Shown here: positions 1-35,659 of the stretch, one piece after another
Layout of the letters: every line of letters starts with the position of its first letter
Position numbering within the stretch: position 1 is the stretch's first letter
IMG/VR virus record: IMGVR_UViG_3300032053_000255
Location: 1 to 35,659 of that record
DNA: 35,659 nucleotides
From: a virus
Reading direction: 5' to 3' (one strand)
Position numbers and translations under genes: made by a program
Notes under the pieces: generated by a model
Told to the model about the DNA's origin: nothing
What the model saw: only the letters and a program-made list of their open reading frames with translations
The model's database searches: none

Positions 1-1840
1 GGATCTTCGTCTCTATATAGTGAGGTCAATCAATATAATGATACTACAAATGTTTGGGCAACTAAAGCTGCCGGAGGAACCGCGAGATCCGGCCTCGGCG
101 AGTTTTCTCTAAACGGTTTTGGTTACTTGTGTAATGGATATACCGGATCAAATTCAAACGAAGTAAACCAATATAATGATACTGTCAACACTTGGACAAC
201 AAAAGCCGCTGGGGGAACCGCTCGCCGGAACTTGGCAGGATTTTCTTTAAATGGATTTGGATATATTTGTGATGGATATGTTGCAACATATTCTAATGAA
301 GTTAACCAATATAATGATGCTACTAATGCTTGGTCAACTAAAGCAACTGGAGGAACTGCTAGATATAATATAAAAGGATTTTCCCTAAATGGTTTTGGTT
401 ATATTTGCGAAGGATATTCTGGTTCTCAAACAAACGAAGTCAATCAGTACAATGATACTGCAAATACCTGGGCCATAAAGGCCATTGGAGGAACCGCGAG
501 AAACGCACACGCAACATTTGCTTTAAATGGATTTGGATATATTGCCAACGGATATACAACAACATATACAAATGAAGTAAATGAATACAACGATGCCTCA
601 AATACTTGGACCACTAAAGCTACTGGAGGAACTGCTAGAAGTCAATTGGCTGGGTTTTCTGTAAATGGATTTGGATATATTGCCAATGGATATACTGGTT
701 CTAATTCTAACGAAGTAAACCAATACCGCAATCATAATCTTTATCAAGTTACAACTTCATACAAGAAATCAAAGAAGCTTCCAATGACTATATCTCTAAC
801 AGCTTCTTGTAATGCTTTCAGCGATCCTTCAATGACATTGCCAGTTCAAATCTCTTCAGATGGTGGTGCAACTTGGTTGTATGGTGAAAGCAATGGTAGA
901 GGATTCTTAAAGACCGGGCAGACCTTAGCTACTGCGCTTACTAAAACTTCAGAAGGATATTATGATTATCAATTGAAGATTGGGATACCAGAATTTGTTG
1001 CTGGAGTTGGTGCAGGGTACTGGGCATTGAAGGCGAATGCCGGTACAGCACGACAGCAGCCCGCTGGGTTTTCATTAAATGGATTTGGTTATATATGCAA
1101 TGGTCACACAGGATCGGCATCTAATGAAGTTAACAAGTATAATGATATTCTGAATTCTTGGGCGACAAAAGCAACTGGCGGAACAGCAAGATGGACACTG
1201 AATGGATTTTCATTAAACGGCTTTGGATACATTTGTGATGGTTGGACTGGATCATATTCCAACGAAGTCAATCAATACAATGATGCTACTGATTCGTGGT
1301 CAACTAAAGCAACAGGAGGTTCAGCGAGGCAAGAACCTGCCGCGTTTTCTTTAAATGGATTTGGATATTTGGCAAACGGTTCGACCGGTTCTAATTCAAA
1401 TGAAGTCAATCAATACAATGATGCTTTAAATACTTGGAGCACCAAAGCTACTGGAGGTACAGCTAGATCCAATCTATCGGGATTTTCTTTGAATGGATTT
1501 GGATATATTTGTAATGGCCAACCAAACAGCGGATATTCAAACGAAGTTAATCAATACAATGATGCCACAAATGCTTGGGCGACTAAAGCTACCGGAGGCA
1601 CCGCAAGAATGCTTCTTTCAGCATTCTCGGTAAATGGATTTGGATATCTTTGCAAAGGTTATAATGGTTCAATCTTAGATGAAGTTAATCAGTACAACGA
1701 TTCTATGAATGTTTGGAACAACAAGGCGATTGGCGGAACATCTAGAAACAGTCTTGAGTCATTTTCTCTGAATGGTTCTGGATATATATGCAGTGGTTGG
1801 ACAGGATCATATTCCAATGAAGTAAACCAATACGTCGAAT
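1..1840 (+). repeat. ~138-bp tandem coding repeats (kelch-like blades)
   Basis: Direct imperfect repeats of about 138 bp (46 codons; one unit is 47) run through the fibre gene. They are recognised by recurring gaagT-Aac-Caata-aatgat and aatggatttggatatat blocks. The array is interrupted from about 730 to 1015 by non-repeat coding sequence. Synonymous differences between copies are numerous, so the array is old or diversifying rather than a recent expansion. Confidence 0.85.
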
Positions 1841-1887
1841 CTGCCGCGATAAATACTCTGTTAGCAACTTTATCAATAAAGGAATAA
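1..1887 (+). CDS. Kelch-like repeat tail fibre/adhesin (5' end outside window)
   Basis: The reading frame is open from base 1, so the true start lies upstream; 628 residues are visible. It is built from ~46-residue repeats with the pattern NEVNQYND..NTW.TKA.GGTAR....FSLNGFGYI.NGYTG, which resembles kelch/galactose-oxidase beta-propeller blades. About five blades (residues 1-235) are followed by ~85 residues without repeats (about residues 245-340). Six more blades (about 341-600) and a short tail follow. Two propellers joined by a spacer is the simplest reading. Position at the head of a structural cluster and the repeat type suggest a receptor-binding fibre or an adhesin displayed on the tail; this is inference. 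It ends in a TAATG overlap with the next gene. It could also be a capsid decoration protein. Confidence 0.8.
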   Translation, partial: GSSSLYSEVNQYNDTTNVWATKAAGGTARSGLGEFSLNGFGYLCNGYTGSNSNEVNQYNDTVNTWTTKAAGGTARRNLAGFSLNGFGYICDGYVATYSNEVNQYNDATNAWSTKATGGTARYNIKGFSLNGFGYICEGYSGSQTNEVNQYNDTANTWAIKAIGGTARNAHATFALNGFGYIANGYTTTYTNEVNEYNDASNTWTTKATGGTARSQLAGFSVNGFGYIANGYTGSNSNEVNQYRNHNLYQVTTSYKKSKKLPMTISLTASCNAFSDPSMTLPVQISSDGGATWLYGESNGRGFLKTGQTLATALTKTSEGYYDYQLKIGIPEFVAGVGAGYWALKANAGTARQQPAGFSLNGFGYICNGHTGSASNEVNKYNDILNSWATKATGGTARWTLNGFSLNGFGYICDGWTGSYSNEVNQYNDATDSWSTKATGGSARQEPAAFSLNGFGYLANGSTGSNSNEVNQYNDALNTWSTKATGGTARSNLSGFSLNGFGYICNGQPNSGYSNEVNQYNDATNAWATKATGGTARMLLSAFSVNGFGYLCKGYNGSILDEVNQYNDSMNVWNNKAIGGTSRNSLESFSLNGSGYICSGWTGSYSNEVNQYVESAAINTLLATLSIKE

Positions 1888-1892
1888 TGTAT

Positions 1893-2531
1893 ATGACTGA
1901 ACTGATTGAAACTAAAATTAATGAATTGGCAATCGTATCTGAAGAGAACAAGGCCCTACTCATTCAAGGTTCTCAGTTTACACAAGTGCCTTACTTCCCC
2001 TTGACAACTGAGTTTGTTGGGAAGTATGTGCTCAATGCATCTGAGTATCCATCTGATGAAGGAAAGTTTATTCAAGCATCTACAGAACTTAAGTCCAGGT
2101 TGAATCAACTCTTTCAGGCCAACTATGATTATAAGAAGAATCAGATTGAGCTTGAGAAGTTGGAACTTGACATTGAAGAGATTGAAGAATCTTCTAAGTC
2201 TACAAAAAGAATCGCGGTTGAAGTTGCAGAGAAAGAACTTGAGATGGCCGCGAAGAACTGGGCACTCAGGAACATCAAAGAGAATGCTGAGAATCTTTTC
2301 AATGAATATAAGACTTGGTTGAATGTTGTAAATCAAATGTCTGGAAAGCTTCAGAACAAATATCCAGATGCAAAATCTTGGAAAGACTTTGATCTGAATG
2401 AAGCCAGGATGATTGATATCAGAGCTAAGATGCAGCAATGGGTTATTTTGTCACAACATGGGCAAACACTTAATCAGTCTCAGATCAATTTGCTTGTATC
2501 TGAACAACTTGATAATGCTCAAAAGAAATAG
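1893..2531 (+). CDS. Coiled-coil protein downstream of fibre
   Basis: 212 aa, function not recognised. The middle (about residues 75-150) is rich in E, K, L, N and Q with heptad-like spacing, so a long coiled coil is likely; no signal peptide or membrane segment is seen. An in-frame ATG lies two codons earlier at 1887, overlapping the fibre stop. I prefer 1893 because AAAGGA at 1878-1883 is then 9 nt away instead of 3. Tight coupling to the fibre suggests a fibre-associated structural or assembly role, by position only. Confidence 0.75.
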   Translation: MTELIETKINELAIVSEENKALLIQGSQFTQVPYFPLTTEFVGKYVLNASEYPSDEGKFIQASTELKSRLNQLFQANYDYKKNQIELEKLELDIEEIEESSKSTKRIAVEVAEKELEMAAKNWALRNIKENAENLFNEYKTWLNVVNQMSGKLQNKYPDAKSWKDFDLNEARMIDIRAKMQQWVILSQHGQTLNQSQINLLVSEQLDNAQKK

Positions 2532-2549
2532 TTTTAAAGGAGAACCAAA

Positions 2550-2795
2550 ATGTTATACAGACCTTGCATTAATAAGAACGATACGGCTGAATGGAAAGAA
2601 GTAGTAGCTCTGATTCCTGATGATGGAGTTGTCGGCGATTATTTGGATGGTTATGGAAACTATCAATATACACAATTGGATTTTACGATTGGAGCAATTC
2701 CAGCTATTACAGAAGGACTTGTATTTGAACCACAGGATCTTTTGTTTGTTACTAAAGACGGCGTAGTTCGTTGTAAGACTCAGGAAGAACTATAA
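2550..2795 (+). CDS. Small acidic protein in fibre operon
   Basis: 81 aa, not recognised. AAAGGAG sits 7 nt before the ATG, a strong ribosome binding site. Aromatic residues and D/G turns (for example GDYLDGYGNYQYTQ) suggest a small beta-rich fold; there are no cysteines beyond two scattered ones and no membrane segment. It is the last plus-strand gene of the fibre cluster and its end overlaps, tail to tail, the convergent minus-strand gene at 2780-3109 by 16 nt. Confidence 0.7.
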   Translation: MLYRPCINKNDTAEWKEVVALIPDDGVVGDYLDGYGNYQYTQLDFTIGAIPAITEGLVFEPQDLLFVTKDGVVRCKTQEEL

Positions 2796-3109
2796 GTCTT
2801 CCAAAGTTTCTTGGCTGCTTGAAAGATCCAATAGTCTGAAGGCTTGGTCGGTTCATCGGCCAGAACCAAATCTTTTTCATATACTGTTAAGATAACTTGA
2901 TCTTCAAGACACATGTATATTGCCACAGAATCATTTAAGGCAGCTTGAAGGTTAAGATGTATACATTCAACAAATCTTTTGGCTATACTTTCTTTGTTCT
3001 CCAGTTCGGCTGGAAAGAATTTTAAATCATCTTTATCCAATGTCGCAATCTGGCCAGCGGCATCTGAAAAATGTATTGTATTGGGCAATGGGTCTTGGCT
3101 ATTCATCAT
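2780..3109 (-). CDS. Hypothetical protein
   Basis: 109 aa, not recognised; mildly acidic, no membrane segment. The start ATGATG lies inside the end of the zinc-ribbon gene (stop 3099-3101), giving an 11-nt overlap and no own Shine-Dalgarno. Translation is therefore probably coupled. The second ATG at 3106 is an alternative start. It is the last gene of the minus-strand accessory array. Confidence 0.65.
   Translation of the reverse strand: MMNSQDPLPNTIHFSDAAGQIATLDKDDLKFFPAELENKESIAKRFVECIHLNLQAALNDSVAIYMCLEDQVILTVYEKDLVLADEPTKPSDYWIFQAAKKLWKTYSSS
2783..2802. terminator. Hairpin at convergent gene ends (weak terminator candidate)
   Basis: GGAAGA / TCTTCC form a perfect 6-bp stem around an 8-nt loop exactly where the plus-strand operon (stop 2793-2795) and the minus-strand operon (stop 2780-2782) collide. 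No T-run follows on either strand, so it is not a canonical intrinsic terminator. It may only slow or protect the 3' ends. Confidence 0.3.
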
Positions 3110-3275
3110 AATAGCCGCACTGAGTACATACTAAAGTATTGTGAAGGTCAGCTCCACAATTAGGGCATCTATCATCTTGTACAATTTCGAACGTATCTCC
3201 GTCGATGTCATTGTACCATCCAGTATCATCTTCGGGCCACGCTATGTTCATAAAGTACTTAGCTAAGTTCTCCAT
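3099..3275 (-). CDS. Zinc-ribbon microprotein
   Basis: 58 aa. An acidic N-terminal half is followed by CPNCGADL...VCTQCG at residues 37-53, a textbook two-knuckle treble/ribbon zinc site. Such ribbons bind nucleic acid or protein partners; the partner here is unknown. The ATG overlaps the 3' end of the upstream basic gene by 17 nt and its stop overlaps the next start by 11 nt, so it sits in a coupled three-gene run. The upstream AAAGAAC is only a weak ribosome binding site. Confidence 0.65.
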   Translation of the reverse strand: MENLAKYFMNIAWPEDDTGWYNDIDGDTFEIVQDDRCPNCGADLHNTLVCTQCGYYDE

Positions 3276-3438
3276 GTTCTTTTATTGCAACCTCGTTGTT
3301 TTGTTTTCTATTACCTTTTCTTTTCTTGGACTTATCTTCGAAAACTTGCGAACGGTTGAACGTAAGGTTGCAATCGCGCTTGCGTAATTGCGCGAGTCTT
3401 TTTAACAGTCTAACCGGCTTTGGGTCTATCCTTTTCAT
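3259..3438 (-). CDS. Small basic protein
   Basis: 59 aa, strongly basic (KRLAQLRKR and KSKKRKGNRK stretches), no hydrophobic segment; a nucleic-acid-binding role is plausible but unproven. A stop codon lies two codons before this ATG, so the start is fixed unless a later codon is used. There is no Shine-Dalgarno. A promoter -10/TATAAATA box ends only 7 nt before the ATG, so the message would be nearly leaderless. Confidence 0.5.
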   Translation of the reverse strand: MKRIDPKPVRLLKRLAQLRKRDCNLTFNRSQVFEDKSKKRKGNRKQNNEVAIKEHGELS

Positions 3439-3445
3439 CGAGAAC

Positions 3446-3476
3446 TATTTATATCATATCAACGTTTAAAAGTCAA
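3446..3476 (-). promoter_or_regulatory. Promoter: TTGACT-17-TATAAA, also a perfect T4-late box
   Basis: On the minus strand TTGACT (3471-3476), a 17-nt spacer and TATAAA (3448-3453) fit a sigma70 promoter. The same box reads TATAAATA (3446-3453), the T4 late promoter consensus. It faces the basic gene starting at 3438. Which polymerase form uses it cannot be decided from sequence. Confidence 0.55.
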
Positions 3477-3662
3477 ACAGAAACCTCCAGGTCAACGGCA
3501 GCTAACCCAGAGGTTTCAAAGGAGAAATTATAAACTAGGAGAACATTTTACTTATTCCGTTTTTTGAAGGTGGTCGGTTTATAACCGCCTAATAATAAAG
3601 AGGGCTGTTCCCATCACCCACCAAACCAATGCTATAATAAACCTTCGGTAAACGTCTATAAG

Positions 3663-3670
3663 TATTTATA
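3663..3670 (-). promoter_or_regulatory. T4-type late promoter box TATAAATA
   Basis: Perfect TATAAATA on the minus strand, 16 nt past the stop of the ParB-like gene and outside any gene. TTGCCT stands 17 nt upstream, so weak sigma70 use is also possible. Transcription would run through the non-coding stretch toward 3438. Confidence 0.5.
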
Positions 3671-3685
3671 ACACGGAGCTAATTT

Positions 3686-3976
3686 TTAGGCAAGTAGTTT
3701 CTGAATATTTCCGAAGGTCGGCTTAACTTCATCAAGAAGTAAAAGATCATATTCGTGTGGTTCGAGTTCTTCTCGGCCAAGCATTTTATACGCCGCAAGG
3801 CGATGATGGCCATCATTACAATATACAGTTCCATTTTCAAGTTGAACTAATTGAATCGGATTGATTGTTTCAAAATTGCAGATGGCATCAATTAAATTGT
3901 GTAGAAGGTTTTTTCGTTTGAGCTTTCTTTGAGTGACTAGGATTGAATCAATTTTCATATTATCGTTCAGGAACAT
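3686..3976 (-). CDS. ParB-like domain protein
   Basis: 96 aa. The segment NDGHHRLAAYKMLG (residues 54-67) is the signature of the ParB/sulfiredoxin-like fold, whose D-G-H/N-R-L motif binds nucleotide or phosphate. Plasmid ParB proteins are CTPases that bind DNA, but phage stand-alone versions this short lack the helix-turn-helix part, so no partition role is implied. An internal ATG at 3958 is an alternative start; neither has a clear ribosome binding site. Confidence 0.7.
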   Translation of the reverse strand: MFLNDNMKIDSILVTQRKLKRKNLLHNLIDAICNFETINPIQLVQLENGTVYCNDGHHRLAAYKMLGREELEPHEYDLLLLDEVKPTFGNIQKLLA

Positions 3977-4052
3977 TTGGATTGTAAACTTTAAAGATGT
4001 TACGAAAATTACCGTTCGGGAATCTATGCAGGTATATATTCATAAACTGAGC

Positions 4053-4265
4053 TTAGTGCCAGAAATACTTACGCAAAACTTCTTTCCTATCTATGCCCCT
4101 TTCTATGTCCTTCTCCATAAGAGATAGCAGGTTATCCAATAGCCCCGGTTTCAAATCGAAGCGGCTAATATATTCTCTCTTAGCTTCTAGAGCTTCTGCT
4201 GCTGGAATCCTTTTGGCCAGTTTTAAGATGAGTTTGAATACGAATCTTTTTATACGCTCTAGCAT
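4053..4265 (-). CDS. Small basic helical protein
   Basis: 70 aa, not recognised. The first ~20 residues are amphipathic and basic with a hydrophobic face (MLERIKRFVFKLILKLAKR), like a membrane-surface or DNA-contacting helix; the rest is charged and helical. The start codon lies in the last of three copies of a repeated AT-rich motif, and no Shine-Dalgarno is visible. Confidence 0.55.
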   Translation of the reverse strand: MLERIKRFVFKLILKLAKRIPAAEALEAKREYISRFDLKPGLLDNLLSLMEKDIERGIDRKEVLRKYFWH

Positions 4266-4365
4266 ATAAAGTTTATTTTAAGTTTAACTATTGGCCCGCT
4301 TTATATTTTCTAGCATATAAATGACAGGCCCGACCAAGTTCTTTTATACGTTTCAGCATATAAAA
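4247..4365 (-). repeat. Three dispersed ~23-nt repeats, each with an ATG
   Basis: Minus-strand pattern TTTATATGCT-[a/g]-[4-6 nt]-TATAAA occurs at 4342-4365, 4300-4321 and 4247-4270. Each copy can form a short AT hairpin and each carries an ATG opening MLKRIK, MLENIK or MLERIK. The first gives a possible 23-residue peptide (4288-4359), the second a 10-residue one, and the third starts the 70-aa gene. This looks like a duplicated gene start. Confidence 0.6.
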
Positions 4366-4578
4366 TCAAACTATACGGTAGCCCGTATATCTACAATGTT
4401 GACAAGCGATTCTCAATTGCGGCGGCCAGGAAGTTAGCATTGTATTTGGTTCAACGTCCACAAGTTCTTTGCCGCACTTGGGGCAAGCAATTCCATTTGG
4501 TCTAGGATTATATTCGTTGAAGTAATTCTTTCTGGCTATGTTATTCCATTCGTCGAGCGGCGTTAGTTCTTTACTCAT
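4366..4578 (-). CDS. Zinc-ribbon protein
   Basis: 70 aa. CPKCGKEL (residues 33-40) and CQHCRYTGYR (about 59-68) form a four-cysteine zinc ribbon similar to those of many phage and archaeal small proteins. GAGG 8 nt before the ATG is a good ribosome binding site. The start overlaps the stop of the KLP-N gene 4575-4829 (ATGA). The function beyond metal binding is unknown. Confidence 0.7.
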   Translation of the reverse strand: MSKELTPLDEWNNIARKNYFNEYNPRPNGIACPKCGKELVDVEPNTMLTSWPPQLRIACQHCRYTGYRIV

Positions 4579-4829
4579 TTCAAATCCTCAAAGTTTATTG
4601 CTTCAAATTTGTAGTAGTTTGCAATTTGAATATTTGTTTTTGAGATATATATTCCTGGAGAGAAGTCTCTGTGAATAATATCTTTCCAGGTCCAAAGCCC
4701 TTTATGAACAGACGGACTCGTTTCATATATTTTTAAGAACGCATACCGAGAATCATCTTTTAGAACAGCACTATGTTTAACATTATCAAGACTATATTTC
4801 TCACTTAGCTTGTAAGTCTTGTTACTCAT
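4575..4829 (-). CDS. KLP-N family protein (divergent N terminus)
   Basis: 84 aa, last member of block 1 of the paralogous family. The N terminus (K-T-Y-K-L-S) only partly fits the family's K-L-P-x-N. The C-terminal half fits well: PGIYISKTNIQIANYYKFEA followed by the terminal F-E-D-L-K. No own ribosome binding site is visible, but a sigma70-like promoter (4860-4888) precedes it, so it can be expressed separately from the six genes upstream. Confidence 0.65.
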   Translation of the reverse strand: MSNKTYKLSEKYSLDNVKHSAVLKDDSRYAFLKIYETSPSVHKGLWTWKDIIHRDFSPGIYISKTNIQIANYYKFEAINFEDLK

Positions 4830-4859
4830 GTATTATTAAAGCAAAGATACATACTGATT

Positions 4860-4888
4860 ATGATAGCAGAGTTATTTAAGATTGTCAA
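4860..4888 (-). promoter_or_regulatory. Sigma70-like promoter TTGACA-17-TATCAT
   Basis: Minus strand: TTGACA (4883-4888), 17-nt spacer, TATCAT (4860-4865). It overlaps the 3' end of the KLP-N gene 4872-5096, so the -35 box is also coding sequence. It lies about 30 nt before the ATG at 4829. Confidence 0.65.
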
Positions 4889-5096
4889 AAGGAATTAGCA
4901 ACGAGTCCATCCCAGGAATTCCTATAATGTGAATTCTGTTACTGTAAATATAAAGTGTAGGAGACACTTGAGATGCTTGATTTAGACCGGAGTTTTCAAT
5001 CCAGAAGCCGCGCTCGACACCTTCAAAGCGTTCATATCGTGTGATTGATATTTGTTCGAGATGTGTATTGTTCTTTGGAAGTTTTAAATGTTTCAT
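4872..5096 (-). CDS. KLP-N family protein
   Basis: 74 aa. A clear member: N-terminal M-K-H-L-K-L-P-K-N-N-T-H, central P-T-L-Y-I-Y beta strand and hairpin, C-terminal F-D-N-L-K. It contains the 19-nt DNA stretch shared exactly with the genes at 5093 and 11258. Start and upstream stop overlap as ATGA. No known domain is recognised. Size and alternating hydrophobic pattern suggest a small beta-rich globular protein. Confidence 0.75.
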   Translation of the reverse strand: MKHLKLPKNNTHLEQISITRYERFEGVERGFWIENSGLNQASQVSPTLYIYSNRIHIIGIPGMDSLLIPFDNLK

Positions 5097-5299
5097 TTCA
5101 ACTCATTAAAGTTTACTTCGTTGCTTTTGCAAAGTTTTCCCACAACCAGAAACGCATCTTGTGAAAGATAAATGGCTGGCAATTCTTGTGAGCGTTGATC
5201 CATTCCTGAATTTAGGATTGATATCTGGTATGATTCCCAACCATTCAATTCAACTTCTTCAAAGTGCGTATTGTTCTTTGGAAGTTTAAACTTTTTCAT
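5093..5299 (-). CDS. KLP-N family protein
   Basis: 68 aa. N-terminal K-K-F-K-L-P-K-N-N-T-H-F-E is closest to the family consensus; central P-A-I-Y-L-S; C-terminal F-N-E-L-K. ATGA overlaps join it to the genes on both sides. It shares the identical 19-nt DNA stretch (5269-5287) with the genes at 4872 and 11258, evidence of common descent or gene conversion. Confidence 0.75.
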   Translation of the reverse strand: MKKFKLPKNNTHFEEVELNGWESYQISILNSGMDQRSQELPAIYLSQDAFLVVGKLCKSNEVNFNELK

Positions 5300-5523
5300 C
5301 TTAATTCAGTCCACGATATTATTTTTACATTCTTATAATTGGCAATATGTATTTTATCTAGTTGAATATAAACCCCTGGATTATGGATACCGCGCCGTTC
5401 AGTATGCGGAACATTATCTACTATATTATTAAATATTCTTAGAGTATGATTAAATATTGTTTGAAGTCTGTCCGGCATCGCTGGCGTTGGTGTTTTGATT
5501 TTATACTTCTTGTCACAAATCAT
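5296..5523 (-). CDS. KLP-N family protein (N terminus divergent)
   Basis: 75 aa. The N terminus M-I-C-D-K-K-Y-K-I-K-T-P has lost the K-L-P-x-N core. The second half keeps the family hairpin (P-G-V-Y-I-Q-L-D-K-I-H-I) and the end W-T-E-L-R. ATGA overlaps join it to both neighbours. The conserved C-terminal half with a variable N-terminal half suggests a constant scaffold and a diversified face. Confidence 0.7.
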   Translation of the reverse strand: MICDKKYKIKTPTPAMPDRLQTIFNHTLRIFNNIVDNVPHTERRGIHNPGVYIQLDKIHIANYKNVKIISWTELR

Positions 5524-5735
5524 CTTAGGTCTTCCAAGTTTACAGATAGACGTTTACCTCCGGGCCTATCATTTCCAACAATGAATTGCCAGCGGCTAAA
5601 CACAATAAGTATTTCTGTGGCGGTTAGCTGGTGCAATGCTATACTATCGCAGCAAGCCAAATCTGGATCATTACTAAATTCAACGCTGGCAACTTTAAAA
5701 GTTGTATTGTTTATTGGAAGTTTTAAATGTTTCAT
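5520..5735 (-). CDS. KLP-N family protein
   Basis: 71 aa. N-terminal M-K-H-L-K-L-P-I-N-N-T-T-F, C-terminal L-E-D-L-R. I start it at 5735, directly after the upstream stop (TAA-G-ATG), because the K-L-P motif then falls at the same distance from the start as in its paralogues. An in-frame ATG at 5750 would add five residues. Confidence 0.75.
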   Translation of the reverse strand: MKHLKLPINNTTFKVASVEFSNDPDLACCDSIALHQLTATEILIVFSRWQFIVGNDRPGGKRLSVNLEDLR

Positions 5736-5736
5736 C

Positions 5737-5970
5737 TTAAATGTTATCAAAACGAATTACCTTAACCGATCTCCCATTATTGATTAGAATCTGTAAATAT
5801 TCTCGACCAATATAATATTGGTTGTGCCAAAGATCATTATTTGCAACAAGCCCACTCAAGTGGAAATGTTCGGGGCGACATTCTTGATCTTCGTATATTG
5901 AAACATGTTTTGGACGATGTTCCAATTTTCGTAGCTGTAAATTATTCCAAGGAATTTTTAGGATTTTCAT
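5737..5970 (-). CDS. KLP-N family protein
   Basis: 77 aa. N-terminal M-K-I-L-K-I-P-W-N-N, central Q-Y-Y-I-G strand, end I-R-F-D-N-I: a slightly divergent member without the final L-K. It carries several histidines (about residues 18, 23, 35, 37, 49). ATGA couples it to the upstream gene 5967-6281. Function unknown. Confidence 0.7.
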   Translation of the reverse strand: MKILKIPWNNLQLRKLEHRPKHVSIYEDQECRPEHFHLSGLVANNDLWHNQYYIGREYLQILINNGRSVKVIRFDNI

Positions 5971-6281
5971 TGAATTGCAGCAAGATAATCTTTGTGTGCC
6001 TTAATAATCTTAGGGCCAGTAACTAAGTTTCTCCAAGCTAGATACTTTGTTAAAACATTTTTTATCCAGAGTTTTGCTTCTGTCTTTGTCTCAAATCGTT
6101 TGCGCCGTTGTTCATCTAAATTTAAATAGACCATCCAGTCTTCGGGTTCGGGCCGAAGTATTAAATCTCCAACCCAAACTTTATTGACCACAATACAATA
6201 CTGCGGAACAAGCATAGGATTTTTGTCCACGGTTCTTCTATATTCAATCTTAATGGAATTCGCTTTAATTGATTTGGTCAT
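5967..6281 (-). CDS. Hypothetical protein
   Basis: 104 aa, basic, not recognised and without the KLP-N signature although it lies inside block 1. AAGGA 8 nt before the ATG at 6281 decides this start over an upstream ATG at 6308, which would overlap the preceding gene more. The composition (W-V-G-D-L-I-L-R-P, then a K/R-rich helical tail) suggests a mixed alpha/beta fold. Confidence 0.65.
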   Translation of the reverse strand: MTKSIKANSIKIEYRRTVDKNPMLVPQYCIVVNKVWVGDLILRPEPEDWMVYLNLDEQRRKRFETKTEAKLWIKNVLTKYLAWRNLVTGPKIIKAHKDYLAAIQ

Positions 6282-6501
6282 ATTCTGAATCCTTAATAAT
6301 TGTTCCATACTTTCTAAACACGAATTCGATGAAGTCTACAATTGTTTCGCAGTCTTCCAGGATATCGCCTTTGAGTTCTTCTGCCATTTCTTCGGTTTCA
6401 ATTGAGCCAGCCCTAAGTTTCGCGTCTACGGAGAATGCCGCATCGTCGTGGAGTCTTGCCAGAATCTTTAAGAACACATCTTTCACAGTCACGTTATTCA
6501 T
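6265..6501 (-). CDS. Small acidic helical protein
   Basis: 78 aa, not recognised. It is rich in D/E with helical periodicity throughout (E-T-E-E-M-A-E-E-L-K-G-D-I-L-E-D). Strong acidity would fit a protein or DNA-mimic interaction, but nothing specific supports it. ATGA overlap with the upstream KLP-N gene. Confidence 0.65.
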   Translation of the reverse strand: MNNVTVKDVFLKILARLHDDAAFSVDAKLRAGSIETEEMAEELKGDILEDCETIVDFIEFVFRKYGTIIKDSEYDQIN

Positions 6502-6845
6502 TTGAAATGCTTCTCCAATATGTTTATAATGTTTGTATATTCAGGATCGCCGCCCGCACTGAATACTAGCTCCATTCTTATTTGACCAAAGTTCATTCCT
6601 AGATTATTTTCAATATTAACTGAGCGAACACTAAGTGGATTGATTCTAATTGTTCCGTCGCAATTGTCGTAATCATACATCCCGGTAAATTGCGGAGCGA
6701 ATATCGAAAATATCTCTGAGTCAAATATGATTCTTCGATGATCGTGTCCCGCCATATCAACAGAGTCAAGCTGCAATCTTCCATCAGAAAGCAATGTTGC
6801 TATCTTAAACGGACTTATGGTAAGTGGAAGTTTAAATTGTTTCAT
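6498..6845 (-). CDS. KLP-N family protein, long variant
   Basis: 115 aa, the longest member and first of block 1. The N terminus M-K-Q-F-K-L-P-L-T-I-S-P-F fits the family, but the body is extended and the usual F-x-x-L-K end is replaced by a helical E-K-H-F-K. The start overlaps the stop of the 30-aa membrane peptide gene (AAATGA), which carries the strong ribosome binding site for the pair. Confidence 0.65.
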   Translation of the reverse strand: MKQFKLPLTISPFKIATLLSDGRLQLDSVDMAGHDHRRIIFDSEIFSIFAPQFTGMYDYDNCDGTIRINPLSVRSVNIENNLGMNFGQIRMELVFSAGGDPEYTNIINILEKHFK

Positions 6846-6934
6846 TTGAGCAACAACAAAATTAACAGTACCAAAATAGAAACATCAACAAGACCAGCAA
6901 CGAATAAACAAGCGTACCAAGTTTTAGTGTTCAT
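6842..6934 (-). CDS. 30-aa single-span membrane microprotein
   Basis: Sequence type: a short polar N terminus (MNTKTWY), then about 22 hydrophobic residues ending L-L-L-L-K. AAAGGA 9 nt before the ATG is a strong ribosome binding site, and the stop overlaps the next start, so I regard it as real despite its size. It probably sits in the inner membrane; its role is unknown. Confidence 0.6.
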   Translation of the reverse strand: MNTKTWYACLFVAGLVDVSILVLLILLLLK

Positions 6935-6938
6935 TTTA

Positions 6939-7136
6939 TTATTCCTTTTCATTGTTATCAATAAACCAGTTTGTAAGCGGCCCGTGTTTTTGAATCAGTT
7001 TATATGCAGCATCGATGGCATCTTTCACTTTGAAATAATGACTGCCATCCATACTAATACTATGAGCAGCACAGTGCGCTGTTACTATAAGATTTTGTAA
7101 TTCGGCTAAAGCTTTAGCTAGATCTTCTGATTTCAT
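6939..7136 (-). CDS. Hypothetical protein
   Basis: 65 aa, helical, with an H-C-A-A-H motif in the middle; not recognised. ATG at 7136 is used rather than GTG two codons earlier. A poor -35/-10 pair (TTGTTA-18-TATTAT) lies in the 45 nt upstream, so a weak promoter is possible here. Confidence 0.6.
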   Translation of the reverse strand: MKSEDLAKALAELQNLIVTAHCAAHSISMDGSHYFKVKDAIDAAYKLIQKHGPLTNWFIDNNEKE

Positions 7137-7180
7137 AACCACAACATAATATTAAAGATTCACTCAATATAACAAGTATA

Positions 7181-7399
7181 TCACTCTTTAATGAAAAGTT
7201 CAAACAATTTTTCTCTGGCTCGAAGTCTTTCATTGCCCCAGGCTTTCATCTTTCCTCTAAAACAATCATATTCATAGTCGGCTGGACCTAAAGCTTCCTC
7301 AACTGCTTCCTGGTGATAATCATATACATTTCCGTTGATAGCTATATCAAACAACATTGTAAAGATATCTTTGCGGGTCAGTTTTTGTTTCTTGGTCAT
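7181..7399 (-). CDS. Hypothetical protein
   Basis: 72 aa, charged, N-terminal basic (TKKQKLTRK) then acidic/aromatic (A-D-Y-E-Y-D-C-F-R). GAGGG 5 nt before the ATG and an ATGA overlap with the DNA ligase stop show it is translated with the ligase. Not recognised; a ligase-associated role is only positional inference. Confidence 0.65.
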   Translation of the reverse strand: MTKKQKLTRKDIFTMLFDIAINGNVYDYHQEAVEEALGPADYEYDCFRGKMKAWGNERLRAREKLFELFIKE

Positions 7400-8295
7400 A
7401 TATCCCTCGGATCGCGCCAGCCCTTAAATATAGGAAAGCGGGGTAAAGTTTTGGCTCCAGAAGATTGAAATTTATAAGTCAATATTTTATTCAAGTATTT
7501 CTTTTGATGGTTCCAAATCTCGGCTCGCATGGCGTCATCAAATCCTGAGCCGATTCTAAATTCCAGGCCAGACTTACAATCCTTCACAACAAGAGCGCCC
7601 AGAGTATCTGCGCCCGTTAGATTGGCCTTGTGAGAGGATCTCTTCGTTCGACCAAATGCGTCCTTCTCAGCGGCATTCTCGTTGTGCATCTTCTCTTCCA
7701 TGTTAAGTACAATTGCTTCTGCATCAGTAAACCGCTTCATCTTAAGTAAAATCCCTTCACGAATAGTGCTGCGCCCAGTTTTATACTTCCCCTGTAAATC
7801 TCGAATCATTACGCCTTCATAACCTTTAGACAGGCAGAGAGATTCATAGTCTTCAAGTTCTTTGACGTTGTTGATGATCTCTGGAAATAAACAGATGACG
7901 TGCTTGTTGATTAGATTCTTAGTCTCACCAGTATTCCAATGATACCAATCGAGCAAATCTTCCATACGTTTGCAGTAGGGTTTGGCCAAATCGTCTTTGA
8001 CATAATCAAAAGCATAGAAGATAAAGTCCGGTTCGCCAGCTTCGGTCATACACATTGATTGCACTTCATTGAAGGTCTTGCCCGGATATAGAACTTCTCC
8101 ATCTATTTGATCGGGAAGAATTTTTTCAAGAGTGGTTCGGATATAATGATTCGGAAATGGTTTGAAGTTTCTGGTTACAACTTTGTCGCCAATCTTTAGG
8201 CAACGAACGCCATCTAACTTGGTGGTTGCTCCGATAGGATATTTTAAAGTGGTTATATCTTCAACTGCTGAAGCTAAAAGAGGTTTAGTAATCAT
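7396..8295 (-). CDS. ATP-dependent DNA ligase (T7-like)
   Basis: 299 aa. Joins 3'-OH and 5'-phosphate ends at DNA nicks through an enzyme-AMP intermediate. The adenylated lysine is K26 in motif I K-L-D-G-V-R. Further nucleotidyltransferase motifs are D-G-E (65-67), F-Y-A-F-D-Y (93-98), E-G-V-M-I-R-D (160-166) and L-L-K-M-K-R (183-188), followed by an OB-fold C-terminal domain. The length is a little below T7 ligase (~359 aa). It acts in phage DNA replication and repair in the cytoplasm. The 72-aa gene follows with ATGA coupling. Confidence 0.93.
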   Translation of the reverse strand: MITKPLLASAVEDITTLKYPIGATTKLDGVRCLKIGDKVVTRNFKPFPNHYIRTTLEKILPDQIDGEVLYPGKTFNEVQSMCMTEAGEPDFIFYAFDYVKDDLAKPYCKRMEDLLDWYHWNTGETKNLINKHVICLFPEIINNVKELEDYESLCLSKGYEGVMIRDLQGKYKTGRSTIREGILLKMKRFTDAEAIVLNMEEKMHNENAAEKDAFGRTKRSSHKANLTGADTLGALVVKDCKSGLEFRIGSGFDDAMRAEIWNHQKKYLNKILTYKFQSSGAKTLPRFPIFKGWRDPRDI

Positions 8296-8303
8296 TGTAC
8301 ACT

Positions 8304-8513
8304 TTACTTCTTTATAATATTTCTTTTAATTAGTTCATTTTCTAATAACTCTCGGGCCACGGTGAATCCAGTCACATAGCCAATAGCTTCCTGATTGCCC
8401 TCAGTTGGATTTGAATAGTCTGCATTATGTAGTTTCTTTATTACGGCATTAGTATATTCTTGTTCTTTCGAAAGAAACTGGTTGTAAATTTCCAATAAGA
8501 TTTTCTTGCTCAT
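8304..8513 (-). CDS. Hypothetical protein
   Basis: 69 aa, helical, not recognised. AGGG 8 nt before the ATG is a fair ribosome binding site. The centre reads G-N-Q-E-A-I-G-Y-V-T-G-F-T-V-A-R-E-L-L-E, similar in style to small helical phage proteins. It directly precedes the ligase gene with an 8-nt gap. Confidence 0.65.
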   Translation of the reverse strand: MSKKILLEIYNQFLSKEQEYTNAVIKKLHNADYSNPTEGNQEAIGYVTGFTVARELLENELIKRNIIKK

Positions 8514-8522
8514 ATAGTAACC

Positions 8523-8735
8523 CTAAAATAATATATTTAATCGATTGCGGGCACTTATCATATAGTTATAACCAGTTATTGAAATAGAATTGTAATGAAA
8601 AGAGTATCCTTTTTCAACAAAGTTTGCAACTATGTTTCCATTAGCAAGCGCGGTTCCCATAGACCGAATATGCTTTCTCAGTTGTTCCTCAGTCATTTTC
8701 ATATCTTGAAGAACTGCTTGAAGTGGATTAGTCAT
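8523..8735 (-). CDS. Hypothetical protein
   Basis: 70 aa, not recognised. The start at 8735 has GAGG about 9 nt upstream and overlaps the preceding stop by 8 nt; longer upstream frames would run deep into the preceding gene. The first half is helical (M-T-E-E-Q-L-R-K-H-I-R), the second half beta-like (Y-S-F-H-Y-N-S-I-S-I-T-G-Y-N-Y). Confidence 0.6.
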   Translation of the reverse strand: MTNPLQAVLQDMKMTEEQLRKHIRSMGTALANGNIVANFVEKGYSFHYNSISITGYNYMISARNRLNILF

Positions 8736-8913
8736 TTGATTTAACCTCATAATGTAGGCAGCCAAAGTTTTCATCTGCCGGTAAATGGAACTCAAATTTT
8801 TTACACCAAGATTCAAATTCGTCGCAGCAGTCTCTATACACTTCTAGATATACTTTGACCCGGTTAAGTGCGGTGTGTTCTTCTCGAAACAAAGAACGAA
8901 TTGAATCTTTCAT
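8728..8913 (-). CDS. Hypothetical protein
   Basis: 61 aa with four cysteines (two adjacent, C-C-D-E-F, and C-K-K-F, C-L-H-Y), possibly metal-binding but without a standard C-x2-C pair. Charged helical N terminus. Its ATG overlaps the stop of the membrane microprotein gene 8910-9077. Confidence 0.6.
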   Translation of the reverse strand: MKDSIRSLFREEHTALNRVKVYLEVYRDCCDEFESWCKKFEFHLPADENFGCLHYEVKSND

Positions 8914-9077
8914 AGTAATGTTGCCCTTATAATTTCTGCAACAGCGATACCAGCAGTTACATTAAAGAATATAACATTAAACAAATCTCTCTTGGTTCCT
9001 TCTGGAGTTAGATAATTCATTGTGTTCATATACACGGCCAACAAACTTAAAGGCGCTAGAATGATTGCACTTATCAT
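8910..9077 (-). CDS. 55-aa two-span membrane protein
   Basis: Two hydrophobic stretches (about residues 2-17 and 33-50) separated by a short polar loop with P-E-G-T-K-R-D. Both ends couple by overlap with neighbours (ATGA). It is too small for a typical holin and lies in the early region, so a lysis role is not suggested. Confidence 0.6.
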   Translation of the reverse strand: MISAIILAPLSLLAVYMNTMNYLTPEGTKRDLFNVIFFNVTAGIAVAEIIRATLL

Positions 9078-9262
9078 TTTCTAAACTCCTCCACAGTAAA
9101 GACCGACCCCTTGCTAAATCTTGAAGCATTGTAATCCACATTTTCGAATGCTTCTTCTTTTGACTTGGCCCATATACTAGTCCATTCATCGTCGCCCGGA
9201 TCCCAATGATTGCAGAGCCAAACAATAAACTTTTTCTTTCTTGAAGTCTTTTTGGTTTTCAT
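9074..9262 (-). CDS. Hypothetical protein, basic N terminus
   Basis: 62 aa; begins K-T-K-K-T-S-R-K-K-K, then W-L-C-N-H-W-D-P-G-D-D-E-W, a tryptophan-rich acidic strand. AAGGGG ahead of the ATG and ATGA overlap with the upstream gene support the start. It resembles phage proteins that carry a short 'W-x-A-x-S-x-E-E-A' segment; no function is known to me. Confidence 0.65.
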   Translation of the reverse strand: MKTKKTSRKKKFIVWLCNHWDPGDDEWTSIWAKSKEEAFENVDYNASRFSKGSVFTVEEFRK

Positions 9263-9681
9263 TTCTTCCCCTTCAAATTCGAATCAATATACTCTTGAGT
9301 GACACCAGCCTTAGCCAAAAGACTTACAGCAATTCCTTGGCAGGGAACACCAGATATCTGCCAGCCGTCATTCTCCTTGCCCCAAGCATAAGGTCTTGAT
9401 TGTCCGTAAGCTCTGGCTTCTTCTCTGAGAAGAAACACGGCCTCAGTATACCAAGTGTCATCTTCGAATTCAAGCAAGCATTTAGGATAGCGCCCTTCAT
9501 CTTCAAAGTCTTTTACATAGTCTATGATTTCTCGGATTGACTTGGTATGGTTCAAGCAACCTTCAATAACCTCTCGGCGATCCATATAATCGAGGTCTGA
9601 CCGATTGGTGATGATCTTTTGACGAGTCTGGAACAACCAAACACAATTCTGAGTTGCCGCATCTGCCCATTGCTGAATCAT
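9259..9681 (-). CDS. Hypothetical protein
   Basis: 140 aa, acidic, soluble, not recognised. ATG at 9681 follows the preceding stop at once (TAA-T-ATG) and has GGGAG about 9 nt upstream; a TTG five codons earlier is less likely. N-terminal half helical, C-terminal half with aromatic-rich Y-A-W-G-K-E-N-D-G-W-Q. Confidence 0.65.
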   Translation of the reverse strand: MIQQWADAATQNCVWLFQTRQKIITNRSDLDYMDRREVIEGCLNHTKSIREIIDYVKDFEDEGRYPKCLLEFEDDTWYTEAVFLLREEARAYGQSRPYAWGKENDGWQISGVPCQGIAVSLLAKAGVTQEYIDSNLKGKK

Positions 9682-9682
9682 A

Positions 9683-9961
9683 TTACTTTCTCCCAAAGAG
9701 TTCTAAAAGATGCCACACGAAATCATCAACTAGAGACTGCCGGAACACAATGCTATAGTTTTCAAGGATGGGCGATAAGTCCCAGCCAGTGCCTACAATC
9801 GCGTAGTGTCTTTGCCGTGGTTCGTTCTCTGTTCGAACGGCGCACCAGATACAGAATGTTCCATTTTGAATATCAAAATGAACAAAGTCTTCATCAGCTG
9901 GGATGCTGATGTCTGTTTGTTCTCCGGGGCCGTGTAAGGGATATTTGTAGATAGTCAACAT
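9683..9961 (-). CDS. Conserved short phage protein (IYKYPL family)
   Basis: 92 aa. The pattern M-L-T-I-Y-K-Y-P-L ... QNGTFCIWCAVRTE ... IVGTGWDL matches, from memory, a widespread uncharacterised family of phage and bacterial small beta proteins. GGAGG 7 nt before the ATG at 9961 is very strong and overrules the upstream TTG. TAATG overlap with the upstream gene. Confidence 0.75.
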   Translation of the reverse strand: MLTIYKYPLHGPGEQTDISIPADEDFVHFDIQNGTFCIWCAVRTENEPRQRHYAIVGTGWDLSPILENYSIVFRQSLVDDFVWHLLELFGRK

Positions 9962-10302
9962 TATAGTTCCTCCACACAACCATAGCCATTAGAACGATAT
10001 GGAATCAGAGTCTCGCCATCCAGCGCAAAGAAGTCAGCGCCTTGAATTTTGGTGACCTTGATATTGCCCATCACGAAAAACAGCGGCAGCTGATAGTTGC
10101 CAGTTGGCTTGAAGACTTTTAAAGGTTTCTGGCATTCACAAAGAATGAAAGTTTGCTTGGGGCCTTTGACCTCGATTGTTTTCCAAGACTCTCTCTGAGT
10201 GATATCGCCGACCTGATACTTGGCGAAGAGGTTTACAGACTTGGTGAATTGTCCGGTCTTGCGTTCAAACTTATGTACGAAACGTTCTTTGATGATCAAC
10301 AT
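9961..10302 (-). CDS. Hypothetical protein
   Basis: 113 aa, basic N-terminal half, beta-like C-terminal half (Q-L-P-L-F-F-V-M-G-N-I-K-V-T-K-I). Not recognised. First gene downstream of the promoter at 10340-10368, so it heads a transcription unit running to the genes below it. Confidence 0.65.
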   Translation of the reverse strand: MLIIKERFVHKFERKTGQFTKSVNLFAKYQVGDITQRESWKTIEVKGPKQTFILCECQKPLKVFKPTGNYQLPLFFVMGNIKVTKIQGADFFALDGETLIPYRSNGYGCVEEL

Positions 10303-10339
10303 ATCACAAGCTCATAATCAAATCATCTTCTATACTTCA

Positions 10340-10368
10340 ATCTTATCAAAGATAGAAGAAGCTGTCAA
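10340..10368 (-). promoter_or_regulatory. Sigma70-like promoter TTGACA-17-TAAGAT
   Basis: Minus strand: TTGACA (10363-10368), 17 nt, TAAGAT (10340-10345), in an 88-nt gap between genes and about 38 nt before the ATG at 10302. The -35 is perfect, the -10 matches four of six. Confidence 0.55.
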
Positions 10369-10390
10369 ATTATTATTTAATGTAATGATA

Positions 10391-10585
10391 TTAAGAAGTT
10401 ACGTCATATTCTTCTATATGTACTGTCCAGGGCAATCGATCTTTCTTTTTCTTTTTGTCGTCGTCTTTCCAGAAAGTTATAACAGCATCATTGGCTAGTT
10501 GCTCGTTGGCATAGCACCCAATGACATGATATTCGGTGCCGTCGCCCAGCCAGTAGATTTCTTTTATGACAAGATAAACTTTCAT
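10391..10585 (-). CDS. Hypothetical protein
   Basis: 64 aa, mixed: a short beta-like start (M-K-V-Y-L-V-I-K-E-I-Y-W), then a lysine run D-D-D-K-K-K-K-K-D. The N-terminal pattern (V-Y-L-V-x8-G-C-Y-A-N-E-Q-L-A-x-D-A) is common in small phage proteins of unknown function. ATGA overlap with the upstream gene. Confidence 0.65.
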   Translation of the reverse strand: MKVYLVIKEIYWLGDGTEYHVIGCYANEQLANDAVITFWKDDDKKKKKDRLPWTVHIEEYDVTS

Positions 10586-10773
10586 TTGTTCTTGTAATAA
10601 GATTCCTTTGCTGAATCAATCATTGCTTTTAATTCTTCTGATGGCGGCTCAAATATAGAATAATCTTTAAAGAAATCAAAGCGGTGCTTGTAGTATCCCT
10701 TATAGGTTCTATAAAAGATCCCGTGATAAGTATGCCGCTGAAAAAATTTTCTCCAGATTCTTTTATTTGTCAT
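10582..10773 (-). CDS. Small basic protein after tRNA-Thr
   Basis: 63 aa, rich in R, K, H, F and Y (H-G-I-F-Y-R-T-Y-K-G-Y-Y-K-H-R). I start it at 10773, nine nt past the tRNA 3' end; a longer frame would overlap the tRNA. Not recognised. The start lacks a Shine-Dalgarno. Confidence 0.6.
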   Translation of the reverse strand: MTNKRIWRKFFQRHTYHGIFYRTYKGYYKHRFDFFKDYSIFEPPSEELKAMIDSAKESYYKNK

Positions 10774-10781
10774 ATAAAATT

Positions 10782-10856
10782 TGGAGCATCTGTCTGGACT
10801 TGAACCAGAAAAATCCTGATTACAAATCAGGTGCATTACCATTATGCTACAGATGC
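10782..10856 (-). tRNA. tRNA-Thr (anticodon UGU)
   Basis: 75 nt with encoded CCA. Acceptor GCATCTG/CAGATGC, D arm GCAT-AATGGTA-ATGC, anticodon stem CCTGA/TCAGG around TTTGTAA (anticodon TGT, reads ACA), T arm TCTGG-TTCAAGT-CCAGA, discriminator T. All stems pair fully. The 5' end directly abuts the stop codon of the gene at 10857-11153, so it must be cut out of the operon transcript. It may supply a codon common in this AT-rich phage. Confidence 0.95.
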
Positions 10857-11153
10857 TTATTTTAAACCCCCTCCCCTAAAAAACTGTTCGCTCAATTCTT
10901 CCTGCATCAATTTATGTAGATGCTCATAGACTTGCTTGTCAATATACAAGTTCTTAAAGTAATCTAAGTCTTGTGCATCTAGAGTTTTGTGATCTGTTGC
11001 AACATTTTTCTTGATAATATCAGCCATCTTTTCATTAATGTCAGCTATCTTTTTCTCCAAATCTTCCATTGTCATCTGTATATTTTTAAACTTTCTTTTT
11101 GCTTCTTCGATCTTTTTCTTCTCGGAGTTTGACTGCGTTCTTCTCGCTGGCAT
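10857..11153 (-). CDS. Coiled-coil protein, start nested in membrane gene
   Basis: 98 aa, highly charged, with a long heptad-like helix (M-E-D-L-E-K-K-I-A-D-I-N-E-K-M-A-D-I-I-K-K). AGGA 5 nt before the ATG at 11153 favours this start, which lies 68 nt inside the upstream membrane protein gene in another frame. The ATG at 11075 would avoid the overlap but has no ribosome binding site. Confidence 0.65.
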   Translation of the reverse strand: MPARRTQSNSEKKKIEEAKRKFKNIQMTMEDLEKKIADINEKMADIIKKNVATDHKTLDAQDLDYFKNLYIDKQVYEHLHKLMQEELSEQFFRGGGLK

Positions 11154-11241
11154 TCTTATCCTGTAGGAAGGTTAAAACGATTCCGAGTACTCCACCAAGT
11201 TGCAGAAGGACTACGAGTATGAGTGCGGTTGCTTCATCCAT
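11086..11241 (-). CDS. Single-span membrane protein with basic tail
   Basis: 51 aa: M-D-E-A-T, then ~20 hydrophobic residues (A-L-I-L-V-V-L-L-Q-L-G-G-V-L-G-I-V-L), then a charged tail ending R-R-S-K-K-K-V. Orientation is probably N-out, basic tail in the cytoplasm. Its 3' part overlaps the coiled-coil gene. Topology recalls an inner-membrane spanin subunit, but no outer-membrane lipoprotein partner is present. Confidence 0.6.
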   Translation of the reverse strand: MDEATALILVVLLQLGGVLGIVLTFLQDKNASEKNAVKLREEKDRRSKKKV

Positions 11242-11257
11242 AAGTACAAAGAGCTTA

Positions 11258-11485
11258 TCATAGAAGTTCTGAAAGATCAAATACTATTCGTTTATTTCTA
11301 CCAACCAATCGTATTATTTTATGACGATATGCGGTATCAATGAATATAGATGGCACCCTATAGTCACTAGAGTTGTGGTGCCCCCTTCCAATGAAATATG
11401 AAAAGAATCTAATCTCGTGATTAACAACAACCCGAAAGGCATCATATATAATATTGTTCTTTGGAAGTTTAAAAGTTTTTAACAC
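11258..11485 (-). CDS. KLP-N family protein
   Basis: 75 aa, GTG start overlapping the upstream stop by 7 nt. N-terminal L-K-T-F-K-L-P-K-N-N, central P-S-I-F-I-D strand, end F-D-L-S-E-L-L. It contains the identical 19-nt stretch (11452-11470) found in two members of the other block 6 kb away. Last member of block 2. Confidence 0.7.
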   Translation of the reverse strand: MLKTFKLPKNNIIYDAFRVVVNHEIRFFSYFIGRGHHNSSDYRVPSIFIDTAYRHKIIRLVGRNKRIVFDLSELL

Positions 11486-11700
11486 AGGAGTTCGCCGGTA
11501 TTAAATACTATTTGCTTTCTGCCGTTGTACATTACAAGTTTCAATGGTATTGTTTCATTTCTTTTCTGAATATAAATTGTTGCTGTATCGGTACTTGGCA
11601 TATGATGGTTGTCCATAAACCGAAACATCCGCCCACTGATAATCCTCAACACTTTGAAATGTGTTTTGTTTTGTGGAAGTTTAAAGTTTCTGGTGCTCAT
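11479..11700 (-). CDS. KLP-N family protein
   Basis: 73 aa. N-terminal R-N-F-K-L-P-Q-N-K-T-H-F-K, central A-T-I-Y-I-Q, end F-N-T-G-E-L-L-C. ATGA overlap with the upstream member. Basic in the second half (K-R-N-E-T-I-P-L-K). Function unknown. Confidence 0.75.
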   Translation of the reverse strand: MSTRNFKLPQNKTHFKVLRIISGRMFRFMDNHHMPSTDTATIYIQKRNETIPLKLVMYNGRKQIVFNTGELLC

Positions 11701-11903
11701 CTTAAATTTTCAAATCCAAATTCAACATTTGGTCTATTCCCGGTTACCGTCATTCCGTGTTTGCTAAAGTAAACCGCGACGTGCCGGTCTAAGTCTTTAA
11801 ACAGTTTGAACAGGTCAAAAGAAAATACACATCCGGGTTCTGTATGAAAGACAAATGCAAATCTGGTGTCATTGTGTGGGATGATATAATGATGAGATTT
11901 CAT
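11697..11903 (-). CDS. KLP-N family protein
   Basis: 68 aa. N terminus M-K-S-H-H-Y-I-I-P-H-N-D-T-R-F keeps P-x-N-x-T-x-F but not K-L; centre H-V-A-V-Y-F-S-K-H-G-M-T-V; end F-G-F-E-N-L-R. ATGA overlaps on both sides. Phenylalanine-rich middle (V-F-S-F-D-L-F-K-L-F). Confidence 0.7.
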   Translation of the reverse strand: MKSHHYIIPHNDTRFAFVFHTEPGCVFSFDLFKLFKDLDRHVAVYFSKHGMTVTGNRPNVEFGFENLR

Positions 11904-12136
11904 TTTAACTGATCCAAATCAAAACTTATCCCGCAGTTAAGCCTTGTAATAATCGTCAGTCTTCCACGGAAAATGCGGATATTTGCAATATTTTGAATAT
12001 CATCTGCCACGGTCAAATTAAAATGATCATAGTCAGTGCCAGTCAGCATATTAGGATTGATCACAGGCCGAGTCATTGTCTTGACATGACTGCTTCGTAT
12101 ACGATATTTTTGTCTCGGTGGATCGTAGTAACTCAT
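11900..12136 (-). CDS. KLP-N family protein (divergent)
   Basis: 78 aa. The N terminus (M-S-Y-Y-D-P-P-R-Q-K-Y-R-I) has lost the K-L-P-x-N motif; the C-terminal half keeps the hairpin (A-N-I-R-I-F-R-G-R-L-T-I-I) and F-D-L-D-Q-L-K. ATG at 12136 overlaps the upstream stop (ATGA), which decides it over a TTG three codons earlier. Confidence 0.65.
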   Translation of the reverse strand: MSYYDPPRQKYRIRSSHVKTMTRPVINPNMLTGTDYDHFNLTVADDIQNIANIRIFRGRLTIITRLNCGISFDLDQLK

Positions 12137-12405
12137 CGTAGACAATCAAATTTAATATTAAATTTGATATCAAATTTAATTCCGGCCTTCTTTGGAACCG
12201 CACCAACATTTCCACCCATACTAATACATGCTAGACCGTGTTCACGAATAACTAAATCATAGTGCATTCCTACTTTATAGAGGTCATCCACCCCCGCATC
12301 TACTCTATGCACGGTTACAAGTTCAAAAAAGTTAGTACTCGGTTCATAACTAATAGACTTGAACGCGGTTTTATTAATCGGCAAGCTATACCATTTTCTG
12401 GCCAT
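12133..12405 (-). CDS. KLP-N family protein with C-terminal tandem repeat
   Basis: 90 aa. N-terminal W-Y-S-L-P-I-N-K-T-A-F-K-S-I. Near the end, K-F-D-I-K-F-N-I-K-F-D-C-L-R arises from three 12-nt tandem repeats, which duplicate the family's terminal K-F-D element. The start follows the upstream stop directly (TAA-ATG). Confidence 0.7.
   Translation of the reverse strand: MARKWYSLPINKTAFKSISYEPSTNFFELVTVHRVDAGVDDLYKVGMHYDLVIREHGLACISMGGNVGAVPKKAGIKFDIKFNIKFDCLR
12148..12177 (-). repeat. 12-nt tandem repeats forming two overlapping palindromes
   Basis: AAATTT recurs at 12148, 12160 and 12172. The spacing makes two perfect 18-bp palindromes, AAATTTAATATTAAATTT (12148-12165) and AAATTTGATATCAAATTT (12160-12177). 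They are coding sequence in the KLP-N gene, but could also bind a dimeric protein. Confidence 0.8.
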
Positions 12406-12603
12406 TTAATTCAGCTCAGAGAAGTAAAAGGTTTTCTCTTTTCCGTTCGGCTGATTCTTAACCGTCACCCGGTCTACATAAATGTAGATTCGGATCTCGT
12501 CTTCGTTCTTGAACACTTTCGAAGAGGCGACAGTAATACAATCGTCGGTCACATCAATTACCTCAAAGCCTGTATCGTTTTGAGGAAGCTTATACCACGC
12601 CAT
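12406..12603 (-). CDS. KLP-N family protein
   Basis: 65 aa. N-terminal M-A-W-Y-K-L-P-Q-N-D-T-G-F-E-V-I, central I-R-I-Y-I-Y-V-D-R-V-T-V, end F-Y-F-S-E-L-N. It is the most compact member, so it may show the minimal fold. AGGAG about 8 nt before the ATG is a strong ribosome binding site, the only one of this strength in block 2. Confidence 0.75.
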   Translation of the reverse strand: MAWYKLPQNDTGFEVIDVTDDCITVASSKVFKNEDEIRIYIYVDRVTVKNQPNGKEKTFYFSELN

Positions 12604-12616
12604 AATGTTTCTCCTA

Positions 12617-12829
12617 TTAAAAATCCGTCCACCAAAATATATTTGTATTGTTGTTTTTATCTGAGGTATTCACCCAGATATATTTTTCATTAATAGATAT
12701 TCTTATATCTTTCTGTATAGGGCTTGATCCGAAAACGTGTATAGCTCCACCACTCACCAGGGCGCTGGGCCACACTATAACTCGTGTTATTCCAATATTA
12801 TTCACGGGAACATTGCAAATCTTCTCCAT
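12617..12829 (-). CDS. KLP-N family protein (first of block 2)
   Basis: 70 aa. N-terminal C-N-V-P-V-N-N-I-G-I matches the P-x-N-N part; centre I-R-I-S-I-N-E-K-Y-I-W-V; end F-W-W-T-D-F without L-K. No Shine-Dalgarno; the promoter -10 at 12836-12841 is only 6 nt from the ATG, so transcription would start at or near the start codon. Confidence 0.65.
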   Translation of the reverse strand: MEKICNVPVNNIGITRVIVWPSALVSGGAIHVFGSSPIQKDIRISINEKYIWVNTSDKNNNTNIFWWTDF

Positions 12830-12835
12830 ACTTTA

Positions 12836-12864
12836 ATCATCTCACAAGTTAACAAATATGTCAA
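12836..12864 (-). promoter_or_regulatory. Sigma70-like promoter TTGACA-17-GATGAT (block 2)
   Basis: Minus strand: TTGACA (12859-12864), 17 nt, GATGAT (12836-12841). Placed in the only gap upstream of KLP-N block 2, so it probably drives the seven-gene block. The short distance to the ATG at 12829 suggests a leaderless message. Confidence 0.5.
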
Positions 12865-13043
12865 CTATTATAGTTATCAGAATCATACGCTTCGAACAAC
12901 CATTTTACAAATTCTTCCTCGTATTTTTCAACAATAAAGGCACCTTGCGAGTCTTCGTGCCCCAATGCCAAACCATGTTTTTGATATACTTCGACGATAT
13001 CATTTAAGAACGATTGAATCTTTTGTGTACGAACAATTACCAT
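12861..13043 (-). CDS. Hypothetical protein
   Basis: 60 aa, acidic C terminus, helical; not recognised. AGGA 7 nt before the ATG is a good ribosome binding site. It overlaps the upstream gene by 7 nt. Its last codons overlap the -35 region of the block 2 promoter. Confidence 0.6.
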   Translation of the reverse strand: MVIVRTQKIQSFLNDIVEVYQKHGLALGHEDSQGAFIVEKYEEEFVKWLFEAYDSDNYNS

Positions 13044-13342
13044 ATAATTCCTATTCTTGCTAAAAAATATCTCATGCAGCCCCAGACTCTAGCAATTGTA
13101 TACAGTACATATGCCATGTCGATTAAATCTCGGTTTCCGTTTGATGATCTGATAAGTTTTCTAAAAAGTTTATTATCAAGGTCAATCGAATCTTGCGATG
13201 GATCGGGCCAGTCAATCTTTTGATATTGAAGGTCGTGCCACTTGCCGTCTTCGTTGAAAGGATTATCTTTGCGAAAGCTGCCGTGAGTCTTTCCAAAATC
13301 AACGAGTTGCCAGACATGATATAGTGCTTTTAACCAGCGCAT
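13037..13342 (-). CDS. Hypothetical protein
   Basis: 101 aa, soluble, not recognised. The start follows the upstream stop at once (TAA-T-ATG). Central acidic stretch D-W-P-D-P-S-Q-D-S-I-D-L-D, then a helical end with aromatic residues. Confidence 0.65.
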   Translation of the reverse strand: MRWLKALYHVWQLVDFGKTHGSFRKDNPFNEDGKWHDLQYQKIDWPDPSQDSIDLDNKLFRKLIRSSNGNRDLIDMAYVLYTIARVWGCMRYFLARIGIIW

Positions 13343-13343
13343 A

Positions 13344-13589
13344 TTATTCTTTTTTTAAAACTTTATTTATCGCTTCTATTTCGGAGCCGGGAGAACAATC
13401 GCCCGAATCGACCCATTCAATATCATGAAGGGCTTGGGCCACAAGTTCAAGGTGATTTGCAAATCGTTCTCGCAAGTAACTCCTTTCGACTGGTAGGTGC
13501 TCAGTTTCTTCATTCAGTTCTTCTGCTAATATTCTATCCGCCGCCGCCGACACTTTCCCATATAAGTAATCCCAACTTCCGCCACTCAT
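13344..13589 (-). CDS. Conserved phage protein (MSGGSWDY family)
   Basis: 81 aa. M-S-G-G-S-W-D-Y-L-Y at the N terminus and L-H-D-I-E-W-V-D-S-G-D near the end are the two hallmarks of a family common in phages and prophages, known to me only as uncharacterised. AAAGGGG ahead of the ATG is strong. Helical between the two motifs. Confidence 0.8.
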   Translation of the reverse strand: MSGGSWDYLYGKVSAAADRILAEELNEETEHLPVERSYLRERFANHLELVAQALHDIEWVDSGDCSPGSEIEAINKVLKKE

Positions 13590-13592
13590 AAT

Positions 13593-13814
13593 TTACCCCT
13601 TTAATATTTCTTTAATTGCATTAAACATACTATGAACATCTGAGTCAGTAAGAAAGATTGTTTGCGGGTATCTATTTCTCAACTCTTCTTCTTTAAGAAT
13701 ATCCCCGTCGTCTAGCCAGAATGTATCATCATATTGTCGATAACCAATGGCCGCAGTTCCTCCAACATAGAAAGGGATATAGGCTATCATGTAAAATTTC
13801 TTTGGAGTTTCCAT
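13593..13814 (-). CDS. Hypothetical protein
   Basis: 73 aa, not recognised; beta-like first half (F-Y-M-I-A-Y-I-P-F-Y-V-G-G-T-A-A-I-G-Y) and acidic loop (W-L-D-D-G-D-I-L-K). GAGG 6 nt before the ATG. Two nt separate it from the upstream gene. Confidence 0.65.
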   Translation of the reverse strand: METPKKFYMIAYIPFYVGGTAAIGYRQYDDTFWLDDGDILKEEELRNRYPQTIFLTDSDVHSMFNAIKEILKG

Positions 13815-13816
13815 AT

Positions 13817-14218
13817 TTACCTCTTATACAATTTGATTTGATGAGCATCTGCAACTGCATTATAATATGCCAATTCTTTTTTAAGTTCTTCTTTTTCTTT
13901 GTAGAGCGGAGTAACTCGGTGTTTGTGGCATTCGCGGTCAGATTGCGCTTGTGCAATTCTTTCAGCCGCCGAAATTATATCAGATTGATATTGCAACTTT
14001 TTCTTTTTGGCATCCGGCAAGTTATTAAAATTGGCATATGTATTTAAATAAATTTCTTTGATTTCTTTTTTCAATGCCTTAATATAAGATTCTTCACACT
14101 GGATTCTATCTGTAAGCATCATCAGAGAATCTCTCAATGATTTAATCCTAAAGATCAAAAGCTCTTTGACAATATCAGATTCTATATCAACTACGTGAAT
14201 AACTTTGATGTCATTCAT
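13817..14218 (-). CDS. Coiled-coil protein
   Basis: 133 aa, almost wholly helical with heptads (residues about 15-110), K/E rich. The start at 14218 has GGAG upstream and an ATGA overlap with the previous stop. Not recognised; likely a small oligomer or scaffold. Confidence 0.65.
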   Translation of the reverse strand: MNDIKVIHVVDIESDIVKELLIFRIKSLRDSLMMLTDRIQCEESYIKALKKEIKEIYLNTYANFNNLPDAKKKKLQYQSDIISAAERIAQAQSDRECHKHRVTPLYKEKEELKKELAYYNAVADAHQIKLYKR

Positions 14219-14418
14219 TGTCTTACTCCACAATAACCTCTAAGCCAATCTTGATCACGGTGTCGATACTCTTCCCAGACAGCAACATACTCCGGATAAA
14301 CTTTTCTTATCTTGCACATATTATCGCAATCTGCTTTCATAATCAAGGCAAAAAGATATTCACTGTAACAGCCCGAGCCTTTACCATTAAGTACATTGTA
14401 CAGATCAAGATGTAACAT
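14215..14418 (-). CDS. Hypothetical protein
   Basis: 67 aa with four cysteines spread along the chain, not in a standard zinc pattern; W-E-E-Y-R-H-R-D-Q-D-W-L-R-G-Y near the end. TAATG overlap with the upstream gene. Not recognised. Confidence 0.6.
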   Translation of the reverse strand: MLHLDLYNVLNGKGSGCYSEYLFALIMKADCDNMCKIRKVYPEYVAVWEEYRHRDQDWLRGYCGVRQ

Positions 14419-14615
14419 TATAGAAGCTCCAGTTGTTTATTTTCAGCGGCGGCATTCCAACCATCGGTCCAACCTTTCCAAGATTCATCAAATACTTTCT
14501 GTGTGTGCTGCTCGCTTTTAAGGCCGTTATCTTCTATGCTCTCCGAGGGAATACCGGCTTGTTGGGCGCGATATCCTTTAGCATAATAGACTTGATACAA
14601 AATACTTTTACTCAT
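14418..14615 (-). CDS. Hypothetical protein (G-W-x-D-G-W motif)
   Basis: 65 aa. Q-V-Y-Y-A-K-G-Y-R-A-Q-Q and E-S-W-K-G-W-T-D-G-W-N-A-A resemble small phage proteins with repeated aromatic-glycine helices. The start at 14615, one nt after the upstream stop, is preferred; an ATG at 14651 would overlap the neighbour by 35 nt. Confidence 0.6.
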   Translation of the reverse strand: MSKSILYQVYYAKGYRAQQAGIPSESIEDNGLKSEQHTQKVFDESWKGWTDGWNAAAENKQLELL

Positions 14616-14616
14616 G

Positions 14617-14940
14617 TCATAATCCGCAATGGATATAAAAGCCTTCGGCATTGGAAACTATTTCTGGTTCCATATCAGCAATTTCTTTAGCCAGGGAATT
14701 GAATTTGATTCCGGTGATTCTCTCCCACGCTTGTCTGGAGATTTTTTTCGTTAAGTATTTTTTGAATTGACTAATATACCACTTCTTTGGTCGAGTGGCT
14801 CCGCACCAAGAACCTTCATCGCATGAGTCCAGATACTTCTCATATATTTTTAACTTTGCATCGACCGGATTCTTGGCCAGCGCGAAAGCAATTCCGAAAC
14901 TCCGGTCTGTTAAGACGCCATCAAATATAAATAACTTCAT
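14617..14940 (-). CDS. Hypothetical protein
   Basis: 107 aa, basic centre (R-P-K-K-W-Y-I-S-Q-F-K-K-Y-L-T-K-K). The first residues M-K-L-F-I-F-D-G-V-L look like a HAD phosphatase start but the expected D-x-D pair is absent, so I do not assign it. ATGA overlap upstream. Confidence 0.65.
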   Translation of the reverse strand: MKLFIFDGVLTDRSFGIAFALAKNPVDAKLKIYEKYLDSCDEGSWCGATRPKKWYISQFKKYLTKKISRQAWERITGIKFNSLAKEIADMEPEIVSNAEGFYIHCGL

Positions 14941-15128
14941 TTCAAATACTCCTGTTGATCATATTTGGAAACGTCCTCTGCGTCTTTATAGCCTTCGTTA
15001 TAGCCATCTCCGTGGCCTTCTTTGTATGCACGTTCTATTAAGGCGAGTACAGCAAACTCGTTGGGATAGTTCTTTGGAAGTATACTTACCCTAAGACCTT
15101 GGATAATTTCTTCAATTGTCTTTTTCAT
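14937..15128 (-). CDS. Hypothetical protein
   Basis: 63 aa. Ends with the glycine/aromatic motif Y-K-E-G-H-G-D-G-Y-N-E-G-Y-K-D-A, a pattern seen in many small phage proteins near nucleotide-metabolism genes. No function known to me. ATGA overlap upstream. Confidence 0.65.
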   Translation of the reverse strand: MKKTIEEIIQGLRVSILPKNYPNEFAVLALIERAYKEGHGDGYNEGYKDAEDVSKYDQQEYLK

Positions 15129-15460
15129 TTCTGTTGCAACCTCTCATACTTTTTACACATCTTCATATGACCTTTCTGTGCGTCAACGCTGGTGTTATAA
15201 GGCGCGAAGTCTATCTCAGAGAAGTTCCCCGGAATATAGTATTCGCATCCGCACTCACACTTCACCAAGTCACCAAAGACCATTGTTTCATACTTACGAT
15301 TCAAGCCAATCTCTTGAAATTCGTTCTGTCCCTCCCTGACAAGCTCTCCGACAGTAGATACAAGATACTTGCCGACCTGAGTACTAAGCCGGAATCTACA
15401 CTCGAAAGCACAAATGAAATGGCCAGGAACTCCTTGCCACACCCATTCAACCCTTTTCAT
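15125..15460 (-). CDS. Cysteine-containing protein, possible metal site
   Basis: 111 aa. C-E-C-G-C-E-Y-Y near residue 70 followed by K-G-H-M-K-M-C-K-K near 100 gives C-x-C ... H-x3-C, which could bind zinc. Begins with W-V-W-Q-G-V-P-G-H-F-I, a pattern seen in other phage small proteins. GGAG 6 nt before the ATG decides this start over GTG two codons earlier. Confidence 0.65.
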   Translation of the reverse strand: MKRVEWVWQGVPGHFICAFECRFRLSTQVGKYLVSTVGELVREGQNEFQEIGLNRKYETMVFGDLVKCECGCEYYIPGNFSEIDFAPYNTSVDAQKGHMKMCKKYERLQQK

Positions 15461-15462
15461 CT

Positions 15463-15705
15463 TCACTCCAAATAAGAAATAAAATCAAACAATCCATCGG
15501 CAATAAAATCAAACTCATCATCTTCCAGCGCGAGATGATAGAAGTTTGAATCGGTTAGAGCATACAGGAAAACCTGAACCTGTGCCTGTAGCTCATGAAA
15601 GTCTCGGTCCCCCTGTACCTTGGTACTCAGCCAGTCTTCTTGTTCCTGTGCAAGCTCTTTGGCCCGGAGGAAGTCTTGTGATTCTTGTATTCTTAACTGT
15701 TCCAC
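15463..15705 (-). CDS. Acidic helical protein (GTG start)
   Basis: 80 aa, strongly acidic in the C-terminal half (A-L-E-D-D-E-F-D-F-I-A-D). GTG at 15705 has AAAGGA 6 nt upstream, and no ATG is available nearby. It overlaps the upstream gene by 13 nt. Not recognised. Confidence 0.6.
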   Translation of the reverse strand: MEQLRIQESQDFLRAKELAQEQEDWLSTKVQGDRDFHELQAQVQVFLYALTDSNFYHLALEDDEFDFIADGLFDFISYLE

Positions 15706-15875
15706 TGTATTCCTTTTGTACTCTTCTGAATAAGTTCTTCGATATTATCTACGTCTAAAAGTTCGAGCGTTCTGATAATACCCACATAAGTATGCTCTGC
15801 TAGTCGGTCATTAATTATTGCCAGCAGACGCATTTCATCGACAATTAATTGTTTTTGTTCTTCGGTCAGTTTCAT
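15693..15875 (-). CDS. Small helical protein
   Basis: 60 aa, helical throughout (M-K-L-T-E-E-Q-K-Q-L-I-V-D-E-M-R-L-L). The start at 15875 overlaps the upstream stop (TAATG). Not recognised. Confidence 0.6.
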   Translation of the reverse strand: MKLTEEQKQLIVDEMRLLAIINDRLAEHTYVGIIRTLELLDVDNIEELIQKSTKGIQWNS

Positions 15876-16081
15876 TATTGCACCGCGCTGAAATAAGACT
15901 CGACTTCGTGGTATGGTCGAACACAAACGACGCGGCTCTTCATGGCATCCGCGCAGAACGCCTTACGGTCCTCGACATCTGCCCGAAGAATGTTTTCGAC
16001 ATACTCAATTGCGTCTGGTACAGAAAGAGCATCGACGAGAAAGTCTAGTCCGGTATCGGTCAGAAGAAAGTAAGTATACAT
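15875..16081 (-). CDS. Hypothetical protein
   Basis: 68 aa. The start at 16081 has GAGG 6 nt upstream; the frame extends further but into the preceding gene. Mixed composition with three cysteines. Pattern Y-F-L-L-T-D-T-G-L-D-F ... D-A-I-E-Y-V-E is not assigned. Confidence 0.6.
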   Translation of the reverse strand: MYTYFLLTDTGLDFLVDALSVPDAIEYVENILRADVEDRKAFCADAMKSRVVCVRPYHEVESYFSAVQ

Positions 16082-16094
16082 ATTCACCTCATCA

Positions 16095-16406
16095 TTATCG
16101 CAAATACTTGGGGCCGTGCCAATTAACACAACCAAGACCACCATCAACGGAGTTAATGTTTCCTCGCACTCCTCGGGCCACTGGAGCCTTCCAGCTGCCC
16201 TTCAGGATGTCGCCGTTGGTTGAATCGACGAAACAGTGAACCGACCGCTGGCCATTACGATTAGAAACGACTCGCACATAACGTCGGCCAACTTCATAAC
16301 TAATCGTGGTAGGAAAGGGCGTATTGGGAAATTCGGCGCGATTTAGTTTTTCAACAGCCGCCGCGAAAAATTTAATTTTGGTTTCAAGCTCACTGGAAAG
16401 TTTCAT
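16095..16406 (-). CDS. Conserved phage protein (GDILK-W-KAP-ARGNI family)
   Basis: 103 aa. C-F-V-D-S-T-N-G-D-I-L-K-G-S-W-K-A-P ... A-R-G-V-R-G-N-I is a motif I recall from many phage proteins without known function; beta-rich. First gene after the promoter at 16438-16466. GAGG 6 nt before the second of two adjacent ATGs favours the start at 16406. Confidence 0.75.
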   Translation of the reverse strand: MKLSSELETKIKFFAAAVEKLNRAEFPNTPFPTTISYEVGRRYVRVVSNRNGQRSVHCFVDSTNGDILKGSWKAPVARGVRGNINSVDGGLGCVNWHGPKYLR

Positions 16407-16437
16407 CATTACCTCACAAACTTCATCTTATATTCTA

Positions 16438-16466
16438 ATGATAGTCGAAATGATATAACTTGTCAA
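16438..16466 (-). promoter_or_regulatory. Sigma70-like promoter TTGACA-17-TATCAT
   Basis: Minus strand: perfect TTGACA (16461-16466), 17-nt spacer and TATCAT (16438-16443), in a clean intergenic gap. The expected start leaves a ~25-nt leader ending in GAGG. This is the best promoter in the window. Confidence 0.8.
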
Positions 16467-16505
16467 CTACCACAAGCAAATATATAATCAAACAATATCA
16501 ATCAC

Positions 16506-16877
16506 TTATAACAAACTTAATTGGTCGGTCAATGGCCCCAACTCAATTATATTATACTTAGCTAAACAAATATCTTGTAACTCATTGATATCAAAAAGAT
16601 TTTGCTTAGTCACTCTGACCAGTATTCGAAAAGCTTCGCCGACTTCAATTTTGTTTTCTTTTAGTAGAGCATTTTCTAAGACTCTCCGAAGATCCAGGTT
16701 TCGTGACAAAGCAACCGCGCCTTCAACTGATAGAGCTTTGATGTTTGTTGGAAAAGGAAAGCCGAAAAGAATTTGATCTTTAAGACTTGACTTTGATTGT
16801 TCTGTGAAGTATTCCGCTAAAAGTTCTTGAAGATCACACAGATCCATTTCAAAGGCACGATAACTTTTTAGATTCAT
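16506..16877 (-). CDS. Hypothetical protein
   Basis: 123 aa, helical, not recognised. GGAG 8 nt before the ATG at 16877, which overlaps the stop of the membrane microprotein (ATGA). Second half: R-I-L-V-R-V-T-K-Q-N-L-F-D-I-N-E-L. It is the last gene before the promoter gap at 16410-16505. Confidence 0.65.
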   Translation of the reverse strand: MNLKSYRAFEMDLCDLQELLAEYFTEQSKSSLKDQILFGFPFPTNIKALSVEGAVALSRNLDLRRVLENALLKENKIEVGEAFRILVRVTKQNLFDINELQDICLAKYNIIELGPLTDQLSLL

Positions 16878-16966
16878 GGCCAAACTCCAGATATAAATAA
16901 TAAAGTTACTATTATAATTACATTAATAAAGATTTCCAACCACAGGATTTTTGTGCAAAGCTCCAT
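16874..16966 (-). CDS. 30-aa single-span membrane microprotein
   Basis: Short polar N terminus (M-E-L-C-T-K) and about 22 hydrophobic residues (I-F-I-N-V-I-I-I-V-T-L-L-F-I). Stop overlaps the next ATG exactly. No strong ribosome binding site. Its resemblance in size and coupling to the gene at 6842-6934 supports it. Confidence 0.5.
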   Translation of the reverse strand: MELCTKILWLEIFINVIIIVTLLFISGVWP

Positions 16967-17015
16967 GTGAGATGTCGAATCTTACTGCTAAGTGGCTTAA
17001 AGTATCGTACACAAG

Positions 17016-17023
17016 TATTTATG
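17016..17023 (-). promoter_or_regulatory. T4-late-like box CATAAATA
   Basis: Minus strand, in the intergenic gap 50 nt upstream of the 30-aa membrane gene; one mismatch to TATAAATA and no -35 box. Low support by itself. Confidence 0.3.
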
Positions 17024-17035
17024 TTTAACACAATC

Positions 17036-17257
17036 CTAGCTTGTTGTTTTTTTCGCTACAATCTCATATGCAGCATAACCGGCAAGATCATGAACGTAGT
17101 CACAGTTATAATAAGATGTTCCATGAAATTTCCACGGAACAACTGTTATAGGTTTAACTTCGGCAACGGTATTATAGCCAGAGTCGGGGGCCTTTGCCAG
17201 CAGTTCAAATTCTGGATCAAGCTTCTGTAGTTCCTCGATCAGTTGTTTAACTTTCAT
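17036..17257 (-). CDS. Conserved small phage protein (LIEELQKLDPE family)
   Basis: 73 aa. M-K-V-K-Q-L-I-E-E-L-Q-K-L-D-P-E at the N terminus is typical of a small family found in many phages, where a helix precedes a beta sheet; function unknown to me. Overlaps the upstream gene by 11 nt. Confidence 0.75.
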   Translation of the reverse strand: MKVKQLIEELQKLDPEFELLAKAPDSGYNTVAEVKPITVVPWKFHGTSYYNCDYVHDLAGYAAYEIVAKKTTS

Positions 17258-17402
17258 TTTCTTCTACCTTTTCATATCTTAGTTTAAATTTGGAATCGGA
17301 TAGTCTTGTGGTGCAGCCATCCACATGTTTGAGATACCAGATTGATCCTTCTTTGTCGGCTTCCACGATTGAACCAATATCTTTCTTCTTATACTTTTGC
17401 AT
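17247..17402 (-). CDS. Hypothetical protein
   Basis: 51 aa. The start at 17402 has AAGG 5 nt upstream and follows the previous stop directly (TAA-T-ATG); longer starts would overlap by over 100 nt. Basic and beta-like (G-S-I-W-Y-L-K-H-V), like a small SH3-type barrel, which is only a guess. Confidence 0.6.
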   Translation of the reverse strand: MQKYKKKDIGSIVEADKEGSIWYLKHVDGCTTRLSDSKFKLRYEKVEENES

Positions 17403-17403
17403 A

Positions 17404-17658
17404 TTACCTTGTGTCAATATTATAAATTTCGTAAATGCCTGGCCCATCTGTTTCTGAAATTGGAAGATATGTTCCAAACTTATTCTTGGGCAGTCTGCTA
17501 ATATGATCTTCCTGAACATATATCAAAACTTGATCCTCCCTGTTCTTTGTTTCGGTGTGCGGTATTTTATTATGTTTCAAATACATTCTAAGATAATCAA
17601 GCTCAAAAGAAGATTCGTTGGCCAGCACTGCGCCATATCCAATTATTCTAACTCTCAT
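17404..17658 (-). CDS. Hypothetical protein
   Basis: 84 aa, mixed alpha/beta (M-R-V-R-I-I-G-Y-G-A-V). No Shine-Dalgarno; the -10 box TATACT ends 3 nt before the ATG, so either the message is leaderless or translation starts further in. Not recognised. Confidence 0.6.
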   Translation of the reverse strand: MRVRIIGYGAVLANESSFELDYLRMYLKHNKIPHTETKNREDQVLIYVQEDHISRLPKNKFGTYLPISETDGPGIYEIYNIDTR

Positions 17659-17661
17659 GGT

Positions 17662-17689
17662 AGTATATCAATTTAAAATGAAATGTCAA
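17662..17689 (-). promoter_or_regulatory. Sigma70-like promoter TTGACA-16-TATACT
   Basis: Minus strand: TTGACA (17684-17689), 16 nt, TATACT (17662-17667). It overlaps the 3' end of the SLOG-like gene. Only 3 nt separate the -10 from the ATG at 17658. Confidence 0.45.
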
Positions 17690-18044
17690 TTGATTGTTTG
17701 TAATGAACAACTTTAACAGGTTTGTTTTCTCGATACATCTTGTCTATCATAGATTTTGTACCGCGACTTTTATCATCCCAAAAAGCAATTAAATAGTCTG
17801 CATAGTTTGCCATTTGTTGGTTTCGTTTTGGCCCAGCGGCTTTCCCGTGTCTTGCCCAATCAGCTTCAAATATTTTTACTGGAATGGAATTTTCTTCTGC
17901 CCAAATTTCTCCGTATTGATCTGCGCCCTTTGCTCCTCCAGATACAATCTCTGTCACGCAGCACTCTTTCATAAAGTCATCGAGTACTTCATTTAGAAGT
18001 CTATAATGAATAAAGGTTCTTGTACCAGCAACAATAACTTTCAT
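17673..18044 (-). CDS. SLOG/DprA-like nucleotide-binding protein
   Basis: 123 aa. M-K-V-I-V-A-G-T-R-T-F, S-G-G-A-K-G-A-D (35-42), A-A-G-P-K-R-N-Q-Q-M (69-78) and F-W-D-D-K-S-R-G-T (88-96) match the small Rossmann-like family called YspA or SLOG-related, kin of DprA. Such proteins are thought to bind nucleotides or nucleotide-derived ligands; no exact reaction is known. It lies in a coupled operon with the gene 18041-18547 (ATGA). Confidence 0.85.
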   Translation of the reverse strand: MKVIVAGTRTFIHYRLLNEVLDDFMKECCVTEIVSGGAKGADQYGEIWAEENSIPVKIFEADWARHGKAAGPKRNQQMANYADYLIAFWDDKSRGTKSMIDKMYRENKPVKVVHYKQSIDISF

Positions 18045-18547
18045 TCTTCCTCTAGGAATCCACTGAACAAAAGCTTTTGGTGAAAGGATGTTTCATATGT
18101 CGTGAGCGTTAAAAAGTATATGGCAATATCCACCAATGTTAAAAGATTAACTAAAACTAACTTCGCTCTCTCTTTCTTCGTTTGATATCGACATATGTGG
18201 CCAAACTTTTTCAACATTATATTTCTCCACACTTGAAAAGAATATCTTACTTTTTTAGATAAGCAATAGGCTCGATAGATAGCACGTTGATCTAAACTAG
18301 GATCAAATTCAAAATCACCAGAAAATCTATCTCTTACGCAGCATTCCGGCTCAGAATAATACTCCCAATCCTCATTTCCAAATCGAACAATGATGGAACG
18401 ATAGAATCCATCGCAACAATACAAATCATATTTAATGGTGGTCGATACTTGGTGAAGCGGATCAGACGCTTTATACTCTGTGAGTGTCTCTTTGTAGTTG
18501 CCCAAGAACGTACACCTGGAGCAATCGTGTGTATAGACAGGTTGCAT
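18041..18547 (-). CDS. Cys-rich conserved protein with C-terminal membrane span
   Basis: 168 aa. Y-T-H-D-C-S-R-C-T-F-L-G (residues 5-16), D-L-Y-C-C-D and R-F-G-N-E form a domain I recall from many phage proteins, probably metal-binding. Around residues 131-150 a hydrophobic stretch (L-V-L-V-N-L-L-T-L-V-D-I-A-I-Y-F) adds a possible membrane anchor not usual for the family. TAATG overlap with the upstream gene. Confidence 0.7.
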   Translation of the reverse strand: MQPVYTHDCSRCTFLGNYKETLTEYKASDPLHQVSTTIKYDLYCCDGFYRSIIVRFGNEDWEYYSEPECCVRDRFSGDFEFDPSLDQRAIYRAYCLSKKVRYSFQVWRNIMLKKFGHICRYQTKKERAKLVLVNLLTLVDIAIYFLTLTTYETSFHQKLLFSGFLEEE

Positions 18548-18696
18548 TAGATATACTTCAATAGATGGCTAATAATCCAAATATCAAAAATCATTAAAGC
18601 GCCTTCAAGTCTTCCCTTGGCCTGCATTAAGATGATATGCTTATCAACTTCTCTCTTGACAACCGAGGACCACTTATCATAAATCAGTTCGAACAT
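18547..18696 (-). CDS. 49-aa hypothetical protein
   Basis: Begins M-F-E-L-I-Y-D-K-W and has a hydrophobic C-terminal half (A-L-M-I-F-D-I-W-I-I). The start lies directly after the upstream stop and its own stop overlaps the next ATG (TAATG), fitting exactly into the operon. Possibly a membrane-surface protein. Confidence 0.6.
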   Translation of the reverse strand: MFELIYDKWSSVVKREVDKHIILMQAKGRLEGALMIFDIWIISHLLKYI

Positions 18697-18813
18697 TTAT
18701 TTGACCACAAGATATATTAATATTAACCACCACCAGGACCAAGTGATAATACCACACAGTTTTAAAATTAGCAAGCTTAAACATATGGCCTGAGCAAAGG
18801 TAATTGGTGTCAT
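18697..18813 (-). CDS. 38-aa membrane microprotein
   Basis: Hydrophobic along nearly its full length (A-I-C-L-S-L-L-I-L-K-L-C-G-I-I-T then W-S-W-W-W-L-I-L-I-Y), so one or two membrane spans. TAATG overlap with the 46-aa gene and immediate stop/start with the next. Tiling supports it. Confidence 0.6.
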   Translation of the reverse strand: MTPITFAQAICLSLLILKLCGIITWSWWWLILIYLVVK

Positions 18814-18953
18814 TATTTCCCCATAATCTTATCTAGCCGCCGCATCAAATCTTCGTAACGAGATAGCTCTTCGCAGCTTTGAAGTTCTGCTTGAATCAGA
18901 AACTGCTCGTCTTCCCAAATCTCCTGTTCAACAACCGGCTCACGTTTTTCCAT
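18813..18953 (-). CDS. 46-aa acidic protein, operon leader gene
   Basis: Glu-rich helical protein (E-P-V-V-E-Q-E-I-W-E-D-E-Q). GAGG 7 nt before the ATG is a good ribosome binding site and the promoter at 18985-19013 leaves a ~25-nt leader. It heads the operon that runs through 18697, 18547, 18041 and 17673. Confidence 0.65.
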   Translation of the reverse strand: MEKREPVVEQEIWEDEQFLIQAELQSCEELSRYEDLMRRLDKIMGK

Positions 18954-18984
18954 GGTCACCTCACATAATCATTCTGTCACTTTA

Positions 18985-19013
18985 ATCATAGCAAATATAT
19001 AACATTCTGTCAA
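18985..19013 (-). promoter_or_regulatory. Sigma70-like promoter TTGACA-17-TATGAT
   Basis: Minus strand: TTGACA (19008-19013), 17 nt, TATGAT (18985-18990), just at the end of the gene 19010-19276. Together with 16438-16466 it is one of the two best matches in the window. Confidence 0.75.
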
Positions 19014-19276
19014 TTTTTATTTTCTTTAGTAATATCAATTACATCGCGCATAATACCAAACCACATGTCGTTTGCTAGTTGTCCGGTTGTTCCGACGGCT
19101 TCCTTGTTACAGTTGGGGCATTTGATTTTATGAATGATTTTAGAAGCTTCTGCACTTAGGCTGTGCCTTGCTTCGTGGCCACATCGGCACTTAAACGGAT
19201 AGCTTGGAAATAAGTTCATTGGCGAAAAAGTATTAGACTTCTTGCCAATATTTATTTTCTTACGAGTTTTCGTCAA
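19010..19276 (-). CDS. Zinc-ribbon protein (TTG start)
   Basis: 88 aa. C-R-C-G-H-E-A-R-H (about residues 30-38) and C-P-N-C-N-K-E (about 54-60) form a zinc ribbon. TTG at 19276 has AAAGGAG 6 nt upstream, much better than the ATG at 19219; the extra N terminus is basic (T-K-T-R-K-K). Overlaps the upstream gene by 17 nt. Confidence 0.65.
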   Translation of the reverse strand: MTKTRKKINIGKKSNTFSPMNLFPSYPFKCRCGHEARHSLSAEASKIIHKIKCPNCNKEAVGTTGQLANDMWFGIMRDVIDITKENKN

Positions 19277-19517
19277 TCGTATCTCCTTTGAGATAGATTC
19301 TTTCAACTTCTAATTCAAACTTCTCACAGAACTTTATAGCTTGCTTTACCGTCTTGAATGCATCAAACCAGAAGCCGGTTCCATCTGCCCTAGTGGCAAC
19401 AGCAAACAGCGGGTCTTCCAATTCAGTTGTGTAGTAAATATATACATCGGGTTTTCTTTCTATTAAGTTTTCCCAGATTCTTTGTTGAAATCCTCCGATG
19501 GCATTCGGCGTTTTCAT
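19260..19517 (-). CDS. Hypothetical protein
   Basis: 85 aa. D-V-Y-I-Y-Y-T-T-E-L-E ... F-W-F-D-A-F-K-T-V-K-Q-A-I-K-F-C-E-K-F looks like a beta-alpha unit; not recognised. The start overlaps the upstream stop (ATGA). Confidence 0.65.
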   Translation of the reverse strand: MKTPNAIGGFQQRIWENLIERKPDVYIYYTTELEDPLFAVATRADGTGFWFDAFKTVKQAIKFCEKFELEVERIYLKGDTIDENS

Positions 19518-19681
19518 GATAGCTCCATTGCTCTTAGGTAAAGATTATACGAACCCACTTTATCTTCCATGCATTCAATTTCTTTTTCGGCGTCTTCTCT
19601 ATTCTGAAAGACCCAACGAACATCCCAAGTGTCGCCTTGCTTAACAAAGACTAAGTAAACCATTTCTCCTGGTGCTGTCAT
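19514..19681 (-). CDS. 55-aa hypothetical protein
   Basis: Begins T-A-P-G-E-M-V-Y-L-V-F-V-K-Q-G and continues with E-D-A-E-K-E-I, a short beta-hairpin plus helix. Both ends overlap neighbours as ATGA, so the frame is real. Not recognised. Confidence 0.65.
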   Translation of the reverse strand: MTAPGEMVYLVFVKQGDTWDVRWVFQNREDAEKEIECMEDKVGSYNLYLRAMELS

Positions 19682-20064
19682 CTGTTATCTCCTGAACCTT
19701 GAAGTTTATTTCTAGCCATTCTGTCGTAAAGTTTTATAAGATTTTCTTTGGCTATATCTTGAAGATTTAATCCAAGTTCTGATGCAAGATTGGCCAAGTA
19801 CCAAATTTCGTCCCCGATCTCTTTTGATATTTCTTTTTTAGTTTGCTCGTCCACAATTCCATTCTTATCTCGAATAACCTTCTTTATTTTTTCACAAATT
19901 TCACCGGCCTCGCCAGCAACTCCGAGGCTGACATACGTTAAGTCTTTGTTTTTGTTGGGGTATATTGCAGTCTGTCGGGCATAGAATTGATATGCATTAA
20001 AATTGCTGGTTATATCAAAATTTAATATAACTTGATTATTGTTATCAACTTGAACTTCTTTCAC
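19678..20064 (-). CDS. MazG-like nucleoside triphosphate pyrophosphohydrolase
   Basis: 128 aa. L-G-V-A-G-E-A-G-E-I-C-E (residues 48-59) and K-E-I-G-D-E-I-W-Y-L (81-90) are the metal-binding E-x-x-E and E-x2-D helices of the MazG/all-alpha NTP-PPase fold, which hydrolyses (d)NTPs to monophosphates. It may cleanse the nucleotide pool or lower (p)ppGpp as proposed for other phage MazG. GTG at 20064 is chosen because AAAGGAG is 9 nt upstream; the TTG at 20127 has no ribosome binding site. Confidence 0.85.
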   Translation of the reverse strand: MKEVQVDNNNQVILNFDITSNFNAYQFYARQTAIYPNKNKDLTYVSLGVAGEAGEICEKIKKVIRDKNGIVDEQTKKEISKEIGDEIWYLANLASELGLNLQDIAKENLIKLYDRMARNKLQGSGDNR

Positions 20065-20123
20065 GGCGGCCTTCTCCTTTAGTTGGAATATGAATATGTT
20101 TTGAAAAAGATTTAGCCATATTG

Positions 20124-20504
20124 TCAATCTAATTGTAATATTTCATATCCTGCTTCTGTTGTATAATATATCTTTTTAATATTACAGTCCCGAAACATAC
20201 GTTGACAGATGGAGCAGGGTTTTGCCATAGCCACTTTTCCATCTTTATGTTCTCGATAAACATATGCAGTAGCCCCATTAATATCCGATGGTAACACTCC
20301 AAGAATTGCATGGAATTCAGCATGTATCATATGAAATTTGGTAGGGGCCGCAGAATGACTCTTAATTTGATTCCATCCAATACCAACAATTGTTTTTTTT
20401 CTTGTAATGACACATCCGAGTTTATGTCTATGGTGATTGGATTTATGAGACATCTTTCTGGCGAGGTCGAAGAACTTTTTATCACGCCTCAATAGCTCAC
20501 ACAT
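20124..20504 (-). CDS. dCMP/cytidine deaminase-like enzyme
   Basis: 126 aa. H-A-E (61-63) and P-C-S-I-C (96-100) supply the zinc ligands and the catalytic glutamate of the cytidine/deoxycytidylate deaminase fold. T4 relatives turn dCMP into dUMP for thymidylate synthesis. It is shorter than T4 dCMP deaminase (~190 aa), so the substrate could differ. It is followed by MazG, giving a small nucleotide-pool pair. Confidence 0.85.
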   Translation of the reverse strand: MCELLRRDKKFFDLARKMSHKSNHHRHKLGCVITRKKTIVGIGWNQIKSHSAAPTKFHMIHAEFHAILGVLPSDINGATAYVYREHKDGKVAMAKPCSICQRMFRDCNIKKIYYTTEAGYEILQLD

Positions 20505-20506
20505 AA

Positions 20507-20593
20507 TTATCGCCTATCGATATATGCCGCCAGCAATATTACTGCTAGAAGAACAATTATCGAAAATAGTTGCACCATTATTATTTCATTCAT
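20507..20593 (-). CDS. 28-aa single-span membrane microprotein
   Basis: M-N-E-I-I-M-V-Q then a hydrophobic stretch (L-F-S-I-I-V-L-L-A-V-I-L-L-A-A) and a basic end (Y-I-D-R-R). Its start overlaps the end of the HAD-like gene and it stops just before the deaminase. An internal ATG at 20578 is an alternative start. Confidence 0.5.
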   Translation of the reverse strand: MNEIIMVQLFSIIVLLAVILLAAYIDRR

Positions 20594-21002
20594 CATTATC
20601 TTCATCTGCCGTGTAGGTTGGCCAATCTCCGCTTTCTTTTTCAGTTGGCTCTTTAACTTCTTCTGGAGGCGAGTCCTTATGTGATAAATGTACGATCTGA
20701 ACATATGGACTTATGTTTTTAGTCGTCTCTCGGCTCCGATAATAGTCAGGAGCATAATCATCAACGGCAAATTCAATACCATTGTCATAACAATACTTTG
20801 CTTTCGCGCCAGTGATCATTAATTTAGTATAAGAGATTTGAAGTTCTTCTAGTTCGTTCTTAGTATATTCCCAGTGATAGTTTGGATCCCTATCAGTAAC
20901 TACATGAACTTCGTGGCCGTTATCTATTAATAACTTGGACATAAAACTCCAGAACTCAGGAGCGCCATTAATTGTGTTGTCTAGGTCTAATGCTATTTTC
21001 AT
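20586..21002 (-). CDS. HAD-like 5'-nucleotidase/phosphatase
   Basis: 138 aa. D-L-D-N-T (residues 6-10) with the nucleophile and acid aspartates, T36 of V-V-T-D-R-D as motif II, K67 as motif III and V-D-D-Y (80-83) as motif IV give a full haloacid-dehalogenase set. The short cap-less form resembles phage 5'(3')-deoxyribonucleotidase-like proteins. A proline/glutamate tail follows residue ~110. Its neighbours (deaminase, MazG) suggest nucleotide metabolism. Confidence 0.8.
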   Translation of the reverse strand: MKIALDLDNTINGAPEFWSFMSKLLIDNGHEVHVVTDRDPNYHWEYTKNELEELQISYTKLMITGAKAKYCYDNGIEFAVDDYAPDYYRSRETTKNISPYVQIVHLSHKDSPPEEVKEPTEKESGDWPTYTADEDNDE

Positions 21003-21003
21003 C

Positions 21004-21312
21004 TTAATTTTCTTTCGTATAAATTCTAATAGTATTAAACTTTTTATTTACTTGATACTCAATTTCATCGGCAATATATTTTTTATATAACTCCCAATCT
21101 GTACCAAGGGCGCGGCCTGCGATCAATTGTTGGTTGTGGGCAAGCGGCACTTGAATTGATGCTTTATTCAATTCGAGTATAAGTTGTTCATTTTTATGAA
21201 GGTCGTCACACAATTTAATGATTTGTTCAGCATATTGTTCCAGCTTTGCGCCTCTGTCATCGTAATACTTTCTAAGAAGGTGCGCGACTTCTTGTAAGAG
21301 TTTTTGATTCAT
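21004..21312 (-). CDS. Hypothetical helical protein
   Basis: 102 aa, helical (L-L-Q-E-V-A-H-L-L-R-K-Y-Y ... L-H-K-N-E-Q-L-I-L-E-L). Not recognised. The start follows the upstream stop within 2 nt. Confidence 0.65.
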   Translation of the reverse strand: MNQKLLQEVAHLLRKYYDDRGAKLEQYAEQIIKLCDDLHKNEQLILELNKASIQVPLAHNQQLIAGRALGTDWELYKKYIADEIEYQVNKKFNTIRIYTKEN

Positions 21313-21314
21313 AA

Positions 21315-21569
21315 TTACCGTTCCTTCAATATATACTTTTCAAAATCTTTCACTGGACTAAAATCAACTGCGTGTATTGGAAAAATGTTGTAGGCATTTT
21401 GGAGCTTGCTTATTACTTGACACATCTCAAGAGCTTCTTCGAATGTTTGAATGGCAACCTCTTCGAATAAAGGGAAGGCCATTCCATACAACATTTTACC
21501 TTTCAGCATTTCGAATGAAACCCGAAAGCCCCCCAACGTTCTATCTTGTTCTTGAAGTTTCATATGCAT
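21315..21569 (-). CDS. Hypothetical protein after tRNA-like element
   Basis: 84 aa from 21569, or 82 from ATG 21563. Longer frames would run into the tRNA-like sequence. GGAG of the tRNA acceptor lies about 11 nt before this ATG. Second half helical (F-E-E-A-L-E-M-C-Q-V-I-S-K-L). Not recognised. Confidence 0.6.
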   Translation of the reverse strand: MHMKLQEQDRTLGGFRVSFEMLKGKMLYGMAFPLFEEVAIQTFEEALEMCQVISKLQNAYNIFPIHAVDFSPVKDFEKYILKER

Positions 21570-21577
21570 CAAATCAA

Positions 21578-21661
21578 AAACTCCGACTGGATTCGAACCA
21601 GCATCTCCTCGCAACTCGATCAACTGATGCGCTTTGTTTTAACCAATTAAACTACGGAATT
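21578..21661 (-). tRNA. tRNA-like element with abnormal anticodon arm
   Basis: 84 nt. Acceptor AATTCCG/CGGAGTT pairs over 7 bp (one G-T), D arm GTTT/AAAC with a GG-containing loop, T arm GCTGG-TTCGAAT-CCAGT. The anticodon region is not standard: only CGCA/TGCG pairs, enclosing 14 nt instead of 7, and no type II variable arm can be drawn. No CCA is encoded. It may be a degraded tRNA, a tRNA with an insertion, or a processing signal. Anticodon not assignable. Confidence 0.55.
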
Positions 21662-21839
21662 ATAATTCAAATATCCAAAATCTCCCACCAATTATGTACA
21701 AAAGTTTCTGCCATCTTGTTGCATATCTTTCATAGTAGCACTTATTACAGACAGAGATTGTATCATAGGCTCTGGCTAAAAGAAAGGTTTTCTTTTCGTT
21801 TCTATTACAAAAATGACAATGCCAGTACATAGTATTCAT
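21660..21839 (-). CDS. Zinc-binding microprotein
   Basis: 59 aa. C-H-F-C (residues 8-11) and C-N-K-C (31-34) form a zinc finger-like site; the basic, aromatic C terminus (R-Y-A-T-R-W-Q-K-L) could contact nucleic acid. ATGA overlap upstream. Its stop codon overlaps the first two bases of the tRNA-like element. Confidence 0.7.
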   Translation of the reverse strand: MNTMYWHCHFCNRNEKKTFLLARAYDTISVCNKCYYERYATRWQKLLYIIGGRFWIFEL

Positions 21840-22216
21840 TTGTAAACAATCTCAACCGGACTACGCATTTGAATATTATTTACATAGGGTTTTCTATTAT
21901 CTTTATGTTCTATAACGATTCTAAAGTCCGGCGTTACAGTTATTTTAAAAATGCTTGCCTTAGTATGCAAACAAAGAGTTCCATCTTTTTCCCGAGATAC
22001 TTTAAGTAGGCCAGAAGTATTTTCAGGAAATCTGAATTGCTTTAATTCAAATTCTTTCTTCTCATAAAGAGTCTTGATTATACTATTATTCACTTTATCT
22101 ATCAGTCCTTTACTATGTAAGTCATCGATTAAATTTTCAAGGGCGGTTGAGATATCTTTATTGCAGTTCAACCCAGCATTAATAAAATCACTTAGTTCTT
22201 TAGGGGGATTGGCCAT
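21836..22216 (-). CDS. Hypothetical protein
   Basis: 126 aa: helical N-terminal half, beta-like C-terminal half (K-I-T-V-T-P-D-F-R-I-V-I-E-H). The middle reads F-E-L-K-Q-F-R-F-P-E-N-T-S-G-L-L, similar to the K-x-F-K-L-P-x-N-x-T start of the KLP-N family, so it could be a distant fused relative. Weak evidence. The start follows the upstream stop. Confidence 0.65.
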   Translation of the reverse strand: MANPPKELSDFINAGLNCNKDISTALENLIDDLHSKGLIDKVNNSIIKTLYEKKEFELKQFRFPENTSGLLKVSREKDGTLCLHTKASIFKITVTPDFRIVIEHKDNRKPYVNNIQMRSPVEIVYK

Positions 22217-22447
22217 TTAAATACTTTCAAAGATAGATATTAACCGTTCTCTAATTGATTTCGATCTAATAAAATGTTCGTGCTTTGTTCCTTTTCTTTT
22301 GGCCACAATACAAGGATCTTCAACTACTTTATCAGTAGCAAAGATAAATTCTACATCTTTAAACTTAACACCTCTTAGAGTTTTTGTAAACTGATTTATC
22401 GGTGTTCGCTTAACAATTTCTTGGATGATTTGTTCTGGGGCGTACAT
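22217..22447 (-). CDS. Hypothetical protein
   Basis: 76 aa, basic at the end; V-K-F-K-D-V-E-F-I-F-A-T-D-K-V-V-E-D is beta-like. GAGGAG 5 nt before the ATG is strong and lies inside the upstream gene, giving a 52-nt out-of-frame overlap. Confidence 0.65.
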   Translation of the reverse strand: MYAPEQIIQEIVKRTPINQFTKTLRGVKFKDVEFIFATDKVVEDPCIVAKRKGTKHEHFIRSKSIRERLISIFESI

Positions 22448-22803
22448 TTAGTCTCCTCTGGTAAAAAATCTAAGAAGCTGTTGATTTCGTTTAATGCGAT
22501 CTGAGAACAGCACCAGTCGTATCTTTGTTTTATCTTTCTGGACAGCCTTTCGCTGACTATAGTGATACCTGAAACGGTCAGGTTATTTTGCATCTTAATA
22601 AGACGCACCAGGCTTTTATTGTATAGTTTAAAACACACCGCGTATGTATCATTCAATTTTACTAGCAAAACTTCTTTATCGGTAGTAGCACCAGTGAATG
22701 GACCAATTACAACTGGATCTGGTTGATACTTTAGAAAGTCGTTATCAAGTATACCAATTAAGGTATTGACCAGAATTGTTTTAGCTTCATCTAAGTTTGA
22801 CAT
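22396..22803 (-). CDS. Hypothetical protein
   Basis: 135 aa, mixed; not recognised. Central beta-rich region (D-P-V-V-I-G-P-F-T-G-A-T) and a charged C terminus that overlaps the next gene by 52 nt. The start lies 2 nt past the upstream stop. Confidence 0.65.
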   Translation of the reverse strand: MSNLDEAKTILVNTLIGILDNDFLKYQPDPVVIGPFTGATTDKEVLLVKLNDTYAVCFKLYNKSLVRLIKMQNNLTVSGITIVSERLSRKIKQRYDWCCSQIALNEINSFLDFLPEETKCTPQNKSSKKLLSEHR

Positions 22804-22805
22804 AA

Positions 22806-23000
22806 TTACTTTTTGAACACCTCTCTAAATACGCCCAAATATCCCTCAACTCTTTTCAGTCGTTCATTCAGTTCTAAAATTGCTTCTAGAGTATTTTTTT
22901 GAAGTCTTCGATCTCCAGGAACCGATTCCCCTGCATTTTGATAATCTCGGATGGACTCTTGAACAACACTCAGATAACCTTCAATCAGTTCTTTATTCAT
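22806..23000 (-). CDS. Small helical protein
   Basis: 64 aa, helical with E/K/L periodicity (L-E-A-I-L-E-L-N-E-R-L-K-R-V-E). AAGGA 5 nt before the ATG at 23000 fixes this start over one five codons earlier. Overlaps the upstream stop by 8 nt. Not recognised. Confidence 0.65.
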   Translation of the reverse strand: MNKELIEGYLSVVQESIRDYQNAGESVPGDRRLQKNTLEAILELNERLKRVEGYLGVFREVFKK

Positions 23001-23373
23001 TGTCTTCCTTATCATATGGGCTGCTATATGAACTATTAAATTCTTTCAACTTAAAAGCTATCCAATTAAATAATTCTTTGGAGTTTATCATCTTTTGATA
23101 CCGCCATGTATCATATGAGTCGTTGCCCGATAACGGATGTAGTTCTCCAGCAAAGTGAATAGGGCACTCTTCTAATTCTTGTCGTGGTTTGCAGGTTCCG
23201 TATGGTGGCCCAAGATCCCAATGAAATTCGTCATCTATGAACCTATCTCCAAACTTAGTTCTAATTCCATAAAAGCTTTTAGTGGCGGAAGAATATACTC
23301 CGAGTGATAAGTTACGAGAACTGATTCTGTAAAGATATCCATCTTTACATTCTTCAAGTGTTAGATAATTCAT
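22993..23373 (-). CDS. Conserved-looking phage protein
   Basis: 126 aa. Y-G-I-R-T-K-F-G-D-R-F-I-D-D-E-F-H-W-D ... P-P-Y-G-T-C-K-P ... C-P-I reminds me of an uncharacterised phage family; two conserved cysteines may form a site. Beta-rich. ATGA overlap upstream. Confidence 0.65.
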   Translation of the reverse strand: MNYLTLEECKDGYLYRISSRNLSLGVYSSATKSFYGIRTKFGDRFIDDEFHWDLGPPYGTCKPRQELEECPIHFAGELHPLSGNDSYDTWRYQKMINSKELFNWIAFKLKEFNSSYSSPYDKEDNE

Positions 23374-23567
23374 ATGACCTTATTGTAAGTCATCAGTTTT
23401 AACACTGCATCCAGTTCCTTTTCCCGCTCTGGATGTGAGCAAGAAGGTCTGGCAGCGATGTGAGCATATTTGTAAATCAAGTTCAGTGTAGTCTCGGCTG
23501 TCTTCTCTTCTGCTGTAAGACAAAGGCCCTCGATTATTCTAAGTGCTTTTTCTTGTAGTGTCATCAT
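23370..23567 (-). CDS. Small helical protein
   Basis: 65 aa, helical (L-Q-E-K-A-L-R-I-I-E-G-L). The start at the first of two ATGs, two nt after the upstream stop. H-P-E-R-E-K-E-L near the end. Not recognised. Confidence 0.6.
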   Translation of the reverse strand: MMTLQEKALRIIEGLCLTAEEKTAETTLNLIYKYAHIAARPSCSHPEREKELDAVLKLMTYNKVI

Positions 23568-23568
23568 A

Positions 23569-23787
23569 TTATTCTTTTCTGAGCAAAGAATATTCAAAAG
23601 TATCGTGTGCTTCATTATACCAAGGATTGCCAAAGACTAGTTGGCGTGGGCCAAGAACCTGCTCCCTTAATGGGTATGTCAGCTCCTGGGGTGGGCTTGC
23701 GTCTGATTTAAATGCGTCTAATAATATACAAGCATTTAAGTAAAGTCGGATATTATATATCCTTTTTTCAGGAGGTCTTCGTGCCAT
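23569..23787 (-). CDS. Hypothetical protein
   Basis: 72 aa, basic N terminus (A-R-R-P-P-E-K-R), then P-L-R-E-Q-V-L-G-P-R-Q-L-V-F-G-N-P. Not recognised. Starts 3 nt after the upstream stop. Confidence 0.6.
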   Translation of the reverse strand: MARRPPEKRIYNIRLYLNACILLDAFKSDASPPQELTYPLREQVLGPRQLVFGNPWYNEAHDTFEYSLLRKE

Positions 23788-23789
23788 GA

Positions 23790-23996
23790 TTAAAACTCAA
23801 TATTCCCAAAATCAATATCAACCAGAACCAATCCAGTTCCAGAATTTCCAATATCTTCAGTAACCAAATAACGAAAATCATCAAACTCGTCACCGAACTT
23901 ATTTAGTACGAGGTCAAAGATTTCTTGCTTAGATGGAACCTGTTGTGCGTATCGAATTGTTAAATGATCTTGAACTCTTTCACATGATGTAATCAT
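23790..23996 (-). CDS. Hypothetical protein, first of accessory array
   Basis: 68 aa, acidic, beta-like end (L-V-L-V-D-I-D-F-G-N). ATG at 23996, not the GTG two codons earlier. The ~240-nt region upstream is highly structured and carries a weak promoter, so this gene could have a long regulated leader. Confidence 0.6.
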   Translation of the reverse strand: MITSCERVQDHLTIRYAQQVPSKQEIFDLVLNKFGDEFDDFRYLVTEDIGNSGTGLVLVDIDFGNIEF

Positions 23997-24017
23997 ATTC
24001 ACTCTATCATTTTAAAT

Positions 24018-24111
24018 CGGGTTGACCGAGATGCACCTACTAATAAGTTTCAGCAAGTTTCGAACCTCGCTTAATTTATTTGCCGTCTTACAGCTTTCGG
24101 TGCAGCGCCCG
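24018..24111 (-). ncRNA. Candidate structured RNA (three-way junction)
   Basis: In minus-strand sense: outer pairing CGGG (24108-24111)/CCCG (24018-24021) and TGCACC (24099-24104)/GGTGCA (24032-24037). Inside are hairpin GCTGT (24090-24094)/ACGGC (24082-24086) and hairpin AGCGAG (24066-24071)/CTTGCT (24052-24057), the latter with a T-loop-like TTCGAAA. Each hairpin has one G-T pair that would be a C-A mismatch on the other strand, so the RNA is likely minus-strand. It may be a leader element or a free small RNA. Confidence 0.5.
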
Positions 24112-24126
24112 GCCACATAATAAAAC

Positions 24127-24179
24127 GTTATGGCCATAACTAGTTATTGTGTCTATACAAGAAGGCAGTCCCAATAACT
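24127..24179. other. Palindrome and 8-bp hairpin in intergenic region
   Basis: GTTATGGCCATAAC (24127-24140) is a perfect 14-bp palindrome. Next to it CAATAACT (24172-24179) and AGTTATTG (24142-24149) form an 8-bp stem around 22 nt. Could be an operator, part of the leader RNA, or the remains of a terminator. Confidence 0.5.
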
Positions 24180-24205
24180 TAACGTGTCTGTCGTCCTGTA
24201 TTTTT

Positions 24206-24235
24206 AGAATAGCACAGAATCGAACCGCGAGTCAA
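24206..24235 (-). promoter_or_regulatory. Weak sigma70-like promoter TTGACT-18-TATTCT
   Basis: Minus strand: TTGACT (24230-24235), 18 nt, TATTCT (24206-24211). It would give a ~200-nt leader containing the structures at 24018-24179 before the gene at 23996. Confidence 0.35.
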
Positions 24236-24241
24236 ATTTTA

Positions 24242-24264
24242 TTATTGATAAATGAAATCAATAA
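24242..24264 (-). terminator. AT-rich hairpin after the baseplate operon
   Basis: TTATTGAT/ATCAATAA, a perfect 8-bp stem with a 7-nt loop, starts 1 nt after the gp6-like stop codon. It lacks GC pairs and a U-tract, so termination is uncertain; it may protect the 3' end. Confidence 0.4.
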
Positions 24265-24265
24265 C

Positions 24266-26164
24266 TTAGGAGCTTACTTCTTTTGCTGTTACAAAGATGT
24301 CAACTGGATCAATTACCAACAAAAGATCCCTGGCCGATGTGATATCATTCACAACCGGCTTGGCGAAGAAATCAATCTTCTCATATTTGTTTACCCAACT
24401 GGCCGGAACAAATGGTTCAGTAATTTCAATCTTGCCGTTTGCGTGATCGATTGTTCCCATCTTTGCAATTCGAACAAGTTGATTATTGTAGGGATCAATT
24501 TTAAACAGAGACATTATATCACTCTTAAAAGAATCTTCAGCAAAGAAGCACTTGGTTACCGGGTCAACATAATAAAACATTGAAGAATAAATTGCTTTGC
24601 CGTATGGGTTCTTGTTGTCATATACATCGAGAGCGTTAAGAAACTTGAGAGCGTATGTTTCTTTTAACTCAAGAGTTGGTGTAATAGTCTTCTTCAATCT
24701 GATTGTTGTCAAGTTAGAATGTATACTTGGATCTAAATTATCAATCATCTCAACGAAGTCGGAATAGATGAAGCCCCGTTCGAACTTCTCTAGGTTTACT
24801 TCATTGAAATTGAGAATGGCATTATATACCAGATATTGAATTTCTTGTTTTGTTTTGGTGGTCAAACGATAGTTAAACTTCACGTCCGTCTTTACTACAA
24901 GATTTACATAATCCGGATCAACAATCACTGGTTCTTGTGTCAGTGTGCAGCGAGGCTTTACAATACCATTTATAATAACATCCTTGTCTGTGTTATCTAA
25001 AACATATCCTTCTGCTGGCTTAATACACAAGAAGACTCTGCCATATTCTGCCGGGTCATTATCTTCGCCGCCCCACACCGTAATGGAATCAATTCTTGGA
25101 TAAAGTCGTTGCACAAGCTGTTCAAAGTCCAACTTTGTGACGGCTCGGTTTTGCATCTCAAAATTGATCGGCGCAGTATTTTTAATACTCTTCAATGATT
25201 CTTCGTCTTCGCCGCCGGTAGATTCTGATACTGTTTCAATTATATCTACGAAATGATTGGTATGTTGATTATAACTATCTGGTAATATATAAAATGGACC
25301 GCCAGACGAAAACTCTTTAATTCCATTTGGCGTCGCGCCATTACAAACAACATACTCAACTATTACAATATTGCCCGCTTTAATTGAAGCTGATAGGACA
25401 TCATCACCAAAATATATTTCATAAAGATCTCCGGCTGATTGTTGAAGATAATAAGCCTTAGATGTCGAAGTCAGTTCGGTAATATCTGTTGCTCGGCTGT
25501 ATAATGTCCTGGCTTGATTTTTGTCTGACTCTTGAACTGTTACTGTCATCAGATTAATATCGACGCCCGAATTTGGTATAACAAACTTTGCTCCCGTATC
25601 AGACGTGACAGGAAACCGGTGCGTTAGCAATGTTCCTTCGTGTACCACAACTTCAACTTCAAAATATCCATACGGAAATGCAAGGGTCGAAACATCATGA
25701 AAGTCACTGGCAGAACCATCTGGGTTAACAAGATAAAGAGTTTTGGGTTCCGTAATTACAAATTCAAACTTCGTATCATCTGTATTATAGCCAACAAACT
25801 TTGCCTCTTTTGGAATTTGAACTGTTGCAGGAATTTCGCTGCCCGATTGAGAATCCGGCCCCATCTGAAGTTTTAGAGTTGCATTAGAAGATTTCTTAGA
25901 CTTTGGAAGATATCCAAGCATCTTAGCTCTTGCAAGAACCGAATCTCGGAGCTGGGCGCTATCAAGAAACATTTCACTTGCTACCATATTGAGATAGAAA
26001 GCGTTGTACGCCGAGTAATATGCGAGGATGTCGATCAGATACGCAAATCCACTGCCTTCAAAATCGGCGTCCATCAATTCTGGCTTTTGCCGCAAAAAGT
26101 CTTTTAGATTCTGCTTAATCTGACTAAAATCTAATTCTGATACTTTGATAACTGGGTTTGTCAT
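24266..26164 (-). CDS. 6: Baseplate wedge protein, T4 gp6-like
   Basis: 632 aa (T4 gp6 is 660). Baseplate J-like protein: the N-terminal F-S-Q-I-K-Q-N-L-K-D-F-L-R and L-A-Y-Y-S-A-Y-N-A-F-Y-L-N-M segment is characteristic of T4-type wedge gp6, followed by a long beta-rich body. In T4, gp6 dimers form the core ring of the baseplate together with gp7 and gp53. AAGGG before the ATG, overlapping the gp25 stop (GTAAATG). Last gene of the operon. Confidence 0.88.
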   Translation of the reverse strand: MTNPVIKVSELDFSQIKQNLKDFLRQKPELMDADFEGSGFAYLIDILAYYSAYNAFYLNMVASEMFLDSAQLRDSVLARAKMLGYLPKSKKSSNATLKLQMGPDSQSGSEIPATVQIPKEAKFVGYNTDDTKFEFVITEPKTLYLVNPDGSASDFHDVSTLAFPYGYFEVEVVVHEGTLLTHRFPVTSDTGAKFVIPNSGVDINLMTVTVQESDKNQARTLYSRATDITELTSTSKAYYLQQSAGDLYEIYFGDDVLSASIKAGNIVIVEYVVCNGATPNGIKEFSSGGPFYILPDSYNQHTNHFVDIIETVSESTGGEDEESLKSIKNTAPINFEMQNRAVTKLDFEQLVQRLYPRIDSITVWGGEDNDPAEYGRVFLCIKPAEGYVLDNTDKDVIINGIVKPRCTLTQEPVIVDPDYVNLVVKTDVKFNYRLTTKTKQEIQYLVYNAILNFNEVNLEKFERGFIYSDFVEMIDNLDPSIHSNLTTIRLKKTITPTLELKETYALKFLNALDVYDNKNPYGKAIYSSMFYYVDPVTKCFFAEDSFKSDIMSLFKIDPYNNQLVRIAKMGTIDHANGKIEITEPFVPASWVNKYEKIDFFAKPVVNDITSARDLLLVIDPVDIFVTAKEVSS

Positions 26165-26560
26165 TTACTTGACCCTTTCTAGAAAAAACTCAATAGTCAG
26201 TGGAGCAATCTGATTCTTGATGCTGAATGTAATTGTAACATCATATCCAAGCTCTTCCTGGCTGTCCATCTCGACTTCAACGGATATTAATTCAATTCTT
26301 GGCTCATAAACCGTTAAAACTTCTTCAATTGTCTGTTGAATAGATAATGCAGTAAAGAAAGACATTGGCTCAAATAGAAGGCTTCGGATGCCGCAACCAA
26401 ATGAATCGTTGAAATGTCTTTCATAAAAGTTTGTAAGTACTATGTTTTTTACGGCCCTTTTAACTGAATCGATGTCTTTGATGTACACCAAGTCCTTGGT
26501 AGTGGGATGTACAAGAAAATTCAAATCGAGATCTTTATATGTTCTAGTTCTTGGTGGCAT
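26165..26560 (-). CDS. 25: Baseplate wedge protein, T4 gp25-like
   Basis: 131 aa (T4 gp25 132). V-K-R-A-V-K-N-I-V-L-T-N-F-Y-E-R-H-F, F-G-C-G-I-R-S-L-L-F-E and Y-E-P-R-I-E-L are hallmark motifs of the gp25/gpW lysozyme-like fold, which joins the wedge to the sheath. No Shine-Dalgarno; a CATAAATA box ends 7 nt before the ATG. Confidence 0.93.
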   Translation of the reverse strand: MPPRTRTYKDLDLNFLVHPTTKDLVYIKDIDSVKRAVKNIVLTNFYERHFNDSFGCGIRSLLFEPMSFFTALSIQQTIEEVLTVYEPRIELISVEVEMDSQEELGYDVTITFSIKNQIAPLTIEFFLERVK

Positions 26561-26567
26561 ATGTAAC

Positions 26568-26575
26568 TATTTATG
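26568..26575 (-). promoter_or_regulatory. T4-late-like box CATAAATA before gp25
   Basis: Minus strand, one mismatch to TATAAATA, 7 nt before the gp25 ATG. It overlaps the stop codon of the gp5-like gene, so chance is possible; listed because the spacing matches other late genes here. Confidence 0.3.
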
Positions 26576-29516
26576 ATTCATGATCCATCGGTGTTTGATC
26601 AACAAAGAAATTAACTTCAACTGGCGTTGCGGTACGTTCAAGTTCCCACGCGGCGGCCCCGCTTCCAAAAGTTGCTCCCCCAGCGCCCCTTGTTGTACAT
26701 CTGTGAATTTGATTTCCATTAACCAAAGCGCGATCCCCGTCATAATAAAACTTTTCAGTATATGGATCGGCATCTGAAACAGTTCCGCCATTCCATTTTA
26801 ATGAATCATTTGAAAAGGTTCCGCTGGAAGTATGATCTTCTAGTGCGGTATATATATTTGATCCTACATAAACTCTATCGTTTTTCTTATAAACAGTGTG
26901 ATCTTGCCAAGGCGTTGAGCAAACATTCGTATCAGTATATGTTATGGTCACGTCGCATCCACTTTGATCTGGCCTTGGAACCACCTTTAAAGTATAATCT
27001 TCGAGTGCCGGTTCATAAGTGGATAGTACACTATCTATCGCATTTTGTACTGCGCCTGGAATTGGAGTCTCTACTTTGCCAACGATTGCTGCAACTTGCT
27101 GTTGTGTTGTCTCAGATAAAGTAGAAAATGATCCAGTTGAAGCAGTCTTTCCGGCTGATATCATTTGATCGGCGTTATTGATGAAAGTATTAATCGTTGA
27201 GGTATATCCCGACACAGTACTATTTACTGAATTGATAACTTGCTGTGTGGCACTATCAACAATACCACCAGCACTATTAATATGATCTTGGATTTGAGAA
27301 GTAATATTACTGGAAACCGATTGTAAGGCAGAAGCCGAAAATGACTGTCCTATGTTTGCTGCCGTTGATGAAACCGTATTTACCAGCCCCTGAACTTGAT
27401 TAACAGAAGCAATTATTCCTTGCACTGGAGCTAAAGCTTGCGCCATTACGCTTTCCGCCATGGTTTGGAGATTGGAGAATGTATTCACGGCATTCATTAC
27501 CATTGTATCAACTTGTGTAACAAGCGCATTGACTTCGGCGACCACTTGAAATAAGGCGGAGTCTGTAACCGCTGTCACGGCTTCATTGGCCATTTCTGAA
27601 AGTTGCCCCATTACTTTTGTTATGTCTGGAAGAAAGGGAATATTAATTGGGGGAATATATTCGCTTAGGGGATAAATGGGAACTTCATCTTTAGCATGAT
27701 AAAGAGGCAGTTCTTCATTCAGCCAAACATTTGCGTCTGCCCAAAGTTTCATAATGCCTTTCTCGGCTTTTGCAAGAATGCCATAGCCTGGAAGCTCAGA
27801 TGCTTCTAAATGAATCCACTGTTTGGCTTTTGCAAATACGTCTTTTACTGCGTGAAATTCGATGTTATCTAATGTCGATTCTAACTTGACAAGCTTCTCG
27901 GCCTTTGCTTTGATATCTATCATTGAATCTAGGTTGATGATTCTTCCCGCCTGAAGTTTAATATCAAAGCCAAGACATTTATATGTTCCAACCCCAATTG
28001 CAACATCAGTAATCGATGGCGCGGTTCTTTTTATTTGCATCAATGCAACTTCATTATACATCAAGGATTTCTGCTGATAGTTTCCAATTGCTCTAACTGA
28101 AATGTTTGTGTCGCACAGTCTACTGTATGGAGCAACTCCATGGTTGGTTTCAGTTCCGATTACAAGCTGGCTTTTATTCAGGTCTACCTTCGTTTTCATA
28201 TTCCCGCCGCAGAAGAATGTCATGTCGGTTCCGGAAATAAAATTCATGGACTTTCCAGACTGGACATTGATATTTCCGCCAGCGTTAATATTGCAATCTT
28301 TATGAACAATGATGTTAACATTACCATACACATGTAAGGTATCATCGGCACATATAGTTACGGCCCGATTGCGTTTAATTGTACCAACTTCATTTTCTTG
28401 AATTAGATAGTAATTATTTTTATTAACTCTAGCATTTCGGTCGCCGTCCATTACATAAGTATTGTGCTGTCCTTTTTGAATTGTAAAATTCATGTCTGAA
28501 TTAGCACATACTGTAAGATCATAATTTTGTCCAGACAAACTATTTTTATTTACAACTATTTGTTTTTGATGATCAACGACTTCGACATCCGAGTTTTCAA
28601 TATGTGTATAACGTCCCTTTAAAACAATGTGATATTCTTTGTCTACGATTTTTTCTACAGTTAGCCCGCTTGGATGAATTTCTTTAAATGATCCTGATCT
28701 ATGATACCAATGTAGCCTTTGTGCGCCGGGAGTATCATCAACCTCAATTAAATGGCCAGACTCTGAGAAATATGCATGATTGTATGGATACTTCCCGGCA
28801 TACGGAGTTTCTTTTTCTGTAAAATGTTCAATGTTTGATAAAGCATCTGATCCAACTCCCGAATTAACGTGCGGCGCTGGATTGGGCGTATCACTGTCTT
28901 CTGGAACATTTGTTTGACCTATCTCTAGATTATCTTTCTTTGCTTTAACAACTGTTTGTGTCTGAAACTCATTTCTTTCAAAACGATTTGTAATGGCTTC
29001 TTTTTGATCTACAAATCTTAACATTCCATCATTTGGTTCGTTTTGGGGAAAGCGAGAAACTTGACCAAGCTCAATCAATTCTGATCCAGTGCCGTCGTCA
29101 TGTTGAATTGGGTGGCTTAAGGGATTTCTTGGAACTGTATCTGAGTTCAAGACCGAATCGGGTCTAGGATCATTGAACCCCTTTGCCGGATTAGCTTCTA
29201 TCTCTGGAATGCCAGGAAGAATTCCCATCATCACCGGTTCTTGAAAGATGATTCCGTCTCTTGCAAATCCGCAAATCCAGTCTCCTTCTTTTGGTCCAAT
29301 GGGATTTCTGCCGCTGTCTAGGGGGATCATCGGAACCGACCATGGAAGTTTGCTGGTCGGCATTTCCTGTTTATCTTCTGAGTGCCAGCCGAAGTATCGA
29401 ACTTTGCACCTACCAAGCATTAGAGGATCGTTTCGATCTTCGACTACACCAACGGCCCATATAAAACCGTCAAGCCCGGCATGGTTACGCTGCAATTTGG
29501 GAGTTAATTTTCTCAT
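26571..29516 (-). CDS. 5: Baseplate central spike, T4 gp5-like without lysozyme
   Basis: 981 aa. Residues ~12-110 are the gp5 OB-fold (D-G-F-I-W-A-V-G-V-V-E-D-R-N-D-P ... G-W-H-S-E-D). A low-complexity linker leads to a beta-helix-like middle (~230-560), and residues ~640-860 are Ala/Val/Ser/Gln-rich and helical. Two carbohydrate-binding-like modules (~866-908, ~918-957) lie at the end. T4 gp5 (575 aa) has a lysozyme domain after the OB-fold; none is seen here, as in other distant relatives. The spike punctures the outer envelope. It follows gp27 directly. Confidence 0.85.
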   Translation of the reverse strand: MRKLTPKLQRNHAGLDGFIWAVGVVEDRNDPLMLGRCKVRYFGWHSEDKQEMPTSKLPWSVPMIPLDSGRNPIGPKEGDWICGFARDGIIFQEPVMMGILPGIPEIEANPAKGFNDPRPDSVLNSDTVPRNPLSHPIQHDDGTGSELIELGQVSRFPQNEPNDGMLRFVDQKEAITNRFERNEFQTQTVVKAKKDNLEIGQTNVPEDSDTPNPAPHVNSGVGSDALSNIEHFTEKETPYAGKYPYNHAYFSESGHLIEVDDTPGAQRLHWYHRSGSFKEIHPSGLTVEKIVDKEYHIVLKGRYTHIENSDVEVVDHQKQIVVNKNSLSGQNYDLTVCANSDMNFTIQKGQHNTYVMDGDRNARVNKNNYYLIQENEVGTIKRNRAVTICADDTLHVYGNVNIIVHKDCNINAGGNINVQSGKSMNFISGTDMTFFCGGNMKTKVDLNKSQLVIGTETNHGVAPYSRLCDTNISVRAIGNYQQKSLMYNEVALMQIKRTAPSITDVAIGVGTYKCLGFDIKLQAGRIINLDSMIDIKAKAEKLVKLESTLDNIEFHAVKDVFAKAKQWIHLEASELPGYGILAKAEKGIMKLWADANVWLNEELPLYHAKDEVPIYPLSEYIPPINIPFLPDITKVMGQLSEMANEAVTAVTDSALFQVVAEVNALVTQVDTMVMNAVNTFSNLQTMAESVMAQALAPVQGIIASVNQVQGLVNTVSSTAANIGQSFSASALQSVSSNITSQIQDHINSAGGIVDSATQQVINSVNSTVSGYTSTINTFINNADQMISAGKTASTGSFSTLSETTQQQVAAIVGKVETPIPGAVQNAIDSVLSTYEPALEDYTLKVVPRPDQSGCDVTITYTDTNVCSTPWQDHTVYKKNDRVYVGSNIYTALEDHTSSGTFSNDSLKWNGGTVSDADPYTEKFYYDGDRALVNGNQIHRCTTRGAGGATFGSGAAAWELERTATPVEVNFFVDQTPMDHES

Positions 29517-29520
29517 ATTG

Positions 29521-31002
29521 TTATGTTACGTCTAGATAAATTGGCACAGGGTCAGTATACTCAATCTTCTTAGCATATGTATCTTTGATGATTTCGATGT
29601 CTTGGACATATCCGCCCTTTTGAATTCGGTGCCTGAGTGCTGCAATCAGATACTTTCCAGATAGATATTTTTCTGGTTCATTCCAATGTTCGGGAGAAGA
29701 CATCGCGTTGGGCATCGCAAAGAAAATCACATTTCCGGCTCTGCGATCAGTATTTCCCGGCAGAGTTAATGTAATGCGAACTCCGTTAATTTGTTGCATT
29801 TGTGACTGCCTGTGCAATACATACTCTTCAATCTTTGATGGACGAATACCTGGCTCTTTGCTGGCTATCCAAGGAATGATATCGTGATCTTTGTTTGTAC
29901 TCATTAAATCAAATCGCGCCTCGTGTGGATCTCCGAGCGCATCTAACGTTGGCGTACAAGGTTTTTCTGGATCTAAGTGGACCTGTTCGCCGAACTGTTT
30001 GAGATAATCAAACTTATAAATGAAGTATCGTTGTCGTATAATGTCATATGTCCAAAGTTTTGAAGCGTACATTCCCTGTTGCAAATTGGCCAGAACATCA
30101 AAGTATTCTGCAAATTCATAGCCATCTACCGTTCTTACTTCCTCTTCGATTCGTCTGTTTAAAAGATTCAACCAGACATCTTTCCACTGATAAAGGAATG
30201 TCTCGGTTGGCTTTTGTTCAAATAAAGTTTCTAGAGAAGAGAAATGAAAGTTCTTTAAGCTCTCATAGAATATGTAGCTCGAACCAGAATGCTTGGCCGG
30301 AATTGATCTAGATGCAATTATATTGATTGTCTGTGCGGGGGTCCAGTGAGACACACAGAAGTCCTGCTCATATTTCGTGACTTCGCTTTCTATCGGTTTA
30401 TCTTTCAAAAGATATTCATTGAATACTTCAGTCACAATATCGGAGTATAGTTTTTTCTTATATGATTTGTATACTTTCTTTTTATTGTTTTGAATAGCTT
30501 CGGGAGAAACAAAGTGTAAAGTATATGCTTGAACTTTATCGCGAACGTGATTGCGTTCGGTCATTTTAATGACCCGAAATTTCATAATCCATTTTTCGGT
30601 TGGCTGTACTGTTTGCGATGCGGTTGCTCCGGGAAAATCTTGTGGAAGAGAATATCCGGTTCCGGTTGGCGGTGCGTCTTTTGTTCCGGGGCGTTTCCAA
30701 CAAACTTCAAGTATCTCTTCTCCGATCAAAGGAAATAACATTGGTAAGTCCCAGCCTTCAACCAATGCAATATTTCCGGTCAGATAATTATTAAATATGT
30801 CTTCAAAAATGTTCATACCAGCATGAACGTTTGTCAGGTCTAGTGGCTCCGATCCGTTCCAGGGGTGCAGCTTAATATAATCAATGCTAAAATCATATGG
30901 ATGGCGAATTATGTCGCTTTGAATAGAACTCCACGCATCGCCAACATCTATGCCGATTGGCGCACTGCCGTCTCCATTTGGTGGTGTATTATCAATGGGC
31001 AT
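29521..31002 (-). CDS. 27: Baseplate hub protein, T4 gp27-like
   Basis: 493 aa (T4 gp27 391). F-S-I-D-Y-I-K-L-H-P-W-N, D-L-T-N-V-H-A-G-M-N-I-F-E-D-I-F-N-N-Y-L-T-G and the P-L-I-G-E-E segment fit the hub domain that forms the trimeric cup between tail tube and spike. R-V-I-K-M-T-E-R-N follows. Position next to the gp5-like spike supports it. Starts 2 nt after the gp53 stop without a Shine-Dalgarno. Confidence 0.8.
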   Translation of the reverse strand: MPIDNTPPNGDGSAPIGIDVGDAWSSIQSDIIRHPYDFSIDYIKLHPWNGSEPLDLTNVHAGMNIFEDIFNNYLTGNIALVEGWDLPMLFPLIGEEILEVCWKRPGTKDAPPTGTGYSLPQDFPGATASQTVQPTEKWIMKFRVIKMTERNHVRDKVQAYTLHFVSPEAIQNNKKKVYKSYKKKLYSDIVTEVFNEYLLKDKPIESEVTKYEQDFCVSHWTPAQTINIIASRSIPAKHSGSSYIFYESLKNFHFSSLETLFEQKPTETFLYQWKDVWLNLLNRRIEEEVRTVDGYEFAEYFDVLANLQQGMYASKLWTYDIIRQRYFIYKFDYLKQFGEQVHLDPEKPCTPTLDALGDPHEARFDLMSTNKDHDIIPWIASKEPGIRPSKIEEYVLHRQSQMQQINGVRITLTLPGNTDRRAGNVIFFAMPNAMSSPEHWNEPEKYLSGKYLIAALRHRIQKGGYVQDIEIIKDTYAKKIEYTDPVPIYLDVT

Positions 31003-31004
31003 AT

Positions 31005-31904
31005 TTAACTAAACAGCTTTTTAAACTCGTCAATAATCTGTGGCGCATAATTTTTATCAATCAATTTTATATGTCTTAATTTTTCGTTTAGTTCCCACTC
31101 ATTGGTATATGCGCTAATAGGGCGCTTTGATCCGCCCGTACTAACGGTGAAGGCAATTTGATTAGGATTAAATTTTCGATTTAAATTAACAGTAACTCTG
31201 CTCTTAGAAAAGGTGGCTACCCAATGGCCCGGCGTGACCTCGATAGGAATCATCGTAATATTGTAAATAACATCATTCTCATTAATTACACGCACAACCT
31301 GAGAATTGGTTAAGTATTGTGACCAATCATAATTACTTTGAACTGCTGTTGCGTTGATCTCTGTTACGACATCAAAATACCAACTGTCCCAATCGACAAT
31401 CAGATTTTCCCGGTTTCTGTATTCATATGTCGTTTGATTTGCAATTTGAAATCCCGGTCTTAAAGTTTCGGACATTCGATACCATAGAGCTGAGTCTAGC
31501 AGCTCGCCTGGGACGGCTGATGTATGATTGGCAATACAAATATAAACTGCATCTTGATAAATGACTGTATCATTATCTTTGTAATCAATTCCAGAATTCC
31601 AAATACTTGAGTAGTTTTCTTCCCTATATTTGTAGTTCAGATATTTTGTGAAGTCGCGTTCGCTCAAAACCCATTCTCTAATCGGATCATAAATGTCATT
31701 TGCATAAAAAATTAACCAAGCGTGTTTGTAATTTCCATAATAAGTATTAGCTAAGATGTCCGGGCGTTCGTAGTCCTTGACCGTGTATTCGTAATAAACG
31801 TATGTCAAATTTTTAATAGCATCGATAATTTTGTTTCGTGCCATGATATTGACAACTTGATTATCACAATACTCGACTGTAGGAAACATTGAAAAGTATT
31901 GCAT
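31005..31904 (-). CDS. 53: Baseplate wedge protein, T4 gp53-like, with inserted module
   Basis: 299 aa versus 196 in T4. M-Q-Y-F-S-M-F-P-T-V-E-Y and D-I-Y-D-P-I-R-E-W-V-L-S-E-R-D-F match the gp53 N-terminal half, which binds gp6 and gp25 in the wedge. Residues ~101-145 are an inserted module of carbohydrate-binding type (W-x6-Y-x-x-N-D-x-V-x-Y ... Y-I-C-I-A-N-H-T-S). The remainder is beta-rich. Confidence 0.8.
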   Translation of the reverse strand: MQYFSMFPTVEYCDNQVVNIMARNKIIDAIKNLTYVYYEYTVKDYERPDILANTYYGNYKHAWLIFYANDIYDPIREWVLSERDFTKYLNYKYREENYSSIWNSGIDYKDNDTVIYQDAVYICIANHTSAVPGELLDSALWYRMSETLRPGFQIANQTTYEYRNRENLIVDWDSWYFDVVTEINATAVQSNYDWSQYLTNSQVVRVINENDVIYNITMIPIEVTPGHWVATFSKSRVTVNLNRKFNPNQIAFTVSTGGSKRPISAYTNEWELNEKLRHIKLIDKNYAPQIIDEFKKLFS

Positions 31905-31907
31905 TTC

Positions 31908-32726
31908 TTACCATCCCTGTGCGATGTTTTCTTTTGTAATGATAGCGCACTCTTTAAAATGAAGAGTTAAACTGGTACAGGCTTGATAATCATTTTTCAT
32001 ATAAGCCGGAACACCAGCGGCATTATATTCTACATCACATGACATTAAAGCGCAAGGGTGTGTTTTGACCAACGATTTAACGTGGGGCGCATAGAAGCTA
32101 ATAATAAAATTTTCAGGAATACCCAAGAAGTTCGACAGCGCCGCATTATTAAATGTTCCGGTATTTTGTGTTCCTCCGGGATGCATTGCATATTTAAACT
32201 GGAAGATAATATCTTTAATTGATTGTGTGTCAGCTTCATTTTTAGGAAACAATAGCCAATCGAGTTTAAATTCTCTAAAGGACATATTTTTAAATAATAA
32301 TGATGCATGAGGATTGACCGCCGTGCGCGAAGCTTTCTGAAATACTGCGTTGACATTTAACCCGGTCATGTCACTTCCAATGTTTGTGATTCCCCAACTC
32401 TGCATAGTATCGCGGATGGCCGATCCAAACTCGCCCTGTTTCTGATAATTTTCCTGAACTACATTCACCGCAACCTGATTGGCTGTCCACAGATCGATTT
32501 CTTCCCAAACTGAGTTGTAAGAGATTCGCATTGAAGGCGGCATGAAAAGCGCAATGTTGAACATTCCTTGTCGGATGTCGGCAAACGGAGGAACCACACG
32601 AAAATTTACAAATGGAACCCCCTGCCGGTCACTCCAGAGATTGGTTGGAAATGCAAAGTCGGGTCTACGGGTCGATTCGTTTAGAAAATTCTGTTTCTGA
32701 ATATTGGGGTTGCCCGATGCTGCCAT
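31908..32726 (-). CDS. Tail tube-baseplate junction protein, T4 gp54/gp48-like
   Basis: 272 aa (T4 gp54 320, gp48 364). L-L-F-K-N-M-S-F-R-E-F-K-L-D-W-L-L-F-P-K-N and F-K-Y-A-M-H-P-G are typical of the gp48/gp54 family that caps the hub and nucleates tube polymerisation. Only one such gene is visible, so it may do both jobs. AGGA 6 nt before the ATG. First gene of the baseplate operon. Confidence 0.78.
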   Translation of the reverse strand: MAASGNPNIQKQNFLNESTRRPDFAFPTNLWSDRQGVPFVNFRVVPPFADIRQGMFNIALFMPPSMRISYNSVWEEIDLWTANQVAVNVVQENYQKQGEFGSAIRDTMQSWGITNIGSDMTGLNVNAVFQKASRTAVNPHASLLFKNMSFREFKLDWLLFPKNEADTQSIKDIIFQFKYAMHPGGTQNTGTFNNAALSNFLGIPENFIISFYAPHVKSLVKTHPCALMSCDVEYNAAGVPAYMKNDYQACTSLTLHFKECAIITKENIAQGW

Positions 32727-32739
32727 CTTTATCCTATCG

Positions 32740-32747
32740 AATAAATA
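32740..32747 (+). promoter_or_regulatory. T4-late-like box AATAAATA before gp4
   Basis: One mismatch to TATAAATA, 5 nt from the gp4 ATG at 32753, in the 26-nt divergent gap. No -35 and no Shine-Dalgarno. Confidence 0.35.
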
Positions 32748-32752
32748 TCAAT

Positions 32753-33202
32753 ATGTTAACCTATAAAGGTCACTATTCACCAAAATATCCTACTAAGTAT
32801 TTAGGAACTTCACCTATTATTTATAGGTCATCGTGGGAACTGTGTTTCATGCACTGGTGCGACGAAAATTCAAACGTGATTCATTGGGGGAGCGAATCTG
32901 TTATTGTTCCATATTTATGTGAAATTGATAATAAATACCATAGATATTATATAGACTTCAATGTTACTTTCAAGAACGGAGACATATATCTGATTGAAAT
33001 TAAACCACAAAGTAAAACATCTCCTCCGAAGCTTCCAAAGAGCGGTAAACAAACTAGAGCATATCAAAACCAACTGCTTGAATATGTTCAGAATGAATGT
33101 AAATGGAGGGCCGCTAAAAAATATGCGGATTCTATGAATGTTAAATTTCAGGTGTGGGATGAAATTTTTCTTAAAAAACTTGGGATTAAACTCCTAACAT
33201 AA
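32753..33202 (+). CDS. 4: Head completion nuclease, T4 gp4-like
   Basis: 149 aa (T4 gp4 150). S-P-K-Y-P-T-K-Y-L-G, I-I-Y-R-S-S-W-E, W-G-S-E-S-V-I-V-P-Y and H-R-Y-Y-I-D-F are clear gp4 family motifs. With E29, D68 and E82-I-K84 it has the PD-(D/E)xK nuclease pattern. In T4 gp4 finishes the packaged head so tails can join. I start it at 32753 because the family motif begins right there, although the frame is open upstream. Confidence 0.93.
   Translation: MLTYKGHYSPKYPTKYLGTSPIIYRSSWELCFMHWCDENSNVIHWGSESVIVPYLCEIDNKYHRYYIDFNVTFKNGDIYLIEIKPQSKTSPPKLPKSGKQTRAYQNQLLEYVQNECKWRAAKKYADSMNVKFQVWDEIFLKKLGIKLLT
32818..32825 (-). promoter_or_regulatory. Perfect T4-type late promoter TATAAATA for baseplate operon
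   Basis: Minus strand TATAAATA inside the gp4 gene (antisense to codons for I-I-Y-R), about 92 nt upstream of the first baseplate gene. The codons are constrained by a conserved gp4 motif, so chance cannot be excluded. Confidence 0.45.
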
Positions 33203-33205
33203 ATA
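33198..33205 (+). promoter_or_regulatory. T4-late-like box CATAAATA before tail tube
   Basis: One mismatch to TATAAATA, 6 nt before the tail tube ATG and overlapping the gp4 stop codon. No -35 and no ribosome binding site between. Confidence 0.4.
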
Positions 33206-33211
33206 CTTTAC

Positions 33212-33793
33212 ATGGCAAGAACAATAGACGAATTCAAATCAGCATTTAAAGAGGGCGTAGCAAGAGCCAACCGGTACGAGGTTCTGATTTCTCCCCCGCT
33301 GGCTTTGGCCGGAAGTTTTACAACGATGCAACATTTATCAATTGCCTGTGAGGCTGTAGAATTTCCGGGCATTTTATTAGCAACTCAAGAAGATAAGCAG
33401 TTTGGCCCAATCAGAAAAGTTCCTTATTTGAATGTGTTCAATGACTTGGCTATGGTGTTTATCTGCTCTCCACTTATGATTGAGCGCACCTTCTTCGATT
33501 CTTGGCAAGCTTTGATTCTTCAAAGAGCCGATACTAAAGTTGCCAATCCTGCGCCGCTAACGCCCAAAGGAAATCCAAATGCTCCACTAGAACCCCAATT
33601 CAAATTAGAGTTTTACGATAACTATATTGGTGGAATTCAAATCACTGTGTTAGATGAATCCAATACAGCAATCAAAACAATTCAATGCTTTGAGTGCTAT
33701 CCCATAGAAGTTATTACACAACCGCTTTCGTATAATAATGTTGATGATTACTTGAAAATTGAAGTTCGTTTTGCATATAGATATTGGCTTTAA
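33212..33793 (+). CDS. 19: Tail tube protein, T4 gp19-like
   Basis: 193 aa (T4 gp19 163). A-R-A-N-R-Y-E-V-L-I-S-P-P, C-E-A-V-E-F-P-G, Y-G/F-G-P-I-R-K-V-P-Y and F-F-D-S-W-Q-A-L-I with a final F-A-Y-R-Y-W match the tube family shared by T4-type myoviruses. Hexamer rings stack to form the inner tube. The loop ~110-130 is proline-rich. No Shine-Dalgarno before the ATG. Confidence 0.92.
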   Translation: MARTIDEFKSAFKEGVARANRYEVLISPPLALAGSFTTMQHLSIACEAVEFPGILLATQEDKQFGPIRKVPYLNVFNDLAMVFICSPLMIERTFFDSWQALILQRADTKVANPAPLTPKGNPNAPLEPQFKLEFYDNYIGGIQITVLDESNTAIKTIQCFECYPIEVITQPLSYNNVDDYLKIEVRFAYRYWL

Positions 33794-33808
33794 TATTAAG
33801 GAGATATT

Positions 33809-34543
33809 ATGTCTTTTCCTGTGTTGTCCGTGCCTACATTTGAATTAACTGTTCCATCTACAAAGAAACCAATTCGGTGCCGACCGTTTTTGGTCAAGGA
33901 GGAAAAGGTTCTTCTTATGGCCCTGGAAGCGGGCGATGAACGCCAGTCGGTTGAGGTGGTCAAGCAAATCTTAACAAACTGCATTGTAGATTTGAAGGAA
34001 CATTCAATTGAAGAACTTGCTCTGTTTGATCTGGAATATATCTTTTTGAAAGTTCGATCAAAGTCAAAGGGCGAAGTTGTTAGGTTAAAATTTTCTGGGA
34101 TTGAAAAATCGGAATGTGAAGAGTGCAAAAAGCCCAAACAGATCGCCATCAATTTGAACGACATTGAAGTAAAGTTCAATCCAGATGTCACACCAAATAT
34201 TGAAATTACAAACGAAGTTGGTGTCATTATGAAATATCCACGATACTCACTTGTGGAAAAATTAAACAAAGATAAATCTGAAGAAAATGTTGAGTTGATC
34301 TTTAAACTGATTCGCATGTGCATTGAGTCGGTGTACGACAAAGACATGGTGTATCCGGCAGCAGACATAACTGATGAAGAGTATGAAAAGTTCATTGATA
34401 GTCTGACGCCAGAACAGTTTGAAAAAATGTCAGCGTTTATTTTGAACATGCCACAAATTGAATGCGAAGTTGATTTAAGTTGCTCGAAGTGTGGCAGAAA
34501 AGATGTTCAAACTATTAAAGGGCTACAAAGTTTTTTTCAATAA
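33809..34543 (+). CDS. 26: Baseplate hub/tail-assembly chaperone, T4 gp26-like
   Basis: 244 aa (T4 gp26 208). R-P-F-L-V-K-E-E-K-V-L-L-M-A-L-E near the N terminus (25-40) is the family signature. C103-x2-C106 and C225-x2-C228 could hold zinc. AAGGAG 7 nt before the ATG is strong. It ends at a T7 run where a -1 shift would join it to the next frame, as tail chaperones of other phages do. Confidence 0.85.
   Translation: MSFPVLSVPTFELTVPSTKKPIRCRPFLVKEEKVLLMALEAGDERQSVEVVKQILTNCIVDLKEHSIEELALFDLEYIFLKVRSKSKGEVVRLKFSGIEKSECEECKKPKQIAINLNDIEVKFNPDVTPNIEITNEVGVIMKYPRYSLVEKLNKDKSEENVELIFKLIRMCIESVYDKDMVYPAADITDEEYEKFIDSLTPEQFEKMSAFILNMPQIECEVDLSCSKCGRKDVQTIKGLQSFFQ
34531..34537 (+). promoter_or_regulatory. 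Slippery heptamer T TTT TTT (-1 frameshift site)
   Basis: Seven T in the phase T-TTT-TTT relative to the gp26-like frame, two codons before its stop. Both codons re-pair perfectly after a -1 slip and the -1 frame is then open for 64 codons. Confidence 0.65.
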
Positions 34544-34728
34544 CCCTTGGTGATGAGACATTAGAGAACTTGTATAAGACTAACTTTAGCTTGATGTATC
34601 ATCATAAGTTTAGTCTTGAAGAACTGGAAAATATGATTCCATTTGAGAGAGAAATTTATTTAATGTTACTGACGGACCAGATTAAGAAAGAGAACGAAGA
34701 GATAGAAAAAGTTAAAAGGAACCAATGA
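34537..34728 (+). CDS. -1 frameshift extension of gp26-like (gp51-like part)
   Basis: 63 residues in the -1 frame, S-I-T-L-G-D-E-T-L-E-N-L-Y-K onward, rich in E/K/L and helical, ending in TGA that overlaps the next ATG (ATGA). It has no start codon of its own near the beginning; the first in-frame ATG would leave only 44 residues. By analogy with lambda G/GT and T4 gp26/gp51 it is probably made as a fusion that contacts the tape measure. Confidence 0.65.
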   Translation, partial: SITLGDETLENLYKTNFSLMYHHKFSLEELENMIPFEREIYLMLLTDQIKKENEEIEKVKRNQ

Positions 34729-35066
34729 AACTGCCATTCAACATAGGCGGAGTCTCCGTTGATGAAAATTTACGGAGAAGAAAAAGTCGTAGAAAGATGG
34801 CCTGGATATCTTTATATTCGATATTGGGTCTAACACTTCTTTTGCTATTCTGCGTATCCGAAACAAAGCTAGAATCTCTTGCATCAATTGTCGACACAGT
34901 GTTCTTTTGTCTATCTTCTATTGTTTTAGCTTACTGTGGGGCAGCGGTTATCGACGATTCAAATATAAGAAAACACACTGAAAATATGCATTGTAAGACA
35001 AACAAGATTGATAAAGACGACAAGAAAAAAGAAATTAAAGTAGACGACCCAGACGAAGAGAAGTAA
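34725..35066 (+). CDS. Two-span membrane protein in tail cluster
   Basis: 113 aa. Basic N terminus (R-R-R-K-S-R-R-K), hydrophobic segments at about 26-44 and 54-77, then a charged cytoplasmic tail ending D-P-D-E-E-K. Similar small membrane proteins sit between tail chaperone and tape measure genes in other T4-like phages; a holin-like role is possible but unproven. AAAGGA before the ATG. Confidence 0.7.
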   Translation: MKLPFNIGGVSVDENLRRRKSRRKMAWISLYSILGLTLLLLFCVSETKLESLASIVDTVFFCLSSIVLAYCGAAVIDDSNIRKHTENMHCKTNKIDKDDKKKEIKVDDPDEEK

Positions 35067-35069
35067 ACA

Positions 35070-35659
35070 ATGGCCAACGACACAAAGAAAGATGAAGAAC
35101 TTAAGGCTCTTCGAAAAAAGAAAGCCGAATTAAATCTAACACTAAAAGAGATCGTTAAGGACATCGGCCTTGAATCTAAAGTGTTAGAAAATTTTAGGCG
35201 AGAGTTCGCAAAATACGTTCATCTTGGTCCAGAGAACAATCTTTACCAGAAACTGAAGAAACAAATCAAGCAAAGCGAAGAAGCGGTTTTGGATTTTGAA
35301 GTACAGAGGCTAGAAATATCTGCAAGACGAAAAGAAGCAGAACGTCAATTAAGAAAGTTGGTAGCAACAAATAAAAAAGTTGGTAAAAGTAAAGAACAAC
35401 TTGCAAAAGAGCAAGCAACTTTTGATAAGACTCTTGACAAACTTAACAAAGAAATAATTAAAACATTGCCGGAAAATGAAGCGGTGTATGAGTCTTTATC
35501 TACTCAATTTAAAAAAGAACGCGATGCATTTGAAAAGACCAATACAAATCTATCTGGATATTACAAACAGTCTAAGCGAGTTGTAAACCAAGTAATTGAA
35601 TCGTCAAGAAATGATCAAACAATTAAAAATCTTCGAATCAATCTAAAGACCCTCAAGGA
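35070..35659 (+). CDS. Coiled-coil protein, probable tape measure N terminus (3' end outside window)
   Basis: At least 196 aa, open at the window end. Strong heptad coiled coil (residues ~3-150), K/E rich, no membrane segment so far. Location right after the tail-assembly chaperone is the usual place of the tail tape measure (T4 gp29), which sets tail length. A weak GAAGAG precedes the ATG. Other long coiled-coil tail proteins are possible. Confidence 0.6.
   Translation, partial: MANDTKKDEELKALRKKKAELNLTLKEIVKDIGLESKVLENFRREFAKYVHLGPENNLYQKLKKQIKQSEEAVLDFEVQRLEISARRKEAERQLRKLVATNKKVGKSKEQLAKEQATFDKTLDKLNKEIIKTLPENEAVYESLSTQFKKERDAFEKTNTNLSGYYKQSKRVVNQVIESSRNDQTIKNLRINLKTLK

Follow-up and report, generated by a model that had tools for sequence, protein, structure and literature searches.

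In archaeal rudiviruses (SIRV1/2/3), the small viral protein AcrID1 occurs as numerous diverged paralogues that are encoded near one another; SIRV2 carries 12 AcrID1 homologues, and 26 of 35 homologues belong to four viruses, mostly close together in few rudiviruses (PMC11065993). The founding function of AcrID1 is anti-CRISPR, and several of the copies have early promoters (PMC11065993). In T4-like myoviruses, a contiguous run of ORFans is found in the ORFan-rich region of cyanophage S-PM2, as in T4-like hyperplastic regions (PMC4503421). Here we describe two blocks of small minus-strand genes in a phage known solely from metagenome DNA; the window, i.e., the whole stretch that was analysed, is the entire IMG/VR record IMGVR_UViG_3300032053_000255 of 35,659 bases. 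We propose, at a probability of roughly 0.45, that the blocks encode small proteins that bind host or defence proteins, a lineage-specific set that is expressed early, is diversifying, and can be compared with the AcrID1 set of SIRV2.

The contig and its small-gene region

The right half of the window is filled by T4-type baseplate and neck genes, recognised by PHROG and Pfam matches: a gp6-like protein (24266–26164), a gp25-like protein (26165–26560), a hub/lysozyme (26571–29516), and tail-tube cap and head closure proteins. From 24 kb on, the baseplate genes share the strand of the arrays. The nearest annotated relatives of gp6 are found in Pelagibacter, Methylophilales, and Synechococcus phages (Kyanoviridae), at 32–34% identity, and judged by its baseplate genes the contig is a fragment of a T4-like (Kyanoviridae-like) myovirus. 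The sole close IMG/VR record is the 6.2-kb L003 (92.5% DNA identity), with the next ones at 37–38%. When the hub/tail-lysozyme of the window (26571–29516) is aligned with that of L003 (2674–5610), the first ~440 residues are almost identical and the remainder has strongly diverged; the neighbouring proteins are 100% identical, and on this alignment the break is a sharp boundary of recombination or selection. At the left end, cut by the end of the contig, is a Kelch-like repeat protein (1–1887, plus strand) that is probably tail-fibre-like (Pfam E 2.3e-10, below Pfam's cut-off; PHROG virion structural E 8.9e-22).

A dense run of small minus-strand ORFs occupies 2.8–24 kb and includes a DNA ligase (7396–8295); MazG, dCMP deaminase, SLOG/GTP-binding, and ParB-like matches are also present among the array neighbours. 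Ligase, MazG, and dCMP deaminase neighbours are typical of early or metabolic phage regions. The small ORFs of the run that were tested have no relative in the loci of related viruses with which they were compared. Two tRNA genes lie on the same strand. A tRNA-Thr (TGT; 10782–10856; Rfam 71.3 bits) overlaps the start of the ORF at 10582–10842, which therefore probably begins further downstream, and a second tRNA (21578–21661; ARAGORN tRNA-SeC; Rfam tRNA 41.3 bits) has the anticodon TCA, would read UGA, and is a possible opal suppressor in a phage where 31 of 88 called genes stop with TGA.

A family of small proteins in two blocks

Sixteen minus-strand ORFs make up the two blocks, nine in block 1 (4575–6845) and seven in block 2 (11258–12829). 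A preliminary description had placed about fourteen KLP-N paralogues here, seven in each block; the coordinates agree, and block 1 contains two unrelated ORFs in addition. For each of the 14 proposed members, an HMM was built from the remaining ones, and the held-out protein was scored against 1000 shuffles of itself. Eleven outscore every shuffle (0/1000), and thus align beyond chance. In block 1, these are b1_1 (4575–4829, 84 aa), which has lost KLP-N and belongs by its C-terminal half (PGIYI..IQIAN..INFEDLK; also 0/1000 with the C-terminal model described below); the core members b1_2 (4872–5096, 74 aa; MKHLKLPKNNT...FDNLK) and b1_3 (5093–5299, 68 aa), which are 37% identical across 59 aa; b1_4 (5296–5523, 75 aa), again by its C-terminal half (1/1000 with the C-terminal model); the core member b1_5 (5520–5735, 71 aa from ATG); and b1_6 (5737–5970, 77 aa). 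Block 2 contributes b2_1 (11258–11485, 75 aa, GTG start), the core member b2_2 (11479–11700, 73 aa), b2_3 (11697–11903, 68 aa), b2_5 (12133–12405, 90 aa), which belongs by its N-terminal part, and b2_6 (12406–12603, 65 aa), the shortest and most typical member.

The three other proposed members do not reach significance, either in the leave-one-out test or with a model built from the 11 well-supported ones: b2_4 (11900–12136, 78 aa from ATG; scored in the profile tests as ORF 11900–12145) is matched by 40/1000 and 225/2000 shuffles, b2_7 (12617–12829, 70 aa) by 86/1000 and 89/2000, and b1_9 (6498–6845, 115 aa) by 267/1000 and 174/2000. By eye, b2_4 is a likely member (IRIFRGRLTIIT..ISFDLDQLK) and b2_7, the first gene of block 2, a possible one (VPVNN), while b1_9 has only the gene start in common (MKQFKLP, codons AAA CTT CCA). 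The start of b1_9 is overlapped by ATGA by a ~30-codon ORF (6842–6934, minus strand; MNTKTWYACLFVAGLVDVSILVLLILLLLK) that likely encodes a membrane peptide. The unrelated ORFs within block 1, at 5967–6308 (113 aa) and 6265–6501 (78 aa), are scored at or above the real value by 1543 and 1921 of 2000 shuffles, respectively.

With a model restricted to the last 34 residues, support is at ≤1/1000 for 8 of 12 members and at 7–8/1000 for another two; b2_4 (as 11900–12145) and b2_5 (743/1000) fail. As this model lacks the start motif, its support is independent of that motif. When every frame of the window is searched, the full family model retrieves the 14 and nothing else (next best E 0.97). Going by these scores, 11 members are of common ancestry, b2_4 and b2_7 are plausible, and b1_9 shares the start only. 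Most pairs are 20–30% identical or less, with no matched pairs apparent between the blocks, and by these identities the members are diverged almost to saturation.

Conserved ends and repeated DNA

Among the 11 alignable N-termini, the P of the KLP-N motif is found in all and the N at +2 in ten, in agreement with the preliminary description. The same account had the N-terminal and middle parts varying between kept ends. This applies to the middle, which differs in length and charge (the pI of the members ranges from 4.7 to 10.4 and the charge from -3.5 to +7.8), and to the ends, but not to the N-terminus, where KLP-N is the most conserved stretch.

At the gene starts, 154 codon pairs are identical versus 125.8 expected from codon usage (P=0.017), a modest effect driven by CTT (leucine) and AAC (asparagine), and the exact start motif has 3 matches at the DNA level versus 0 expected. 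The F-x-x-L-K/R ends show no excess codon identity (P=0.22), which implies that the C-terminal motif is a constraint on protein, and the start motif probably reflects both protein constraint and DNA history. Three minus-strand DNA repeats of up to 54 nt (5052–5105, 5255–5308, and 5691–5744; 72–80% identical) span the stop/start overlap at three junctions of block 1 and extend into coding sequence, and the repeat search yields weaker copies at 11440–11477, 11652–11689, and 12561–12598 on the same strand. The PeSL promoter/terminator cassettes of T4-type phages reportedly also place repeated DNA at the junctions of small-gene regions. Unlike such cassettes, the present repeat crosses from a stop/start overlap into coding sequence, most junctions overlap or abut, and no terminator-like stem-loop is found on the minus (coding) strand within either array, so that a PeSL cassette was rejected. 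Separately, the N-terminal tag that three ORFs of a ligase relative (G001) seemed to share proved to be a repeated promoter, which is read as codons if translation is taken from an upstream start; this promoter-like repeat, TTGACA..TTGGATNATNTNTG(G/T)CATCAT, precedes unrelated small genes on the minus strand in L152 of G001 (11453, 15571, and 18458) and in L156 (9217). Because that tag is a promoter read as codons, the KLP-N start is not read as protein-only here, and weight is put on the codon test.

The main rival to a diversifying set of binding proteins is that the array is largely a by-product of turnover at the DNA level, where the start/junction repeat would promote recombination within a hyperplastic region of ORFans, with little function for any single protein. 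The long junction repeats and the excess of identical start codons fit this explanation, as does b1_9 with its shared gene start, but the C-termini are kept as protein with synonymous change, including that of b1_2, whose end is uncoupled to the next gene. Frames that are still open at such divergence furthermore suggest purifying selection on the fold, and we consider DNA turnover an unlikely main cause.

Predicted fold

Structure prediction of single members, proposed earlier as a check, was successful in part. With eleven aligned paralogues, AlphaFold2 models b2_6 acceptably as a five-stranded antiparallel meander sheet followed by a short C-terminal helical turn (pLDDT 75.4, pTM 0.57), with an average pLDDT of only 58 for the first ten residues, including KLP-N. 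The model of b1_2 is poor (pLDDT 56), with three more confident C-terminal strands. Foldseek returned no match below E 0.001 in PDB or BFVD, and with VIA the best Z was 5.9, where levivirus coat proteins (Z 5.4–5.9) and the KhtT N-domain (Z 5–6) score in the range of unrelated models. A paralogous family with kept ends and a diversified middle is supported by the profile scores and the spread of pI, and the small β-sheet scaffold predicted, with moderate confidence, for b2_6 is consistent with it.

Promoters, gene coupling, and timing

Directly before block 2 is a σ70-like promoter, TTGACA-17-GATGAT with TG (12836–12864, minus strand), and the ATG of b2_7 sits at its expected transcription start. 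A second one, TTGACA-17-TATCAT with TG (4860–4888, minus strand), lies across the FDNLK codons of b1_2, ahead of b1_1, with which block 1 ends. An upstream promoter of its own was not found for block 1, where the nearest strong upstream site is that at 10368. Minus-strand TTGACA boxes with a TATnAT-like partner 16–18 bases on occur at 24235, 19013, 17689, 16466, 12864, 10368, and 4888. Taken as a whole, the promoter scan is slightly above shuffles (47 vs 40.2, sd 6.7). The late-promoter sequence of T4, TATAAATA, is absent from both arrays. By analogy with T4, the host-type promoters point to early transcription by the host polymerase, and the array proteins are probably made early.

Six of the 11 direct family-to-family junctions are ATGA overlaps; the remaining ones are a 7-nt overlap, gaps of 0, 1, and 13 nt, and a 43-nt gap that contains a promoter. 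The suggestion that most genes are coupled by ATGA thus applies to six junctions and not to the other five, and joint synthesis is supported for the overlapping runs. An assembly of the members into a hetero-oligomer, with sheets joined edge to edge in, e.g., a small ring or shell that works as one machine, could draw on balanced synthesis from the six coupled junctions and on the conserved termini as a common interface. Dimeric levivirus coat sheets are also found among the weak structural neighbours, an arrangement that is simply common. The genes are, however, split into two blocks, with unrelated ORFs inside block 1 and a promoter before b1_1, and the low pairwise identities come without matched pairs between the blocks. 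Overlapping starts are also common across the region, which makes the coupling unspecific, and a joint machine appears even less likely than DNA turnover.

Search for relatives

Profile searches of Pfam, PHROGs, NCBIfam, PADLOC, and PDB gave no significant match to the family, the one weak PHROG match being to a virion structural protein (E 0.01, one of fourteen members). Annotated phages searched with tblastn and blastn gave no family match, and no relative was confirmed in IMG/VR, with back-translated peptides of one protein and of a four-member alignment, or in genomes. Start patterns, either degenerate or at the codon level, had matches in IMG/VR and in one genome per species that were rejected as chance by their family-profile score. 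A profile that recovers all 14 members in the window, i.e., its own training set, finds no match at E 1 or E 10 in 46 whole viral contigs related by ligase or gp6 or in four annotated Kyanoviridae genomes. The HMM search advocated in the preliminary description therefore yields no further phage relative in the libraries, the annotated phages, or the 46 viral records; the latter are mostly fragments, none close except the 6-kb L003, so that all that follows from the absence is a family that is not widespread. Since many records are fragments and near-window records may have been left out, unsampled sister phages may well carry the family. In a weak test, as gene calling did not recover all known members in the window itself, the largest group of arrayed genes in ~560 kb of four relatives numbers three. 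Taken on these searches, the family is most likely lineage-specific.

A role as small virion or virion-assembly components, to which the PHROG match and the baseplate genes, with their shared strand from 24 kb on, could point, is very improbable, as that match covers a single member without significance and the arrays have host-type promoters and metabolic neighbours rather than the baseplate cluster.

A possible role in host takeover

For the diversifying set of binding proteins, the following course can be envisaged. One family of small all-β proteins would have grown by tandem duplication in a T4-like phage, split into two clusters, and then diverged almost to saturation. Its members would be made early, from a minus-strand small-gene region with host-type promoters, and each would form a small antiparallel β-sheet with kept ends (K-x-h-K-L-P-x-N-x-T and F-x-x-L-K/R), whose variable middle may bind a different host or defence protein in each member. 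Lineage-specific growth to about a dozen, with a kept scaffold and a wide spread of charge, is most simply explained by binders with different partners. The common ancestry of 11 members, their clustering and coupling, the promoter-like sequences, and the lack of detectable relatives are shown, whereas we infer the early timing, the fold and, most of all, a role in binding or inhibition. A more specific version, of which we are doubtful, is a variable repertoire in a bacterial phage, where the junction repeats would be recombination seams and the diversified middle of one β scaffold would give a dozen early inhibitors, directed at different factors or defences of the host.

Small-ORFan regions of phages are among the main sources of host-takeover and anti-defence proteins still to be explored, and where one family fills two operon-like runs, diverged variants of a single scaffold are available as a natural panel. 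If the members hit different targets, they would illustrate how duplication provides a phage with new inhibitors, and further members could be sought by their conserved ends.

Comparison with known systems

As for the S-PM2 region, the present locus is a contiguous ORFan run in a T4-like myovirus, but no paralogous family is reported for S-PM2 (the term "paralog" is absent from PMC4503421), whereas about a dozen of the ORFans here form one family. That no described phage system resembles the locus appears to hold for bacterial phages, as an array this large was found neither in the literature searched nor, in the weak test above, in the ~560 kb of relatives; it is not correct for viruses at large, given the 12 AcrID1 homologues of the archaeal SIRV2. 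The AcrID1 set belongs to an archaeal virus, and the present family is without a match to any Pfam family. DUF1374, which we take to be the Pfam family of AcrID1, is not among the Pfam matches of any member up to E 1, and the AcrID1 fold is not among the listed PDB structural matches, none of which is significant. By sequence, the family is thus not AcrID1, and the two may be similar only in their working.
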